From Planctomycetota bacterium (GTDB lineage: Bacteria > Planctomycetota > B15-G4): 64,000 nucleotides of DNA. The notes beneath the pieces are model-generated. The model saw nothing but the letters and a program-made list of their open reading frames with translations, ran no database searches and was not told the DNA's origin. Of the stretch, positions 1 to 64,000 are shown piece by piece (within the stretch, counting starts at the first letter, position 1; every line of letters starts with the position of its first letter). A program made the translations under genes and the position numbers. The stretch is taken from assembly GCA_021604805.1 (NCBI GenBank), contig BQJR01000005.1, positions 62,001-126,000 on the forward strand. Reading direction: 5' to 3'.

Positions 1-1203
1 CTGGAGCGAGAGGACCCACAGGGCGCCCTTGCGGATGATGCCGGGGAACATGCCGGGGATGAAGGCCGTGCCGTTGGCGCCCACGGCGAGCTCGTGGGTG
101 CCGTCGCCATCGAGGTCGCCGAGCGAGCAGAGCGCGCTGCCGAAGCTGTCGGTCGCGGAGAGCGCGCCGCCGAAGCCGCCTTCGCCGGGGCCGATGCGCT
201 CGCTGGAACGCAGCGTGCCGTCGGCGTTCATCGAGAGCAGCCAGACCGTGTTGCTGATCTGACGCGACATGGCGATGTCCGGGACGCCGTCGCCATCCAC
301 ATCGCCGAGCGGCGCCACGTGCGAGGGGTTGATCGGTGCTTGGAGGCCGCCGGTGCCGCCTGCGATCACGGCGGTGTTGATCACCGAACCGTCGGCAGCG
401 AGGAAGGCGATGCGGAAGTCGCCCGACACGGCGTAGGCCAGCTCGGTGACGCCGTTGTCGTCGAGGTCCCCGACAGCTCCGAGGAAGGCGCTGGTGGCGA
501 GCGCAGGGTCGGCGGCGGCGCTGAGCGGCACCGAGTTCAACAACGAGCCGTCGGTGTCGAGCAACAGCAGGAGCGTGGCGTGCACCGCGAACCCGTTGCC
601 CCAAGGCAGACGCAGCGCGAGGTCTTGTGTGCCGTTGCCGTCGATGTCGCCGACCGACGCGAGCGAGGGGTCGATGCCCGAGCCGGGGATCAGCGCGCTG
701 TACGGGATCTCCACGATGTCGCCGACCGTGCCATTGCTCTCGAGCATCAGGATCCAGACCGACTCGGGGATCGCGGTCGCCATGGCGAGGTCGGGCACGC
801 CATCACCGTTCACGTCGCCCACGCGCGCCACGCCGCCGCCGAACTCGTTGCTGCCCGAGGGCAGGTCGGTCGTGAAGCCGCCGAGGCCCTCGGCGATCTG
901 TTGCTCGGCGAGCACGCTGCCGTCGCTGTCCATGAACAGGATCCAGAGTGTGCCGCGACGGTCGTTCTGGTTGCCGCAGCCCATGGCGAGATCGGTCACG
1001 CCGTTGCCGTCCACGTCGCCGATGTCGGCGATGTCGGAACCGAAGCCGGTGTCGCCGAGGAGCGAACCGTCGAAGCCGCCGAGCCCCTGGTCGATCTTCA
1101 GCTCACTCACGACGGCGGCGAGTGAGGATTGCGCAGTGAGCGCAGCGGGCGTGATGCAGAGTGCCAGCGCGGTGAGCGCGAGGCGGCGGCTGAAGCGGGT
1201 CAT
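1..1203 (-). CDS. Secreted FG-GAP/VCBS repeat protein, 3' part outside window
   Basis: The reading frame is open from an ATG at 1203 to the left edge, 401 codons without a stop, so the C-terminus is missing. A clear Shine-Dalgarno sequence (GAGGAGAAG) precedes the ATG. The protein starts with a Sec-type signal peptide (MTRFSRRLALTALALC, cleavage probably near ALTAQ). The rest consists of repeats with the calcium-binding-like pattern D-x-D-G-D/N-G-x-x-D-L-A, for example GDVDGNGVTDLAMG, GDVNGDGVPDLAMA and GDLDGDGTHELAVG, at least six copies. This is the FG-GAP/VCBS family, which folds as an extracellular beta-propeller. The role is unknown; an exported surface or matrix protein is likely. It is transcribed divergently from serA. 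Confidence 0.85.
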   Translation of the reverse strand, partial: MTRFSRRLALTALALCITPAALTAQSSLAAVVSELKIDQGLGGFDGSLLGDTGFGSDIADIGDVDGNGVTDLAMGCGNQNDRRGTLWILFMDSDGSVLAEQQIAEGLGGFTTDLPSGSNEFGGGVARVGDVNGDGVPDLAMATAIPESVWILMLESNGTVGDIVEIPYSALIPGSGIDPSLASVGDIDGNGTQDLALRLPWGNGFAVHATLLLLLDTDGSLLNSVPLSAAADPALATSAFLGAVGDLDDNGVTELAYAVSGDFRIAFLAADGSVINTAVIAGGTGGLQAPINPSHVAPLGDVDGDGVPDIAMSRQISNTVWLLSMNADGTLRSSERIGPGEGGFGGALSATDSFGSALCSLGDLDGDGTHELAVGANGTAFIPGMFPGIIRKGALWVLSLQ

Positions 1204-1586
1204 GGAGCTTCTCCTCGGGAGACGAGCGTTGCGCGCGCGCCTCGTGTTGCTGTGTGGCTTTCGCACCCCCTGCCCCCAGCAGGCCGGACGGGTGTTCACC
1301 AGACTTGGCGACAAGCGCGCGGCGCGAACGCAGCACGAATCGGCGCGCGACGGCTGGACTCCACTGCGGAGCCCGCGCGGGCCGCGCGCTCGGATCGCAA
1401 GCCCGGACCACCTGCCGACAGCCCGATGCCAGGGCCGCCGGGTGACGCGCCCACACCCGCTGTGAGACACTCAGGCGCTAGTTTCAGCCGGAAAAAACCG
1501 AACATTCCGACGGCCACGCGCGCGCCCGACGCGCCCGCGCCGCCGCCCTTCGCGCCTTCACATCACCCAGGAACGTCCCGACCGCC
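1204..1586. other. Intergenic region between divergent genes
   Basis: About 380 bases without a convincing gene. It must hold promoters for the leftward FG-GAP gene and for serA. Most is GC-rich; the least GC-rich part is around 1480-1510, where a short inverted repeat CGGAA...TTCCG (1489-1509) flanks an A-tract about 80 bases before serA. No sigma-70 boxes stand out. Confidence 0.4.
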
Positions 1587-3221
1587 ATGTCCGCCACCGA
1601 GTCTTTGCCCGTGTCTGCTCACCATCCGAAGGCCGCCGCCACGCGCGTGCTCGTCGCCGACAACCTCGATCCCGCGGGCGTCGAACTGCTGCGCGAAGCT
1701 GGGCTCGATGTCGACGTGCAGATGGGCCTGTCGCCCGAAGAACTCGCGGTCGCCGCGAAGAACGCGCACGGCATCCTCGTGCGCAGCGCCGCGAAGGTCA
1801 CCGCCGACGTGATCGCCGCCGCGCCGCAACTGCGCGCCGTGGGGCGCGCGGGCATCGGCGTCGACAACATCGATCTGGATGCGGCGAGCGAGCGCGGCGT
1901 GCTCGTGATGAACACGCCACTGGCCAACGCCACGACCACGGCCGAGTTGGCCATCGCGCACTTGTTCGGCTTGGCGCGTCATCTCGCGCGCGCGAACCAG
2001 TCGATGGTCGAAGGCCGCTGGGACAAGAAGAAGCTCGTCGGCCATGAGCTCACGGGCAAGACCTTGTGCGTTGTCGGCCTCGGCAAGATCGGTCGACTGG
2101 TCGCCGAGCGCGGCGTGGGCCTTAAGATGAAGGTGATCGCGCACGACCCGTTCCTGCAAGGCGAGAGCCCGGTGCAAGGCGTGGAGCTCGTGAGTTTCGA
2201 CGACGCCTTGAAGCGCGCCGACTACCTCACGCTGCACGTGCCCAAGGGCGCGAACACCGCAGGCCTGATCAACGCTGACGCCCTCGCGCAGATGAAGCCG
2301 AGCGCCGCGCTGATCAACTGCGCGCGCGGCGGCATCGTGGTCGAAGCCGACCTGGTCGCCGCACTCAGCGACGGCAAGCTCGCCGGCGCCGCGCTCGACG
2401 TGTTCGAGACCGAACCGCTGCCCGAGGACAGCCCGCTGCGCGCCGTCCCCAACCTGCTCATGACGCCGCACCTCGGCGCCAGCTCGAGCGAGGCGCAAGT
2501 GCGCGTGTCCACCGAGATCGCCGCGCAGATGATCGACTATCTGCTCAAGGGCGAAGCGCGCTGCGCCGTGAACGCGCCGAGTGTGGCGCCGGAGTTGCTC
2601 GCGAAGTTGCGCCCGTTCATGCAGCTCGGCGGCTGCCTGGGCCGCATGGTCGGCCAGCTCGCCGCGTCGCCCGTGGTGAAGCTCGAAGTCAGCTACGTGG
2701 GTGAACTCGCCGAACTCGAAACCGACCCGCTGCGCCGCGAAGTGCTCGCCGGCTTGTTGAGCATCGGGCGCGAGGCGCCGGTGAACGCCGTGAACGCCGA
2801 GCGCGTGGCCGACGACCGCGGCCTCAAGGTGCTCGAAGAACGCACGCGCAAGGGCAGCGACTACACCGCGCTGCTCAAGCTCAACGCCTTCACCGCCGAC
2901 GGCACCGAACACGTGCTCGCCGGCACCGTGTGGCGCGGTCAGCCGAGGCTCGCCGTCTTCGAAGGCTTCGGCGTGGACTTCCGCCCCGAAGGCACGCTGC
3001 TCGTGACGCGTCACCTCGACCAGCCGGGCGTGCTCGGCCAAGTCGCCACCTGGCTCGGCACGATCGACGTGAACATCGGCGGCCTGCACATGGCCGCGGC
3101 CGGTCACGCCGGCGAACCCGCGCTGGCCGTGTTCGAAACCGACCGCGCGCTCACCACCGACGAACAGAAGGCGCTGCGAGAGTTGCCCCCGATCGTGTCG
3201 ACCTGCGTGTTGCAGGTGTGA
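1587..3221 (+). CDS. serA: D-3-phosphoglycerate dehydrogenase (long form with ACT domain)
   Basis: This enzyme oxidises 3-phosphoglycerate to 3-phosphohydroxypyruvate, the first step of serine synthesis, in the cytoplasm. The 544 residues match the long (type 1) form: substrate domain, NAD domain with GLGKIG at 164-169, catalytic Arg247 (NCARGG), Glu274 (DVFETEPLPED) and His295 (TPHLGASSSEAQ), an intervening domain around 330-460, and a C-terminal ACT-type regulatory domain. The ATG at 1587 follows a weak AGGAACG; a later start would begin at the conserved TRVLVADNL segment, so the first 18 residues are uncertain. The phosphatase and aminotransferase of the pathway lie about 6 kb downstream beyond the RHS gene. 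Feedback regulation by serine through the ACT domain is expected from the family. Confidence 0.95.
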   Translation: MSATESLPVSAHHPKAAATRVLVADNLDPAGVELLREAGLDVDVQMGLSPEELAVAAKNAHGILVRSAAKVTADVIAAAPQLRAVGRAGIGVDNIDLDAASERGVLVMNTPLANATTTAELAIAHLFGLARHLARANQSMVEGRWDKKKLVGHELTGKTLCVVGLGKIGRLVAERGVGLKMKVIAHDPFLQGESPVQGVELVSFDDALKRADYLTLHVPKGANTAGLINADALAQMKPSAALINCARGGIVVEADLVAALSDGKLAGAALDVFETEPLPEDSPLRAVPNLLMTPHLGASSSEAQVRVSTEIAAQMIDYLLKGEARCAVNAPSVAPELLAKLRPFMQLGGCLGRMVGQLAASPVVKLEVSYVGELAELETDPLRREVLAGLLSIGREAPVNAVNAERVADDRGLKVLEERTRKGSDYTALLKLNAFTADGTEHVLAGTVWRGQPRLAVFEGFGVDFRPEGTLLVTRHLDQPGVLGQVATWLGTIDVNIGGLHMAAAGHAGEPALAVFETDRALTTDEQKALRELPPIVSTCVLQV

Positions 3222-3275
3222 GCGCGGCACGACGGCGTCGCTGCACGCGACGCGCGCCCTGAGGTGGAAACGCCA

Positions 3276-3309
3276 CCAAGCCGACCTCTCTTGCGAGAGG
3301 CCGGCTTGG
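3276..3309. terminator. Bidirectional terminator hairpin between serA and the RHS gene
   Basis: A long stem (CCAAGCCG-A-CCTCTC, loop TTGC, GAGAGG-C-CGGCTTGG) lies 55 bases after the serA stop and 12 bases beyond the stop of the convergent RHS gene. There is no clear T-tract, as is common in GC-rich genomes. Confidence 0.7.
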
Positions 3310-3320
3310 GAGTCGGCGGC

Positions 3321-6300
3321 TCAACCGTCGTGATGCCTTCCCTTGCCACCTGGGAAGTGCCCACCCCCACCGGAGGCCGCCCCTCCCTTGGGTTCCTTCT
3401 CGCTGGGCTTGTCGACGTTGCCCGAGTCGCCTCCATCGGGACTCGGCGTCCACGTGGCGATCCCCGAGTGAGGACCGGTGCGTTGCGAACCCCGTTTCCC
3501 TGAATTTGAGGGCGGGCGTGACGGCACCGGCCGAGCGCTCCGCGCCCACGCTTGGTTGAGCACATAGGACGCACCGGTGTACCGGCTCTGGCTACGCGCG
3601 TTGACTCCGCCGCCCCCGGAAGTCGCACCATTCACGCCGCTGCGAGTCGGAGCGCCTGCGGGGGCGGCCTTGGTGGTCGAGTTGGGGTTGGGCTTCCCAC
3701 CGAAACCGAAGTAAAGGGCGCCGCCAGTTCCGTCGTTGGGGCCGCAGCGTTCAAGGAAGGCGCGGATGAACATCTCACTGACATCAATGCTCTCGGCCAT
3801 CCTCTGGATCTTCAGGGGGCCATCGATGAGGTTGTCGGGATCGGTGTTGGTATCCCACGGCGTGATGATTTCCTCTGCCGAATCCGCGGCGTGCCCCCAG
3901 TCCTCGTTCTCGTACGGGTTGCCATCCGCGTCGCGATGAGCGACGAAGTCCTGAACGAAGTGTAGAGCCTTACCGAGGTTCGTGGCATCACACGCATCTG
4001 CAAGGACGTCGGTGTGGAACTCGAGCCAGATGCGCCGTGTGATGTCGTTGCCCAGAGCGTGATACTCGATGTTCTGACGATTGTCGCCGAAGGGCCAAGC
4101 CTTGTTCTCCGAGTTGTCCTGCTCGATGTTGGCCCACACTGCTGTCAACTCGAACTCCGAAGGGACAGCCTGCGACCCAAAGTCCGTCATCACTCGCAAC
4201 ATCGCTGCCTTCGTGAGCCCCGCGTGAGTGTTCTTTCCAGCTGGATCGTCGAGCGAACCAGGCTCATTGAGTCCGTACGGATCCCTGCGATGCGGGTTGT
4301 TGTGCACGAAGTGGAAGCGGTTGCGACCGTCCGGGAACCCCAGTGGGTCGGGTGTCGCGAATCGCCCGACCTCCGGTAGATAGAGTCGATTGCGGAAGTC
4401 GAGGAAGCTGCCCATCCCATCGATGTGCCATCGACCCTGGAAGCCCACGGGGTTGCCGATGAGCGAGTCGCCGCCTGAGACGAGCTGGCCCGTCACCGCG
4501 GACGCGCGGTATCGATTGCCGAAGTCGCTGTAGCGGTAGGACTCACGGATCGCGCCCACCTCGTCGGTCAGGACGGAAGCGGAGCTTCGCCAGTCGGCGA
4601 AGACCTGGAACTGCTCACCCGTGTCCTTCCTCGCGATCTCGAGCGTGTCGTCGATCGCGCCCGAGTAGTGGTGCTCGAAGACACGCGTGAGGCCCGGCTC
4701 GTCGACCGTCCGTTCAATGGCGTGGTGGCCCCAGTAGGCGAGCGTTTCGGTCGTCCCTGCCTGAGCGTCGTGGGTCTCGATCCGTCGGCCCAATGGGTCG
4801 TAGAACAGCCGCGTGAGGCCTCCGTTCTCCTTGATCGTGGCGACGTGGCCGAAGGCGTCGTAGTGGAGCTCGCGACCACTCGTCGACTCGGAGTAGCTGC
4901 CGTCGAGGTCGGATGTGATGGTCTCGCTGCCGAACGACTGGAGCTCGTTGAGCAGGCCCGTCACGAAGGCGAGTACCAACGGCCCGGCGCCCGCATCGAC
5001 CGACATGAAGTCGCGGTTGAAAAGCGCGTCGTACTGGTAGTCCATCTTGAACGGCGCGGCGTTCTGCTCGTTAACATCAAAGACGCCGTCGTCAAAGTCC
5101 GCAGCGGGGAGCCCCGAGCGGCTGGCATCGAGCTGCTGAGCGGCGTCGTACTCGTAGTGGACGCCTCCATCCAGGAACCCTGTCGGCAGGGTCGAACCGT
5201 CTTGCGCAAAGAACTCCTGGAGCACGTCCACGGGATCCCCCAAACCGTCACGCGTCATGCTGAAGCGCGCGAGCAGCTGTCCGGCGCTCTCGTGTTCGAT
5301 CGACGTCACGTTGCCGAGCGCGTCGTGACCGAGGAAGGTGACAGCTCCGGCGTCGCGGCGCCGCTCGACGACACGCCGCCCCTCGAACACGTTGTCCAGC
5401 AACTGACGCGATGCTGTGCCCTCGACCTTGTCCACTCGATCGAGTCGATCGACGCCGTCATAGGTGTACTCCGCATAGTTATTCGAAGCCGACGTGTGCG
5501 TCGGGTACAGCAGGCGCCAGAACCGACCCATCGCGTCGTAGCGTGCCTTGACGGTCGAGAGGACACTCCCGGGAATGACCTGCACGCCGCCGCCGGGAAT
5601 CACCACGGTCTGCGGCTTACGGCTCGTCTCTTCCTTCTCGAGGCCGCCGAGGCTGTTGACGACGCGCTCCACGATGACGGTGTCATGCTCCGCGCTGACC
5701 ATGCGACCCATTCCGTCGTAGTCGAAGTTGAACACCGAGGGACCCAGCACACCGGGCCCACGCGCGATGTCGAGCTGCTCGAGCCGCCCTACCGGATCGT
5801 AGGTGAAGTCGAACACCGAACCGTTCGGGTCGATGCGCTGCACCAGTCGGAACGCCTTGTCCCAGTCGTACGACTCCGTGGTCCCATCCGCGTACGTGCG
5901 AAGCTCAAGGTCGCCGAACACGCTGTAGGCGTGCTGCGTGACCTGATCGGGGTCGAGCCCGCCATCGGCGGTGATGGAGAGGGGGCGGTCCGAAGCGTCG
6001 TAGGTGAAGAGGGTTCTGATGTCCTTCACTCCGCCAACCACCCTCGTGCGTGAGCGTTCACGCCCCGCCTCGTCGTACTCCCACTCGCTCACGCGGCCCG
6101 ACCGATCGACCTGACGGCGGAGCTGGCCACCCAACGTCCACTCGAGCGTCTTCGAGACCCCGACGGCATCCTGGACCTCGAGCAAGCGCCCCTCCGCGTC
6201 GTAGGCCATGAAGTGACTCACCAGGCGCTCGGAGGACGTACCCGCGAGCTCGTCGCCCTCGAGTTCGAAGAGCTGCTCCGGGAGGCCGTGCTGGCCATAG

Positions 6301-8831
6301 GTCAAGCGCCAACCGTTGGCGGGGGTCATCGAGTCGGTCGCGCTGATCAGCTCACCGGCTTCGTTGTAGGCGTACGTGAATTGCGTCCCGTCCTCGAAGG
6401 TGCGTTGAACGAGGTTGCCGTTCGCGTCATAGGCGTACGTGGTCGTCAACATGCCGTCGTCACCGTCCAACGGTGAGCCGTTCGCCTTGACGGCGCGGAC
6501 GCTCCGCTCGACGAGGCGATTCTGGAGATCCCAAGCCTGCGAGATGCGAGCCAGGAGTTCGCCGCTCGGCGAGTGCAGCTCACGGGAGAGCAGGTTGCGG
6601 TCCTCGTCCCAGCCGTAGTGAGCCGAACGGCCGAGCGCATCGGTCATCGACGCGAGGTGCCCATGCTCGTCGTGGGTGTAGGTGACGTCCTGACCGAGCG
6701 GGTCGGTGCGCCGTAGCAGCAGGTCGTCCTCGTCGTACGCGAAGCCGATGAATCGATCGTCGTCGGTCGACTGCAGGTCACCCGGCATCCGAACCTCGAC
6801 AGGCTGGTTGCGCTCGTTGTAGAGCCACTCAACCCGCTCGCCTTCCGGATGGGTGGCAGCGACGAGGCGGGCGTTCAGATCGTAGTCGTAGGTGATCGTC
6901 GCCGTACTCGAGGTATCGAGATCGGTGGTGACGCTCGTGATCTGGTTGAGCAAGTTGTACGTGAAGGACGTCTCTCGCCACCCATCGCCAAACGGCGAGT
7001 CATCGGACGTGCGGTGTGAGACCTGTCGCCCGGAAAGATCGTAGTCGATCTCGACGACCCGCCAACGCCCCGACGGGCCCTCGTCCACGCGCGTGAGTTG
7101 CCGGGTCACGCGACGGCGAGTATCGTATTCAAACAACGCCTCGGACGACGAGCCGCTACAGGCACAGGAGTTGATCGTGTGGATGAGGTTCATCGACGCG
7201 TCGTAGTTCATCAGCGTGACGCGATCGCCGCCCGCCAACTCTCGAACCTGCACGGACGGGTAGGGTTCGAGGCCCTCGTACTCGTAGCGAGTCACGACGT
7301 CGAGCCCGTCAACCTGCGTCAAGCGCCGCCCGAACCGATCGTAGGTCCATGAGACGGAGATCTGCTCGGGACCACTCGGCCCATCGACGACCGGGAAATC
7401 CACCTTCGTGAGGTTCCCCTGGGCGTCGTACTCGTAGCGGAACTTCCTGAGCGGGTCCGCAGACCAGACTGGATGAGCGTTCACGCGCGGAGTCGTCGCC
7501 GTCGCCATCGCGAACCCGTTGCTCGCGTCACCATAGGTCCACGACCAGACCAAGCTCTCCGCGTCGCTCGCTCCGTCGTACGGGCGCTCGATGCGAGCCA
7601 AAAGGCTCGCATGTCCGCGTGGATCGGCGTTCGCTTCATCCCAGACCCACTCGATGGTGCGGCCGCTGGGGCGCACCTCCTTCACCTTCTCATACGCCGC
7701 GTTGTAGGCGTACGTCGTGACGAGCCAGTCGCTCGTGGCGTCGTCCCACATCTGACGCTCCAGGACCTTGTGGCTGTCGAGATCGACGAGGTACCGCACT
7801 ACGTCGCCCATTCGATCCGCCACCTCCACGAGAGGCGAGTTCGAATAGTCGACCGTGAACACTTGATTCGACTCACCCAGGCGCTGCTGCACGACCCGAC
7901 CACTCGCGTCCCAGGTGTTCACGAGGTAGGGCTCTGACGCCCCGGGCTCTTGGATCGAGGTCAGGCGGCCTTCCGCGTTGTAGGTGAAAGTGCGTGTCGC
8001 ACCAGAAGGGTGCTGAGCCGTTGGCGGAAGCGTCACGCCCACGAGATCACCCGCGACGTCATAGGCGTAGCTCACGGTCGCGCCACTCGGGTCGGTGATG
8101 CTCGCGATCTTGCCAGAGCCAGGGCCACTACTGTGCCAAGAGACGACTGCGCTGCGCCCCAGCGTGTCGATGATCTCGATCAGCTGGGAAGACGTCTGCG
8201 CGTCGTAGACGAATTGCAGTGCCTGGCCGTGCGGGTCCTCGATGCGAGTGAGCTGATAGTTTCCGTAGTGCGGCCACGCAGCGTCCGTCGACTCGAGTTC
8301 GAACAGGTAGGTCACCCCGTCGCGGCTCGTCAACGTATGGGTCCAAACACCGGTGAGCGGATGCTTGTTGGATTGTGCCCGGTAGGACATCCCGGGGGCG
8401 GCGTCGTAGGCGATCGAGAACACCGTCGTGCTCGCCTTGGTGAATCGGTCACGCCTGTTCTGACCGTTGTAGAAGAACAGGTCATCACCGATCTGGGTCC
8501 AGCGCACACGCATGAGGAGTGGCGAATCCCAGCGGCGCCCGAACGGCCCTTCGGTGCCGTTCTCGCTGCGGTAGTAGCGGTTGACCTCGAAGTCGAGGCC
8601 CGTGCCGGGGATATATAAGTCGCGCTCGGACAAGCCGAAGCCACCGGTCACGAGATCGAGTGGATCTGGCTCGTCATCGGTCGGGTCATCTCCGTCATCG
8701 TCGACATCCGGCGGTACGGCTTCGACATCGTCGGGCGGCGGTACGTCTTCGAAGCTGAGCCCCCAAACTTGACCTGCCGCGCCAAGCACAACGAGCAACG
8801 CGATCAGTAATATCTTCAGAGAGTGCGTCAT
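3321..8831 (-). CDS. RHS/YD-repeat protein with possible zinc phospholipase-like C-terminal domain
   Basis: About 1836 residues. The ATG at 8831 gives a signal peptide (MTHSLKILLIALLVVLGAAG); an in-frame GTG at 8849 is an alternative. Residues about 40-110 resemble DUF6531 (DPLDLVTGGFGLSERDL, then a YYRS...FGRRWDS segment). Dozens of YD repeats (YD..GR, Y.YD) follow, forming the expected beta-cocoon, and the RHS core ends near residue 1519 with RFATPDPLGFPDG and HNNPHRRDPYGL. The remaining ~317 residues are unrelated to RHS: LGKALHFVQDFVAH and a later WGH resemble the metal-binding signature of the phospholipase C/P1 nuclease fold, followed by a Gly/Ser/Pro-rich tail. RHS proteins often deliver C-terminal toxins. 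Codons carry more A/T in third position than neighbours (GGA, CCT, ACT, GCA), suggesting transfer. No immunity-like gene follows. Confidence 0.9.
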   Translation of the reverse strand: MTHSLKILLIALLVVLGAAGQVWGLSFEDVPPPDDVEAVPPDVDDDGDDPTDDEPDPLDLVTGGFGLSERDLYIPGTGLDFEVNRYYRSENGTEGPFGRRWDSPLLMRVRWTQIGDDLFFYNGQNRRDRFTKASTTVFSIAYDAAPGMSYRAQSNKHPLTGVWTHTLTSRDGVTYLFELESTDAAWPHYGNYQLTRIEDPHGQALQFVYDAQTSSQLIEIIDTLGRSAVVSWHSSGPGSGKIASITDPSGATVSYAYDVAGDLVGVTLPPTAQHPSGATRTFTYNAEGRLTSIQEPGASEPYLVNTWDASGRVVQQRLGESNQVFTVDYSNSPLVEVADRMGDVVRYLVDLDSHKVLERQMWDDATSDWLVTTYAYNAAYEKVKEVRPSGRTIEWVWDEANADPRGHASLLARIERPYDGASDAESLVWSWTYGDASNGFAMATATTPRVNAHPVWSADPLRKFRYEYDAQGNLTKVDFPVVDGPSGPEQISVSWTYDRFGRRLTQVDGLDVVTRYEYEGLEPYPSVQVRELAGGDRVTLMNYDASMNLIHTINSCACSGSSSEALFEYDTRRRVTRQLTRVDEGPSGRWRVVEIDYDLSGRQVSHRTSDDSPFGDGWRETSFTYNLLNQITSVTTDLDTSSTATITYDYDLNARLVAATHPEGERVEWLYNERNQPVEVRMPGDLQSTDDDRFIGFAYDEDDLLLRRTDPLGQDVTYTHDEHGHLASMTDALGRSAHYGWDEDRNLLSRELHSPSGELLARISQAWDLQNRLVERSVRAVKANGSPLDGDDGMLTTTYAYDANGNLVQRTFEDGTQFTYAYNEAGELISATDSMTPANGWRLTYGQHGLPEQLFELEGDELAGTSSERLVSHFMAYDAEGRLLEVQDAVGVSKTLEWTLGGQLRRQVDRSGRVSEWEYDEAGRERSRTRVVGGVKDIRTLFTYDASDRPLSITADGGLDPDQVTQHAYSVFGDLELRTYADGTTESYDWDKAFRLVQRIDPNGSVFDFTYDPVGRLEQLDIARGPGVLGPSVFNFDYDGMGRMVSAEHDTVIVERVVNSLGGLEKEETSRKPQTVVIPGGGVQVIPGSVLSTVKARYDAMGRFWRLLYPTHTSASNNYAEYTYDGVDRLDRVDKVEGTASRQLLDNVFEGRRVVERRRDAGAVTFLGHDALGNVTSIEHESAGQLLARFSMTRDGLGDPVDVLQEFFAQDGSTLPTGFLDGGVHYEYDAAQQLDASRSGLPAADFDDGVFDVNEQNAAPFKMDYQYDALFNRDFMSVDAGAGPLVLAFVTGLLNELQSFGSETITSDLDGSYSESTSGRELHYDAFGHVATIKENGGLTRLFYDPLGRRIETHDAQAGTTETLAYWGHHAIERTVDEPGLTRVFEHHYSGAIDDTLEIARKDTGEQFQVFADWRSSASVLTDEVGAIRESYRYSDFGNRYRASAVTGQLVSGGDSLIGNPVGFQGRWHIDGMGSFLDFRNRLYLPEVGRFATPDPLGFPDGRNRFHFVHNNPHRRDPYGLNEPGSLDDPAGKNTHAGLTKAAMLRVMTDFGSQAVPSEFELTAVWANIEQDNSENKAWPFGDNRQNIEYHALGNDITRRIWLEFHTDVLADACDATNLGKALHFVQDFVAHRDADGNPYENEDWGHAADSAEEIITPWDTNTDPDNLIDGPLKIQRMAESIDVSEMFIRAFLERCGPNDGTGGALYFGFGGKPNPNSTTKAAPAGAPTRSGVNGATSGGGGVNARSQSRYTGASYVLNQAWARSARPVPSRPPSNSGKRGSQRTGPHSGIATWTPSPDGGDSGNVDKPSEKEPKGGAASGGGGHFPGGKGRHHDG

Positions 8832-9225
8832 TGATGGGATCCGATTCACCGGGGTACGGACAGGTCGAGGGCGCCAGGTGATCCAAACCGAGGCCCACTC
8901 GCGTCGGGAAGAGACGAACGAGTGCGCAAGGCCCCACCCTTCCTCATGTGGGACACCGCGGACCTCGCACCTGTTTCAAATACTTGCGTCGCGACGCTCG
9001 CTCGCAGTTTCACTATTCGCGTTGCTCACGAGCAGGTGCGTGCGCTCGGCAGTGCACTCGGGTTGCAGCCTGTGAGAGCCTCCAAGCTCAGGCTGCCACT
9101 GCGCCGGGCCTGCATCAGCGAACCAGCATCGGTGGTAACCGGACCAGGCCAGCACGTATGTTGGGCAGTGCTGCGCCTGACCGTGGTGCGATCTCGCACA
9201 CACTCGGCACGCACGCACGAACCCC
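8832..9225. other. Intergenic region between divergent RHS and serB-type genes
   Basis: About 390 bases with no supported gene. It should contain both divergent promoters. The only structure I see is an 8-bp perfect inverted repeat, GCAGCCTG at 9065-9072 and CAGGCTGC at 9089-9096, with a 16-base loop and no T-tract; it could be a hairpin in the serB leader or the remains of an insertion border. Confidence 0.4.
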
Positions 9226-9942
9226 ATGCCCCCCACCCCCCCGCCCTACGACCGCGTCGTCTTCGACTGCGACTCCACGCTGTCCACCATCGAGGGCATC
9301 GAGGAGCTCGCCGCCGGGCGGCCCGAGTTGCGCGACGAGATCGCCGCGCTCACCGACCAAGCGATGTCGGGGGCGATCCCGCTCGAGCAGGTTTATGCGC
9401 GGCGGCTCGAGCTGCTCGCGCCGCGTCGTGTGGAGGTCGCGCAGGTCGGGCGGCTCTACATGGAGACGGCGCTGCCGCACGCGCGCGAGGTCGTCTCCGT
9501 GTTGCATGCGCTCGACAAGGAGGTGCGCGTGGTCTCCGGCGGGCTGATGCTCGCGGTGCAACCCTTCGCGGCCTGGCTCGGGGTGCGCGCCGAACGCGTG
9601 CACGCCGTGCCGATTCGCTTCGACGCCAACGAGCACTACCTCGCCGTGGACGAGACGTGCCCGCTGGCCCGCGCAGGCGGCAAGCGTGAACTCGTCGAGA
9701 GCTGGCCGGGCGCGCGCACCGTGCTCGTGGGCGACGGCATGACCGACGCCGAAGTCGCCCCCGCCGTGGCCGCCTTCGTGTGTTTCGCGGGCGTCGTCGA
9801 GCGCCCGGCGGTGGTCGAGCTGGCGCACGCCGTGGTGCGTCGCCCGGATCTCGCGGCGCTGCTCCCGGCGCTGCTCTCGCAGGACGAACTCGAGCGCCTG
9901 CAGCGCGACCCGCGTCACAGGCCGCTGCTCGCTCACGCCTAG
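9226..9942 (+). CDS. serB: Phosphoserine phosphatase-type HAD hydrolase
   Basis: A 238-residue HAD-superfamily phosphatase. Motif I is FDCDST with nucleophile Asp14 and acid Asp16, motif II is VVSGG with Ser104, motif III is Lys153 (GGKRELV), and motif IV is GDGMTD with Asp170 and Asp174. The glutamate-rich segment after motif I (STIEGIEEL) is typical of SerB, whose substrate is O-phospho-L-serine. The neighbours support this: a class V aminotransferase follows 91 bases downstream and serA is upstream beyond the RHS gene. There is no strong ribosome binding site before the ATG. A related small-molecule phosphatase is possible, but the serine pathway is the simplest reading. Confidence 0.85.
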   Translation: MPPTPPPYDRVVFDCDSTLSTIEGIEELAAGRPELRDEIAALTDQAMSGAIPLEQVYARRLELLAPRRVEVAQVGRLYMETALPHAREVVSVLHALDKEVRVVSGGLMLAVQPFAAWLGVRAERVHAVPIRFDANEHYLAVDETCPLARAGGKRELVESWPGARTVLVGDGMTDAEVAPAVAAFVCFAGVVERPAVVELAHAVVRRPDLAALLPALLSQDELERLQRDPRHRPLLAHA

Positions 9943-10033
9943 CCACAGGGTTAGGATCGCTCACTCGCGCGCCGCGCGGGCCGGCATCACGTCGGCCGCG
10001 AACTGGTGCGACTCATCTCCAGGAAGCCGCCCC

Positions 10034-11170
10034 GTGTCTGCCCCCGCGTCCGACCCCACCGATCTCAAGCTCTTCATCCCCGGCCCCAGCCACGTGCGCA
10101 AGCGCATCCTGGAGGCGCAGGCCAAGCCGATGATCGGGCACCGCAGCCCCTTCATGAAAGAGCTGCTGGCCGACGTGCTGCCCGGCGTGCGCGAAGCCTT
10201 CGGCACCAAGGGCGACGTGGTCGTGCTGAGTTGTTCGTCGACCGCAGCGATGGAAGGCGTGAGCCGCAGCGTCGTCCGCCCCGGCAAGAAAGCGCTGCAC
10301 CTCCCCAACGGCAACTTCTCCACGCTCTGGCGCAAACTGTCGAGCGCCTGCGGCCTCGACGTGGCCGTGGAAGAGAAGCCCTGGGGCGAAGGTTGGGACG
10401 AAGCCTCCGTGTCCGCCGCGCTCGACACGCACGGTGAAGTCGACGCCGTGTTCGTGGCGCATTGCGAAACGAGCACCGGCGCGCTCTCCGACATCGCCGG
10501 CGTGGCGCGCGCCGTGCGCGCCAGGTGCCCGCAAGCGCTCGTGTGTGTCGACGTGACGAGCAGCGCCGCCGGCGCCAAGATCGACTTCGACGCCATCGAC
10601 ATCGACATCGCTGTCGGCGGCGTGCAGAAAGCCTGGGCGTTGCCCGCCGCGCTCGCGCTGGCCGCCGTGTCCCCGCGCGCCAAGGCACGCATGACCGAGG
10701 TGCCGAACCGCGGCTACACGAACGACCTGCTCTCGGCGCTCGCCTACCAAGATGAGAAGGGCATGACGTCGACCACGCCGGCGATCCCCGTGATGCAGGC
10801 GCTGCGCGTGCAACTCGGCGACATCGCCGCGTCGGGGGGCTTCGCAGCGCGCTTCGACAAGCACCTCGAGATGCAGAAACTCGTGCTCGACTGGGCCGCC
10901 GGCCACGGCTTCTCGGTGCTCGCCCACGAGGGCTTCCGCAGCCCCACCGTCACCAGCATCGGCTGCGACGGCCGCTTCACGATGAGCGAGCTGGTGTCCG
11001 GCTACCGCGATGCCGGTTATTTCATCACTGGCGGCTACGGAAAGACGAAAGAGACGCACTGGCGCATCGGCCACATGGGCGACCACACGCCCGACGACGT
11101 CACCGAGCTGCTGCGCCTGACCGACGACATCCTGAAGCGCATCGGCCTGCAAGCCCCGGCCAAGGCCTGA
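10034..11170 (+). CDS. Class V PLP aminotransferase, probable phosphoserine/serine-glyoxylate type
   Basis: 378 residues, fold type I PLP enzyme of class V. The sequence has the entry motif FIPGPSHVRKRIL, the GHRSPFM loop (35-41), ETSTG (145-149), Asp173 that pairs with the pyridine nitrogen, and Schiff-base Lys199 in GGVQKAW. This group includes alanine-glyoxylate and serine-glyoxylate aminotransferases and the alternative phosphoserine aminotransferases used in place of classic SerC. Next to a SerB-type phosphatase and near serA, phosphoserine transamination with glutamate is the likely role. The start is a GTG at 10034 preceded by AGGAAG; it begins 91 bases after the phosphatase stop, so the two are probably cotranscribed. 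Confidence 0.82.
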   Translation: MSAPASDPTDLKLFIPGPSHVRKRILEAQAKPMIGHRSPFMKELLADVLPGVREAFGTKGDVVVLSCSSTAAMEGVSRSVVRPGKKALHLPNGNFSTLWRKLSSACGLDVAVEEKPWGEGWDEASVSAALDTHGEVDAVFVAHCETSTGALSDIAGVARAVRARCPQALVCVDVTSSAAGAKIDFDAIDIDIAVGGVQKAWALPAALALAAVSPRAKARMTEVPNRGYTNDLLSALAYQDEKGMTSTTPAIPVMQALRVQLGDIAASGGFAARFDKHLEMQKLVLDWAAGHGFSVLAHEGFRSPTVTSIGCDGRFTMSELVSGYRDAGYFITGGYGKTKETHWRIGHMGDHTPDDVTELLRLTDDILKRIGLQAPAKA

Positions 11171-11214
11171 ATCCTCGACGCGGCCGCGCGCCGCTCGCCA
11201 CGGAGATCCCGACC

Positions 11215-12207
11215 ATGCTCAAGACCCTCTGCCTGTTCGCACTGTTGCCGCTCGCGGCCTGCACGTCGCCACTCACCGGCGCCGAAATCGACGTCGCCCT
11301 GCAGCACACGCTGGCCTCGGCGCGCAGTCACCACGAAGCCGGGCGCGACGTGGAATCCGCGCACCTGCTCATGGCCGTCACGCGCGTGGACCCCAAGTAC
11401 CCGGGCCTGGCTGATGTCGACGACCAAGTGCCCACGCTCACCGACTGGGAGCACCCCGGCTGGCTCGGCAGCAACAAGCGTCAGCGCGAACGCGTCGACG
11501 CGGGGATCCTGGCGCGCGTGCTCTGGTACATCCCCGACCGCGTGCTCGACGTGCTCGACGTGTTCAGCTTCGACGTGCACATCGGCGTGGGCGCGATGGC
11601 CAACGTGCACGTCACGCGCGCGATCCAGTTCGGCGTGGGCTTCCGCAGCGTGGGCGGCATCGGCTGGCACGACCAGCGCAGCCTCGGCATCCGCACGCAG
11701 GCCGAAGCCGGCTTCAACGTGCTCGCCGCGGGCGCGCAAGGCGTGTCGGCCTTGCAAGCCGGCACCTCCGGTGTGCACGGCGGTTCGTGGGACCTCGCCG
11801 GCCTGCACAGCCCGAACGACGACATCTACCGCGACGACCGCGACTACTGGGCGCTCGGCGCACAAGTGACCGCCGGCGTGGCCGGTGTCGACGTGGACGT
11901 GCACCCGGTCGAGATCTTCGACACGGTGGTGGGCTTCCTCCTGTTCGACCCGCTGCGTGACGACTTCGCCACCACCGAAGGCCTCAGCCTGAGCGACTCG
12001 GACAAGCGCTTCCTGCGCAACGTCGAGCGCGCGGCCGGCAACGAGGACATGCTGCATTCGTACCGGCTCTACAAGGGCTATGGCCCGGAGACGGACGACG
12101 ACGCGACCGAAGACGCCGACGCGCCCGCCGAAGCCGACGCGCCCGCCGAAGACAACGCGCCCGCTGAAGCCGAGACCCCGGCCGAAGCAGGATCCGACGA
12201 CGCCTGA
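11215..12207 (+). CDS. Lipoprotein of unknown function with acidic repeat tail
   Basis: 330 residues. The N-terminus is a lipoprotein signal (MLKTLCLFALLPLAAC, lipobox Cys16). The body has a short helical region with a tetratricopeptide-like look (residues 25-60) and then Gly/Val/Asp-rich strands (HIGVGAMANVHVTRAIQFGVGF, given here only as positions 122-143 in part) that could form a beta-sheet or outer-membrane-associated domain. The last 40 residues are an Ala/Glu/Pro/Asp tail built from DAPAEA-like hexapeptides, which look like a flexible spacer. The ATG follows a GGAG 11 bases upstream. It lies 44 bases after the aminotransferase and may be in the same transcript. I do not recognise the family. 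Confidence 0.75.
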   Translation: MLKTLCLFALLPLAACTSPLTGAEIDVALQHTLASARSHHEAGRDVESAHLLMAVTRVDPKYPGLADVDDQVPTLTDWEHPGWLGSNKRQRERVDAGILARVLWYIPDRVLDVLDVFSFDVHIGVGAMANVHVTRAIQFGVGFRSVGGIGWHDQRSLGIRTQAEAGFNVLAAGAQGVSALQAGTSGVHGGSWDLAGLHSPNDDIYRDDRDYWALGAQVTAGVAGVDVDVHPVEIFDTVVGFLLFDPLRDDFATTEGLSLSDSDKRFLRNVERAAGNEDMLHSYRLYKGYGPETDDDATEDADAPAEADAPAEDNAPAEAETPAEAGSDDA

Positions 12208-12216
12208 GCGTTGTGC

Positions 12217-12256
12217 GCGACGACGCGCGTTGCCCCCCGGGCGCGCGTGTCGTCGC
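12217..12256. terminator. Bidirectional terminator hairpin
   Basis: GCGACGACGCGCG (12217-12229) pairs with CGCGCGTGTCGTCGC (12242-12256) with one small bulge. It sits between the convergent stops of the lipoprotein gene at 12207 and the GTPase gene at 12282, closing the haem operon on one side. Confidence 0.6.
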
Positions 12257-12281
12257 CAAGGGGCGCAGCGCGCGGAGTCGC

Positions 12282-13757
12282 CTAGCCCAGCAGCCCGGCC
12301 GCGTCGGGGAAGCGCTTCTTGAGCGCGGCGCGCAGACACTCGTCGAGCAGCGGGTCGAGCTTCTTGTGCACGGCTTCGCGACGACGCGCTTCGGCGTCCT
12401 CAGCGCTCCCGCGACGCGACACGAGGCCGCCGAGCACGCCCGCGCGTTGCTTCGACGCGTGGCGCACGGCGTGCCACAGGTTGTCGCGCGAGGCGAGCAC
12501 TTCGGCGATGGTCACGCGCCAGGGTGCGAGCTCGGCGGCCGTCTCGCTCATCGCAGCGGTCTGCACCACGCCGCGGCCGCGACCGAACTGGGCCACGGCC
12601 AGGTAGCGCAACAAGCAGCGACGCAAGGCGGCGTCGTGGAACTCGGCCGACCAGCTCACGCAGGGTTTGCCGCGCGCGAAGGCGAACTCGAAACCGCGTG
12701 CGAGGCCCGCGCCACCGAGCGCGCCGAGCACTGCGCCGACCACGGCGCCGCTCCCGAAGGTGAGCCCCTGCGCAACGAGGTCCGCGCCGACGCCCGTGGC
12801 CGCGCCGCTCAACAGGCCACCCCAGATCGCGCCTTGCTTGCGGCCGATCGGGGCTTGGCCGCGCACCAACACGTCGCGCGCTTCATCGTGCAGGCGCGCG
12901 GCGGCGTCGCCGTCGAGCCCGTGCACGTCGATGAGCGTGTCCATGAGCCGTGTCTCGCGCGCTTCCTGGCGTTCGGCCAGACGGTCCATCGCTTCCTGAC
13001 GCGCGCGCGTGCCGGCCACGCTCGAGGGCAAGGCTTCTTCGTCGAGCAGAGTGTCGGCGGTGCAGGCGGCGAGCGCTTGCACTGACTGCGTGAACACGTC
13101 GAGCTGCTTGGCGGACCACGCGCTCGCGAAGCTCTGCATCGCGCTCGCCTTCTCGCCGCTCAGCAGCGGGCCGAGTTGTTCGAGCAGCAGACCCTCTTGC
13201 ACCCAGCAGCGAGTGAAGGCGTCGAGCGGGAGCACCTCGGCCACGAAGTCGTGCTGCTTGGTGGCCTCGCGCCAGCGTTCGAGCAGCGCGTCGGCCGACG
13301 ACGCGGCGCCGGTCTGGTTCAGCAACAACACCACGGGCTTGCCGACCCAGCCGAGCACTTCGAGCTCGGGGTTCACGTAGCCGGCTTCCTCGGGATCTTC
13401 GGTGGCGTTCACGAGGTAGAGCACGAGGTCGGCGTCGCGTTGCAGCGTGCGCAGCGCTTCCTGGCCACACCACAGCGCGCGGTCGGCGAGGCGGTCCCAC
13501 ACCTGGTGCAGGAACCAACCGAGCGGATCGTTCTCGCGGCGCAAACGACGCAGCAGGCGCGCGGTGTCACCGAAGCCGGGCGTGTCCCAGAGTTGCAGGC
13601 GCGCGCCTTCGTGCTCGATGACGGTCCAGGCTTCGCTGAGTTCGGTCACGTGGGCTTGGTCGAACACGGTGCCCACGTCGGCGCGCAGCAGGGTGCGCGC
13701 GAGCGTGGTCTTGCCCACGTTGGTGTGCGAGACGAGTGCGAGCGACACGTTCGTCAT
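12282..13757 (-). CDS. DUF3482-type GTPase, partner of DUF2868 membrane protein
   Basis: 491 residues. A TRAFAC-class GTPase domain is at the N-terminus: SHTNVGKTT at 10-18, WDTPGFGD at 57-64, and LLLNQTG where the NKxD motif is expected. Both the first Gly of the P-loop (Ser10) and the specificity motif deviate, which is usual for this subgroup but weakens the claim of GTP specificity. The C-terminal half contains a glycine-zipper stretch (about 310-355) like those that insert into membranes. The pairing with the gene upstream, overlapping by ATGA, matches the DUF2868-DUF3482 pair seen in many Proteobacteria; its role is unknown. It is the last gene of the haem operon. Confidence 0.82.
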   Translation of the reverse strand: MTNVSLALVSHTNVGKTTLARTLLRADVGTVFDQAHVTELSEAWTVIEHEGARLQLWDTPGFGDTARLLRRLRRENDPLGWFLHQVWDRLADRALWCGQEALRTLQRDADLVLYLVNATEDPEEAGYVNPELEVLGWVGKPVVLLLNQTGAASSADALLERWREATKQHDFVAEVLPLDAFTRCWVQEGLLLEQLGPLLSGEKASAMQSFASAWSAKQLDVFTQSVQALAACTADTLLDEEALPSSVAGTRARQEAMDRLAERQEARETRLMDTLIDVHGLDGDAAARLHDEARDVLVRGQAPIGRKQGAIWGGLLSGAATGVGADLVAQGLTFGSGAVVGAVLGALGGAGLARGFEFAFARGKPCVSWSAEFHDAALRRCLLRYLAVAQFGRGRGVVQTAAMSETAAELAPWRVTIAEVLASRDNLWHAVRHASKQRAGVLGGLVSRRGSAEDAEARRREAVHKKLDPLLDECLRAALKKRFPDAAGLLG

Positions 13758-15253
13758 GAGGCACTCGCAGCGCGACGCGGCGGCCAGAGTGCGGCCTCGA
13801 GTTCAAGCACCACGTCGGCGCGAGGCGGACGCAGCAGGTCCACGTGCACGGCTTGCAACTCGGCTTCGCGCACCACGCGGTCCCAGGCACGACGGCGCTC
13901 TTGCATGCGCTCGTCGATCTCACCCACGCGTTCGCGGAAACGACTGGCGTCGATCACCACGAGCACTTGCTGGTCGGCACTCAACGACGCGCGCGCCTCG
14001 CTGAGCAGTTCGCCGTGCACCTCGACCTCCGGCGACTGTCCGAGCGCGAACACGATCACGCTGCACCAGTCGTGCGCGTCGTCGCCGAGGGGTTCCCAGG
14101 CGTCGCCGTACTCGCTGGCCTCGTTCACACGCACGTCGGCGCGCGATCCGAACAGGTCATGCAACAGTGCCTGCAGCGCCTCGCGACGACGTACGTCGAG
14201 CTGCACGGAGTAAGGCTGCACGTCCACGCGTTGCGCGCGCGCACGCCCGCGCACCAACAAGCGACGGAAGGCGGGGTCCTCGAGGTCGAGCGGGTGCGCC
14301 GCGCGCAAGCGACGCAACTTCCAGACCTCGACCAAGGTGAGCAGCAAGCGCGGGAGCACCACGCCGAGCAGCGCCGTGAGCGCGTAGAGGTGGATCCAGA
14401 TCGCGGCCTCGCCGTCGCTCGGCGCGCGCAACGGCGCCACGGCGGGAACGGTTTCGCCGAGCAAGCGCGCCGCCGGGCCGAGCAGCGTGTCGAGCAGCGT
14501 CTGCACGCGCTCGGCGTCGAGGAAGGTCGACTGCCAGGTGGCCTTGTACTCGGTGAGCAAGCCGCGCAGGTACATACCCGCCACGGCGCCGGTCATCACG
14601 ACCGCAGCCCCGAGGTGGAACAGGTGACGCAAGTGGGCGCCGAGCAGACGCGCGCTGCTGCGTCCCCAACTGCTGGCCCAGAGCGCCACGCCGGCGGCGA
14701 CCACGCGTTGCTCCTCTGCGCGACGCGCCGCCACGCGACCGAAGGCGCGACGCACGAGGCCTTGTGAAAAGCGCGCCAACCAGCCACCGCCGCGCGCCGC
14801 CAAAGTGCTGGCGCCGCTCAAGGCACCGTTCGTGTCGCTGCTCTGCGTCTCGCGCGGACGCCGGATCATCCACCACAGCACGAGCAGGTAGACGACGAGG
14901 TTCCACGCGAAGAGCCCGAGCAGCGGCGCCGAGAGCACGTGCACGTGTTGCAGCGGACCCAGCGCCTGTGTGCTCAGCCCGAGCACGAGCGCGAGCACCA
15001 ACAACACGCGACGCCCGATGGGCGCGAGGTGATCCACAGCGAGCAGGTCGCGCACGCGCGGCACACGTTGTTCGAGCGTGCTCAGCAGCGACTCGGCGCG
15101 CGAGAGCAGCAGCGCTTCTTCGTCGTCGGGGTGCAGCGTGCGAGCGGCCTCGGTGGCGCGCGCGCGCTCGCCGGCGCTCAACAGACGCCCGTCGGGATCG
15201 CCTTCTTCGAAGGCGCGCACGAGCAACACGCTTCGGGCCTCGTGCTCACGCAT
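13754..15253 (-). CDS. DUF2868-family membrane protein
   Basis: 499 residues. Four to five hydrophobic segments are visible (VLLVLALVLGLSTQALGPL, LLGLFAWNLVVYLLVLWW, LFHLGAAVVMTGAVAGMYL, YALTALLGVVLPRLLLTLV), followed by a soluble C-terminal domain with the sequence WCSVIVFALGQSPE and a charged tail. The layout and the tightly coupled GTPase downstream match DUF2868. The start overlaps the end of the protoporphyrinogen-oxidase gene by 8 bases and the stop overlaps the GTPase start by 4, so expression is coupled to haem genes. A membrane receptor or anchor for the GTPase is a fair inference. Confidence 0.78.
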   Translation of the reverse strand: MREHEARSVLLVRAFEEGDPDGRLLSAGERARATEAARTLHPDDEEALLLSRAESLLSTLEQRVPRVRDLLAVDHLAPIGRRVLLVLALVLGLSTQALGPLQHVHVLSAPLLGLFAWNLVVYLLVLWWMIRRPRETQSSDTNGALSGASTLAARGGGWLARFSQGLVRRAFGRVAARRAEEQRVVAAGVALWASSWGRSSARLLGAHLRHLFHLGAAVVMTGAVAGMYLRGLLTEYKATWQSTFLDAERVQTLLDTLLGPAARLLGETVPAVAPLRAPSDGEAAIWIHLYALTALLGVVLPRLLLTLVEVWKLRRLRAAHPLDLEDPAFRRLLVRGRARAQRVDVQPYSVQLDVRRREALQALLHDLFGSRADVRVNEASEYGDAWEPLGDDAHDWCSVIVFALGQSPEVEVHGELLSEARASLSADQQVLVVIDASRFRERVGEIDERMQERRRAWDRVVREAELQAVHVDLLRPPRADVVLELEAALWPPRRAASAS

Positions 15254-16754
15254 CGTGGTCCCCGTGTGCGTGAGACGCAGGGTTCGCGTGATCGGCGGAA
15301 GGAGCCCCAGCGCCTGCCGCGTGCTCGCGAGCGGTCTCGCGCGAGTTCGCGATCAAGGCGTTCACCGAGATGCCGCGGCGGTGGTTGCCGAGGATCGTGA
15401 GCCCTGGGAGTTCGGCCAGCGCGGCGTCGATGGCGTGCTGACGCGCGGGTTGCTCGAGGTCGTAGCGCGGCAGGGCGTTGGGCCAACGCGTGATGAGCGA
15501 CCAGTTCGGCGCGGCACCCGCGCGCGCGTCGAGCAGCTCGCCGACTTCGTGCTGCACGATGTCGAGCAACTCGGCGTCGGGCGCGTCGACCAACTCGGGG
15601 CGTCGCGCGCCGCCCAACAGCGTGCGCAACAACACGTGCTCGTCGCCGCAACGACCGGGCACGATCGAGCTGCTGAAGAGCGTGCCGAGGTGGCGCTTGC
15701 CGAGCGAGGAAGGCACGAGCACTCCGAAACCATCGAGAGGGTGAGCGAGATCGGCGCGCGCCCAGCGATGCGCCACGGAGACGACGTTCTCGGCGCGCAT
15801 CGAGGCCAGTTGCTGGGAAAGGGACGGGGCGATTTGCGCCAGCAGCCGCGCGCCCACCGGCGCCGGGACGGCCAACACCAATTCATCGGCAGTCAGCGCG
15901 TCGGCCTCCAGCTGGATCCGCCAAGCCTTCGCATCGCGCTGCAGGCCCGCAACCGGGGTGTTCAGCCGCAATCGCGCACCGAGCCGCTCAGCCAAAGCCT
16001 CCGGGAGACGCTGCAAGCCGCCGGGCAAGCTGAGCAGGGCCGGCCCCTTCGACGCCGCGTCCGCAGCGCTCGACGAACTCTCGCCGCCCGCCGCGCCTGC
16101 CGCGCTCGCCGCGCTTGCGAGATCCGCGGCGCGGGCCGTCCCCGCAGCTCGGGCCGCGCGCCGTTCGCGCCCGCGGGCACGCAACCCAGCGAACAGGCTG
16201 CCGTGGCGCTCGACCATCTCGACCACGGCCGGGAAACAGGCGCGCGCCGAGAGCAGCTCCGGGTCGCCCGCATAGATGCCCGAGATCGCCGGGTCGACGA
16301 GCCGCTCCACGACTTCGCGCCCCACGCGATGCCGCAGGAAGTCGGCCACGGAACCGTCGAGCGCGCGGTCGCGGGCGCGGAAGGGTTCGCTCAAGGCGCG
16401 CAACTTGCCGCGCCAACTCAGCAGCGGCGAACGCAGGAAGGCGGACGGGTTGCTCGGTAAGGCTCGCGGCCGGCCTGCTGCGTCGAGGACGAAACGCTTG
16501 GCGGCTTCGGCGCGCGAGGGCAAGGGCGCGAGCTGCAACTCGTCGAGCAGAGCGTTGGTCTCGGGCGCGTTGTCTTGCAGCGCTTCGGGGCCGAGCTCCA
16601 CGTGACCATCGGGCGTGGGCGCGGTGCGGATCAGACCACCCGCGACCTCGCGCGCTTCGAGCACGATCAGATCCGCGCCCTCGCCGCGTGCGTGCGCGTA
16701 GGCCAAGCCAGCGATGCCGGCGCCGATCACCACGGTGCGCACGCGCTCGCTCAC
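15246..16754 (-). CDS. hemY: Protoporphyrinogen oxidase (HemY/PPOX type)
   Basis: This FAD enzyme oxidises protoporphyrinogen IX to protoporphyrin IX at the membrane, using oxygen. The N-terminus has the dinucleotide motif VVIGAGIAGLAYA (GxGxxG at 11-16) and the flavin-amine-oxidase continuation LEAREVAGGLIRT; DPAISGIYAGDPELLS is a typical PPOX segment. Translation most likely starts at GTG 16754, which overlaps the hemN stop as GTGA; the open frame continues upstream but without homology. The protein has 502 residues, within the family range, but carries an Ala/Ser/Arg-rich low-complexity insert near residues 195-245. Because hemN is beside it, the protoporphyrin route is more likely than coproporphyrinogen-to-coproporphyrin oxidation. 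Confidence 0.88.
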   Translation of the reverse strand: MSERVRTVVIGAGIAGLAYAHARGEGADLIVLEAREVAGGLIRTAPTPDGHVELGPEALQDNAPETNALLDELQLAPLPSRAEAAKRFVLDAAGRPRALPSNPSAFLRSPLLSWRGKLRALSEPFRARDRALDGSVADFLRHRVGREVVERLVDPAISGIYAGDPELLSARACFPAVVEMVERHGSLFAGLRARGRERRAARAAGTARAADLASAASAAGAAGGESSSSAADAASKGPALLSLPGGLQRLPEALAERLGARLRLNTPVAGLQRDAKAWRIQLEADALTADELVLAVPAPVGARLLAQIAPSLSQQLASMRAENVVSVAHRWARADLAHPLDGFGVLVPSSLGKRHLGTLFSSSIVPGRCGDEHVLLRTLLGGARRPELVDAPDAELLDIVQHEVGELLDARAGAAPNWSLITRWPNALPRYDLEQPARQHAIDAALAELPGLTILGNHRRGISVNALIANSRETAREHAAGAGAPSADHANPASHAHGDHDA

Positions 16755-18154
16755 AGCGTCTTGCTGAAACGCGGGCCCTGATCGCCTTGATCCTGCGCGC
16801 GCTTGGCGAGCGATTCGTCGAACAACATGGCCATGTGACGCAGGAACAGGCGCCCGACCTCGGTGACCTGCAACGCATCGCTGCTCATCGTGCACATGCC
16901 GAGATCGGCGAAGGGCTTGAGCGCCTCCCACTCACTCGCGAAGTGCGCGGCGAGCTGCGTGCGGCCGGTGGCCTGTTCGAGCTCGGGCCAACTGATGCGC
17001 ATCTGGCACATGAGCGAGAGGATCACGGCGCGGCGCAGCTCGTCTTCGGCGCTGCGGTGCAGGCCGCGGATCACGGGCAGGCGGCCCGCGGCGAGCTCGG
17101 CCTCGTAGGTCTTGGTGTCGCGCGCGTTCTGGATGAAGGCGCCGGCGACTTCGCCGATGGAGCTCATGCCCACGCCGAGCATGTCTTCGGCGGCGCGCAC
17201 GGCGTAGCCCATGAAGTTGCGATGCAGGCGACCGTCGCGGAGCGCGTGCATGAGCGAGTCGTCGCGCTTGGCGAAGTGGTCGAGGCCCACCACTTGGTAG
17301 TCGGCGGCGACCAACTTCTGCAGCGCCAGGCCGAACAGGCGCGCGCGCGTGGGCGCGTCGGGCAGGGCGTAGTCTTCGAGCGCTTTCTGCGCGGGCTTCA
17401 ACCACGGAACATGCGCATAACCGAAGACCGCCAAGCGATCCGGGGCGAGCGCGGCCACGGCGTCGAGCGTGGCGGCGAAACCCTGCTCGGTCTGCTCGGG
17501 CAGGCCGTACATCAGATCGATGTTGAGGCCTTCCACGCCGGCCGCGCGGCAATGCGCCACCAAGTCGTGCGTCTCATCGGAGGTCTGTTCGCGACGCACA
17601 GCATGTTGCACGCGCGCATCGAGGTCTTGCACGCCCATGCTCACGCGGTTGAAGCCGAGGTCCACGAGCGCGCTCACTTGTTCCGCCGAGGTCACGTGCG
17701 GGTCGACTTCGACCGAGACCTCGGCGTCGCTGCGGAACGTGAAGTGCTTCGAGATCAGCGCGTGCAGGCGCTGCAAGCGAGGCACACTCAGGAAGGTGGG
17801 CGTGCCGCCGCCCCAGTGCAGCTGCGTGAGTGTGCGACGTGCGCCGAGTTGCGGCGCGAGCAACTCGAGTTCGCGCTCCACGGCGTCGAGGTAACTGTCG
17901 GCGCGGTCGGGGCGGCCGGAGATCTCCACGGTGCAACCGCAGTAGAGGCACAGGCGCGAGCAGAAAGGCAGGTGCACATAGAGCGAAAGCGGTTCGTCGG
18001 GGCGTTGGGCGGCGCGCGCATAGGCGGCCGACGCGTCGCCGGGACCGAAGTCGGCGCTCCACTCAGGCGCGGTCGGATAGCTCGTGTAGCGCGGCCCGGA
18101 GACCGCCAAGCGACTGAGCAAGGCTTCGTCGAGACCGAAGGGCAACTCAGACAC
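16751..18154 (-). CDS. hemN: Oxygen-independent coproporphyrinogen III dehydrogenase
   Basis: A radical-SAM enzyme that decarboxylates two propionates of coproporphyrinogen III to give protoporphyrinogen IX. The cluster motif is CSRLCLYCGC with Cys65, Cys69 and Cys72, plus Cys74 that is characteristic of true HemN rather than HemW. PRYTSYPTAPEW near the N-terminus, HWGGGTPTFL and MGVQDLD are further HemN signatures. At 467 residues it has normal length. The start overlaps hemE by 8 bases and the stop overlaps hemY. Pairing an oxygen-independent step with an oxygen-dependent oxidase suggests a facultative or microaerobic life, or an unlinked HemF elsewhere. Confidence 0.95.
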   Translation of the reverse strand: MSELPFGLDEALLSRLAVSGPRYTSYPTAPEWSADFGPGDASAAYARAAQRPDEPLSLYVHLPFCSRLCLYCGCTVEISGRPDRADSYLDAVERELELLAPQLGARRTLTQLHWGGGTPTFLSVPRLQRLHALISKHFTFRSDAEVSVEVDPHVTSAEQVSALVDLGFNRVSMGVQDLDARVQHAVRREQTSDETHDLVAHCRAAGVEGLNIDLMYGLPEQTEQGFAATLDAVAALAPDRLAVFGYAHVPWLKPAQKALEDYALPDAPTRARLFGLALQKLVAADYQVVGLDHFAKRDDSLMHALRDGRLHRNFMGYAVRAAEDMLGVGMSSIGEVAGAFIQNARDTKTYEAELAAGRLPVIRGLHRSAEDELRRAVILSLMCQMRISWPELEQATGRTQLAAHFASEWEALKPFADLGMCTMSSDALQVTEVGRLFLRHMAMLFDESLAKRAQDQGDQGPRFSKTL

Positions 18155-19208
18155 GGGCCGCGCTCCCGGAGACGACGCGATGCTCTTGCACGGTGCGCAC
18201 CAGCGCGGCGACCGCGTCGGGCGAGGTCTGCTTCATCACGCCATGACCCAACCCGAAGATGTGCCCGGGGCGACCGCCGACCGCGCGCAGCAGCTCAGCG
18301 GTGCGCGCAGCGACATCCTCGGGAGTGCCGAGCAAGCAAGCCGGATCGAGGTTGCCTTGGAAGGCCGTGGTGTCGCCCCAGCGTGCGAGACAGTCGGGCA
18401 GCGACACGCGCCAGTCGACGGCGACGGCTTCGGTGCCCAGCCCCACGATGTCCTCGAGCACATGCCCACCGTTGAGCACGAAGTTGATGATCGGCGCCTT
18501 GCCGCGCACGTGCGACAGCACGCGTTCGGTGGCCGGCATCGCGAAGCGCAGATAGTCGTTCCGCCCGAGCGTGCCCGCCCAGGTGTCGAACAACACGACC
18601 GCCTGCGCGCCCGACTCGATCTGGTAAGCGAGGTGACGCCCAACCGCGTCGGCAAAGGTGTCGAGCAGCGCGGAGAAGGCTCGCGGGTCTTGCCCCATGA
18701 AGCCGCGCAGCGTGGCGTGCCCCTTGCTCGTGCCGCCTTCCACGGCGTAACTCGCGAGCGTGAACGGAGCGCCGCAGAAGCCGAGCAAGGTGCAGCTCTC
18801 GGGCAACTCGCGCGCCAGGATGCCGAGCGTTTCACCCACGTATCCAAGGCTTTCCGAAGGTTCGAGCGGACGCAACGCCGCGATGCGCTCGGGGCTCGTG
18901 AGCGGTTCCTCGAGCACGGGACCCACGCCGTCGTCGAAACGCAGCGGCATGCCCATGGCTTGCAGCGGCAGCAGGATGTCGCTGAACAAGATCGCGCCGT
19001 CCATGCCGAAGCGACGGATCGGTTGCAGCGTGACCTCCGCCGCGAGCTCGGGGTTCTGCGCCATGGCGAGGAAGCCGCCCGCCGCCTTGCGCACCTTCTG
19101 GTACTCGGGCAGGTAGCGACCGGCTTGGCGCATGAGCCACACGGGCGGGCGCGGGATGCGCTCGCGGCGCAGGGCGGCGAGCAGCAGGCGTTGCGGGGCG
19201 TCGGTCAT
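18147..19208 (-). CDS. hemE: Uroporphyrinogen decarboxylase
   Basis: This cytoplasmic enzyme removes four carboxyl groups from uroporphyrinogen III to give coproporphyrinogen III. The signature PPVWLMRQAGRYLPEY with Arg27 and Arg31 is intact, and DAVILFSDIL-type sequence (here DGAILFSDILLP) contains the catalytic Asp. I chose the ATG at 19208, giving 353 residues, the usual size; the open frame extends upstream with no homology. The 91-base gap to the regulator gene is the largest in the haem operon and could hold an internal promoter. It overlaps hemN by 8 bases. Confidence 0.95.
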   Translation of the reverse strand: MTDAPQRLLLAALRRERIPRPPVWLMRQAGRYLPEYQKVRKAAGGFLAMAQNPELAAEVTLQPIRRFGMDGAILFSDILLPLQAMGMPLRFDDGVGPVLEEPLTSPERIAALRPLEPSESLGYVGETLGILARELPESCTLLGFCGAPFTLASYAVEGGTSKGHATLRGFMGQDPRAFSALLDTFADAVGRHLAYQIESGAQAVVLFDTWAGTLGRNDYLRFAMPATERVLSHVRGKAPIINFVLNGGHVLEDIVGLGTEAVAVDWRVSLPDCLARWGDTTAFQGNLDPACLLGTPEDVAARTAELLRAVGGRPGHIFGLGHGVMKQTSPDAVAALVRTVQEHRVVSGSAARV

Positions 19209-19299
19209 GGTCGTGTCTCGCGGAGCGGCAGAGAGTCGGGTGTGAGTGCGAGCTGCGGCGGGCAGCGTGTGCTTCGGTGCGCGTGACCTGCGCAGGTCG

Positions 19300-19995
19300 T
19301 CATGGCGTGAGTCGGTAACCCGTGCCGCGCACGGTGTGGATGTAGCGCGGCGCGCGGGCGTCGGGTTCGAGCAGGCGGCGCAGGCGCACGATGAAGTTGT
19401 CGATGGTGCGCGCGGTCGGGAAGGCGTCGTAACCCCAAACGGTGTCGAGGATGTCGCGGCGCGACACGACTTCACCGGGTCGCTCGGCCAAGCAGCGCAG
19501 GATGAGTGTCTCCTTGGGCGACAGCTCGATGACGCGTTCGCCCGTTCGCGCGCTGAAGGACTTGAAGTCCACCACGGCCTTGCCCAGCGTGAGCGTGTCT
19601 CCCACCGGCGACGGCGAGCGGCTCCACTCCGCGCGACGCAGGATCGCGCGCACGCGCTGGATCAACTCGCTGAGTTCGAAGGGTTTGCCGAGGTAGTCGT
19701 CGCCGCCGAGCTCGAGCCCGCGCACACGATCGTCGAGGCTGCTGCGCGCCGTGAGGAACAACACGGGCAGGCGCGAGCCGCTGGCGCGCAGACGTTCGCA
19801 GATCTCGAAGCCGTCGATTCCCGGCAGCATCACGTCGAGCAACACGAGGTCGGGCGGGTCGCCGAGCAGGCGTTCGAGCGCTTGCTCGCCTTGCGACACG
19901 CTGTCCACCTGCCAACCTTCGAGCTGCAAGTTGTCGACGATGACCTCGGCGAGGTGCGCTTCGTCTTCCACGACCAGGATGCGTTCGCTGCTCAT
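19300..19995 (-). CDS. OmpR/PhoB-family response regulator
   Basis: 231 residues: a receiver domain with the acidic pair at 10-11, phospho-acceptor Asp54 (LVLLDVMLPG) and the conserved Lys in GKPFE, then a winged-helix domain ending in TVRGTGYRLTP. The ATG at 19995 overlaps the kinase stop as ATGA, so the two are a cognate pair. Members of this family bind direct repeats spaced by about one helical turn; such a repeat exists upstream of hemA (26366-26383). Its place inside the haem operon makes control of haem synthesis a reasonable hypothesis, but the signal is unknown. Confidence 0.92.
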   Translation of the reverse strand: MSSERILVVEDEAHLAEVIVDNLQLEGWQVDSVSQGEQALERLLGDPPDLVLLDVMLPGIDGFEICERLRASGSRLPVLFLTARSSLDDRVRGLELGGDDYLGKPFELSELIQRVRAILRRAEWSRSPSPVGDTLTLGKAVVDFKSFSARTGERVIELSPKETLILRCLAERPGEVVSRRDILDTVWGYDAFPTARTIDNFIVRLRRLLEPDARAPRYIHTVRGTGYRLTP

Positions 19996-20993
19996 GACGC
20001 CAGCTCCGCGGCCCGCGGCAGCTCCACCACCGCGCAGGTGCCCGCCCCCGCCGACGCGCTGCGCAAACGCAAACGCCCGCCGTGCGCCGCGACGAGTTCG
20101 CGCACGATGAACAAGCCGAGGCCCACACCGGGACGCGTGCGCACTTGTTCGTCGCCGCCGCGCACGAAGGGTTCGGTGAGCGCCGCCGCTTCGCCCTCGG
20201 GCAGGCCCACGCCGTGATCGCGCACGCTCAGCTCCACGCGACCGCCTTGCGAGCTCACGCCGACCTCCACGACGCCGCCCTCGCCGCCGTACTTCACGGC
20301 GTTGCTCACGAGGTTGTCGAGGATGCGCAAGAGCGCTTGTTCGTCGGCGTTCACGGGGGCGGGCGCCGGCGCGTTCAACCTCAGCGTGACGCCTTCGGTG
20401 GTGTAGCGTTCGCCGAGTCGCGCGCAGGCTTCGCGCACCCAGGCGGCCAGGTCGAGCGGCACGAGCTGGGCGCGCAGACGACCTTCGTCGAGCTGCCGCG
20501 TGGTGAGCACGTCTTCCACCATCGACTCCAGGCGTTCCACGTCTTGCTGCGCGTGGCTCACGTAGCGCGCGGCCTTCTCGCCCGTGGCGCGCCCCGTGGC
20601 GAGGCTCTCGAGGTAGAGCTTGATCGAGGCCAGCGGCGAGCGCAGTTCGTGCGTGACGGCCGACACGAAGTTGCGCTGCTGCTGACCGAGCGCCACCTCG
20701 CGCCGCAAGCTGCGCAACACGAGCATCACCGACGCGAGCAACAACAAGCCGAGGAAGCCCCCCTCGAACAGGAACATGCGCGCCGTGCGACCGAGCTCGG
20801 CGCGCAGAGCGCTGGCCTGCTCGGGATCCAGCGCGCGACCGTTCGCGGCGAGTTGCGCGGCGAGGTTGTCGCCCAGGCGCGAGAAGAAATACACCCACCA
20901 GCCGATGAGCGCGACGTAGGCACCCACGATGCCCACGTAGAGTCGCAGCGGCAGCGCCACGCTCGTGCGACGACTGTCACTCGCCGCCGTCAC
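19992..20993 (-). CDS. Membrane sensor histidine kinase
   Basis: 333 residues. Two transmembrane helices (about 17-39 and 73-92) enclose a short extracytoplasmic loop of about 35 residues with no Cys or His, too small for a usual ligand domain. The H-box FVSAVTHELRSPL carries His115, followed by N-box NLVSNAVKYGG, DHGVGLP and GLGLFIVRELVAAHGG. The architecture resembles small PhoR/ResE-like kinases without a PAS domain. It overlaps hemL upstream and the regulator downstream by 4 bases each. It may sense membrane or envelope state rather than bind a small molecule in the loop. Confidence 0.92.
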   Translation of the reverse strand: MTAASDSRRTSVALPLRLYVGIVGAYVALIGWWVYFFSRLGDNLAAQLAANGRALDPEQASALRAELGRTARMFLFEGGFLGLLLLASVMLVLRSLRREVALGQQQRNFVSAVTHELRSPLASIKLYLESLATGRATGEKAARYVSHAQQDVERLESMVEDVLTTRQLDEGRLRAQLVPLDLAAWVREACARLGERYTTEGVTLRLNAPAPAPVNADEQALLRILDNLVSNAVKYGGEGGVVEVGVSSQGGRVELSVRDHGVGLPEGEAAALTEPFVRGGDEQVRTRPGVGLGLFIVRELVAAHGGRLRLRSASAGAGTCAVVELPRAAELAS

Positions 20994-22309
20994 GCAGGCG
21001 CCTCCGTGAGCACGGCACCGAGCGCTGCGTCGAAGGCGGCGATGGCTTCATCGATGTCGGCCTCGCTGTGCGCCGTCGACACGAAAGCGACCTCGTAGGC
21101 CGAGGGCGCCATCCACAAACCGCGCTCGAGCATCGCCGGGTGCAAGCGCGAGTAGATGCGCGGGCCGTCTTCGCCCACGAGGTGGAAGGCGCGTGGCGGC
21201 GGACCGGGTTGCAGCGAGAGCCACAGCACCGACCCCACGCGCGCGATGCCCGCGGGCAAGCCGTGTTTGTCGAGCGAGGCGCGCCAACCTTGTTCGAGGC
21301 GTGCGCCGCGTGCTTCGAGCGTGGCGTACACGCCGGGTTCGTCGAGCTGCGCGAGCGTGGCGCGGCCGGCGGCCATGGCGAGCGGGTTCCCGCTGAGCGT
21401 TCCCGCGTGGTAGACGGGCCCGTTCGGTGCGAGCAGCTCCATCACGTTCTCGCTGCCCATGAAGGCGCCGACGGGCATGCCGCCGCCCACGATCTTGCCC
21501 ACCGTGACCAGGTCGGGACGGATCCCGCTGCGCTCCGTCATGCCGCCGGGCGCCACGCGGAAACCCGAGATGACTTCGTCGAAGAGCAGCAGCGCACCGT
21601 GCTCGTCGCACAGCGAACGCAGGTGTTCGAGGAACGCCTGGCGCTGCTCGAGCAGGCCTGCGTTGGCCGGCATCGGTTCGATGACGACGCAGGCGATCTC
21701 GGATCCCTTGTCGGCGAAGAGCGCGGAAGCCGCGGCTTCGTCGTCGAGCGGGAGCACTTCGGTGAGCGCGGTGAAGGCTTCGGGCACGCCGCCGGAACTG
21801 GGCGTGCCGAAGGTCGCGAGACCCGAGCCACCTTTCACGAGCAGCGCGTCGAAATGACCGTGGTAGCAACCCTCGAACTTCACCACGCGATCACGACCGG
21901 TGGCGCCGCGCGCCAAGCGCAGCGCGCTCATCACGGCCTCGGTGCCGCTGCTCGTGAAGCGCACGCGGTCGGCGAAAGGAAAGCGGCGCAGGATCGCTTC
22001 GGCGAGCTCGACTTCGGCTTCGCAGGTGGCGCCGAAGCTCAGGCCGTCGGCGGCGGTGCGTTGCACGGCCTCGACCACGGCCGGATGCGCGTGACCCAGG
22101 ATCAGCGGCCCCCAACTCCCGACGAGGTCCACGTAGCGCTTGCCGCTGCGGTCGAAGAGTTGCGCGCCTTCGCCGCGCACCACGAAGGGCGGGTCGCCTT
22201 GGACCGCTCCGAAAGCACGCACCGGCGACGACACGCCGCCGGGCATCGACGCGCGCGCGCGCGCGAGCAAGGGAAGGTCATCGTGCGGGGTGCTGGGCGG
22301 AACACTCAT
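20990..22309 (-). CDS. hemL: Glutamate-1-semialdehyde 2,1-aminomutase
   Basis: A PLP enzyme that converts glutamate-1-semialdehyde to 5-aminolevulinate, the second step of the C5 pathway. MPGGVSSPVRAFG at the N-terminus, SSGTEAVMSALRLARG, and Schiff-base Lys272 in GKIVGGGMPVGAFMG are diagnostic. It has 439 residues, normal length. It begins 7 bases after hemB and overlaps the sensor kinase by 4 bases. Together with hemA it shows that this organism makes tetrapyrroles from glutamyl-tRNA, not by ALA synthase. Confidence 0.97.
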   Translation of the reverse strand: MSVPPSTPHDDLPLLARARASMPGGVSSPVRAFGAVQGDPPFVVRGEGAQLFDRSGKRYVDLVGSWGPLILGHAHPAVVEAVQRTAADGLSFGATCEAEVELAEAILRRFPFADRVRFTSSGTEAVMSALRLARGATGRDRVVKFEGCYHGHFDALLVKGGSGLATFGTPSSGGVPEAFTALTEVLPLDDEAAASALFADKGSEIACVVIEPMPANAGLLEQRQAFLEHLRSLCDEHGALLLFDEVISGFRVAPGGMTERSGIRPDLVTVGKIVGGGMPVGAFMGSENVMELLAPNGPVYHAGTLSGNPLAMAAGRATLAQLDEPGVYATLEARGARLEQGWRASLDKHGLPAGIARVGSVLWLSLQPGPPPRAFHLVGEDGPRIYSRLHPAMLERGLWMAPSAYEVAFVSTAHSEADIDEAIAAFDAALGAVLTEAPA

Positions 22310-22316
22310 CGGGACG

Positions 22317-23285
22317 TCACTCCAACCAACCGCCCGCGAGCGCCTCGCGAGCGTGGTACGTGATGATCTGGTCGGCGCCGGCGCGCGCCATCGAGTGCAG
22401 GATCTCCGAGACCATCAGCGCCTCGTTCACCCAGCCTTTCTGCGCGGCGGCTTTCACCATGGAGAACTCCCCCGACACGTTGTAGGCGGCCACCGGGATC
22501 ATCGCTTCCTGCGCGATGTCGGCGATCACGTCGAGGTAGGCGAGCGCGGGTTTCACCATGAGCATGTCGGCGCCTTCGGCTTCGTCGATCAGGCTCTCGT
22601 GCAGGGCTTCGCGACCGTTGCGCGGATCCATCTGGTAACTCTTGCGGTCGCCGGACTGCGGCGAGCTGTCGGCGGCGTCGCGGAAGGGTCCGTAGAAGGC
22701 CGACGCGAACTTGGTGCTGTAGGACAGGATCGCGGTGTCGGGTAGGCCGGCGTCGTCGAGGCCTTCGCGGATGGCTTCCACGCGACCGTCGAGCATGTCG
22801 CTCGGCGCGACGATGTCGGCGCCCGCTTCGGCGTGACTCACGGCCATGGCGGCGAGCAACGGCAGCGACTCGTCGTTGAGCACCTTGCCTTCGTGGAGCA
22901 CGCCGCAGTGGCCGCTCTCGGTGGCGCCGCACAGACACACGTCGGTGATGATGAGCAGGTCGTCGCCGTGGGCGGCGCGCAACGCACGCACGGCGCGCGG
23001 CACGAGGCCGTCGGGATCGGTGGCGGCGCGCGCGTCGGCGCTCTTCTCGTCGGTGACGCCGAAGAGCAACACGTTGCGCAGACCGAGTGCGAGGTCGTCG
23101 CCCACCGCGTCGACGAGGCGCGCGATCGACTGCCGCGCGATACCGGGCATCGACTCGATGGCTTGCTCGTCGTCGGCGGCGTGCACGAAGTGCGGTTGCA
23201 CGAGACGACTCGGGTGCAGCCGCGTCTCGGCGACCATCTCACGCATCACGGCTTTGCTGCGCAGACGGCGCGGGCGGATGTTCAT
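22317..23285 (-). CDS. hemB: Porphobilinogen synthase (delta-aminolevulinic acid dehydratase)
   Basis: Condenses two 5-aminolevulinate molecules to porphobilinogen in the cytoplasm. Schiff-base lysines are Lys192 (YSTKFASAFYGPFR) and Lys245 (MLMVKPALAYLD). The metal site is of the zinc type: Cys117, Cys119 and Cys127 in TDVCLCGATESGHCGVL. The ATG at 23285 overlaps the hemC-hemD stop as ATGA and gives 322 residues, typical for the family; the longer open frame upstream lies within the fusion gene and is not used. Confidence 0.96.
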   Translation of the reverse strand: MNIRPRRLRSKAVMREMVAETRLHPSRLVQPHFVHAADDEQAIESMPGIARQSIARLVDAVGDDLALGLRNVLLFGVTDEKSADARAATDPDGLVPRAVRALRAAHGDDLLIITDVCLCGATESGHCGVLHEGKVLNDESLPLLAAMAVSHAEAGADIVAPSDMLDGRVEAIREGLDDAGLPDTAILSYSTKFASAFYGPFRDAADSSPQSGDRKSYQMDPRNGREALHESLIDEAEGADMLMVKPALAYLDVIADIAQEAMIPVAAYNVSGEFSMVKAAAQKGWVNEALMVSEILHSMARAGADQIITYHAREALAGGWLE

Positions 23286-24943
23286 GCGGGCGACTCCGGC
23301 TCGGAGGTGCGGGGCAGTTGGTTCTCGGCCTGCAGCGTGAGCAGCAAGTGCAGCACGGCGTCGGGGCCCGAACCCTTGGGTTGTTCGTGGTCGAGGGTCT
23401 CGTCTTGGAGCGCGTCGCAAGTGGAGCCGCCCAGGCCGATGCGCACCGCCTTGCCGGCCTCGCGACCGTGCGCCACCGACGACGCCACCGCCGACGGGCT
23501 CATGTACACGCGCACGTCGGCGGGTTCCGGTTCGCTGTCGCCGGCCTCGGCCACCGTGCGGTAGACCACGATCTGGTCGACCTCGATCTGGCGCGCGCGC
23601 AGGCCCGCGGGGAACTCCGGACGCGCGGTTTCCGAGCACGGGAAGAGCACTTTGCCGCCGTCGCCGACCTGCAACTGCTCGGCCATCTCGCGCGCGCCAC
23701 CACGTCCGATGAAGTCGGGCTTGATGCCTTCCGCGACCAGCGCTTTCGCTGTCGACGGGCCGACCGCGGCCACCGTCACGCCGCTCGGCACGCGGTAGCC
23801 CTTCAAGCGGCGCGCTGCCTGACGGCTCGTGATGGCGAGCACGTCGCCGGGTTTGAGACGCGCGAGTTTGGCCGGTAGCTCCGGCGCCTTCGTGGGCCGG
23901 AAACTGAGCACTTGTTCATGCGAGACGTGCGCGCCGAGCTGCTCGAGTCGGTCGGCCAGGTTGCTCTCGCTCGTGCCGCCGCCCACCAAGCTCACGCGCA
24001 AACCCGCGAGCGGTCCCGCGCCGAAGAACTTGCCCGACTCGGCGCGCCCCCAGGCGAGCTCGGCAGCCTCGCGCGCGGTCGCCGCAGTGGTTTCGATCCA
24101 GCGCGACGGATCTTCACGCGTGGGCAGGCCTGCGCCCACGAAGAGTCGCGCGCGGAACCAGCCTGCCACTTCCGCTTGCACGAGTGCGCCGAGCGGGAGA
24201 TGACAACCGCCGCCGGCCAAGGCCAGCACGGCGCGTTCGGCGTCGATCTGTTCGGCGGTGGGCGCGTGATGCAACACGCGCGCGAGCAACTCGCGCAGCT
24301 CGCTGTCGGCCTCGCGACACTGGATGCCGAGCGCACCTTGCGCCGGCGACGGCACCATGAGTTCCACCGGCAAGGTCACGCTGATGAGGTCACCGAGGTC
24401 GAGACCCAGGCGCGTGAGCCCGGCGTCGGCGAGCAACACGGCGTCGAGACGGTGCTCTTGCACACGTTCCACGCGCGTTGGCACGTTGCCGCGCAACGCC
24501 ACGATCTCGAGATCATGACGCAGCGCTTCGAGCAGAGCCGCGCGACGCGGCGCCGAGGTCCCGAGCTTCGCGCGGCGCGTGAGCGGCAACAACGGTGCGT
24601 TCTGGTCGTGCGCATCGGGGTGGATGAGCAGGCGCTCGGCCACCGGCCCGCGCTCGGGCACCGCCGCGATCAGCAAACCCTCGGGCGACTGCAGCGCCAT
24701 GTCTTTGTGACTGTGCACGGCGAGGTCGATCTCGTCGTCGAGCAGCGCGCGTTCGAGACGCGCGGTGAAGAAACCTTGGCCTTCCACTTCTTGGAGCGGA
24801 CGGTCGAGCACTTCGTCGCCGGTGGTGGAGATGATCACGAGCTCCACGTCTTCCACACCGGGCGCGGCGTGCAGCGCGTCCTTCACGAAGTTCGCTTGCC
24901 ACAGCGCGAGGTCGCTTCCGCGGGTTCCGAGGCGCAACGTCAC
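23282..24943 (-). CDS. hemCD: HemC-HemD fusion: hydroxymethylbilane synthase / uroporphyrinogen-III synthase
   Basis: 553 residues with two enzymes in series. Residues about 1-300 are porphobilinogen deaminase: LRLGTRGSDLALWQA, HSHKDMALQ, GTSAPRRAALL, and the dipyrromethane cofactor Cys247 in AGGGCHLPLGAL. Residues about 315-553 match uroporphyrinogen-III synthase: LVGGGTSESNLADRLEQLGA, DVLAITSRQAARRL, VAAVGPSTAKAL, VLFPCSETARPE, VYRTV and YMSPSAVAS. Fusion channels the unstable hydroxymethylbilane to the cyclising enzyme. Such fusions are known in a minority of bacteria. It overlaps hemA and hemB by 4 bases each. Confidence 0.93.
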   Translation of the reverse strand: MTLRLGTRGSDLALWQANFVKDALHAAPGVEDVELVIISTTGDEVLDRPLQEVEGQGFFTARLERALLDDEIDLAVHSHKDMALQSPEGLLIAAVPERGPVAERLLIHPDAHDQNAPLLPLTRRAKLGTSAPRRAALLEALRHDLEIVALRGNVPTRVERVQEHRLDAVLLADAGLTRLGLDLGDLISVTLPVELMVPSPAQGALGIQCREADSELRELLARVLHHAPTAEQIDAERAVLALAGGGCHLPLGALVQAEVAGWFRARLFVGAGLPTREDPSRWIETTAATAREAAELAWGRAESGKFFGAGPLAGLRVSLVGGGTSESNLADRLEQLGAHVSHEQVLSFRPTKAPELPAKLARLKPGDVLAITSRQAARRLKGYRVPSGVTVAAVGPSTAKALVAEGIKPDFIGRGGAREMAEQLQVGDGGKVLFPCSETARPEFPAGLRARQIEVDQIVVYRTVAEAGDSEPEPADVRVYMSPSAVASSVAHGREAGKAVRIGLGGSTCDALQDETLDHEQPKGSGPDAVLHLLLTLQAENQLPRTSEPESPA

Positions 24944-26331
24944 GTGTGGTCTCCAGCGGGTTCGTCATCGGGATCGTTGTGCAAGTCGTGCGCCATGCGT
25001 TTGAGTGCGGTGACGGGCAGATGCATGAGCCGGCCGAAGGTGGCGCGCGCCCAACGTTCGACCGCGCGGCGGTCTTGTTCGGGCAAGTGCGCGAGACGCC
25101 CACCGAGCAGGCCTTGCAGCTCGCGGTCGAGCAGCTCGCCGCTGGAGCGTTGCAACTCGGACACAACCGGCGCCGCGGCCTCTTCGTGGAAGCGCCGCGC
25201 CCAAGTGTCGACCTTGCGCTCGACGAGTTGTTCGGCGAGCGCGGCGGCCTCGGCGCGCAACGCACGGTTCGCGTCGGCTTCGGCACGCAAGGCGTCGAGG
25301 TCGAGCACGCGTACGCGCGGCGAGGTGCGATCGGCGCGCGCTGCACTGCTGTTGCTCGCTGCGCTGCTGTCCTCTGCTGCGCTGCCGTTGTGCACGGCGT
25401 GGTCGTCGCTCTGCGCTTGCACCGACTCGAGATCGCGCGGCACGGCGAGGTCGATGCCCAGCAGAGGGTGGCCCGAGGGCGTGGTCTCGCCGCGAGCCTG
25501 CAGCTGCGCGGCGCTCAGGATCGTGCCGGGCGCCGAGGTCGCGCTCAAGATCACGTCGACGGGTTCGGCGCCTTGCTGGAAGGCTTCGAGCGAGATCGGG
25601 AGCGCGTCGCAATCGGAGGCCAGCAAGCGCGCGCTCGACTCACTGCGGTTCACGATCACGTGCGGACCCAAGCCAGCGGCGCGCAACACGCGCGCGAGCA
25701 GTGCGCCCATCTCGCCCGCACCGATCACCGCCACGCGACGCTTCGACATCTCGGGCTCGGCGTCGAGCGCGGCCATGGCGAGGTTCACGAGCGACACGGG
25801 ATGCCGCGCGAGGTCGGTGTCAGCGCGCACCTTCTTGCCGATGGCGAGCGCGTGGTGGAAGAGCGGGCCGAGCAACGTGCCGGTGAGCCCGTGGTCGGCG
25901 GAGGTCGCGTAGGCCTCGCGCACCTGCGCGATGATCTGGTCTTCGCCGAGCACGAGCGAGTCGAGCGAAGCCGCCACGCGAAAGAGATGGCTGACGGCGT
26001 CGCGGCCGGTGCGCAGCAGGAGCGAGTCGCGCAGGGCGTCGACCTCTTGCTGCTGATCAGGCGGACACTCTCGCGCGCCGCCAGTGAGCCCGGCGAGGTG
26101 ACGCGCGAGCGGCGCGAGGTCGTCTTCGGAAGGCAGCTCGCCTTCTTCGCGCGCGTAGATCACCTCCACGCGATTGCAGGTGGCGAGGAACACGAGTTCG
26201 CTGGCACCGAGTTCGTCGCTCAGTTCGCGCAGCCACGCCACCCAGCGCTCGGGCGACGGGCGACGAACCCGTTCGAGCGCGGCGACATCAGCGCCGTGGA
26301 TCGTGAGGCCTGCGAGTGCGATGCGGTCCAT
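24940..26331 (-). CDS. hemA: Glutamyl-tRNA reductase
   Basis: First committed step of the C5 pathway: NADPH-dependent reduction of glutamyl-tRNA(Glu) to glutamate-1-semialdehyde. Active-site Cys52 lies in FLATCNRVEVI; LVLGEDQIIAQVREAY and VAVIGAGEMGALLARVL (NADPH site) follow, and the C-terminal dimerisation helix ends in LPVTALKRMAHD. The 463-residue protein contains a Ser/Ala-rich insert around 315-335 between the NADPH domain and the dimerisation domain that is not typical. It is the first gene of the operon; a Pho-box-like direct repeat lies 35-52 bases before its ATG. Confidence 0.96.
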   Translation of the reverse strand: MDRIALAGLTIHGADVAALERVRRPSPERWVAWLRELSDELGASELVFLATCNRVEVIYAREEGELPSEDDLAPLARHLAGLTGGARECPPDQQQEVDALRDSLLLRTGRDAVSHLFRVAASLDSLVLGEDQIIAQVREAYATSADHGLTGTLLGPLFHHALAIGKKVRADTDLARHPVSLVNLAMAALDAEPEMSKRRVAVIGAGEMGALLARVLRAAGLGPHVIVNRSESSARLLASDCDALPISLEAFQQGAEPVDVILSATSAPGTILSAAQLQARGETTPSGHPLLGIDLAVPRDLESVQAQSDDHAVHNGSAAEDSSAASNSSAARADRTSPRVRVLDLDALRAEADANRALRAEAAALAEQLVERKVDTWARRFHEEAAAPVVSELQRSSGELLDRELQGLLGGRLAHLPEQDRRAVERWARATFGRLMHLPVTALKRMAHDLHNDPDDEPAGDHT

Positions 26332-26365
26332 GACCGGTCCAGTCTAGGGAATCACCCCGGCGGGA

Positions 26366-26383
26366 CTGTCATGTTGCTGTCAC
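26366..26383 (+). promoter_or_regulatory. Pho-box-like direct repeat upstream of hemA
   Basis: The plus strand reads CTGTCATGTTGCTGTCAC: two 7-base repeats separated by 4 bases, matching both repeats of the enterobacterial PhoB box (CTGTCAT, 4-base spacer, CTGTCAY); only the spacer is not A/T-rich. It is 35-52 bases from the hemA start. It reads in the opposite direction to hemA, so activation of hemA in the classic arrangement is not obvious; repression or binding of the operon's own regulator are alternatives. Confidence 0.45.
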
Positions 26384-26391
26384 GGGAGTGC

Positions 26392-26405
26392 GGGGAGCGC
26401 TCCCC
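26392..26405 (-). terminator. Weak terminator candidate after the methyltransferase lipoprotein
   Basis: The palindrome GGGGAGCGCTCCCC lies 64 bases after the stop of the upstream lipoprotein gene and before the hemA promoter region. It can form a 5-bp stem with a GCGC loop but has no T-tract, so termination is uncertain; it could also be a regulator site. Confidence 0.3.
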
Positions 26406-26468
26406 AGCGGATCGGACCTGTGCGGGAGCGACCTGAGTCGCTCGGCGACAAAGCCGACGCGCCCGCGC

Positions 26469-27530
26469 TCAGAAGCGCTTGAAGAGCGAGTACGTGCCGA
26501 AGAGCGTGGTGTCGAGCGAGCGTTCCTCGTTCTCCCAACCGAGTGCGCGGCCCATCTCGCGCGCGGCTTCGCTGTCGTCGACATCGAAGGCCACGATCTG
26601 GAAGTCGTTGTCGATCCAGAGCTGCTTGTCGAAGGGGCAGCGACCGTCGGCCCACGGGATGTAGGGTTCGTCGTCGGCGGCTTGCGGCGGCGTGAGGTTG
26701 TAGATCAGCACGTGACCGCCCGGCTTCACGATGCGCTTGAGGTGTTGCACGAACTGTTCGTCGTCGACGCCCATGTGGAGCAGGTGGCGCGGGTCGGCCT
26801 CGCGCTCGGGATGCACGTAGCCGCGCTTGAGCGTGTTCTTCGAGATCACGAGGTCGTAGCCGGTGCCCACGCCGTCGCGCATGGCGGCGGTGGACGGCCA
26901 GCGGCCTTCGAGCAGGTCGATGCGGCCGGCGCTGGCGTCGTCGCGCGGCACGAAGCCGGTGTCGTCGGGGCCGGAGTAGAGCGCGCGCAGCAACGGGTCG
27001 GGATCCACGCCGACCACGCGCGCGCCGTTCTGCGCCATGAGCCGCAAGTGGCCGATCGTGCCGTAGCCGTAGTCGAGCACGCGTTGACCTTCGAAGCTCT
27101 CCACGCCCGCGTCGCCGAGGATCTCGACGGCGCGTGTGTACGCGAGCGGTGAGCCGTACTTGGTGATGTAGAAGCGCGCGGCGCTCCACTCGCTCGCTTC
27201 GAGTTCGTCGCGTGCGTGCGGCGCGAGGTCGATGAGCTGATCGGCGTGCAACCAACCGCCGCCGTCGGCGAGACGGTAGAGCGTTTGCGCGCGACCGTCG
27301 GGCAACTCGGCCGTGGCGTCGAGGAAGGACTCGGCGAGTTTGCTGTCGACGAGCTCACGTAGCGCGCCGGCCTCGGCTTCGAGGCGCGCCAGGATCGACT
27401 CTTCGGCGTCGGGCAAGCCCGCCGGCTCGACGGGTTGGGGTTCCACCGGCGCCGTGTTCGCGGGATCGGCGGGCGCGGCGCAGGCCACACAAAGAGCGAA
27501 CAAGATCACAGCGGGGCACAGCGAGCGCAT
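26469..27530 (-). CDS. Lipoprotein with SAM-methyltransferase-like domain
   Basis: 353 residues. The N-terminus is a lipoprotein signal (MRSLCPAVILFALCVAC, Cys17) followed by a Pro/Ala/Glu linker. Residues 80-353 look like a class I methyltransferase: YITKYGSPLAYTRAVEIL, motif I VLDYGYGTIGHLRL (151-164), an acidic end of strand 2 (VVGVDPDPLL), YDLVISKNTLKRG as motif IV and IVKPGGHVLIYNL as motif V. The usual GxGxG is YGYGTIG here. A SAM enzyme outside the cytoplasmic membrane would lack its cofactor, so either the domain has lost catalysis, binds another ligand, or the signal is not processed. No functional link with the haem genes downstream is evident. Confidence 0.75.
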   Translation of the reverse strand: MRSLCPAVILFALCVACAAPADPANTAPVEPQPVEPAGLPDAEESILARLEAEAGALRELVDSKLAESFLDATAELPDGRAQTLYRLADGGGWLHADQLIDLAPHARDELEASEWSAARFYITKYGSPLAYTRAVEILGDAGVESFEGQRVLDYGYGTIGHLRLMAQNGARVVGVDPDPLLRALYSGPDDTGFVPRDDASAGRIDLLEGRWPSTAAMRDGVGTGYDLVISKNTLKRGYVHPEREADPRHLLHMGVDDEQFVQHLKRIVKPGGHVLIYNLTPPQAADDEPYIPWADGRCPFDKQLWIDNDFQIVAFDVDDSEAAREMGRALGWENEERSLDTTLFGTYSLFKRF

Positions 27531-27644
27531 GTCGAATCTCCGGAGCGGGTGGCGGCTCCCAGCTGTACCTCACGAGGTCGGCGGGCGTCCACGCCTTGCT
27601 GCGGACGCCACACTCCTGCCGGGACAGCGAGCGCCAGCGCGGGT

Positions 27645-29105
27645 TCAGTCGCGCGCGAGCAGCTCGGCCGCGACTTCGCGCAGATCGTCCACGCAGGCTC
27701 GCATGCGCTCGGCGCGGGTGCGGAAGGAGAGCACGCAGACGCGCGCCAGGAAACGGCCGTCGTCCACGGTGCAGCCGGTGAGGAACACGCGGCCGCGCGC
27801 GTTCACGGCCTGGAGCAACGCGCGGGTGCGAGCGTTGCGTCGCTCGAGATCGTCGCCCGGCGCCGCGAGTTGAAAGGCGAAGAGTGAGAGTTGTGGCGGC
27901 GCGACCATCTCGATGCCGGGCAGCGTCGACACGTCGTCCGCGGCTTGCACGGCCAGCGCACGCTTCTCGGCCAGCGCGGCGCGAAAGCGTTCGGCGCCGA
28001 AGAGCTGCAGCGACAACCAAAGGCGCAGGCCGCGGAAATCGCGAGACAGTTCGGGGCCGTACTGCGCCGGGTCCATGAACTCTTCGGCGGCGGGATCGGG
28101 CAAGTAACTCGCGGTGCCTGCGTGGGCCGCGCGCAAGGCGGCGCCGTCGCGCACCAACAGCGCGCCGTTGCCGTAGGGCAAGAAGAAGCCTTTGTGCGGA
28201 TCGAGCGCGAGTGAGTCGGCGCGCGACATGCCAGCAAGCAGCGGTCGCAGCTCGGGAACCATGTGGAAGCAGGCGCCGTAAGCCCCGTCGACGTGATGCC
28301 AGAGCGACTGCTCCGCGCAGAGTGCACCGATCTCTTCGAGCGGGTCGACGGCGCCGGTGTTCGTGGTCCCCGCCGACGACACGACCATGAACGGGCGCAA
28401 GCCCGCCGCCCGATCCGCAGCCACGGCCTCGGCCAGCGCGTCGGTACGCATGCGGAAGTGCGCGTCGACAGGCAGACGTCGCACGCGATCCGGCAACACG
28501 CCTGCGAGCTGCGCCGACTTGCTCACGCACAGGTGCGCTTGGCTGCTCGTGTAGAGCACACCCTCGCGCAAGTGTTCGCCGAGCCGCGCCTCCCGCGCCG
28601 TGACGATCGCCGAGAAGTTGGCCTGGCTGCCGCCGGTCGTGAGCAAGCCGCGCGCGCTCTCCGGGAAGCCCATCCACTCGGCCAACCAGCGCAGCGCGTT
28701 CGCCTCGAGCTGCACGAGCGCGGGTGCGGCCTGCCACACGCCGGTGTAGCGGTTCGTGGCGCCGGCGAGCAGGTCGGCGAGCACCGAGCTGAGCAGGCCG
28801 CCGCCGGGGATGAAAGCCAGGTAGCCGGGGCCGGGCGTGAGAAAGGTGCGCGGCAGCCAGTCGCGGAAGTAGGGCTCGAGCAGCTCCTCGAAGGCGCGAC
28901 CGTGCTCGGGCGCGGGATCCTGCGCCAGTTCGCGGCACAGCTCTTCGGCGTCGACGTCGCCCTGCGCCGGCAACTCCGGCAGCGCACGCAACTGCTCCTG
29001 CAGGCGCGGCATCAGCTGTCCCACCAAGCGCTCGAAGGCTTGCGGGGAGATGTCGAGGTCAGCGAGGTCGTCGGGGGTCAGGCCCAGCTCGTGTGGCGCA
29101 TTCAT
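27645..29105 (-). CDS. Group II PLP-dependent amino acid decarboxylase
   Basis: 486 residues, of the aromatic-L-amino-acid/glutamate decarboxylase family. FIPGGGLLSSVLADLL, GLLTTGGSQANFSAIVTAR, HVDGAYGACF with the PLP-pairing Asp, and Lys305 in LALDPHKGFFLPYGNG are all diagnostic. Length is normal. The N-terminal region GPGYLAFIPGG fits the substrate-gate segment of this family. Substrate cannot be assigned from sequence by eye; aromatic amino acids, aspartate or 2,4-diaminobutyrate are possible. It is flanked by unrelated minus-strand genes with about 100-base gaps, so it may be monocistronic. Confidence 0.88.
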   Translation of the reverse strand: MNAPHELGLTPDDLADLDISPQAFERLVGQLMPRLQEQLRALPELPAQGDVDAEELCRELAQDPAPEHGRAFEELLEPYFRDWLPRTFLTPGPGYLAFIPGGGLLSSVLADLLAGATNRYTGVWQAAPALVQLEANALRWLAEWMGFPESARGLLTTGGSQANFSAIVTAREARLGEHLREGVLYTSSQAHLCVSKSAQLAGVLPDRVRRLPVDAHFRMRTDALAEAVAADRAAGLRPFMVVSSAGTTNTGAVDPLEEIGALCAEQSLWHHVDGAYGACFHMVPELRPLLAGMSRADSLALDPHKGFFLPYGNGALLVRDGAALRAAHAGTASYLPDPAAEEFMDPAQYGPELSRDFRGLRLWLSLQLFGAERFRAALAEKRALAVQAADDVSTLPGIEMVAPPQLSLFAFQLAAPGDDLERRNARTRALLQAVNARGRVFLTGCTVDDGRFLARVCVLSFRTRAERMRACVDDLREVAAELLARD

Positions 29106-29197
29106 CCCCGCATCATGGAGCGACGAGTGCTCAGCTCACAACCCCAGCGCGCGGCGCGTGTTCCGCCCGACCGGCACTCGAGCGGGCCCCCCGACTC

Positions 29198-30748
29198 TCA
29201 GGAGCGCGGCGGATTCCGGAAGGCGTCGCGAACCTGAACGAGAGCCTTGCCGCGCGTCGGGAACTTCTTGGAGGCCGCCAAGGCCGCGTCGATGCGCTCG
29301 TCGAAGGCCTCACCGAGCAACTTCCACGCGTGGAGCTGCTGGTAGTACTCCGCGGTCAGCAGCAGGTTCCAGATCGCCACGCGCTGATCCATACCGACCA
29401 CTTCGGGGTCTTGCTCATAGAGCCACTGGGTTTGGTCGCGGTGATCCGAGAGTTCGAGCACCTCTGCGGCGCCCAGCTCCTCCAGCTCACGTGCGATCCT
29501 GTCTTGACCGAGCACCTGCAGCAAGCGGCCCAGCGACTGCGCCTCCAGGTTCGTGACCGCAGGCACGCCTCCCAGCGCGCGCGCGAACACAACGGGCAGC
29601 GGCTCGGAGCTCGGCATCCCGTTGAGCGGACGCTCAGGCTCACGATCCACGAGCTCGAACAACGAGGGGCCATCCTCGGCGGGCGCAACCTCGAGCAACA
29701 GGTGCATGAAGCAGCGCGCCAGCGCACGGTCGCGCGGCAGGAACGACTCGTGCTCGGCCATGAACGCGAAGCTGGCCGGTGACTCGCTCTCGCGGTCGGC
29801 CACGAGATCGGACCAGTGACGCTGCTCGCTACGCTTCCTGTGCTGCCAGGAATCGCCACTCTCCGACACGGTGACGGCCAGATCGGCGGGCGGCCCCGTC
29901 ACAGGTGCTGGCGGCGACGAGCCTTGCGGCACGAAACCCGACCATCCCGGGCGGAACCAGCCGGGAGTCTGCGCGAGCCACCAGTCACCTCCGACCCAGG
30001 CCTCGCCGTAGGCTTCGATGTCGAGCTCGTCGATCAGGCCTTGCGCCACGAACGGGGGCACGAGCCCCCAGGCACCGCGGTTGAGCACGCTCGAAACCAC
30101 GTGGGCGAGCGTGTAGTAACCCAACCCGTGCTCGTAGAAATCATCGGCCTGAGTGGTGGCCTCTGCGTGACCCAGGTTGAACACCTGCGCCTCCCACGTG
30201 CGCGCCGTGACAGCTCGGAGCACGCTGGGGTCGAAGAGTGGGTTGTTGCCAGACGTCGTCCACCCGGTCCAGTTCTGCTCGGCCCAGTCGAGCAGCGCGA
30301 CCATCTCGCTGTACGACGACTCGTCGCTGCTCGCGTGGGTGAGCACGATCGGGAAGCGTCGCCCGCCGATCAGGCCAGTGCTGCGCGGCGGGAAGTAGCG
30401 CTCCATCACGGGCACCAACTTCTTCAGACCGTCGAGCGCCTTGCCGAGCGCCTTGCCGGCGCGATGCTCCGTCTCGAAGCCGTCGGCCTGCATCACGAAC
30501 ACGTCGAAAGGGCCGACCGTGCCGCTCAGGAAGAGCGGCGTGTGGAGCAGCTCATAAAAGGACTCGCGCGAGCCGGGCCCGCGGATCAACCGACTCACAC
30601 CGTCGGCGCCAGGTCGATCGAGCACGCCGCGAGCCACGCTCCGCGCGTCTTGCGGCGTGGCCGCTGCGGAGGCAGGAGCCGCCACGAAGGCGAGCGCCGC
30701 GCCGACGAACAGTGCGAGAAGCCTGAGCGAGATGCCGAAACGATTCAT
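29198..30748 (-). CDS. Secreted protein of unknown function
   Basis: 516 residues with a classic Sec signal peptide (MNRFGISLRLLALFVGAALAFVAAPASA, listed here by position 1-28 with cleavage after the ASA). The mature part is rich in Trp and aromatic residues in the middle (WAEQNWTGWTT, WVGGDWWLAQTPGWFRPGW) and helical at the end. The segment YYTLAHVVSSVLNRGAWG occupies the place where zinc peptidases of the MA clan have HExxH, but the motif is absent, so a degenerate peptidase-like domain is only a guess. Codon use has more A/T than the haem genes. I do not recognise the family. Confidence 0.75.
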   Translation of the reverse strand: MNRFGISLRLLALFVGAALAFVAAPASAAATPQDARSVARGVLDRPGADGVSRLIRGPGSRESFYELLHTPLFLSGTVGPFDVFVMQADGFETEHRAGKALGKALDGLKKLVPVMERYFPPRSTGLIGGRRFPIVLTHASSDESSYSEMVALLDWAEQNWTGWTTSGNNPLFDPSVLRAVTARTWEAQVFNLGHAEATTQADDFYEHGLGYYTLAHVVSSVLNRGAWGLVPPFVAQGLIDELDIEAYGEAWVGGDWWLAQTPGWFRPGWSGFVPQGSSPPAPVTGPPADLAVTVSESGDSWQHRKRSEQRHWSDLVADRESESPASFAFMAEHESFLPRDRALARCFMHLLLEVAPAEDGPSLFELVDREPERPLNGMPSSEPLPVVFARALGGVPAVTNLEAQSLGRLLQVLGQDRIARELEELGAAEVLELSDHRDQTQWLYEQDPEVVGMDQRVAIWNLLLTAEYYQQLHAWKLLGEAFDERIDAALAASKKFPTRGKALVQVRDAFRNPPRS

Positions 30749-30969
30749 GCTGGATGATCCTGGTGGCCCGCCGCGGCGTGTTTTTCCGCGGCTTGCGAGT
30801 CCCCCATCTTAGAGGTCGGGAGACCCTTCGTGACACATCGACGCGGGATCAGCCCACGCGTGACCGACTTTCTGGAGGCAGATCTGTCACGCGTCGCGCG
30901 GCTTCGGTGCCGGCGCTGCTCGCCATCGGGCCATCTGGGACGCAGCGAGAAGACTTCGTAAGAAGCTCG

Positions 30970-32124
30970 TTACGCGCGTGGCGACGCCCCGTCGACCTGG
31001 GCATGAACCCAGCGAAACTCCTGTTCGAGGCCATCCAGAAGCGATTCCGCGCCAAGCGCCCGGCGACGCTCAGGCGGCAGCGCCTCAAAGGTGTAGGTCT
31101 CGATCTCCCACGGCAGGTCGGCCGCGCCCTCGAGCCCGAGCAGCTCGGCCAGCAGGGACTGAGTGCTCAAGAGGTGGCCTTCGGCGTCGAGGCGCTCCAC
31201 GAAGAGCGGCACGTGATAGTGGATGCGCCAGCGGTCGGCGGTCGCGGCGCGGGTGTCGGCCAGCGCGTCGGGCAGATCGGGCAGGCGCTGAAGGCTGCCG
31301 TCGGCGTGCTGCGCCACCACCTGATGAAACCAGCGGTCGTGCGAGAAGGGCTCCAAGCGAGCGCGGTCGCGCCCTGGGTTCGGGAGCTCGATGGCCGAGG
31401 ACAGCTGGATCTTGGCCACCGGAACTTCGGCGGCGCGCAGCGCGCTCCAGCTCTCGGCGGGCGCTTCGAACTCCACGGCCTGATGGCAGGCGTCGTAGCA
31501 GAGGCCCAAGTGCCGACGAGCGGCTGGGCCTGCGGGCAGCAAGCGTCGCGTGAAGAGGTCCACGACCTCGCTCGTGGTCTCCAAGAAGGAAAGCGGCTCG
31601 GGTTCGAGCGCGAGCACGAGCGTGCGACCGGTGCGCTGCTCGAGTTCGGCGAGGCCGTCGGCGGCGGCGAGCAGGCCAGCCACGATGGCGTCCTCGTTGT
31701 TGGCGCCGGGGCCCCAGCCCTTGTAAGCGCCGGAGTGCGTGCTGAGGCAGGCGCGCGCGCCGTCGGGAAGCAGCGCCGCGAGGGCTTCGGCGGCGCGCAG
31801 GCTGTAGCGCAGGCGTGCCGGGTCGGTCCACGCGGGGCGGAACACATCGTCCTTCACGCGCTCGGCGTGGAAGGCGCCGGCAGGGAAGGCGTTGAGCGTG
31901 TACGGATGCAAGCCGAGCTCGCGCAACTCCGCGACGAAGGAGGCCGGATCGGCGAGCACCTCCTCGGCCACGTTCGCGGGGAACCAGAGGCCGACCGGGA
32001 GTTCAGTGAGCGCGAGCCGCTCTCGCAACGGCGCCGCATAGTCGCGCAGGGCGCGGCGCAGGCCCTGCAGGTCGGCGTAGGGATGCACATTCGTGCAGTA
32101 GCCGAGGGGGTTGGTCGGGCTCAC
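30970..32124 (-). CDS. eboE: EboE-like sugar-phosphate-isomerase-fold protein
   Basis: 384 residues, TIM-barrel of the xylose isomerase/AP endonuclease type. The opening LGYCTNVHPYADLQGL, FPAGAFHAERVKDDVFRPAW, STHSGAYKGWGPGAN, EPEPLSFLETT and GLCYDACHQAVEFE match EboE, one of the Ebo proteins linked in cyanobacteria and others to export of prenylated pigments and related metabolites to the periplasm. The metal-binding Glu and His residues of the barrel seem to be kept. No eboA-D, F genes are in the window, so this copy stands alone. It overlaps the preceding small lipoprotein gene by ATGA. Its real role here is open. Confidence 0.82.
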   Translation of the reverse strand: MSPTNPLGYCTNVHPYADLQGLRRALRDYAAPLRERLALTELPVGLWFPANVAEEVLADPASFVAELRELGLHPYTLNAFPAGAFHAERVKDDVFRPAWTDPARLRYSLRAAEALAALLPDGARACLSTHSGAYKGWGPGANNEDAIVAGLLAAADGLAELEQRTGRTLVLALEPEPLSFLETTSEVVDLFTRRLLPAGPAARRHLGLCYDACHQAVEFEAPAESWSALRAAEVPVAKIQLSSAIELPNPGRDRARLEPFSHDRWFHQVVAQHADGSLQRLPDLPDALADTRAATADRWRIHYHVPLFVERLDAEGHLLSTQSLLAELLGLEGAADLPWEIETYTFEALPPERRRALGAESLLDGLEQEFRWVHAQVDGASPRA

Positions 32125-32771
32125 TCGCTCGTGAGGCTCTCGGCGAACTCGCGCAGGCGCTTGGCATCGGCTGCGAGCTGCTCGGGCAAGTCCGTCAGGA
32201 TGGAGAGCCCGGCCTCGAGCGAGGCACGTTGGGCGTTCACCTGCTCGTCGCTGATGTCTTCGGCGAGGATGGCGATGGGAGCGACCAGCGCGGCAGCGGC
32301 TGTGGACATCGACGTCTCAGTCTCCACGAGCAAGGCGTCGAGCTCCATCAGGGTCTGCTGCAACTCAGCGAGGTTGGCGGAGGCGGAACCGAGATCGCGC
32401 CAGGGGTGTCCCGGCGGAAGGAAGGCCGTCTGCTCCGACCAGTTGTCGACCACCTTCGAGCCCAGCTTCTTGAGCTTGTTGCGACGCCAGCGCAGCTCGT
32501 CGATGGAATCGTTGAAGCGGCGCAGGCCGTCGTCGAGCGTGGCGCCCATCGTGCTCGGCAGGGCCCCTTGCGGCTCGAGGGCGAGCACCAGATCGGCAGC
32601 GAGGCTCGTGGCCGACGAGCTCAATCGCGGCTCCACGCCCACGATCGCGAGCGCGCTCTCGCTGAGGGCGTTCATCGGCGAGGTGCCGCGCACGGAGTCT
32701 TGGATCAACTGGCACGACGGGAGCACGGAAGCGGCAGCGAGCGCAGCAACAAGGAGCAAACGAATGAGCAT
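32121..32771 (-). CDS. Small lipoprotein of unknown function
   Basis: 216 residues from the ATG at 32771, which gives a good lipoprotein signal (MLIRLLLVAALAAASVLPSC, Cys20); the frame is open 20 codons further but without a signal. The mature protein is helical, with heptad-like Leu/Ala spacing in residues 90-200 (DELRWRRNKLKKLGSKV, ANLAELQQTLMELDALL), suggesting a coiled coil or helical bundle. It is translationally coupled to eboE. No family recognised; an envelope partner of EboE is inference from coupling only. Confidence 0.7.
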   Translation of the reverse strand: MLIRLLLVAALAAASVLPSCQLIQDSVRGTSPMNALSESALAIVGVEPRLSSSATSLAADLVLALEPQGALPSTMGATLDDGLRRFNDSIDELRWRRNKLKKLGSKVVDNWSEQTAFLPPGHPWRDLGSASANLAELQQTLMELDALLVETETSMSTAAAALVAPIAILAEDISDEQVNAQRASLEAGLSILTDLPEQLAADAKRLREFAESLTSE

Positions 32772-32890
32772 CAGGGTTCTCGTGGGATGAAGGCGCGCAG
32801 CGAAGTGTGCGCGGTGCGTTCCAGTGGACAACGGAAAGGCAGCGGGACGGCGGGTCGCCGCACAGCCACCGGCGACAGCGCGAGGCGCGC

Positions 32891-34411
32891 TTACATCTGC
32901 ACCCAGACCGACTTGGTCTGCAGGTAGTTCTCGAGCGCGTGCTTGCCCATCTCGCGTCCGTAGCCGCTCATCTTGTAGCCACCGAAGGGCGACGCGGCGT
33001 CGAACATGTTGTAGCAGTTGATCCAGACCGTCCCGGCGCGGATGGCGGCGGCGAGGCGGTGCGCCTTGCTCAAGTCTTTGGTCCAGATGCCGGCGGCGAG
33101 ACCGTAGTCGGTGTCGTTGGCTTGGCGCGCGATGTCATCGATGTCGTCGAAGGGCTGCGCGGCCACGACCGGGCCGAAGATCTCTTCGCGCACGATGGCC
33201 ATGTTGGCGTCGACACCGGTGAAGACCGTGGGGCGCACGAAGTAGCCCTCGGAGAGCTCACCGCCGGGGACCTCGCTGCCGAAGTGCGGCTTGGCGCCGG
33301 CTTGCTCGCCCTTGCCGAGGAAGCCGTTCACGCGCTCCTGTTGTTCGCGCGAGACGAGCGGTCCCATGTCGGTGCTCGGGTCGAGGCCGGGCCCGAGCTT
33401 GATGTTCTTGGCCATGTCGGCCACGCGCTCCACGACCTCGTCGTAGAGCTTGCCTTGCACGAAGAGTCGCGAGCCGGCGCTGCACACCTGGCCATGGTTG
33501 AAGAAGATCGCGTTGAAGGCGCCGACCGCGGCCTCCTCTGGATTGGCGTCGTCGAACACGACATTGGGCGACTTGCCACCCAGCTCGATCGACACCTTCT
33601 TCAGGTTGCCCGCGCTGGCCTTCACGATCTCGTGGCCGACTTCGGTGCTGCCGGTGAAGGCGACCTTGTCGACCTTGTTGTGCGCGGCGATGGCGGCGCC
33701 CGCGTCACCGAAGCCGGTGATCACGTTGAGCACGCCGTCGGGGAAGCCGGCTTGCTTGGCGAGTTCGGCGAGCATGAGCGCGGAGAGCGGCGTCTGCTCG
33801 GCAGGTTTGAGGATCACGCAGCAGCCGGTGCAGAGCGCGGCGCCGAGTTTCCAGGCCGCCATGAGCAGCGGGAAGTTCCACGGGATGATCTGCCCGACGA
33901 CGCCCACCGGCTCCTTGAGCGTGTAGTTCAGGTAGCGCGCGCCGGGCGCGTAAGGCGGCGCCACGGGAATGGTTTCGCCTTCGAGTTTGTCGGCCCAACC
34001 GGCGTAGTAGCGGAAGTGCTCCACGGTGAGCGCCACATCGGCCACGCGCGCCACGCCCACGGGCTTGCCGTTGTCGAGTGACTCGAGCTGCGCGAACTCG
34101 TCGGCGTGCTCTTCGATGAGTTCACTGAACTGGAAGAGCAGGCGGCTGCGCTCGTGCGGGTTCATGCTCGGCCAGGGGCCGTCGTCGAAGGCTTTGCGCG
34201 CGGCGGCCACGGCGCGGTCCACGTCTTCGGCGCGCCCACGCGCCACGCTGCAGAGCACGCGGTCTGTGGACGGGTCGCGCACTTCGAAGGTCTCGCCGGC
34301 GGCCGCGTCGACCCATTGACCACCGATCATCAGCTGCTTCGCGGGGCCATTCAGGAAGGCGGAAACCTTGGGCAGCAGCGCGGCGGGGTGCGGGGCGTCG
34401 ACGGTGGTCAT
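32891..34411 (-). CDS. NAD(P)-dependent aldehyde dehydrogenase
   Basis: 506 residues from ATG 34411, chosen because a strong AAGGAGAT lies just before it; the frame is open 15 codons further. Cofactor and catalytic features are complete: GVVGQIIPWNFPLLMAAWK, LKPAEQTPLSAL, FTGSTEVG, general base Glu276 (IELGGKSP), nucleophile Cys310 (GQVCSAGSR) and the C-terminal FGGYKMSGYGREMG. It resembles the ALDH1/betaine-aldehyde group that oxidises various aliphatic and aromatic aldehydes. Substrate is not predictable from context. Confidence 0.93.
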   Translation of the reverse strand: MTTVDAPHPAALLPKVSAFLNGPAKQLMIGGQWVDAAAGETFEVRDPSTDRVLCSVARGRAEDVDRAVAAARKAFDDGPWPSMNPHERSRLLFQFSELIEEHADEFAQLESLDNGKPVGVARVADVALTVEHFRYYAGWADKLEGETIPVAPPYAPGARYLNYTLKEPVGVVGQIIPWNFPLLMAAWKLGAALCTGCCVILKPAEQTPLSALMLAELAKQAGFPDGVLNVITGFGDAGAAIAAHNKVDKVAFTGSTEVGHEIVKASAGNLKKVSIELGGKSPNVVFDDANPEEAAVGAFNAIFFNHGQVCSAGSRLFVQGKLYDEVVERVADMAKNIKLGPGLDPSTDMGPLVSREQQERVNGFLGKGEQAGAKPHFGSEVPGGELSEGYFVRPTVFTGVDANMAIVREEIFGPVVAAQPFDDIDDIARQANDTDYGLAAGIWTKDLSKAHRLAAAIRAGTVWINCYNMFDAASPFGGYKMSGYGREMGKHALENYLQTKSVWVQM

Positions 34412-34471
34412 CGGTGGATCTCCTTGCGATTCGGGCATTCCGAGCGAGCTACGCACCTTACCGCGAGCGGC

Positions 34472-34577
34472 GCGCGGGCGGCCAGCGCGGGCGGCCAGCG
34501 CGGGCGGCCAGCGCAGGCGGTCAGCGCAGGCGGGCAGCGCAGGCGGGCAGCGCAGGCGGGCAGCGCAGGCGGTCAGC
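34472..34577. repeat. 13-bp tandem repeat
   Basis: Seven full copies of CAGCGC(G/A)GGCGG(C/G/T) run from 34483 to 34573 with partial copies on both sides. Two subtypes are arranged in blocks (GGGCGGC, then AGGCGGT/G). The array fills most of the gap between the aldehyde dehydrogenase start and the stop codon of the PEP-utilising gene, and its edge touches that stop. Confidence 0.9.
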
Positions 34578-35946
34578 GAGTTGCTTCGCCGAGAAGACCC
34601 GACACCTGGATCTTCATCGGCACGCGCTGCTCGCGCGCGAGGATCGCGAGGTGCGAGCCGATTGCGCCACCCTCGCAGAGTACTGCCGACACACGCGACA
34701 GCGCTGGCGCGAGCTCAGGGTAGAGCTCGCGCGTGACGAGCACCGCGCCGTCGGGGATCGCGTCGACATTACCGGCGAACACGAAGCGTGGCCCGGCTTC
34801 GAAGTCGCCGAAGACCACGAGCTGGCCGGTTGAGTCGGCCGGACCGCAGCGGATCCAAGTGAGGCTCGGGTCGTGGCGCTCGAGGGTGTCGGTGAGCCGA
34901 CGGCACGAAGCGATGTCGGGCGAACGCGTGCCGAGCGGGACGGCTTCGAACAACCGCGCACGCACCGACTCGCGCAGCTTGAACAACCCGCGACACCAGC
35001 GCGGCACGTGTGGTGCGAAGAGATCCCACACCAAGTTCAAGCGGATCGAGTGACGCATCCACGCGCGCGGGTCGAGCGCGTCGCGCGCGGCGAGGGCGCG
35101 TTCGGCTTCCCGCAGGAAGCGACGTGCGCGCAACCCGATGCGAAAGGCACCGAGGTGCGTGGGCGAGCACGCTTTGAGCGCGTCGAGGTCCACGTAGAAC
35201 TGCGTGCCCAGCTTGAGCATCGAGAGCGGCGCGCTGTCGGCACCGCGGCCCGCAAAAGGCGCGACCTCCAGCGGCAGCAGCTCGGCCCAGAGCGCGGCGA
35301 GCGCGTCGTCGCGCGCGGGCTGTTCCATGAGATCCACGCAGTAGCCGACCTGCCCCCAGCGAGAGACGTCGAGTTCCTGCAGCTGCATGCGCGTGCTCGA
35401 CAACTCGGCGTCCAGCTCCACGGGCGCTGTGAGCGGGCGCAGTTGCACGAAGCGCGGACGCTCCACGCCCACGAACTCCAGATCACACGGGCCGTGCACC
35501 GCGTGCACACGCTGCACCGCGCGCTGCAACTCGGCGTAGCGCGCGATCGGCGTGGGCAAGACGGCGACAAAGGGTGCGACACGCCCTGCGGTGACGCCTT
35601 CCCGCAGGCGCGAGTACTCCACGAGCGCGAGGTCCTCGCGCAGACTGAGCACGACACCCGACGGACCGTCGACGAAGTGCTGCACGATCACGTCGACCAG
35701 CGCGGGGTCTTCGCGGAAGAGCCGCGCGACGAGCTCCGGGATCGCGTCGCACGAAACGGGACCCACGCTCAGCGACGCGCCGGCGTGACTCTCACGTTCG
35801 CCGTCTTCCTCGGCGCGACAGCCGCGCAACATGGCGCGCGCGGGAGCCGCCGACGTGACCGGCGAACCGCGCTCGCACACCGTGAACTCGGGCACGCTCA
35901 CCAGCTCCGCGAGCGCTCGCAAGCGTCGCGCCTTGGCAGACCTCAC
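34573..35946 (-). CDS. Compact PEP-utilising (PPDK/PEP-synthase-like) protein
   Basis: About 457 residues from a GTG at 35946, placed 10 bases after the stop of the upstream small gene; the frame is open much further but that part overlaps the other gene in another frame. Residues about 70-165 resemble the C-lobe of the PPDK ATP-binding domain (DVIVQHFVDGPSGVVLS, DLEFVGVERPRFVQLRPL). The last 75 residues are the swivelling phosphohistidine domain: GAVLVTRELYPELAPALS and GGAIGSHLAILAREQRVP, with the expected phospho-acceptor His. It lacks the N-terminal ATP-grasp lobe and the C-terminal PEP barrel of full enzymes, which are 800-900 residues. It may be a phosphotransfer enzyme for another substrate or a degraded gene. 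Confidence 0.7.
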   Translation of the reverse strand: MRSAKARRLRALAELVSVPEFTVCERGSPVTSAAPARAMLRGCRAEEDGERESHAGASLSVGPVSCDAIPELVARLFREDPALVDVIVQHFVDGPSGVVLSLREDLALVEYSRLREGVTAGRVAPFVAVLPTPIARYAELQRAVQRVHAVHGPCDLEFVGVERPRFVQLRPLTAPVELDAELSSTRMQLQELDVSRWGQVGYCVDLMEQPARDDALAALWAELLPLEVAPFAGRGADSAPLSMLKLGTQFYVDLDALKACSPTHLGAFRIGLRARRFLREAERALAARDALDPRAWMRHSIRLNLVWDLFAPHVPRWCRGLFKLRESVRARLFEAVPLGTRSPDIASCRRLTDTLERHDPSLTWIRCGPADSTGQLVVFGDFEAGPRFVFAGNVDAIPDGAVLVTRELYPELAPALSRVSAVLCEGGAIGSHLAILAREQRVPMKIQVSGLLGEATR

Positions 35947-35956
35947 GTGCGCGCGC

Positions 35957-36277
35957 TCACCGGAGGGCACCGAGAAACCACAGCGGGAGGGCACCGAGAA
36001 ACCACAGCAAGCCGAGCAGGCCCACGGCGACGAAACACCAAGCCGCCGCTGTCCAGAGCACGCGGTGCGGCCCTTCGGTGCAGGCTTTGCGAATCGAGAC
36101 CAACGTGGCCGCGAGGTACGCGATGGCAAAGCCACCCAGCGCGAACAGAAAGAAGAACACGCTCCCGAGCGACATGAAGCCCGAACCGGCTTCGGCGAAG
36201 CGCGCCATCGGCCCCACCACGAGCAAGAGCGCGAGCACGACAGTGAGAGCTGTTGGACGCGAGCGGCGCGCACGCAT
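35957..36277 (-). CDS. Small membrane protein
   Basis: 106 residues from ATG 36277. Three hydrophobic stretches: residues 10-25 (LTVVLALLLVVGPMARF, possibly a signal), 38-60 (VFFFLFALGGFAIAYLAATL) and 73-105. The C-terminus ends in a duplicated octapeptide, LWFLGALP-LWFLGALR, caused by a 24-bp DNA duplication. The gene directly precedes the PEP-utilising gene and may be coupled to it. Unknown family; the next possible starts lie 42 codons upstream. Confidence 0.6.
   Translation of the reverse strand: MRARRSRPTALTVVLALLLVVGPMARFAEAGSGFMSLGSVFFFLFALGGFAIAYLAATLVSIRKACTEGPHRVLWTAAAWCFVAVGLLGLLWFLGALPLWFLGALR
35962..36008. repeat. 24-bp tandem duplication inside the small membrane protein gene
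   Basis: GGAGGGCACCGAGAAACCAC followed by AGC occurs at 35962 and again at 35986, a 24-base period. The duplication is in frame and adds eight residues to the last membrane helix. Confidence 0.9.
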
Positions 36278-36544
36278 GATCGACCTGAGCTCCCCAGTGA
36301 GTTCCGAGCGACACCGCGCGACGCTTCGCGGAGTTTCGGCCCCACTGAACACGTCGAGCCCCGGGCGGTTGCGCCGCGTCATCCTGCGCCACGGCTTGCT
36401 CACACGCCGCCTCGAAAAATCGAAGAAAGTTGGCGGAGACCGGCACCTTCTCGCGCATCAAGTGTTGCGGGCACGACGCGCAATCGCTTCGTGGCAGCAC
36501 GCGGAGCCGTGAAGTGGAGGAAGCTCTCACGCGTGTGATCACAC
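36278..36544. other. Gene-poor stretch upstream of the small membrane protein
   Basis: No gene supported. It should carry the promoter of the small membrane protein and PEP-utilising genes. A 14-base perfect palindrome, CGTGTGATCACACG, at 36532-36545 abuts the terminator hairpin of the metalloprotease gene and could be an operator. Confidence 0.4.
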
Positions 36545-36580
36545 GGTGCCCACCGGATCCGGGAGAGTTCGGTGGGCACC
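36545..36580 (-). terminator. Terminator hairpin after the metalloprotease gene
   Basis: An 11-bp perfect stem, GGTGCCCACCG and CGGTGGGCACC, with a 14-base loop lies 16 bases after the stop codon at 36597. Confidence 0.75.
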
Positions 36581-36596
36581 ACCTTTCCTGCGGGCC

Positions 36597-39449
36597 TCAG
36601 CCCTCGCCTTCCGTGAAGACCGTCTTGCCCTTGGGCGCTTTCAGCGTCAACTTGCCGCCGAGCGGGCCTGAGGTGTCGGGTTCCGCGAAGAGGCGCAGGG
36701 TCCACGAGCCGAACTCGGGCAGCGCGAGCTTCTTGAAGCGCAGGAAGCGTCCCTCTGCATCCAGGATCACTCGCGCGAGCACGTCGGCGTCGGCTTGCAG
36801 CACACCGAGTTCGTCGGTGCTGAGCAGCAGCGCGCCGCTGGGTGATTCGAGCTCCACGCCGGCGAGCACCAAGTCGCCTTTCGCGCTGAGTTTGCCCGAG
36901 AGCAGCGACCCGGCCTTCGCGCTCAAGGCGAGTTCCACCGGTTCGACACCCGGCGCGGGCGCGCCTTGCTTCGGAAGCTTGAGCGACTTGGCGCTCTTGG
37001 GAAGCAGCTCTTTGAGCGTGAGACGGTAGCTGCCCGTGCTGCCGCCCACGCCGAGCAGCTCCACCGTGTAGCGCTCGGTGGCGGGCAGCTCGAGCTTCGC
37101 GATGCGCGTCTGCTTCGCGCCGTTCTTGCTGAGCTGCGCGTCGAACTCGGGCTCGCCTTCCACGCTGCTGAGCAGCACGCTGCCGTCGTCGCGCAGCACA
37201 CGCAGGCCCGGCTGCAGCGTGTTGTTCTTGCCGGTGCGCTTGAGCGTGAGCGTGACGCGCGTGCCCGCGAGTCCGTCGAGCAAGATCGAGTCGGTGCTGC
37301 CGGGCGTGTCGATGCCGCCCACGAGTTGGTCCTTGCTGTCGATCAGCGGCGCGAGATAGAGCGCGTCGGCGAGTGCTGCCGTGAACTCGAAGGAGCCGGA
37401 GGCGAGCAGCGCGTCGTAGCCGCCCACGGGTCCGGGTGGCACCGTCACGAAGATCGTGTCGGGCTCGGCGAACTCAAGCGGGAGGTCCGCGAAGGAGCTC
37501 GACGTCGTGGAGTCGAAGCCGAGCAACACGCGCAGGAAGGTGCCGGCGTAGTTCTCGGCCACGACGACCGCTTCGCCACCTTCGCTCGCGGGCAGCACCG
37601 TGGGTTGCAGCGCATGCAGCTGCATGTCGGGCTGCGACACGATCTCGAAGGTCTGCGGGGAGACGGCGAACATCTCGTCGCACGCGGTGTTCCGCACGAC
37701 GACATTGTCGGTCACGATTCCTTCGTAGGCGGGCGTGACGAACTGCATCTGCTGCGGATCGCCCGCGAAGATCGGCGTGATCTGTTCGCCGCCGAGCTCG
37801 ATGACCTGCTCGGGGCCGAAGCCCGAACCGATCACGGTGACGAGCGTGCCGCCGGCAAGCTGCGCCACGCGCGGGAACACGAAGTCGATCTGCGGCTGCG
37901 CGCCGGTGACTGCCAAGTGCGCACCGGGCACGCGCGCTTCCTGGCCACTGGGGACGACCACGACCAAGTCGCGCAAGCCGGGCGCGAGCGCCGGCAGGGT
38001 CACTGCGAGGATCGCGCCGCCTTCGCTGGCATCCGTCGCGGGGCCGATCAGCGTGTCGCCGAGCGCCACCTCGCTCCCCACGGGGACGTTCGTGCCGAAG
38101 AAGAGCAGCTCGGTGTCCGCCTGATCACCGCTGCACGGCGGCAACACCATGTCGATCGCGGGCGGTGGCGGGACGACTTCGAGGTAGCCGCACACGAGCG
38201 TGACGGCACCGCCGGCGGTGTGGAGGCGCAAGTCGTACAGACCTGCGGGCGCGTCGTCGGACACCGTGATCGGAACGCTGATCAAGTCGCCTTCGGCTTG
38301 CGGCAATGCGGTGAACTGCACGTCACCCACGCTGAGTTCGGGGCCAGCATCGGGGATCGAGACTCCCGCAGCGGGAGCCGGCGAGTAACCGACCACGCGC
38401 ACATGCACCGTGCTCGTGCTGCCCTGTTGCAACGTGCGCACCGTGAGCGGTTCGAGCACGCGCAAGGCCACGTCTGCGGGCGCCTCGAGGTCGAGCATCA
38501 GCGTGCCGCCGTCGGTGAGCATGAACGCGTCGCTCTGCACCGGCGCGAAGGACGTGTTGTACGCGAGGCCGGCGAGGTTCGAGAGGAAGCCCGGGAGGAT
38601 CGGGCCGTCGAGCGGGGCGGCCACGGCACGCAGTGCTTCGGGCGGTAGGCCGTCGAGTTCGTAGCGACCTGACGAGTCGGTGAGCGTGGCGGCGAGCACG
38701 CGACCGTCGGTGGCGCGCGCCCAGACCTGCGCGCCCGCGAGGTCGACGCCGCCGCGCTGCACGCGTCCTTCCAGGCGACCTGTTCCGGGCAACGCGGCCG
38801 GGTAGGTCGCGCGCAAGCCGGCGCGGTCATCGGCGTGCAAGCTGCGCGGCTCGAAGCGCGCGAGCGAGGTGAAGGGCGCCATGGTCGCACCGACGACCGC
38901 ACTGTGATCGAGCCCGAGCAAGTGGCCGAGCTCGTGCGAGGCCACGCCGCGCACGTCGAACGCCCCCGCGCTCAGGTCGGTGGCGAAGGGTTGCGCACCG
39001 TTGAACAACAGGTCGGCGTCGAGGATGCGTCCGCTGCCTTGTGAGAACTGCAGGTTGGTCACGGCGATCAGGCTCGAGTTGCCGCCGAAGAAACCGCTGT
39101 CGTTGGCCTCGTCGAAGAGCACGAGGTGCAGGTCGTTGGCTTGCCAATCGGTCCGCGCACGCTGACCGGGCGTGCTGACTTCGAGCAGCTCGATGTCGGC
39201 GCCCAAGGTGTCGTTCCAACCCGCGGCGGCGCGCTGCACGGCGAGGTGCTCGGACTCATCGAGGATGTCGTCGCTGCCAGCGTCGTTCATCACCCAGCGC
39301 ACGGGGCGGTCGCTCGGCGCCCAGTGCACGGCCTTGCCTGCGCTGTTGCGGATCGTCACGTGCGCGAGCGAGCTGCCCGCGGCGAGCAACACGAGCGTGA
39401 GCCCGGCGAGCCAAGAACGCGCGACGAAGCCTCGAGCGCCGCGACTCAA
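36597..39449 (-). CDS. Secreted matrixin-like zinc metalloprotease with IPT/TIG-like domains
   Basis: 950 residues. A signal peptide (about 1-29, ending SSLAHV) is followed by a matrixin-type catalytic domain with His172-Glu-x-x-His176-x5-His182 (SHELGHLLGLDHS) and the Met-turn GATMAPF. Residues about 225-280 look like a carboxypeptidase-regulatory-like beta-sandwich (RLEGRVQRGGVDLAGAQV). Residues about 430-640 contain IPT/TIG-type repeats (VFPRVAQLAGGTLVTVIGSG with a following GxGF). The C-terminal 300 residues contain two bacterial pre-peptidase-like segments (RVTLTLKRTG, GGSTGSYRLTLKEL). It probably degrades proteins or adheres at the cell surface. It overlaps the small secreted protein gene upstream by ATGA, so the two form an operon. 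Confidence 0.88.
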   Translation of the reverse strand: MSRGARGFVARSWLAGLTLVLLAAGSSLAHVTIRNSAGKAVHWAPSDRPVRWVMNDAGSDDILDESEHLAVQRAAAGWNDTLGADIELLEVSTPGQRARTDWQANDLHLVLFDEANDSGFFGGNSSLIAVTNLQFSQGSGRILDADLLFNGAQPFATDLSAGAFDVRGVASHELGHLLGLDHSAVVGATMAPFTSLARFEPRSLHADDRAGLRATYPAALPGTGRLEGRVQRGGVDLAGAQVWARATDGRVLAATLTDSSGRYELDGLPPEALRAVAAPLDGPILPGFLSNLAGLAYNTSFAPVQSDAFMLTDGGTLMLDLEAPADVALRVLEPLTVRTLQQGSTSTVHVRVVGYSPAPAAGVSIPDAGPELSVGDVQFTALPQAEGDLISVPITVSDDAPAGLYDLRLHTAGGAVTLVCGYLEVVPPPPAIDMVLPPCSGDQADTELLFFGTNVPVGSEVALGDTLIGPATDASEGGAILAVTLPALAPGLRDLVVVVPSGQEARVPGAHLAVTGAQPQIDFVFPRVAQLAGGTLVTVIGSGFGPEQVIELGGEQITPIFAGDPQQMQFVTPAYEGIVTDNVVVRNTACDEMFAVSPQTFEIVSQPDMQLHALQPTVLPASEGGEAVVVAENYAGTFLRVLLGFDSTTSSSFADLPLEFAEPDTIFVTVPPGPVGGYDALLASGSFEFTAALADALYLAPLIDSKDQLVGGIDTPGSTDSILLDGLAGTRVTLTLKRTGKNNTLQPGLRVLRDDGSVLLSSVEGEPEFDAQLSKNGAKQTRIAKLELPATERYTVELLGVGGSTGSYRLTLKELLPKSAKSLKLPKQGAPAPGVEPVELALSAKAGSLLSGKLSAKGDLVLAGVELESPSGALLLSTDELGVLQADADVLARVILDAEGRFLRFKKLALPEFGSWTLRLFAEPDTSGPLGGKLTLKAPKGKTVFTEGEG

Positions 39450-40030
39450 CGTGCGCTCCCGTCCTGCTGCGCGCCCCGTTCGGCCTGTTCCGCGGCCGCG
39501 CGTTCGAGGTCGCGCAGCAAGCTCTCGCGCTCGATGCGCTCAGCCATGTCGGATGCGACGAGCGGCGCGCCCTGCTCGTCGACAAAACTCAGTTCGGACA
39601 GGCTGCGCGTGTAGACCAGCTCGCGCGTGATCGGATCGCGGTGACGGCGCAGCACGCCTTGCGCCAAGCCCACCGGCAAGCGCAGCCCGCCCGCCTCCTT
39701 GCGCAGGAAGAGCAACAACTCCTGGCCGGGCGCGGGGATCGGCAGACCCACCACCAGCTCACCGAGGTCGCCGAAGCTGCCGCCGGGCCAACTGAACTCG
39801 AGCAGCTCGCCGGCGCGGCCGCCGCGCAGGCTGCCGTCGACACGCAGGGCGAGACGGCTGCGCACGCGACCTTGCGCGTCGAGCTCAGCAGTGACCGAGA
39901 CCACGCGCCCTTCGACCACCAGCTCGGAACGTTGCAGCAAACCGGCCCAATCCAGCCGCAACACGGTGCTGGCGTGGGCGCTGGCGAAGAGGGCCAAGAG
40001 CAGGACAACGGCGGTGATCGAGCGCGACAT
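39446..40030 (-). CDS. Secreted protein coupled to the metalloprotease
   Basis: 194 residues from ATG 40030; the open frame upstream has no protein-like composition. A signal peptide (MSRSITAVVLLLALFASAHA) is followed by a beta-rich domain beginning LRLDWAGLLQRSELVVEGRV, which resembles the exported beta-barrel domains found before matrixin-like proteases in Planctomycetota and Acidobacteriota. The C-terminal 40 residues are a charged helix (SDMAERIERESLLRDLERAAAEQ). Its stop overlaps the protease start by 4 bases, which suggests that it is an accessory such as an inhibitor, propeptide or anchor; that is inference from position. Confidence 0.75.
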   Translation of the reverse strand: MSRSITAVVLLLALFASAHASTVLRLDWAGLLQRSELVVEGRVVSVTAELDAQGRVRSRLALRVDGSLRGGRAGELLEFSWPGGSFGDLGELVVGLPIPAPGQELLLFLRKEAGGLRLPVGLAQGVLRRHRDPITRELVYTRSLSELSFVDEQGAPLVASDMAERIERESLLRDLERAAAEQAERGAQQDGSAR

Positions 40031-40386
40031 GGGGCTCCGGGACGCAGGCGGAAACGGCGAACCTGCAGCATATCCCTCCGACCCGGGAGTGGCCCGAGCG
40101 CGGGCGCTGTGTGCGGGAGCGCGGATCAGACCGATGATTCGCCGGCTCGGGCTCGCGCGGCGGTGGCGTAACGACCGATCAACAGGCAGACTAGTGCCTT
40201 CGAAACGACGACACATCGCAGGAAAGGTGGGGTGTCACTTGGGGAACCGCTCCTCAGGTCTCCCACCTGCCGGTCCGGGGCCCCGCTCCGGGCACTCCCC
40301 CGAAGACCTGCGCAGCGCAACACCGAGTTGCCCTGGCGCACGGTCTCCCCGAGCTCCGACCGAGCCGAGAAAGCAGAACACGCAGC
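40031..40386 (+). promoter_or_regulatory. Possible structured leader of the DEAD-box helicase gene
   Basis: About 356 bases between divergent genes. Two perfect 7-bp pairings are visible on the plus strand: AGGTGGG (40225-40231) with CCCACCT (40262-40268), and CAGGTCT (40255-40261) with AGACCTG (40304-40310). The 5' arm of the second lies inside the loop of the first, so they can form a pseudoknot or compete. A CGGGGCCCCG palindrome (40276-40285) sits in the inner loop. The helicase start is 76 bases downstream. No known riboswitch is recognised. Confidence 0.4.
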
Positions 40387-41781
40387 ATGACTGATCCATC
40401 AGCGTCCAGTAGTGGACGTCCTCCGCGCCGGCGTCGCCGTCGTGGCCCGAAGAAGTCCGGCTCCACTGGCTCCAACGGTGGCGCGCCGCAGAACTCCGAA
40501 GCGTCGAGCGACGACACGTCCGCCGCCGACGACGCGCCCGCCAAGGGCACCGGCATCCCCGTCGACGATTGCGCCTTCGCCGAGTTCAACTTGCGCGACG
40601 ACCTGATCAAGGGCATCGCCGCAGCCGGCTACCGCACGCCGTCGCCGATCCAAGCCGGCGCCATCCCGCACGCGCTCGACGGCCGCGACGTGATCGGCCA
40701 GGCGCGCACCGGCACGGGCAAGACCTGCGCCTTCCTGGTGCCCGCTCTCAACGCGCTCAGCGACAAGCCGGGCCCGCGCGTGTTGGTGGTCGTGCCCACG
40801 CGCGAACTCGCCATGCAAGTGCACGAAGAGTCGCGCAAGCTCGGCAAGTTCATGAAGTTCCGCTCGCTCGCGATCTACGGCGGCGACCCGATGAAGCGTC
40901 AGCTCGACGAGCTCGAGAAGGGCGTGCAAGTGATCGCGGCCACGCCCGGCCGTTTGCTCGACCACTTGTCGCGTCGCACCTTCAAGATCGACGACCTCGA
41001 CTACATCATCCTCGACGAAGCCGATCGCATGTTCGACCTCGGCTTCCGCGAGGACATCGACAAGATCATGCGTCACGCGTCGAACCGCGCGCAGACGATG
41101 CTCTTCTCGGCCACGCTCTCCGAAGAGGTGTTGAGCCTCTCGGCCAAGTTCATGAACGACCCGGCCAAGGTCTTCCTGGCGCCGGACAAGATGACCGTGG
41201 AAGAGGTCGACCAGACCTGCTTCGCCGTGGTGCCCGAGCGCAAGACCACGCTGCTCGTGGCCGTGCTGCAGCGCGAGAAGCCCGAGCGCTCGATCATCTT
41301 CACGCGCACCAAGATCGGCGCCGACAAGCTCGCCATGCGCCTGCAGAAGAAGGGCTTCAAGGCGCAGGAGATCCACTCGGGCCTGCCGCAGGGCAAGCGC
41401 GAGAAGATCTTGGCCGGCTTCCGCGCAGGAACCTTCCCGTACCTGATCGCCACCGACGTGGCCGCGCGCGGCATCGACATCCCCGAAGTCACGCACGTAA
41501 TCAACTACGACATCCCGGAACACGCCGAAGACTACGTGCACCGCATCGGCCGCACGGCGCGCATGGGCAAGAAGGGTCGCGCCGTGACCTTCGTGTGCCC
41601 CGACGACGGCATGTTCCTCACGGGCATCGAGAAGCTCATCAACCAAGTGATCCCCGGCGACTCCTACGACGACGTGGACCACGCGCCGCCCAAGCGCGAG
41701 CAACAAACCAAGACCGACGGCCCGCAGGTGGGCAACTACCAACGCACGTTGGGCGGCTACATCCGCACGCGCAAGCGGTGA
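40387..41781 (+). CDS. DEAD-box ATP-dependent RNA helicase (RhlE/RhlB-like)
   Basis: 464 residues. After a basic, disordered N-terminal tail (RPPRRRRRRGPKKSG) come the Q motif (YRTPSPIQ), motif I ARTGTGKT, PTRELAMQ, TPGRLLDHL, DEAD box LDEADRMFD, SAT, and in domain 2 IIFTRTK, TDVAARGIDIPEV and HRIGRTARMG. Motif I has Thr where many have Ser (TGSGKT); it is compatible with activity. The ends lack an RNA-binding CsdA-type domain. It probably remodels RNA during degradation or ribosome assembly; rsgA follows 87 bases downstream, consistent with ribosome maturation. Confidence 0.93.
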   Translation: MTDPSASSSGRPPRRRRRRGPKKSGSTGSNGGAPQNSEASSDDTSAADDAPAKGTGIPVDDCAFAEFNLRDDLIKGIAAAGYRTPSPIQAGAIPHALDGRDVIGQARTGTGKTCAFLVPALNALSDKPGPRVLVVVPTRELAMQVHEESRKLGKFMKFRSLAIYGGDPMKRQLDELEKGVQVIAATPGRLLDHLSRRTFKIDDLDYIILDEADRMFDLGFREDIDKIMRHASNRAQTMLFSATLSEEVLSLSAKFMNDPAKVFLAPDKMTVEEVDQTCFAVVPERKTTLLVAVLQREKPERSIIFTRTKIGADKLAMRLQKKGFKAQEIHSGLPQGKREKILAGFRAGTFPYLIATDVAARGIDIPEVTHVINYDIPEHAEDYVHRIGRTARMGKKGRAVTFVCPDDGMFLTGIEKLINQVIPGDSYDDVDHAPPKREQQTKTDGPQVGNYQRTLGGYIRTRKR

Positions 41782-41868
41782 GCACGTTGAGCGTGAGCGA
41801 GATCAGCGTGCGGTGCGCCGCGCGCGATCTGCGCACGCTCGGCGTGGTGAGCTCGGAGCGCGCACACC

Positions 41869-42828
41869 GTGGCTGAGCGGGGCCTCGTCACCGGCGTGGG
41901 CTCGCGCTCCGTGCGTGTGTTCGTCGACGGGATCGGCACGCTGCGCTGCACCTTGCGCGGCACGTTGTGGCCCGAGGCCGAGGCCGCGGGGCTCACGCGC
42001 CCGGTGGCCGTGGGCGATCGCGTCGAGCTGGAGATCGAGGGCGACGAGGGCGCGGTGTGCGCCGTGGAACCACGTCGCAACCGACTCTCGCGACAGGCCG
42101 CCACGGGCCACGCCGCTGGCGGACGCGGGCGCGACCGTGATCGCCAATACGGCGGGCCGCCGCCGGTGCAGGTGATCGCCGCGAACCTCGATCGCATCTT
42201 GGTCGTGGCCTCGCTCAACGACCCGCCCTTCCGCCCGGGCCTCGTGGACCGCTTCCTGGTGGCCGCCGCCGCCGAAGAGATCGACGCGACGCTCGTGCTC
42301 AACAAGGTCGACCTGCCCGGTGAACCCGAAGTCGTGCAGCCCTGGCGCGACGCCGGCGTGCACGTGATCTGCACGAGCACCGAAACCGGCGAAGGCATCG
42401 ACGAACTGGCGCCCTTGCTGCGCGACGGCATCTGCCTGCTCGTCGGGCATTCGGGCGTGGGCAAGTCGAGCTTGCTGAACGCCGTCGACCCGACGCTGAA
42501 GCTCGACACCGGCGAGGTCACGCTGCACCACGGTCGCGGCCGTCACACGACCACGCACGTGAGCTTGCTCCCGCTCGAGGGCGGCGGCTGGGTCGTCGAC
42601 AGCCCGGGCATCCGCGCCTTCGGGCTCGAAGATGTTCCGCTCGAAGTGCTCGCGCGCCTGTTCCCCGGCTTCGGCGATCTCCCGCACGACTGCAAGTTCC
42701 GCGACTGCCTGCATCGCGAAGAGCCGGGCTGCGCGGTGATCGCCGCCGCCGAGAACGGCACACTCGACGAAGACCGCTTCGAGACCTACGAGCGCATCCG
42801 CGACGACTTGGCGGCGGGTGAAGGTTGA
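41869..42828 (+). CDS. rsgA: Ribosome small-subunit maturation GTPase RsgA
   Basis: 319 residues, circularly permuted GTPase that checks 30S maturation. The order is G4 (LVLNKVDL), then G1 (GHSGVGKSS from Gly193), then G3 (DSPGIRAFGL), as the permutation requires. An N-terminal OB fold (GLVTGVGSRSVRVFVDG) and a C-terminal zinc motif (HDCKFRDCLHREEPGC) complete the family layout. The start is a GTG at 41869. A Gly/Arg-rich linker (AAGGRGRDRDRQYGG) between the OB fold and the GTPase domain is longer than usual. Confidence 0.95.
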   Translation: MAERGLVTGVGSRSVRVFVDGIGTLRCTLRGTLWPEAEAAGLTRPVAVGDRVELEIEGDEGAVCAVEPRRNRLSRQAATGHAAGGRGRDRDRQYGGPPPVQVIAANLDRILVVASLNDPPFRPGLVDRFLVAAAAEEIDATLVLNKVDLPGEPEVVQPWRDAGVHVICTSTETGEGIDELAPLLRDGICLLVGHSGVGKSSLLNAVDPTLKLDTGEVTLHHGRGRHTTTHVSLLPLEGGGWVVDSPGIRAFGLEDVPLEVLARLFPGFGDLPHDCKFRDCLHREEPGCAVIAAAENGTLDEDRFETYERIRDDLAAGEG

Positions 42829-42877
42829 GTCACGGAGCCCGAAAGCCGAGTGCTGCCTGAGCAAGCGGGGCGCCGTC

Positions 42878-44104
42878 TCAGCGAGACCAGTTGAAGAGAG
42901 AGGCAGAGCCCGCGCGCGAGAGCTTGTCGCTGTCGTGGTGCGCGCCCACGAGCAACTTGTCGGCGTGGACGGCGAGCGCGACGCCGAAACGATCACGCGG
43001 CGATGAGTCGCGCGCACTGAAGCGCGCGAGCTGGCGCGGCGCAGCAGGCTGGCTCATGTCGAAGAGGTCCACACTGCCTGACCCACTGAAGTACCGCGAC
43101 ACCAGGAGCGTGTCGCCTGCCCACGTCAGCGGCTGGCCGAAGCGCTCGCCAGGCTGACCGTTACGGGCCAAGATCTTCGTGAGCGGGGCGGCGCCGGCTG
43201 GAGCAGCGAGATCGTAGATGTAGACGGCGCCCGCGTCCTTCCCCAACTCGCTGTCGCCCGTGGCAGCGATCGCGACGAAGCGCCCGTTGCTCGCCACGGC
43301 GGATCCGAAGAATCCCTGCAGTTCGGGTACGGGCGCTTGCACTTGCGCGAGCTGCTGCGGCTGTTCGGGATCCGAGATGTCGAACACGTAGGCTGCTCCG
43401 GCGAGGGGAGTGACCTGACTGTCGAAGGGGGCACCCACGATTGCGAGGTCACCACGCAGCAACACGGAACGGAGCTGGCCTTCGTGATCGACACTCCCGT
43501 CGAGATGCAGCTCGGACAACAACACGGGCGCACTCGGATCTCTCAGGCTGTACAGCCAAGGCCCTTGAGGCGCATCGAGAGAGAAGCTCGAGCTGATCAA
43601 CAACCGATCGCCGTCGAGATCGAGCAACTCACCGAAGAGAAAGGTGTCTTCCGGGCTCGGGATGCGCGCTAGCTCCAGCGGATGGGCGGGGTCGCGAATG
43701 TCGTAGATGAGCACCGCGCCGGCTTCAGGGTCGCCAGTGGCACCGAACGGCGCAGACACGACCGCGAGCCTCCGACTGAGCGCGACCTGCGCACCAAGAC
43801 TGCGGTGTTGCGCGGAGAGTGGGCCGCCCAGGGCCGCGAGGAAAACGGGCTGCCCCGGGGCTGAGGCATCGAACAACTCCACCGAGCCCGCGCTCAGCCC
43901 GTCGCCCCCCGGGGCACCGATGACAACGAGGTCTCCACGCAGAGCCACGCTCACGCCGAAGCCCTCATGTGCCTGTGGGCGAACGCTTTCTAGTTTCGCG
44001 AGTTGCTGCGGAGCCTGTCCGGAGACGCTCTCGCCGAGAGTGATGACGGACCCAATGAGGGCCGCGGAGACAATCAACAAGCGCTTTGAGTGAGTGATGT
44101 TCAT
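42878..44104 (-). CDS. Secreted propeller-like (FG-GAP/LVIVD-type) protein
   Basis: 408 residues from ATG 44104, which gives a signal peptide (residues 1-28). The mature protein has seven or so repeats of the form FG..VA..G..LVIGAP...AGSVELFD, for example GVSVALRGDLVVIGAPGGD, ALSRRLAVVSAPFG, LLRGDLAIVGAPFD and GVALAVHADKLLVGAHHD, with DISDPEQPQQLAQ-like spacers reminiscent of LVIVD repeats. A seven-bladed beta-propeller is likely. Role unknown. It converges with rsgA, 49 bases between stops. Confidence 0.8.
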   Translation of the reverse strand: MNITHSKRLLIVSAALIGSVITLGESVSGQAPQQLAKLESVRPQAHEGFGVSVALRGDLVVIGAPGGDGLSAGSVELFDASAPGQPVFLAALGGPLSAQHRSLGAQVALSRRLAVVSAPFGATGDPEAGAVLIYDIRDPAHPLELARIPSPEDTFLFGELLDLDGDRLLISSSFSLDAPQGPWLYSLRDPSAPVLLSELHLDGSVDHEGQLRSVLLRGDLAIVGAPFDSQVTPLAGAAYVFDISDPEQPQQLAQVQAPVPELQGFFGSAVASNGRFVAIAATGDSELGKDAGAVYIYDLAAPAGAAPLTKILARNGQPGERFGQPLTWAGDTLLVSRYFSGSGSVDLFDMSQPAAPRQLARFSARDSSPRDRFGVALAVHADKLLVGAHHDSDKLSRAGSASLFNWSR

Positions 44105-44436
44105 GAGGGCTTCCCAGTAAGTACGGAGGCTCGAGAGCGCGCGCCGATCCTCTCGCAGCGTGCCGCTTGGTCGAGCGGGCCCCGACGGACGGGCGGCCAA
44201 CAAGCAATCGAACATCGCGCGTGGGTGCAAGTGCGCGCGGGGACGAGTTCACTGACGTAGCCCCTTCCGAGCGCGCAGGATTGCTCGCGGCAGTGGGTCC
44301 GCTCGGCGCATCGCCCCGCCGCTGCGCGCCGAGTGTCGCCCGGCTCGCTGTAAGCAGTCCTAGGAAACGGACTCGTGGTCGCAGCGTGGCGCGCGAGCGG
44401 GCATGCTGACCGCTCGCACCGCGCCTTCTCGAGCTC
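44105..44436. other. Intergenic region between divergent genes
   Basis: About 330 bases without a supported gene. It should contain promoters for the propeller protein (minus) and the COG0523 gene (plus). A small hairpin, AGTCC and GGACT at 44356-44373, lies about 65 bases before the COG0523 ATG. No Zur box or cobalamin riboswitch is recognisable. Confidence 0.35.
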
Positions 44437-45390
44437 ATGACCGACTCCGCACCACTCCCCGCCACCGTGCTCACTGGCTACCTCGGCGCCGGCAAGACCA
44501 CGCTGCTCAATCGCATCCTGAGCGAGCCGCACGGGCTGCGCATCGCGGTCGTGGTCAACGAGTTCGGTGAAGTCGGTGTCGACGACGCGCTCGTGATCGG
44601 CGCGCGCGAAGAGGTCGTCAGTTTCGCCAACGGTTGCCTGTGTTGCACCTTCAAGGGCGACCTGCTCGAGACGCTCGAGAAGCTGCTGCGCAAGCGCGGC
44701 AAGCTCGATCACGTGATCGTGGAGACGTCGGGTGTTGCGTCGCCGGGGCCGATCGTGCAGTCGTTTCACGCCACGCCCGAGCTGCGCGCGACCGTGCGCC
44801 TCGACGGCGTGCTCACCGTGGTCGACGCGAAGCACGTGGAGCAACATCTCGAAGTCAGCCCCGAAGTGCGCGAACAGATCGCGCTCGCCGACCGCCTACT
44901 GCTCAGCAAGGTCGACTTGGTCGACGCCGCGCGCGTCGACGCGTTGACCGCGCAACTCACGGCGATGAACCCGCTGGCCCGCGTGCAACCCGCCGTGCTC
45001 GGCGACGTGCCCGTGAGCGAGCTGCTCGCGCTCGGCGGCTTCGACCCCGCGCGCCTCGACACGATTCCCGCGGGCGACGCGGCGCACGAACAAGGCGTCA
45101 CCTCCGTGGGTTTCGACGAAGCCTTCGAGCTCGACCCCGAGACCACCACGCACTGGTTGCGCTTCCTGGTGAGCCGCCGCGGGCAGGACCTCTACCGACT
45201 CAAGGGCGTGCTCGCCATGCGCGGCCAGCCCAAGCGCTTCGTCGTGCAGGGCGTGCACCAACTCTTCGAAGCCAAACCCGACCGCGAGTGGCGCGACGAC
45301 GAAGAGCGTCGCTGCAAGCTCGTGTTCATCGGTCGCGGCCTCGAGGAAGACGAGCTGCGTCGCGGGCTCGAAGCCTGCCGCGCGCGCTGA
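44437..45390 (+). CDS. COG0523/CobW-family metal-chaperone GTPase
   Basis: 317 residues. Walker A is GYLGAGKT (14-21), the metal-binding CxCC motif is Cys67-Leu-Cys69-Cys70 (NGCLCCTFKGDL), followed by ETSGVASPGPI, VVDAKH and the base-recognition motif LSKVDLVD. The C-terminal CobW_C domain contains RLKGVLAMRGQPKRFVVQGVH. Family members insert zinc, cobalt or other metals into target enzymes. No cobalamin, nitrile hydratase or zinc-regulated gene is adjacent, so the metal is not assignable. The His-rich loop of CobW itself is absent, which favours a zinc-type member. Confidence 0.9.
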   Translation: MTDSAPLPATVLTGYLGAGKTTLLNRILSEPHGLRIAVVVNEFGEVGVDDALVIGAREEVVSFANGCLCCTFKGDLLETLEKLLRKRGKLDHVIVETSGVASPGPIVQSFHATPELRATVRLDGVLTVVDAKHVEQHLEVSPEVREQIALADRLLLSKVDLVDAARVDALTAQLTAMNPLARVQPAVLGDVPVSELLALGGFDPARLDTIPAGDAAHEQGVTSVGFDEAFELDPETTTHWLRFLVSRRGQDLYRLKGVLAMRGQPKRFVVQGVHQLFEAKPDREWRDDEERRCKLVFIGRGLEEDELRRGLEACRAR

Positions 45391-45460
45391 AGCCAGCGCG
45401 CAGCGGCCGCGCGCACGACCTGCTCTGCCGACCACGCGTTGAGGCGCCGCGCCGGCGAGA

Positions 45461-45973
45461 TCAGCCGTCGTCGGGCCCGTCGTCCTCGCGCTCCTCGACC
45501 TGGAAGCCGAAGCCGTCTTCGTCGAGGTCGGTGCCGGCGAACAGGCTCGGGCGACGTTCGGCGGCCATGGCTTCGCCGAAGGTGATCGCGAGTTCGCCGT
45601 CGGCATCGGTGCCGGGGCCGTAGGGGATGAAGACCTCGAGCGCTTCGCCGCCCACGTGTTCGAGCGCCACGGCCACGGCGTCGGTGAGCTCTTCGGCGTC
45701 GTCGTTCTCGCCGGCTTGGATGCGCGCGTCCCAGCAGAGCGCCACCGCGCGCATCTCGGCTTCGGCCGTCTCCTCACGCACCGATTCCATCAGCGCGTAG
45801 AGCACGCGTTCGGGCTGCGCCTCGGCCTCATCGAGTTCGTAGCTCTTGGCGGCCATGCTGCCCTCGGCGTCCATGGTGGCGGCGAAGGGGAAGAAGCCGC
45901 CGTCGGCGCTGAGCAGCTTGTGCGCGAAGGGCAGCACGGCGGCGAGCAGTTCGTCGAGGTCGGCGTTGGCCAC
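45461..45973 (-). CDS. Conserved-looking cytoplasmic protein of unknown function
   Basis: 170 residues from a GTG at 45973, chosen because AGGAGCT lies just upstream and the residues before it look non-coding. The protein is acidic and alpha/beta: LDELLAAVLPFAHKLLSADGGFFPFAATM, given as residues 4-32, then an ALCWDARIQAGE strand and ALEVFIPYGPGTDADGELAITFGE. The pattern of a helical N-terminus, central strands ending in two-strand hairpin and an acidic tail is seen in small toxin-immunity-like families, but I cannot assign one. It converges with the COG0523 gene. Confidence 0.65.
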   Translation of the reverse strand: MANADLDELLAAVLPFAHKLLSADGGFFPFAATMDAEGSMAAKSYELDEAEAQPERVLYALMESVREETAEAEMRAVALCWDARIQAGENDDAEELTDAVAVALEHVGGEALEVFIPYGPGTDADGELAITFGEAMAAERRPSLFAGTDLDEDGFGFQVEEREDDGPDDG

Positions 45974-46340
45974 GGGGAGCTCCTGGGGCGGGGATCGGCG
46001 GGCGGGGTTCGACGCGCAACGCGGCGCGGAGCCATCGGCTTGCACGTCCCCACCATCGGCAGCCGAGGGGGCGAATCAAGAGCCGGAGAGCACGGCTCCG
46101 AAAACACGGACGGGACCGACGCCCGAAGACGCCGACCCCGTCGCGCGCTTGTCAAAACGGAGGTTGGTGGACGCCCTGATCGACGCGCGCGGAGCGCATC
46201 CAGGACGACTGCCTTAGTCCGGGCGACCAGAGCCGGCGGCTCCGAGATCGTCCGGGGACAGCTTATCAGGCGCTGCGCTGAGCGCAGGAACGCGGCCGCA
46301 TCAGCAGCGCCTGCCGGCGGCAGAGCGATCCGAAACGCGA
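45974..46340. other. Gene-free stretch before the respiratory operon terminator
   Basis: About 370 bases with no supported gene. It includes the promoter region of the 170-residue protein gene and two small inverted repeats: GAGCCGGCGGCTC at 46230-46242 and CTGCGCT-G-AGCGCAG at 46273-46287. Function unknown. Confidence 0.35.
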
Positions 46341-46376
46341 ACCGGCCGTGCCCCGCAATCGCGAGACACGGCCGGT
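46341..46376 (-). terminator. Terminator hairpin of the respiratory operon
   Basis: ACCGGCCGTG (46341-46350) pairs perfectly with CACGGCCGGT (46367-46376), 36 bases after the stop of the octahaem cytochrome gene. Confidence 0.7.
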
Positions 46377-46412
46377 GGCCAAGCGCCGAAGAGCGCGCGG
46401 CGGAGCGAGGCG

Positions 46413-49400
46413 TCAGCCCTGCTGATTCTCCTCGGCGGGCTCGAGCTTGCCGAGGTGCTCGAGGTAGTGCTGCAGCGCCTCGATCTGGCTCTGTGAGTCG
46501 CCGTTGCGCCAGCTCTCGTCGTACTGCGCGTCGTACTCGCCTTCGCTGAACTCGCCGAAGAAGTTGGGCATGCGCGTGCCGGGCGTGATGACCTGCGGGT
46601 CGAGCAACCAGTCGTGCACCCAGTCGGTCTTCAGGCGGTGTTGCGTGAGCGCGAGATCGGGGCCCCAGTTGCCGGGGTCGCTCTCGGGCAGCACGTCGCC
46701 CGACGGGTGACAGGAGTTGCACTGGTAGGTGTTGAACAGGTCTTCGCCACGACGGTAGAGCTCTTCGTCGACGGTCTTCTCGAGACCGCTCACGGGCTCG
46801 AAGGGCCAGGCCTGATCCGCCTGCGCCGCGAACCAACGCACCAGCGCGAGCGACTCGTGCTCGCTCAAGCCGAAGGTCGGCATGCGAACGTTCACGTGGG
46901 TGCGCACGATGTAGGGATCGAGCAGGAAGTCGAAGAGCCAGTCGGGGTTGCTCTTGGCGCCTTGCCCGCGCAACACCGGCGGACGCATGGCCGAGTCGTC
47001 GATGTAACGACCCATGCCGCCTTCGCCCTCGCCGTAGACCAGGAACTCGCCGGGGATCTCGCGGTTCTCGGGGTCGTCCTCGAAGAACTCGTAGAGGTCG
47101 TAGTCCTCTTCGAGCTCGGCGTCGTAGAACTCGTCTTCGAGCCAGGCGTGCGCCGCGAAGAGTTCTTGGCCGTTCACGACCACGGGCTGCGCGGTCCAGG
47201 CGCCGTATTCCATGGCTTCGTCGATGACTTCCTCGAGGCCTTCGAGCGCGTCGTCGAAGTCTTCACCCTTCTCGACCAGCATGTACTGCGGCAGCTGGCC
47301 CATGCGGTGACAGCCGATGCAGTTGTACTTGGTGATCAGGCGCGAGCCCTCTTCCACCAGCGCGGCGTCGCCATCGAGTTGCACCTTCATGGTGGGGTCG
47401 ATGCCGTCGGCGCGCAGGCCGAGCAGGAACTGGACCACGAGGTCGTTCTCGGCGTCGTCGAGATAGAAGTTCGGCATCTTCAACTTGTCGTTGGGCGCCT
47501 TGACCTTCTGCTCGTACTTCTCGATCACATACTCGCCGTCGACCTTGCCGATCACCGGCAGGCGGTCATAGGCGCGCGGGTCTTCCAGCTTGCGCTCGTA
47601 CCACGCGCGACGGCTGTGACCGATCGCTTCGGGGTTCGTGTGCGCGGCTTCGTGACCGAAGTCGAACTTGGTGATCTCCTTCAGGCTCTCGTAGGTGAGC
47701 TCGGTGCCGATGCCCACGTCGTCGTAGTGACCGGGCACGAGGTGGCAGCCCGAGCAACCGAAGCGCTCGAAGAGCTTCTGGCCGACGAAGACTTCCACGC
47801 TCTCGCCGTCGGCGCGCATGCGCGCCACTTCGTCGCGCGCATAGTTGTCACCCGCGATCGACGCGAGGTGCGTGACCGCGATGTCGTCGAGGATCTGCGC
47901 GTCGGCAGCGGGCGGTGCGGTCTGCTCCCACTCTTCGCTGCGCTGATCCATGAGCCACGCCGTGATGTTCCAGGCTTCCGCGTCGGTGAGACGCAGGTCC
48001 GGCATCACGCTCGTGTGGTAGTAGGCCTTCGGGTCGCGGATCCAGTTGTAGAGCCACGTGGAGTTGACCTTGCTGCCGATGGCGGAGAGCTCGGGGCCGT
48101 GGTCGTTCTCAGTCCAGCCTTCACCCTCCATCGAGTGACAGCCGAGGCAGCCACGCGACTCGAAGGTGGCCTTGCCGGCGGCGATGTCGCCTTCACCGGC
48201 GGGCGGCGCTTCCATCGAGTAGCTGCCAGCGTCGAGCTGCTCCTGGCTCTGGTGCAGGAGGTACGCACTGATCGCGCGCGCTTCGACTTCGTTGCGCGCG
48301 CGCCAGTCGCCGACCCAGCGGTCGCTGTTGTTGTCCCACTCGGCGTCGGGGCTGATCGTGTCTTCGGCGTGCGCACCGCTGTTCGACTGGTTCCAGAAGT
48401 GCGGCATCCGCGTGCTCGGGCGGAAGCCCTGCGGATCCATGAGCCACTTCTGGATGAACTCGGGCGTGGTCTTGGCCTGCAGGTTGGTCAGGTCGGGACC
48501 GGGCTTACGCAGGTGCTCGAAGCCCTGGATCTTGTGACAGCCGTAGCAGCCGAGATCCTCGACCAGCGCGCGCGACTCGTTGTACTCGGGCACGCCGGGG
48601 ATGCGGTCGGTGCTGTCGTGGCACTGGAAGCAGGACGAGTAGAGCTTGTCGCTCGGCGTCATCGGCCAATCCCAGTAGTGACGGTCGGGCTCGTAGCCCC
48701 AGTCTTCGATCCAGCGCGCTTCCTTCTCTTCGGCCGTCTCGATCATCTGGCCTTCGTGGAAGGTCGGCGCCGGCGTGTGGAAGGTGCGCGGGAACTCCAC
48801 GCGCTGACCGTTGCCCTGGTGGCAGGTCGTGCAACCGAACTCGCCGATGGGGTGCGGGCTGCTGTCGGTGAGGAACAGGTCGAGGCGCGGGTGCGCATTC
48901 AACACGCGCTCGCCCTTGCCGGCCAGCGGGCCGTCGCCGCCCTTCTCGTTGAGCGGGTCGTGGTCGATGTAGAACGGGTTGTCGATGCCGACGTGGCAAG
49001 TGGTGCACATGTCCACCTTGCCGACGTACTGGAAGTTGTAGTTGTCGCGCAGCTTGTCGAGCACGACCTTCTCGACCTTGTAGGTCGGTGCGAGCATGTC
49101 GGCCATCGGCGCGTTACGGATGAAGTCGTTGAAGATGCCCGGGCCGATGGTGGCCAAGCTCTTCTCGGTGCGCACGAGGTCTTCGCGCAGGGCGTCGCGC
49201 TGACGCGTGAGCTCGGTCTGTTGCTCCTCGATCTTTTGGATCGCTTTCTTCTTGGCGAGCATCGCCTGGTTGGCGGAGTTGGCGGCTTGAGTGAGCTCGT
49301 CGACCTTGGCGGTCTGGGCTTCGAGAGCTTCGTCGGCCTCGGCCATGAGCTCGGCGTCCTCGCCGTGCAGCAGGCGCTCTTCTTCGTAGTTGTAGCGGAG

Positions 49401-50054
49401 CTCGTCGAGCTCGGACTTGGCGATCTTGTAGCGCTGGTCGGCGGCGTAGAACTCACCCTCCAGCACGAGCGCTTCGTCGCCCAAGGTGTTGAGCGTGTCG
49501 GCTTGGCCGGCGAGTTCCGCTTCGACCGCGGCGAGCCCGGCGTCGACCGTGGCGAGTGCCTCGGGATCGATGGCGGCTTCGGCATCGGCCTGCGCCAGCG
49601 TGAGGCGCGCGATCTCGTTCTGGCGGAAGGCCTCCTGCACGCCCTTCCAGTCGCGCACTGCGTCGCGGCGCCACATGAGCAAGATCGTGACGACCAGCAG
49701 CAGCGAACTCAGGATGAACCAGTTCACCACCGTGCGATCGGAGTGCAGACGCTCGTCGCCGAAGATCGTCTTGTTCACCGGCTGCATCGGGTAGACGTTC
49801 GCGGCGGACGGCTTCTTCTTGGCCGCCGGCTTCTTGGCCGCGGCCTTCTTCTCGGCGCCCTTGCCCGCGTCCATCTTGGCCTTGAGCGCGGCGATGCGCG
49901 CCTTCACGTCGCCACCATCATCGGCAGCGGGAGCGTCGCCCCCACCGTCGGCGGACTTGGCCGCAGCCTTCGGAGCCGCGTCGCCGCCGCCTTCCTTGAC
50001 CTTGGCGAGACGCGCCTTGATGGCGTCGATTTTGGCCTGCTTGTCGTCAGTCAT
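46413..50054 (-). CDS. Membrane-anchored octahaem c-type cytochrome with coiled-coil stalk
   Basis: 1213 residues. The first ~105 are a Lys/Ala/Gly-rich cytoplasmic segment (two IKARLAKVK/IAALKAKMD motifs, AEKKAAAKKPAAKKK). One transmembrane helix follows at about 112-130 (WFILSSLLLVVTILLMW). Residues about 140-310 are a long charged coiled coil. Then come eight CxxCH haem sites near residues 349, 407, 474, 502, 635, 766, 911 and 1111 (CTTCH twice, CFQCH, CYGCH, CLGCH, CSGCH, CIGCH, CNSCH), several within cytochrome c-type domains ending in RMPHFW, VMPDLRL, KMPNFYL, RMPTFGL or RMPNFFG with likely axial Met. It is the last gene of the Rieske/cytochrome b operon and probably the electron exit of the complex. 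Confidence 0.93.
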   Translation of the reverse strand: MTDDKQAKIDAIKARLAKVKEGGGDAAPKAAAKSADGGGDAPAADDGGDVKARIAALKAKMDAGKGAEKKAAAKKPAAKKKPSAANVYPMQPVNKTIFGDERLHSDRTVVNWFILSSLLLVVTILLMWRRDAVRDWKGVQEAFRQNEIARLTLAQADAEAAIDPEALATVDAGLAAVEAELAGQADTLNTLGDEALVLEGEFYAADQRYKIAKSELDELRYNYEEERLLHGEDAELMAEADEALEAQTAKVDELTQAANSANQAMLAKKKAIQKIEEQQTELTRQRDALREDLVRTEKSLATIGPGIFNDFIRNAPMADMLAPTYKVEKVVLDKLRDNYNFQYVGKVDMCTTCHVGIDNPFYIDHDPLNEKGGDGPLAGKGERVLNAHPRLDLFLTDSSPHPIGEFGCTTCHQGNGQRVEFPRTFHTPAPTFHEGQMIETAEEKEARWIEDWGYEPDRHYWDWPMTPSDKLYSSCFQCHDSTDRIPGVPEYNESRALVEDLGCYGCHKIQGFEHLRKPGPDLTNLQAKTTPEFIQKWLMDPQGFRPSTRMPHFWNQSNSGAHAEDTISPDAEWDNNSDRWVGDWRARNEVEARAISAYLLHQSQEQLDAGSYSMEAPPAGEGDIAAGKATFESRGCLGCHSMEGEGWTENDHGPELSAIGSKVNSTWLYNWIRDPKAYYHTSVMPDLRLTDAEAWNITAWLMDQRSEEWEQTAPPAADAQILDDIAVTHLASIAGDNYARDEVARMRADGESVEVFVGQKLFERFGCSGCHLVPGHYDDVGIGTELTYESLKEITKFDFGHEAAHTNPEAIGHSRRAWYERKLEDPRAYDRLPVIGKVDGEYVIEKYEQKVKAPNDKLKMPNFYLDDAENDLVVQFLLGLRADGIDPTMKVQLDGDAALVEEGSRLITKYNCIGCHRMGQLPQYMLVEKGEDFDDALEGLEEVIDEAMEYGAWTAQPVVVNGQELFAAHAWLEDEFYDAELEEDYDLYEFFEDDPENREIPGEFLVYGEGEGGMGRYIDDSAMRPPVLRGQGAKSNPDWLFDFLLDPYIVRTHVNVRMPTFGLSEHESLALVRWFAAQADQAWPFEPVSGLEKTVDEELYRRGEDLFNTYQCNSCHPSGDVLPESDPGNWGPDLALTQHRLKTDWVHDWLLDPQVITPGTRMPNFFGEFSEGEYDAQYDESWRNGDSQSQIEALQHYLEHLGKLEPAEENQQG

Positions 50055-50105
50055 CTCTTTGGGATCCGTGCGTGCAGCGCGTTCGGCTGTGCGCCGCGCG
50101 GGGAC

Positions 50106-51185
50106 TCAGATGTTGAAGAACCACTCGGGAATGCCCACCAGGTACTTCAAGTTGAAGAACCAGCGCAGGAGCATCTTGATCGGCAGCGAGCCCATCATCA
50201 GCAGCAGCATCACGAGGACGCTGAAGCGTGCGAAGCCGAGTTCGTGGAAGAACTTCTTGAGCACGGTGACGGCCAGGATCGCTGGCGTCACGATGAAGTA
50301 CCCGAGCACCAACAAGATGCCCGGCAGCTCACGCACCAGTGGGTTGTCGGGCATGCGCGTGTCGAGCATCGACACCCAGAAGTACTCCGACAGGTTCACG
50401 TTCACGAGCGCTTCGACCTTGTGCGGGTCCCAGTACTCGAAGGGTCCGAAGAAGTTCCAGTTCGGACCGCGCAGGAAGGTGCCCATGATCACGAGCAGCA
50501 CCCACATGATCAGGAAGCCGAACATGAACATGCCGATGGCGAACGGCCGTTCCTTGAACGTGTAGTAGCCGTTGCCCTTCGGGTTCGTGTCGATGTACGG
50601 GATCGCCATCAGACCCACGACGATCATGCCCGGCAGCACCACGCCCGCGAGCCACGGGTCGAAGTACACGAGCATTTCCTGCAGACCCAGGAAGTACCAC
50701 GGCGCCTTGGCCGGGTTCGGCGCGCGGCTACCCGAGGCCGGCTCTTCCAGCGGCGCCTCGACCATCACGGCCCAGGCGATGAAGGCCGCCGAGAGCAGCA
50801 CCGTCATGATGAACTCGGGGAACACCAGGTCGGGCCACACGAGCACCTTCTTGCCACTCTCGGTCGCCTCGTTGGGCGGCAGACCGCGCTCGAGGCGCAT
50901 GTCATTGAGCGTGGCTTGGCGGAACGCCAACCAAAGGAAGAACAACACGCTGAACGTCATGATGACGATCGGCATGTTGTCGCCCTTCTTCAGGATCGTG
51001 GCGAAGTCGTGATTCTGCGCGCCGACGACGAAGAAGAGTGCGGTGAGCCCCATGATCCCGAAGGCGACCTTCGGCTGCATCATCTGCCGCATACGCAGCA
51101 TGTAGAGCGCGAAGATCGCCGTGCAGATCCCGATGACGAGTTCGGGGGACGCGAGCGAGTTGAAGAAGGCTTCGAAGGTTTCCAC
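50106..51185 (-). CDS. Cytochrome b subunit IV-like membrane protein
   Basis: 359 residues, about eight hydrophobic helices. The first ~85 residues hold two to three extra helices absent from PetD/subunit IV (VIGICTAIFALYMLRM, AFGIMGLTALFFVVGAQ, PIVIMTFSVLFFLWLAF). The core begins with VLVWPDLVFPEFIMT and includes PNPAKAPWYFLGLQEMLVY, the Qo-site segment where b6f and bc1 have PEWY; here the Glu-containing tetrapeptide reads APWY. DTNPKGNGYYTFKERPFA is another typical segment. It lies 12 bases after the b6-type gene, so together they make the split cytochrome b of a quinol oxidase complex. Confidence 0.88.
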   Translation of the reverse strand: METFEAFFNSLASPELVIGICTAIFALYMLRMRQMMQPKVAFGIMGLTALFFVVGAQNHDFATILKKGDNMPIVIMTFSVLFFLWLAFRQATLNDMRLERGLPPNEATESGKKVLVWPDLVFPEFIMTVLLSAAFIAWAVMVEAPLEEPASGSRAPNPAKAPWYFLGLQEMLVYFDPWLAGVVLPGMIVVGLMAIPYIDTNPKGNGYYTFKERPFAIGMFMFGFLIMWVLLVIMGTFLRGPNWNFFGPFEYWDPHKVEALVNVNLSEYFWVSMLDTRMPDNPLVRELPGILLVLGYFIVTPAILAVTVLKKFFHELGFARFSVLVMLLLMMGSLPIKMLLRWFFNLKYLVGIPEWFFNI

Positions 51186-51197
51186 GCCAGGCGTTCC

Positions 51198-51971
51198 TTA
51201 CATGGGTCCCGAGATGCCGCCGTCCTTGCGGACGCGCCAGAAGTGCACCGCCATGAACAGGCCCGCGGCGAGCGGTAGCGCCACGCAGTGCAAGACGTAG
51301 AAGCGCAGCAGTGCCGCGGCCCCCACGAAGCGCCCGGCCAACAGGCCGAAGCGGATGTCACTCGCCGGTGTGACCAAGGCCACGTCGCCCACGGCGAGCA
51401 AGCTCGCACCCGGGCCCTCGTGACCGATCAGCGGATGGGCGCGCGCCATGTTCGAGCCGACCGTGATGGCCCAGATGGCGAGCTGGTCCCAGGGCAGCAG
51501 GTACCCGGTGAAGGACAGCAGCAGCGTGAGCAACAGCAGGATCACGCCGATGTTCCAGTTGAACTCGCGCGGCGGCTTGTAGCTGCCGGTGAGGAACACG
51601 CGCAGCATGTGCAACCACACGGCGAGCACCATCATGTGGGCGCCCCAACGGTGCAGCTCGCGCATGATGCCCAACGGCACGTGCTCTCGCAGCGCGATGA
51701 TGTCGTTGTAGGCGTACTCGATCGTCGGGCGGTAATAGAACATCAACAGCACGCCGGTGATCGTCTCGAGCAAGAACAGGAAGAACGTGATCCCGCCCAT
51801 GCACCAGGTGAACGAAAGGCGGATACCGCTCTTGCGTGCCTTCACCGGGTGCAGGTGGAGGAAGATGTTCGAGAGCGCGGCCAGTGCGCGGTTTCGCGGT
51901 GTGCTCGGATAGCCGTGTCTGAAGATTGATCTCCAGATCTGCGTCTCCGCGATCATCTTGAACAGGCTCAA
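51198..51971 (-). CDS. b6-type cytochrome b (N-terminal half)
   Basis: 257 residues with four transmembrane helices. Axial haem ligands are His107 and His121 on helix B (ELHRWGAH...WLHMLRVF) and His228 and His243 on helix D. The 14 residues between the helix D ligands equal the b6f value; bc1 complexes have 13. Cys57 in WCMGGITFF aligns with the cysteine of cytochrome b6 that binds the extra haem c_n. [11 protein letters not shown] and [11 protein letters not shown] are Qo-side features. It works with the Rieske and subunit-IV-like proteins to oxidise menaquinol. Confidence 0.93.
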
Positions 51972-52039
51972 GGCTGCAGACCTCCGGGTCTAAAAGTTCA
52001 GCGCGCGACGGGGCTCGCGCGGGAGGGTACGGGGAAGGA

Positions 52040-52618
52040 TCAGATCTTCAGGAAGGCCTCGGGGTTGACCCACTGGCCCTTCTCCCATTGGTACTTCTGG
52101 TTCTTGTCGACCAGGATCTGGCCGTCGAGGGCGAGCACGATGCGCCAGCGTTCGAGCGGGCGCGGTGCGGGGCCTTCGAAGTTCATGCCGCTGGTGCGGA
52201 AGCCGCTACCGTGGCACGGGCATTTGAACTTGCTCGCGGCCGGCTGGTACGCGGGGATGCAACCCAGGTGGGTGCAGACGGTGCTCAGCGCGAAGATGCC
52301 GGGGATGCCGTCGCGACCGGAAAGCGGGTCGGTTTCGGTGCGCACGATCCAGGTACCGTTCGTGTCCTTGAAGGACTCGTCGACACCGACGGCGAAGTTG
52401 CTCGGCGCGCCCGCCTTGAAGGTTGCCGGCGGCTCGTAGAGCACGTTCGGCATCAAGAAACGAACGATGCCGAGGGTGCCCACCCCAGCGCCTGTGAGGA
52501 ACAGACCCCAGCCGGCGAGCAACGCGCCGGTGACCGCCTCGCGACGAGTGACCTTCTTGGGGTCACGCGAGGGGTTCTGGGAGTAAGTGGCTTGTTGAGA
52601 GGCTTCGGTGGTAGCCAT
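52040..52618 (-). CDS. Rieske iron-sulfur protein
   Basis: 192 residues. A twin-arginine-like motif (KKVTRREAVTG) precedes one transmembrane helix (31-55), which stays as the membrane anchor. The 2Fe-2S site is complete: Cys115-Thr-His117-Leu-Gly-Cys120 and Cys133-Pro-Cys135-His136-Gly-Ser-Gly-Phe, with Cys120 and Cys135 forming the disulfide. It begins 3 bases after the HEAT-repeat gene and precedes cytochrome b by 68 bases. It takes the first electron from quinol and passes it to the cytochrome c subunit. Confidence 0.95.
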   Translation of the reverse strand: MATTEASQQATYSQNPSRDPKKVTRREAVTGALLAGWGLFLTGAGVGTLGIVRFLMPNVLYEPPATFKAGAPSNFAVGVDESFKDTNGTWIVRTETDPLSGRDGIPGIFALSTVCTHLGCIPAYQPAASKFKCPCHGSGFRTSGMNFEGPAPRPLERWRIVLALDGQILVDKNQKYQWEKGQWVNPEAFLKI

Positions 52619-52621
52619 GGG

Positions 52622-53701
52622 TCAGGACGTCTCCGGATCGACACCCATGTCGTGCAGCGCATCCAAGGCCGCAGACTTTACTTTCATGGAACGGTCGTCG
52701 CGACGCAAGGCCTGCAAAACAGACACGAACGCCGGGTCGCCGAGGCGAGCCGCAGCGCGGCACGTGAGAATCATCATGTCGTCGACGTACTGGTCGCGCG
52801 CAGCGGCACGCGAGCCCTCGCTCAGCTGGGCGAGATCGCCCGGCACGCCAGCGTCGGGCCCGTAGGCCTCGCGGTCGAGAAGGTGCAGCAGCACGGGCGT
52901 GGCGCGTTCGTCTTGCGCCATTCCCAGCCAGATCGCCGCGTTACGCACCATTTGGGTTTCGGAGCTGCGCAGCTGCTCGACGAGCACCTCGCGCGCCTCA
53001 GCCGTTTCCAGGCAGGCCACGGCGTCGAGCGCCATGCGCCGCTCCATCACGCTCGACGACTCGAGCAGCGGCACGATCTGCGCCAGACTCGACGGCTCCT
53101 TCAGCGCGCCCAGCGCCTTGAGCGCGCCGATGCGGACCGTCTCCGAATCCGAAGCGAGCGCCTCGAGGACCACCGGCGCGAAACTCGGATCGCGCTTACC
53201 GGCCAGCACGAGCAGCAACGCGTAGTGCAGTTCGTCGCGCTCGGTGGCACTGCGGCTGGTGTCGGCGGCCAAGGAGCCCAGCGTGCCCTGATAGAAGCCG
53301 AGCAGCTCGTCGTTGCTGATCGAGCTCAGGTCGAGACGCCCGGTGTTCACGCCCTGAGCCAGCTCGTGCAGCTTGAACCAGCGCTCACTCGTGCCCGCCG
53401 TGCGAATCTCGGAAAGCAGCTCGGGAGCGGTGGCATCCGAGGCGCCAGCCAGCAAGCGCAGCAGTAGGTAGATGGCCGTGAGGCACACCACGAGGATCAG
53501 CGGGAAGACGAAGAACTGCGGCAGCGCGCCGAGAAAGGAGCCTGGCACCTGCTCGCCGGGCTCTTCATCGAAGCGTTCTTCAGCCTCGCCAGCGCCCTGA
53601 CCGACCTCTGGCACGCCCGTCGAACTGGACGGAAACACACCATTCGCGCCCGAATTCGAGCCTGAAGCGGCGGAGGCGGAGGTGGCGGGCAGGTCCGGCA
53701 T
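52622..53701 (-). CDS. Membrane-anchored HEAT-repeat protein heading the Rieske operon
   Basis: 359 residues. A Ser/Gly-rich N-terminus (1-52) leads to one transmembrane helix (about 62-84, FFVFPLILVVCLTAIYLLLRLL). The rest consists of HEAT-like helical pairs: FAPVVLEALASDSETVRIGALKALGAL, QIVPLLESSSVMERRMALDAVA and VLVEQLRSSETQMVRNAAIW fit the pattern (cited here as short extracts of residues 170-265). HEAT proteins often serve as assembly scaffolds. Its position 3 bases before the Rieske gene suggests an assembly factor or extra subunit of the quinol:cytochrome c reductase. Confidence 0.82.
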   Translation of the reverse strand: MPDLPATSASAASGSNSGANGVFPSSSTGVPEVGQGAGEAEERFDEEPGEQVPGSFLGALPQFFVFPLILVVCLTAIYLLLRLLAGASDATAPELLSEIRTAGTSERWFKLHELAQGVNTGRLDLSSISNDELLGFYQGTLGSLAADTSRSATERDELHYALLLVLAGKRDPSFAPVVLEALASDSETVRIGALKALGALKEPSSLAQIVPLLESSSVMERRMALDAVACLETAEAREVLVEQLRSSETQMVRNAAIWLGMAQDERATPVLLHLLDREAYGPDAGVPGDLAQLSEGSRAAARDQYVDDMMILTCRAAARLGDPAFVSVLQALRRDDRSMKVKSAALDALHDMGVDPETS

Positions 53702-53965
53702 TGCGGCCTTTCGCGGGGTACGCGCGGAATCGGAGCCGATCTTAGTGCATCGCTGGTGCCGCTGGGAAGCCTCGGGCCCCCGCCTGGCTCGCCCCCAGCG
53801 GCCAGCACCTCAGCCCCGCCGAGCCGCGAGCGAGTGCGCCCCGCCTCGCGGCGCTCGCCGACCCGGAATCCACGCTGAATCAGCGACACACATCCAGATC
53901 AACTTCGGTCGAGGCCCGCACTCCGCCACGGCTTCGAGGGCTCCGCGCTGATAACCTGCCGCCCC

Positions 53966-54907
53966 ATGCCCGAAGCGCTGCGTATCGACCACCTCCGCAA
54001 GACCTACGGCGAGACCGTCGCCGTGGACGACATCTCGCTGAGCGTGCAGGAGGGCCGCATCTACGGCCTCGTCGGCCCCAACGGCTCCGGCAAGACGACC
54101 ACCCTCTCCTGCGCCCTCGGCCTGTTGCGCCCCGACTCCGGCGAGCTGCGCGTGCTCGCCCAGCCACCGGGGCGTCTCGCCGAAACCAAAGGAGCGCTCG
54201 GCGTGGTCTTCGACGACCCGGTGCTGCTGCCCGGTCTCAGCCTCCGCGCCAACCTCGGCTACGCGCGCCGCCTGCTCGGGCACTCGGGCGGACGCAGCGA
54301 TGCCGAAGTGCTCGAGCTCGTGGGCATGCAGGGCGTGCCGGCGAATCGTCGCGCGCACGGCCTCTCGCTGGGACAAGGTCGACGCGTGGCCATCGCGCGC
54401 GCGCTGCTCGGCAAGCCGCGGCTGCTCGTGCTCGACGAACCGCTCTCCGGCCTCGACACCGTGGGCGTGCGCGAGATGCTGCGTCTGTTCAAGCGCCTGC
54501 GCAGCGAGGGCATCACGCTGCTGCTCTCCAGTCATCGCTTGCACGAACTCGAGACCATCGCCGACGACATCGCGATCCTGCTCTCGGGACGCGTGGTCCG
54601 CGAAGCGCCGCTGCCCGAACTGCTCGGCGAACAAGCGCGTCGACTGGAACTGCGCGCCTCGCCGCCGGCACAAGCCCTCGCCGCGCTCGAAGCACTGCAA
54701 GGCATCGGCTCCGTGGTCGCGCTCAACGACGACCGCCTGCGCGTCGACCTGGGCACTCGCGAACCCGAAGAGTTGGCGCGCGCCCTGCACGAGGCCGGCT
54801 GCGCGCTGCACGCCTTGGTGCCCGAACGAAGCAGCCTGCAAGCCGTGTTCGAAGCTCTGCTCGACGAACAACTCGTCGGCACCACCCCCGGTGAGGCGCA
54901 GGCATGA
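53966..54907 (+). CDS. ABC transporter ATP-binding protein (ABC-2 type)
   Basis: 313 residues. Walker A GPNGSGKTT, Q-loop region FDDPVLLPGLSLRANL, signature LSLGQGRRVAIARALLG, Walker B LLVLDEPLSGLD and switch His (LLLSSHRLHELE) are all present. The sequence after residue 215 is an extra domain as in ABC-2 exporters such as the CcmA/NatA group. ATG at 53966. The stop overlaps the permease start by 4 bases. It powers export or membrane remodelling by the adjacent permease; the substrate is unknown. Confidence 0.93.
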   Translation: MPEALRIDHLRKTYGETVAVDDISLSVQEGRIYGLVGPNGSGKTTTLSCALGLLRPDSGELRVLAQPPGRLAETKGALGVVFDDPVLLPGLSLRANLGYARRLLGHSGGRSDAEVLELVGMQGVPANRRAHGLSLGQGRRVAIARALLGKPRLLVLDEPLSGLDTVGVREMLRLFKRLRSEGITLLLSSHRLHELETIADDIAILLSGRVVREAPLPELLGEQARRLELRASPPAQALAALEALQGIGSVVALNDDRLRVDLGTREPEELARALHEAGCALHALVPERSSLQAVFEALLDEQLVGTTPGEAQA

Positions 54908-55770
54908 CGGGCACCCTGCGTGTGTTCCGCGCTGAGTGGTATCGCATCGTGCACGGGCGGTCGGCCTACGTGGCGCTGGCCTTCCTGATCGTGGTGCCCG
55001 TGGTGCGCGTGGTGGCGGCCTACTTCGACCATCTGTCGCGGCACGGGTCGGCGGTGATGCGCGCCCACGAGACCGGCCGCGACGCGCCCGAGTTGCTGCC
55101 CGGCAACGCCTACCAACCGCTCGTCGACGCCTGGGCCACCGGGCTCGTGTTGGGCGCGCTGCTGCTGCTCGTGGCGGCGGCGCTCTCGATCGCCGGCGAC
55201 CGCGAACGCGGCGTCCTGCGACTGGCCACCACGCGCAGCGCCACGCGTCGCGCGCTCGTGCTGGGGCGCGCACTGCTCGGCTTCCCGCTGGTGCTCTGCG
55301 TGATCGCGATCACCGGGATCGCGGCCTTCGCGGCCTCGGCGATCCTGTTCGAGTTCGGCCCGCTCGTGGAGTTCGGCTTCGAGATGGCCAGCTCCGCCGA
55401 GCTCAGCGGCGAGCTGCAACTCGCCGTGCTCGCCACGCTCCCGCCGCTCTACGCCGCGTGGTGTTTCGGCCTGCTCATGTCGAGCTTGGTGCGCGGCCCG
55501 ATCTTCGCCGTGAGCGCGAGCTTGCTGTTGCTGCTCGGCTTCGACCTCTTCAAAGGCGTGCTCGGCGAGGGACAGTACTGGGTCTTCGCCGCCTTCGCCC
55601 CGTCCTTCATCGACAGCTCGTACATGGGCGAGATGTCGTCGATCGCAGCCGGCATGTCCGACGCGATGTTCGCCGACGAACTCTTCCGCATGAACATGAT
55701 CCTGCCTTGGCCCGAGGCGGCGCTGTTGCTCGCGTTCGCATGCACGGCCCTCTCGCGGAGAACTCTGTGA
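54904..55770 (+). CDS. ABC-2 type permease
   Basis: 288 residues, about six transmembrane helices with a large extracytoplasmic loop after the first (YFDHLSRHGSAVMRAHETGRD). The pattern AGDRERGVLRLATTRSATRRALVLGRALLG after helix 2 is the amphipathic coupling helix of ABC-2 permeases. It overlaps the ATPase upstream (ATGA) and the PDZ lipoprotein downstream (GTGA). NosY- and GldF-like proteins have the same layout; the partners downstream here are unlike either. Confidence 0.88.
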   Translation: MTGTLRVFRAEWYRIVHGRSAYVALAFLIVVPVVRVVAAYFDHLSRHGSAVMRAHETGRDAPELLPGNAYQPLVDAWATGLVLGALLLLVAAALSIAGDRERGVLRLATTRSATRRALVLGRALLGFPLVLCVIAITGIAAFAASAILFEFGPLVEFGFEMASSAELSGELQLAVLATLPPLYAAWCFGLLMSSLVRGPIFAVSASLLLLLGFDLFKGVLGEGQYWVFAAFAPSFIDSSYMGEMSSIAAGMSDAMFADELFRMNMILPWPEAALLLAFACTALSRRTL

Positions 55771-56708
55771 TCTCTCATCGGTGGAACACGCTGGCGCGCG
55801 CGCTGTGCCTCGCCGCGCTCGGACTCTGCGGCGTGGCTTGCACCTCGGCACCGATCGCTTCGATCCCGGCGCCCCACCCGACAGCCGGTGAGTGGACGCT
55901 CGACAGCGAAGGCGGCGCCTTCCTCGGCTTGGCTGTCGAAGCCAACGAGGCTGGCACGCTCGAAGCGCTCGAAGCCGAACCCGGCGTGCGCGTGTTGCGC
56001 GTGGTGCAGAACTCACCAGCCGCGCACCAAGGCCTGCGCGTGGGCGACGTGCTGCTCAGCTTCGCCGGCGTGAAACTCGCCGACCCCGTGGTGCTCGACG
56101 TGCTGCTCGCCAAGGCTGAATCCGGAGCCAGCGTGCCGCTGCAGGTGCGCCGCGGCGACTCGGTCTTCGCGCTCGACGTGACGCTCGCGGGCGGACAGGG
56201 CGGCCCCGTCGCCGCACCTGAGTTGCTCTACGTGGCGGACCCCACGCGCACGCTGGCCGGCTGGCGCAGCACGCCGAACGGGGTGCTGCTCGTGGCCCTC
56301 GCCGAGAGCTCGCCGCTGCTGGCCGCGGGCTTCGAACTCGGCAGCAGCGTGACCGCGCTCGACAGCGACGCCGTGCACTCCGCCGGCGAACTCGTACGCC
56401 GCGTGAACGCGCTGCCCGCCGGCGCGCGCGTGAGCTTCGAGTTGCGCGACCCGCGCGGTCAGGCGCGCACACTCGACGCACGCCTCTTCGAAGTCCCCAC
56501 GCGCGTCACGCGTTCCCGCGTCCCCGTGCTCTGGGACTACGACGCCAAAATCGACGGCAGCGCCACCGACCTCCACCTGCTCGACTTCTGGTTCCTCGAA
56601 CTCTTCCAGTTCCGGCGCCGCGGCGGCGAGCGCGAGTGGGTGTTGCTCGAACTCTTCGGCTACGAGCTCTTCGCCTGGGGACAGGGCACCGGGGAACTCA
56701 GCGAATGA
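55767..56708 (+). CDS. PDZ-domain lipoprotein
   Basis: 313 residues from a GTG at 55767 that overlaps the permease stop. The N-terminus is a lipoprotein signal ending in LGLCGVAC. Residues about 45-140 form a PDZ domain (VRVLRVVQNSPAAHQGLRVGD, then VLLSFAGVKLADP), and residues about 160-240 a second PDZ-like domain (GVLLVALAESSPLLAAGFELG). The final 60 residues are rich in Phe, Trp and Leu. No protease domain is present, so it is a scaffold or peptide-binding adaptor on the periplasmic side, most likely for the coupled ABC exporter. Confidence 0.85.
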   Translation: MISHRWNTLARALCLAALGLCGVACTSAPIASIPAPHPTAGEWTLDSEGGAFLGLAVEANEAGTLEALEAEPGVRVLRVVQNSPAAHQGLRVGDVLLSFAGVKLADPVVLDVLLAKAESGASVPLQVRRGDSVFALDVTLAGGQGGPVAAPELLYVADPTRTLAGWRSTPNGVLLVALAESSPLLAAGFELGSSVTALDSDAVHSAGELVRRVNALPAGARVSFELRDPRGQARTLDARLFEVPTRVTRSRVPVLWDYDAKIDGSATDLHLLDFWFLELFQFRRRGGEREWVLLELFGYELFAWGQGTGELSE

Positions 56709-58285
56709 TGCGGCGCCTGTGTGCTTGCCTGCTGATCGCGAGCGGCTCGCTCGCGGCACAAGTCGCGTGGAACGACACGGTGCTCGCGCTGCCGGGCCGC
56801 GTGCTCAGCACCGAAGTCTGCACGCTCGGTGACAACGCGCGCCAAGAACTCGTGATCGGCTTGTGGAACCGCGAGCTGCGGCGTCGCGAACTGCGCATCC
56901 ACCACGTGGAGCAAGGTCGACTCTCCGCGGAGCCACGTCTCGTCATCCCGATCCTGGAAGACATCGTGGCCTGGGGCGTGGCCGAACTCGACACGGACAC
57001 GGCGGGCCCCGAGCTGCTGCTGCTCACACCGAACAGCGCCTGGAGCTACCAGGTCGCGCCGGGCAGCTACGCCAACAACGCGCGCAAACTCTTCGACCAC
57101 CCGCTGCTCTTCGACCTGCCCGACCGCAGCAGTCTGCCGCGTTGGCGACACGTGGTCCCGATGCCCGGTGGCGACCAACTCGTGCTGCCGTCGTCGTCGG
57201 GATACAGCTGCTGGGCACCGGTCGCGGGCGACCCCGAAGGTGCTTGGGCTGAGACGGCGCGCTTTGCTGTCGACGCGCCTTCGAGCCGTGGTGAAGGCGG
57301 CGCGGGCGACGCGTCCGTGCAAGTCGGCCGCGACGGCATCGTGCTCTCCGCCAGCGCACGCGCCGGCCTCGACGTGGGCCAGGAACTCGACGGCTGGTTG
57401 AGCGCACCGCTGCTCAGCGTGACGCGCAGCTTCCGAGCGCCCGGCCTCGTGGACATGGATGGCGACGGCCTGCTCGACATCGTGCGCCTCGCCCGCCGCG
57501 TCGTCTCGATCCACCCCGGGCGCAGCGCCGGTTTCCTGGCCACACCTGAGCGCGACGTGCTGCTCCCCGACCTGTTGTTCGACAGCGAGGTCGAGAGCCG
57601 CGACTTGCTGCTGCGCGATGTCGACGGCGATGGCGACACCGACATCCTCGCGCTGCTCGAAGGCCCCGAGATCGGCATCCTCGACAAGAACCACGAACTC
57701 AGCCTGGTCGTGCTGCGCAACACGGGCGGCGGCGAACTCAGCGATCGTCCGCAACTGCTGCGATTCCGCGGCGTGCGCCTGCGCGCTTCCGTGGTCGACG
57801 TGGATGCCGACGGCACGCTCGACCTCGTGGCCGATGTCTTCATCACACCCGACCTCGGCGCGCTCACCTCCCCCGACGAGCTCGACGCCACCCTGCGCAT
57901 CTCGGTCTTCCGCGGCCGCGGCAAGGGCGAGTTCGAACGCTCACCCTTCGTGCGCTTCGAACACGTGGTCGGTGCCGCGAACTTCGACCAAGCCGTGCAG
58001 CAGCGCGAGCTCAGCGGCGACTTGAGCGGCGACGGGCTCGGCGACCTCGTCACCTCCGACATCCTCGGCCGCGTGGGCATCCACCCACTCGAGAAACACA
58101 GCAGCCTGTTCGGCGGCGCGTCGTGGAAGCTGCCGACCACGCCCACCACGCGCCTGCCGACTTCCACGGGGCGCAGTGACTTGCAACTCAGCGACCTCAA
58201 CGGCGACGGCCTGCACGACCTGATCAGCACTCACGAGTCGCGCGTGATCGTCTACCTCTCGCAGCTCACGGGAGCGTCGCGATGA
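56705..58285 (+). CDS. Secreted FG-GAP/VCBS-type protein (first of a pair)
   Basis: 526 residues from ATG 56705, overlapping the PDZ gene as ATGA; a second ATG follows directly. Signal peptide 1-18 (MMRRLCACLLIASGSLAA). The mature part contains calcium-loop repeats such as DMDGDGLLDIV, DVDGDGDTDIL, DVDADGTLDLV, DLSGDGLGDLV and DLNGDGLHDLI, so a beta-propeller is expected. It is coupled to an ABC exporter operon, which is unusual for this family. Confidence 0.85.
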   Translation: MMRRLCACLLIASGSLAAQVAWNDTVLALPGRVLSTEVCTLGDNARQELVIGLWNRELRRRELRIHHVEQGRLSAEPRLVIPILEDIVAWGVAELDTDTAGPELLLLTPNSAWSYQVAPGSYANNARKLFDHPLLFDLPDRSSLPRWRHVVPMPGGDQLVLPSSSGYSCWAPVAGDPEGAWAETARFAVDAPSSRGEGGAGDASVQVGRDGIVLSASARAGLDVGQELDGWLSAPLLSVTRSFRAPGLVDMDGDGLLDIVRLARRVVSIHPGRSAGFLATPERDVLLPDLLFDSEVESRDLLLRDVDGDGDTDILALLEGPEIGILDKNHELSLVVLRNTGGGELSDRPQLLRFRGVRLRASVVDVDADGTLDLVADVFITPDLGALTSPDELDATLRISVFRGRGKGEFERSPFVRFEHVVGAANFDQAVQQRELSGDLSGDGLGDLVTSDILGRVGIHPLEKHSSLFGGASWKLPTTPTTRLPTSTGRSDLQLSDLNGDGLHDLISTHESRVIVYLSQLTGASR

Positions 58286-59946
58286 CGACTCGTCCGATCC
58301 TGACCGCCGCGCTCGCGCTCACGCTGTTGTTGCCGGCCGGCATCGCGCGCGAGGACGGCTTCGTGGCCTCCGGCATCGTGGAGACCCAAGGCGACAACGT
58401 GCTCGCGCTGCGCGACGTCGACGGGGACGGCGACCTCGACCTGCTCGTGATCGACGAGCTCGGCGTGAGCTTGCGGCGTCTCAGCGCCGAAGGCAGCTAC
58501 CCGCGCGAAGCCGACGACGTGCTGCTCTGGCCGGCACGCGACCTCGGCTGGGAACTCGCCGACCTCGACGGCCGCCCCGGCACCGAAGTCGTGATCTTCG
58601 CCGACGGCGCCCTGCGCAGCTGGGCCATGAGCGCCGAGGGATTCGCCGAGCCGCGCGAGCTGTTGCGTGACAAGAGCGCACGCATCCCGCGTGGCTTGCG
58701 ACGCCTGCGCCTCGCGCGCGATGTCGATGCCGACGGTCACATGGACGTGGTGCTGCCCGGCGTGAGCCAATACCGCATCCACCGCGCGGGCGGCGAAGGC
58801 TTCGAGGCGCCGCTGCGCGTGGACTTCGAAGCCACGGTCGAGCTACGCGTCGGCGAACCCGCCACCCTCGATCAACGCTTCACGCAAGCGATGTCGATCC
58901 CGCGTCTGCGCGTGCGCGACTTCGACGGCGACGGCCTCAACGACCTCGTGAGCGAAACCGACGAGATGCTCTCGGTGCACGTGTCGGATCCCGAGATCCC
59001 CACCGAAGCCACCTGGGCACTCGACCTGCAAGCCTTGCGCGACGAACTCCCCAAGACGCTCGACCTCGAGAACCTGCTCGGCGCGATCCAACTCGTGAAC
59101 TGGAGCACCGCCGACCTCGACGGTTCCGGCGCACACGACTTCGTGCTGCAACACGGCGGCACCTTCCGTGTCTGGCGCGACGGCACACGCCGCGGCATCG
59201 ACGGCCCGCCCGACAGCGTGCTCAAGTCGAGCGGCAACGTGCTCTTCTTCTTGCTCCGCGACGTGCTCGGCAGCGAGCTCCCCGAGCTGCAGATCGTGCG
59301 TGGCGAGGAGATCTCCGTGGCGCGCGTGCTGCACTGGGTCGTGGCCGGCGGCGCGCTCGAGTTCGACATCTACACCTACGCCAACGAGGCCGGCGAACTC
59401 GGTCGCAAACCGGCGCGCAGCTCACACGTGCGCTTCGAGATCCCGCCGCTGTTCTCCTTCCTCGAAGAGGTCGACAAGATCCAGGAAGAGAGCCGCGCGA
59501 AGGCGCACATCCAAGCGCAGCGCGTGGCGCTCGACGCCGACGGCCTGCGCAACGACGTGGTCGACCTGGTCGGCGGCGAGCTGTTCTTCTTCCACGATGT
59601 GGTCGACGCCGAAGCCGAAGAGAGCCTCATGGATCAACTCAGCAGCTTCGACCTCACCGAGCTGCTCGAGCGCTACTTCCTGGCCGACATCGATTCGCTC
59701 GCCGACGACGGCACCTACACGCTCGACCTCGCCGAGGAACTGCGCCAGATCGAGTTCACGCCGGCGGCCGCGCTGCAGGCTGCCGCACACAAGGTCGCGC
59801 CCACGCTCGTGCTGCCCAGCCCGGTGCCCGGCGAAGGCCGCCTGCTCGTGATCGACCTCGACAACGATGGCCTCACCGACGTGATCGTCACCGGGGAGAC
59901 GAGCAACGGGACGCCGCTGGTCGGGGTGCTGGTCGCGCGTCACTGA
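58282..59946 (+). CDS. Secreted FG-GAP/VCBS-type protein (second of a pair)
   Basis: 554 residues, start overlapping the preceding gene by 4 bases. Signal peptide about 1-21 (MTTRPILTAALALTLLLPAG). Repeats DVDGDGDLDLLV, DVDADGHMDVVL, DFDGDGLNDLV, DLDGSGAHDFV and DLDNDGLTDVIV mark the family. Between repeats, residues 380-470 form a helical insertion (FLEEVDKIQEESRAKAHIQ). It is similar in layout to its neighbour, so the pair may be an old tandem duplication. The last 59 bases overlap the end of the convergent NRDE gene. Confidence 0.85.
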   Translation: MTTRPILTAALALTLLLPAGIAREDGFVASGIVETQGDNVLALRDVDGDGDLDLLVIDELGVSLRRLSAEGSYPREADDVLLWPARDLGWELADLDGRPGTEVVIFADGALRSWAMSAEGFAEPRELLRDKSARIPRGLRRLRLARDVDADGHMDVVLPGVSQYRIHRAGGEGFEAPLRVDFEATVELRVGEPATLDQRFTQAMSIPRLRVRDFDGDGLNDLVSETDEMLSVHVSDPEIPTEATWALDLQALRDELPKTLDLENLLGAIQLVNWSTADLDGSGAHDFVLQHGGTFRVWRDGTRRGIDGPPDSVLKSSGNVLFFLLRDVLGSELPELQIVRGEEISVARVLHWVVAGGALEFDIYTYANEAGELGRKPARSSHVRFEIPPLFSFLEEVDKIQEESRAKAHIQAQRVALDADGLRNDVVDLVGGELFFFHDVVDAEAEESLMDQLSSFDLTELLERYFLADIDSLADDGTYTLDLAEELRQIEFTPAAALQAAAHKVAPTLVLPSPVPGEGRLLVIDLDNDGLTDVIVTGETSNGTPLVGVLVARH

Positions 59947-60802
59947 AGCTCACGCTGTGCAGGTCGCGCACGGAGGCTTCGCAAGGTTGGCCGGCGAGGT
60001 AGTGCATCGACACGGCGTCGGGTCGCGCGCGCACTTGGGTCAGGCTCACGCTGCGCGCTTCGTCGCGGTGCATGCACACGCTGAAGCCGTCACCGCGCGG
60101 AGCTTCGTGGCGGTGCGAGGCGTGCCAGCGCAACTGGGCGGCGGCGAGCGCCTGCGCGTCGGCATGCGGCGCGGAGCTCAGCGTGGCGAAGAGCGCGCCA
60201 CGCGCGGCGGCCACGGCGTCGGGCTCGATGCGACTCGACACGAACACACCGTCTCCTGAATGACGACTGCGCACGAGTTGCGCGCCGTCCCACTCGATGC
60301 GTTCGACGTCGGCAGGACGCGAGCTGTCCCCGCGACGCGCCACGAGCAACTTGAAGGCCTTCTCGCGCAGAGCGCCGCTCGCCGCGCGCGCTTGCAGCTC
60401 GGCGAACACGCTCTCGGCATCCGGCGCGCGCATGAGTTCGAGCACGAGTTGGCCGCGGCTGGGCGCGTCGTCGGGCGCGACGCGCGCGGGGGGACGGTCG
60501 CCGTTGAGCACGCACAGGCAGCGTCCCGATTCATCCACGGCGATCCAGGTGCCCCCCGCGTCCGCGTCGGTGGGCGCGAGCACGCGCGGGAGCGGCGCTG
60601 CGTCGACGCTCGGCGGCGTGTCCATGCTCGGCGGCGTGTCCGCGCTCAGCGGCGTGTCCGTGCTCGGCGACGCGAGCTCGCCTTGCGGCGGAAGCGTGCG
60701 CAGGCTCGGTGCTTGCGCCAAGCCGCGGCGGGGGCTTTCGTCACGGTTGGTGGCGAGCAGGTAGCCGCCGTCGGGCAGCACCAGGAAACTCACGGTGCAC
60801 AT
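59888..60802 (-). CDS. NRDE (TANGO2-like) family protein
   Basis: 304 residues from ATG 60802. It begins MCTVSFL with the candidate nucleophile Cys2, then the defining NRDE motif (LLATNRDESPRRG), GGTWIAVDESGRCLCVLN and GQLVLELM. The family has an Ntn-hydrolase-like fold and unknown function; eukaryotic TANGO2 affects lipid and haem handling. Residues about 46-70 are an inserted low-complexity stretch of T/A/M/V-D-T-P-P-S hexapeptides. The gene begins 5 bases after the CstB-like gene and ends inside the convergent FG-GAP gene. Confidence 0.85.
   Translation of the reverse strand: MCTVSFLVLPDGGYLLATNRDESPRRGLAQAPSLRTLPPQGELASPSTDTPLSADTPPSMDTPPSVDAAPLPRVLAPTDADAGGTWIAVDESGRCLCVLNGDRPPARVAPDDAPSRGQLVLELMRAPDAESVFAELQARAASGALREKAFKLLVARRGDSSRPADVERIEWDGAQLVRSRHSGDGVFVSSRIEPDAVAAARGALFATLSSAPHADAQALAAAQLRWHASHRHEAPRGDGFSVCMHRDEARSVSLTQVRARPDAVSMHYLAGQPCEASVRDLHSVSFSDARPAPRPAASRCSSPR
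60605..60670. repeat. 18-bp tandem repeat within the NRDE gene
   Basis: About three and a half imperfect copies of an 18-base unit (GCTCGGCGGCGTGTCC plus two bases) encode the hexapeptide repeats of the NRDE protein. Copy number changes would leave the frame intact. Confidence 0.85.
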
Positions 60803-60807
60803 CGCGG

Positions 60808-62199
60808 TCAGGCCACCGGGGTCTCGACCGGCAACTCGGCCTCGACCCAACCGCCGGTGCCTTCGCGGATGTCGGTGAGCGCGTGCAGGCCGGCGCGTTC
60901 GAGCAGGCAACAGGCGGAGCTGCTGCGGTAGCCGCCCTGGCAGATCACCGCGTAGTGCGCGCCGGGATCGAGTTCGCCGCTGCGTTCGGCGAGCTGGCCG
61001 AGCGGGATGTTGATGGCGCCGGGCACGTGGCCGTTCTCGTGTTCGCCTGGGTTGCGCACGTCGAGCACGCGCGGGGCGTCGTCACGCTGCAGACGTGCGT
61101 GCAACTCCTGCACCGAGACGCGTTCGCGCGTGGCCAGCGGGCGACCGGCTGCGACCCACGCGTCGACACCGCCGGCGAGCATGCCGTCCACGTGTTGCAA
61201 CCCGACGCGCGCCAGTCGCATCACGGCTTCTTTGCACTGCGCGTCGTCGTCACCGAGCAAGATGAGGCGCGTGTCGGTCGGGATCAGGCTGCCGGCCCAA
61301 GGAGCGAAGCTTCCGTTGAGGCCGATGTTGAGCGCGCCGGGCGGATGACCTTGGGCGTGCGCGTCGGCGTGACGCAGATCGAGCAACAGCGCGCCTTGCT
61401 CGAGCAACGGTGCGACCTCGTCGGGGTAGAGCGGGCAGGCTTGCGGGAGCTCGTCGAGTGGCACGGCGCCCGCGCGGTTGAGCGCCACGCTGTGCGGGAA
61501 GTAGGGCGGCGGCGGGGCGAGGCCGGTGGTCATGCGTTGCACGAAGTCCTCGCGGGACATCGGCTGCAGCGCGTGATTGGTCTCGCGTTGACGACCGATC
61601 GTGCACGAGAGCGCCGCGGAGATGTTGCGACCGCAAGCGGAGCCGGCGCCGTGCGCGGGGAAGACCTCGGTCTCGTCGGGGAGCGTGAGGATCTTGTCGC
61701 GCAGGCTGTCGTACATCAGGCCGGCCATCTGCTCGGCGGTGAAGCCGCGTCCGCCGGCGAGGTCGGGGCGGCCGACGTCGCCGATGAAGAGCGTGTCGCC
61801 GGTGAGCAGCTTGGCGGGCGCGTCGGGTGCGGCGTCGTCGCTCACGAGCAGGCACAGACTCTCGGGGGTGTGACCAGGTGTCTCGAGCACTCGCAAACGC
61901 ACCGTGCCGACGCGGATCTCGTCGCCTTCGTGCAGCGGGCCGTGCGCGAAGGCGGCGTCGGCGGCGTGACTGATGTGCAGCGTGGCGCCGGTGCGCTTGG
62001 CCAGTTCGAGATGCCCGGAGACGAAGTCCGCGTGCAGGTGGGTCTCGATCACGTGGGTGATGCGCAGGCCGCGCTCTTCGGCGGCGGCGAGGTAACCGTC
62101 GACATCGCGCTGCGGATCCACGATGACGCACTCGCCGGCGTCGCCGATCAGGTAGGAAGCGTGCGCCAAGCAGCGCAGATAGAACTGGTGGAAGTGCAT
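60808..62199 (-). CDS. CstB-like persulfide dioxygenase-sulfurtransferase
   Basis: 463 residues. Residues 1-240 are a metallo-beta-lactamase-fold persulfide dioxygenase (THLHADFVSGH at 53-63, TGDTLFIGDVGRPDL, VFPAHGAGSACG). Then come two rhodanese modules: the first (about 265-360) has Gly-Asp-Asp where the catalytic Cys should be (RLILLGDDDAQ), the second (about 370-455) has Cys420 in VICQGGYRSS. This dioxygenase, pseudo-rhodanese, rhodanese order is that of Staphylococcus CstB, which turns persulfides into thiosulfate. Cys199 in LSCTIGRQR may match the CstB cysteine near the iron. It detoxifies sulfide-derived persulfides in the cytoplasm. Confidence 0.9.
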   Translation of the reverse strand: MHFHQFYLRCLAHASYLIGDAGECVIVDPQRDVDGYLAAAEERGLRITHVIETHLHADFVSGHLELAKRTGATLHISHAADAAFAHGPLHEGDEIRVGTVRLRVLETPGHTPESLCLLVSDDAAPDAPAKLLTGDTLFIGDVGRPDLAGGRGFTAEQMAGLMYDSLRDKILTLPDETEVFPAHGAGSACGRNISAALSCTIGRQRETNHALQPMSREDFVQRMTTGLAPPPPYFPHSVALNRAGAVPLDELPQACPLYPDEVAPLLEQGALLLDLRHADAHAQGHPPGALNIGLNGSFAPWAGSLIPTDTRLILLGDDDAQCKEAVMRLARVGLQHVDGMLAGGVDAWVAAGRPLATRERVSVQELHARLQRDDAPRVLDVRNPGEHENGHVPGAINIPLGQLAERSGELDPGAHYAVICQGGYRSSSACCLLERAGLHALTDIREGTGGWVEAELPVETPVA

Positions 62200-62279
62200 C
62201 GTGCTGTCCTCGGGAACGACGCGTGGAGTCGACCGCGCCGCCCCGCCAGCCTACCAGTCGACCGGCAAGCTCGGCGCGC

Positions 62280-62352
62280 ACCGAGCACCGAGCGCCGAGC
62301 GCCGAGCGCCAAGCGCCAAGCACCGAGCGCCGAATGCCGAATGCCGAATGCC
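62280..62352. repeat. Heptamer tandem repeat
   Basis: Ten head-to-tail 7-base units with the consensus (G/A)CCGAGC: two ACCGAGC, two GCCGAGC, two GCCAAGC, one ACCGAGC and three GCCGAAT. A short inverted repeat CTCGCGC-G-GCGCGAG (62352-62366) follows at once. The array lies between the divergent CstB-like and channel genes. Short heptamer arrays of this sort are known in cyanobacteria (STRR); their role is unknown. Confidence 0.92.
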
Positions 62353-62443
62353 TCGCGCGGCGCGAGGGGTGATCCGCTCGCCAAGCCTCGACCGGCCGCC
62401 GTCTGCGCGACGCCGACCGTGCTCGGCCGTTATCATCCGCCAG

Positions 62444-64000
62444 ATGCACTCGATCGATTCGCGCCGTCTCCTCCAGTTCTTGCTGCTCGCCGTCCTCGTG
62501 TTCGGGAACGCGCCGCCACTGGCCGCGCAGGACGCGACCCCAGCGAACGCCACCGACGCGGCCACGCAGCCTGCGTCCGACGCCCCGCAAGCCGAAGTGC
62601 CCATCGCCCGCCGCAGCGCACGGCGCACGATGCTCAGCTTCTTGACCGCGATGAATGAGTTCGCGGGCGGCGACGAAGACGCGCTCACGAACGCCACCGC
62701 CTGCCTCGACCTCAGTGAGCTCGACGAGATCGTGCGCGACGAACTCGCCCTCGACATCGCCGTCGATCTCAAGGAGGCCATCGACCGCATCCGCTACGTG
62801 AGCCCGCTCGGCTTCGAGCTCTCCGACAACCCCACCGGCGACGCCGTGACCTGGGCCGAGGTCGATGAGGTCGGTCGCGTGGTGCTCGCCCGCAGCGACG
62901 ACGGCCAGTGGCGCTTCGACCCCCGCACCGTGGCCAACGCCGCCGCGCTCTTCGACGCCGTCGCCCACAAGCCGCGCATCGCCGGCCGCGAGATCGAGAT
63001 GCTGCGCTTCAGCTCGCGTTGGTGGCGCGCGCAGCAACCCGAGATGCTGCGTCAACGCGGCTTCCTGCTCGAGCACTGGCAGTGGTTGGGCCTGCTCGCG
63101 ATCACCTTCCTCGGCATCTTGGCCGACCGTCTCTCCGTGCTGCTGCTGCGTCTCGCCGCCGGCCGCGCCGCCAAACGCGAACACGTGGCTCTGCGCGGCG
63201 ACACACTGCGCACCGCGTTGCGCCCCTTCGGCTGGCTGATCATGGCGCTCGTCTGGCAGAGGCTGCTGCTGCAGCTCGGCCTGCCGCCCGACGCCTATTT
63301 GTTCCTGAAGGTCGCGGCCGAGTTCGTCGTGGCGCTGGCCGCCGTGTGGGGCGTGTACCGTTTGGTGGACGTGCTCGGCGAGGCGCTCAAGCAGTGGGCC
63401 AACGGCACCGACAGCACGCTCGACGACCTGCTCGTGCCGCTCGCCATCCGCACGCTGAAAGTCTTCGTGTTCGCGATGGGCATCGTGTTCCTGGCCGACC
63501 AACTCAAACTCAACGTGGCCGGCTTGCTCACGGGCCTCGGGCTCGGCGGCTTGGCCTTCGCGCTCGCCGCGCAAGACCTCGTGAAGAACCTGTTCGGCTC
63601 GGTGATGGTCATCGCCGATCGCACGTTCCAGGTCGGCGACTGGGTCGTGGTCGACGACGTGGAAGGCAGCATCGAGGACGTCGGCTTCCGCAGCACGAAG
63701 ATCCGCACCTTCTACAACTCGCTCATCACGGTGCCGAACAGCACCTTCATCACGGCCTCGGTCGACAACCTGGGACAGCGTCGCTACCGGCGCTGGAAGA
63801 CCACGTTGTCGCTCACCTACTCCACGCCGCCCGAGCGCATCGAAGCCTTCTGCGAAGGGGTGCGCGAGCTCGTGCGTCGTCATCCCTACACGCGCAAGGA
63901 CTACTACCAGGTCTACCTGAACGCCTACGCGGCCGCCTCGCTCGACGTGCTCGTGTACGTGTTCTTCGAGACGCCCGAGTGGAGCACCGAGTTGCGCGAA
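62444..64000 (+). CDS. MscS-family mechanosensitive channel, 3' part outside window
   Basis: 519 codons from ATG 62444 to the right edge with no stop. A cleavable signal peptide (residues about 1-29, ending PPLAAQ) is followed by a periplasmic, acidic domain (about 45-185) and then five hydrophobic helices. The pore helix and beta domain are of MscS type: GLGLGGLAFALAAQDLVKNL and FGSVMVIADRTFQVGDWVVV, then VGFRSTKIRTFYNSLITVPN. The channel releases solutes on osmotic downshock. Part of the cytoplasmic C-terminal cage is missing at the edge. A large N-terminal periplasmic domain resembles the MscM/YbdG or MscK side of the family. Confidence 0.92.
   Translation, partial: MHSIDSRRLLQFLLLAVLVFGNAPPLAAQDATPANATDAATQPASDAPQAEVPIARRSARRTMLSFLTAMNEFAGGDEDALTNATACLDLSELDEIVRDELALDIAVDLKEAIDRIRYVSPLGFELSDNPTGDAVTWAEVDEVGRVVLARSDDGQWRFDPRTVANAAALFDAVAHKPRIAGREIEMLRFSSRWWRAQQPEMLRQRGFLLEHWQWLGLLAITFLGILADRLSVLLLRLAAGRAAKREHVALRGDTLRTALRPFGWLIMALVWQRLLLQLGLPPDAYLFLKVAAEFVVALAAVWGVYRLVDVLGEALKQWANGTDSTLDDLLVPLAIRTLKVFVFAMGIVFLADQLKLNVAGLLTGLGLGGLAFALAAQDLVKNLFGSVMVIADRTFQVGDWVVVDDVEGSIEDVGFRSTKIRTFYNSLITVPNSTFITASVDNLGQRRYRRWKTTLSLTYSTPPERIEAFCEGVRELVRRHPYTRKDYYQVYLNAYAAASLDVLVYVFFETPEWSTELRE

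Follow-up and report, generated by a model that had tools for sequence, protein, structure and literature searches.

A conserved Planctomycetota gene cassette joining an ABC-2 transporter, a PDZ lipoprotein and twin FG-GAP propeller proteins is very probably an undescribed cell-envelope machine

What does an ABC transporter do beside a PDZ lipoprotein and two secreted propeller proteins? This question is raised by a locus in the 64,000-nucleotide stretch of DNA analyzed here (the window), whose contig is part of a 4.47-Mb assembly of 11 contigs. Based on the ORFs and their Pfam domains, five genes follow one another on the forward strand between positions 53966 and 59946. The first two encode an ABC-type ATPase (53966 to 54907, 313 aa; ABC_tran, 101 bits) and an ABC-2 type permease (54904 to 55770, 288 aa; ABC2_membrane_2, 35.7 bits for a cut-off of 27.2). 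They are followed by the gene of a PDZ lipoprotein, with a GTG start (55767 to 56708, 313 aa; PDZ_2, 65.7 bits), and by two genes for secreted FG-GAP propeller proteins, FG1 (56705 to 58285, 526 aa; FG-GAP_3, 61.9 bits) and FG2 (58282 to 59946, 554 aa; FG-GAP_3, 49.7 bits). All four junctions are 4-nucleotide overlaps, ATGA at 54904, GTGA at 55767 and ATGA at 56705 and 58282, and a re-reading of the ORFs agreed exactly with the preliminary description in genes, coordinates and overlaps. No promoter-like sites were found in this region and its terminators showed no excess, which is uninformative. The 3' end of FG2 (59888 to 59946) shares about 59 bases with a convergent TANGO2/NRDE-domain ORF on the reverse strand (59888 to 60910).

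Whether this order is a local accident was addressed in other Planctomycetota. With the PDZ protein as lone query, full-length relatives were found in all five of the other genera of the family that were searched and in several other families, and around these relatives the other four genes were present in unchanged order. A profile built from 15 PDZ proteins was then run against 392 Planctomycetota genomes. The full-length protein, matching the profile over almost its entire length, C-terminal domain included (E ≤2e-34), occurred in 64 genomes from 16 families; the other matches listed lack the C-terminal end and look HtrA-type. When all reading frames of the 64 loci were searched with profiles, FG1 lay directly 3' of the PDZ gene in every one, and FG2 directly 3' of FG1 wherever the contig continues. 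Directly 5' of the PDZ gene was the permease in 33 loci and a fused ATPase-permease in 24 (57 of 64 together). Of the remaining seven loci, four stop at a contig edge, and for one of these the ABC pair was found where another contig ends. The other three, all from genus g8, have a cassette that is divided or not assembled in one piece. These g8 genomes were suspected of having lost the ABC pair, which proved wrong: in two of them (L150 and L151) it lies on the same strand 8-11 kb upstream, and in the third on another contig. The possibility, raised in the preliminary description, that the order is not conserved beyond close strains thus clearly fails, since it is kept in 16 families. Other searches gave less: FG1 as lone query returned no relative in the genome contig scan, and the close permease alignment comprised six loci, five of them from Planctomycetota metagenome assemblies.

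The overlaps themselves had been taken to mean that the five proteins are made together. They do exist, and more often than by chance: of 213 junctions across the 64 loci, 162 have an available start codon at offset -4, whereas no other offset has one at more than 33. However, 4-nucleotide overlaps point to close packing and possible coupling and are alone no proof of joint protein synthesis, and the g8 cassettes, with the ABC pair 8-11 kb from PDZ-FG1-FG2, indicate that strict co-translation is not required. Both points would suit a reading in which the five genes are merely co-regulated while their products work separately, or in which the grouping is accidental. Yet this reading is very improbable, given that the order is kept across 16 families where no other gene is kept, that the ABC parts are fused in some loci and that the components co-evolve. 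Pairwise distances of the ATPase, PDZ, FG1 and FG2 proteins correlate (r = 0.87-0.95), and a joint tree requires 14 changes of family for a possible minimum of 12 (with L123, which belongs to f19, counted under f29) and so largely follows the taxonomy. The correlated distances and this tree indicate mostly vertical inheritance of the cassette as a unit. Two distinct versions of it are present in family f32. We consider it almost certain that the five genes form one functional unit, as the preliminary description had supposed.

The surroundings of the cassette are variable. A conserved sixth gene was sought among the neighbours and none was found; flanking genes are common to two families at most, so that the cassette forms a unit of its own. 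In the window, divergent neighbours at 46413 to 53701 encode a HEAT-repeat protein, a Rieske protein, a split cytochrome b and a 1213-aa multi-cytochrome-c protein, and such bc-complex genes adjoin the cassette in several family f1 genomes only. Extra downstream genes were seen in some loci: one for a large FG-GAP_2 protein in L045 (13249 to 14508) and one for a DUF2891 protein in L046 (13439 to 14512).

The ABC pair has the features of an ABC-2 transporter. Walker A, the LSLGQ signature, Walker B and the H-loop are intact in the ATPase, with the residues of the last three invariant in the family alignment, and the permease adjoins the ATPase or, in 24 distant loci, is fused to it in an ORF with both domains. 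By hydropathy the permease has about six membrane spans without a large periplasmic domain, and it lacks any distinctive substrate signature and had no match in the PDB. Concerning known subfamilies, the ATPase scored 114.3 bits with the GldA equivalog model of NCBIfam (cut-off 402.6) and 123.7 bits with that of LptB (cut-off 240). GldA/GldF/GldG and LptB2FGCA resemble the present set in combining an ABC transporter with periplasmic or lipoprotein partners, but the other Gld and Lpt proteins are absent here. The top scores were obtained with the lantibiotic-protection model galliderm_ABC (154.6 bits, cut-off 309.75) and DrrA (150.9 bits, cut-off 312.45), both far below the values that would place the protein among drug or lantibiotic exporters. 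From these scores one could propose a resistance exporter in which the ABC pair would rid the cell of an antimicrobial or toxic lipid, with the propellers and the PDZ protein as periplasmic helpers. We find this improbable: such models are matched by ABC ATPases in general, the cassette has no regulator or biosynthesis gene beside it, and its largely vertical inheritance, together with a tblastn search of plasmids that gave no match, is unlike a mobile resistance module.

The third protein is a predicted lipoprotein with a GVAC lipobox at Cys25. This cysteine is kept in 94% of 62 PDZ homologues, and it seems to be missing in families f27, f52 and f73. The structural model contains two good PDZ domains, at 55920 to 56186 (residues ~52-140, retaining the F-L/V-G-L ligand loop) and 56244 to 56486 (residues ~160-240), followed at low confidence by a family-specific C-terminal beta-meander at 56511 to 56684 (residues ~249-306). 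The best structural matches were the PDZ tandems of DegP/DegQ and RseP, which, like GspC, carry periplasmic PDZ domains. The present protein differs from all of these in being a lipoprotein with its own beta-meander, the part that sets the family apart from HtrA-like PDZ proteins; no protease domain was detected in it with Pfam or NCBIfam, and the GspC model gave 12.7 bits for a cut-off of 200. A conserved C-terminal Arg of FG1, at which 41 of 61 proteins end, was considered as a PDZ ligand and dropped because the ATGA/GTGA overlap itself favours CGA or CGG as the last codon.

Is the PDZ protein then the link between the transporter and the propellers, as was proposed? An FG2 profile, run against the same 392 genomes, gave a bimodal result. 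Genomes matching at E ≤2e-79 were those of the PDZ set, apart from cases truncated by contig ends (checked for G047, G116 and G319), and 28 genomes matched less well, with initial alignments that mostly ended around profile position 450; G047, one of these 28, has the stronger type as well. In ten loci of the second group, from other families, the ABC genes are followed by FG1-FG2 without a PDZ gene. Seven more have the FG1-FG2 pair on short contigs or on contigs in which no ABC gene was seen. Single FG2-like genes, with neither FG1 nor an ABC gene adjoining on their strand, occur in L173, L182, L186, L190, L193, L170, L177 and L191, from families f66, f72 and f77. The existence of ABC-FG1-FG2 sets without PDZ means that the PDZ protein is not an obligatory link. 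A narrower version of the proposal, in which it binds FG2, is kept alive by a difference in FG2 itself. The last-blade region has 71-95 residues in all 57 PDZ-type proteins versus 31-34 in all 27 PDZ-less ones, owing to an insert of 40-60 residues in 57/57 and 0/27, respectively; since each FG2 type forms one clade in an FG1-rooted tree, the link between insert and PDZ gene is effectively one event and this perfect segregation is not independent evidence. In the window the insert corresponds to 59611 to 59790 (residues ~444-503) and is mostly helical. Both types meet in L127 (G173:C60, 1402 to 12966), where a PDZ-type cassette (fused ABC-PDZ-FG1-FG2) is nested inside a PDZ-less one, with the ATPase and permease genes of the latter before it and the FG1 and FG2 genes after it; only the PDZ-type FG2 has the insert. 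In the PDZ-less cassette of L189, a lipoprotein-like ORF lies on the opposite strand between permease and FG1 (~6040 to 7596 in cassette orientation). The best reading is that the ABC transporter and FG1/FG2 make up the machine core, to which the PDZ protein and the FG2 insert were jointly added, or from which both disappeared elsewhere.

The two propeller proteins begin with Sec-type signal sequences, read by eye, and both score above the FG-GAP_3 cut-off. Their profiles align end to end (436 columns, E 3e-48), and by this sequence comparison they are ancient paralogues with a common architecture, from a duplication that the FG2 tree places before the split of the PDZ-type and PDZ-less types. 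It is more fitting to regard them as a matched pair than as secreted products independent of each other. A beta-propeller that carries a long hairpin and helical insertions was modelled for FG2 (pLDDT 85), and its best PDB matches were FG-GAP-type propellers such as the PVL lectin. With FG-GAP/VCBS propellers in general (PVL lectin, the TcB propeller, integrin-like proteins) the pair shares the fold and the DxDxDG calcium-type loops, but it departs from them in its paired paralogues, the conserved hairpin, the helical insert in FG2 and the attachment of a single-copy family to one ABC pair. The whole genome (G000) has a large FG-GAP complement, with at least 150 FG-GAP_3 matches (605 candidates at first look); in spite of this, the FG2 family is single-copy there. 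As exporter and secreted proteins are fixed side by side, FG1 and FG2 could be imagined as cargo that the ABC exporter and the PDZ protein carry or tether to the cell surface. This is quite unlikely, because with Sec-type signal sequences they would not need an ABC-2 exporter to cross the inner membrane, and no surface anchor or sorting domain was recognized in either protein by the domain search.

The whole set matches no system in NCBIfam, Pfam or PADLOC, which bears out the earlier statement that it is not a known transport system; the permease, PDZ, FG1 and FG2 proteins gave no match with the anti-phage defence models of PADLOC. A full-text literature search returned no paper on this gene set, which may be described elsewhere. 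Beta-propeller proteins have been reported in a paper on Gemmata pores that contains no FG-GAP or PDZ term, so that no link to the cassette is claimed (PMC5287468). Among systems of comparable design, the set recalls NosDFY in its two-gene ABC-2 transporter without a large external domain and its dedicated periplasmic repeat protein. NosDFY is an ABC-2 transporter with a periplasmic partner that serves the maturation of nitrous oxide reductase. However, neither NosL nor nosZ accompanies our genes, and no NosD-type beta-helix protein adjoins the ABC genes, whose partners, FG-GAP propellers and a PDZ lipoprotein, show only PDZ and FG-GAP domains. By analogy only, the set also resembles Tol-Pal in having an inner-membrane energy source, a periplasmic propeller and a membrane-anchored lipoprotein, but with an ABC ATPase in place of TolQRA, an FG-GAP propeller in place of that of TolB and PDZ domains in place of the OmpA-like domain of Pal.

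These likenesses lead to the main alternative to transport, an energy-transducing assembly machine in which ATP hydrolysis would move the permease to act on periplasmic partners, and the propellers and PDZ protein would handle or assemble an envelope protein somewhat as TolB-Pal or PDZ chaperones do. The permease belongs to ABC2_membrane_2, the family of NosY, and for NosDFY a mechanical action of the ATP-driven permease on periplasmic partners has been proposed. The extracytoplasmic partners hold more mass than the transporter, and the PDZ tandem resembles those of DegP/DegQ/RseP. On the other hand, the domains of NosD, NosL, TolB and Pal are absent from the set and no constant client gene lies nearby, and we regard such a machine as rather unlikely.

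The explanation we prefer, if tentatively, is one cell-envelope machine made up of the products of all five genes. ATPase and permease would form the transporter in the inner membrane, and FG1 and FG2 would pair in the periplasm as calcium-stabilized propellers above the permease. The PDZ lipoprotein, with Cys25 as its presumed membrane anchor, probably docks on the FG2 insert as an added adaptor, and in this position may tie the complex to the other membrane or select what it handles. Through the ATP cycle, the machine would export an envelope substrate, small or lipid-like, or draw it out of the inner membrane, and the propellers would receive it. As no neighbour is constant and descent is largely vertical, this may be a common envelope substrate whose synthesis is encoded elsewhere in the genome. 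That the five products form one physical complex is likely, while to a substrate-moving exporter of the kind just outlined we give slightly less than an even chance. In a bolder version, which we consider less likely than not, a calcium-stabilized FG1/FG2 heterodimer seated on the ABC-2 transporter would act as a receiver or conduit in the periplasm; a single lineage would have acquired the PDZ lipoprotein along with the FG2 insert, and through them the machine would be coupled to selected clients or to the other membrane.

Since the genes are kept together across many Planctomycetota families, the five-gene set is very probably one undescribed cell-envelope machine. Planctomycetota have an unusual cell envelope and many uncharacterized large gene families, FG-GAP proteins among them. 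The cassette gives concrete access to these: it defines a candidate complex and a specific insert, its propeller pair is single-copy in a genome with at least 150 FG-GAP matches, and it occurs in nature in two types, with and without PDZ. If it is a transporter, it would represent a new partner arrangement for ABC-2 systems.
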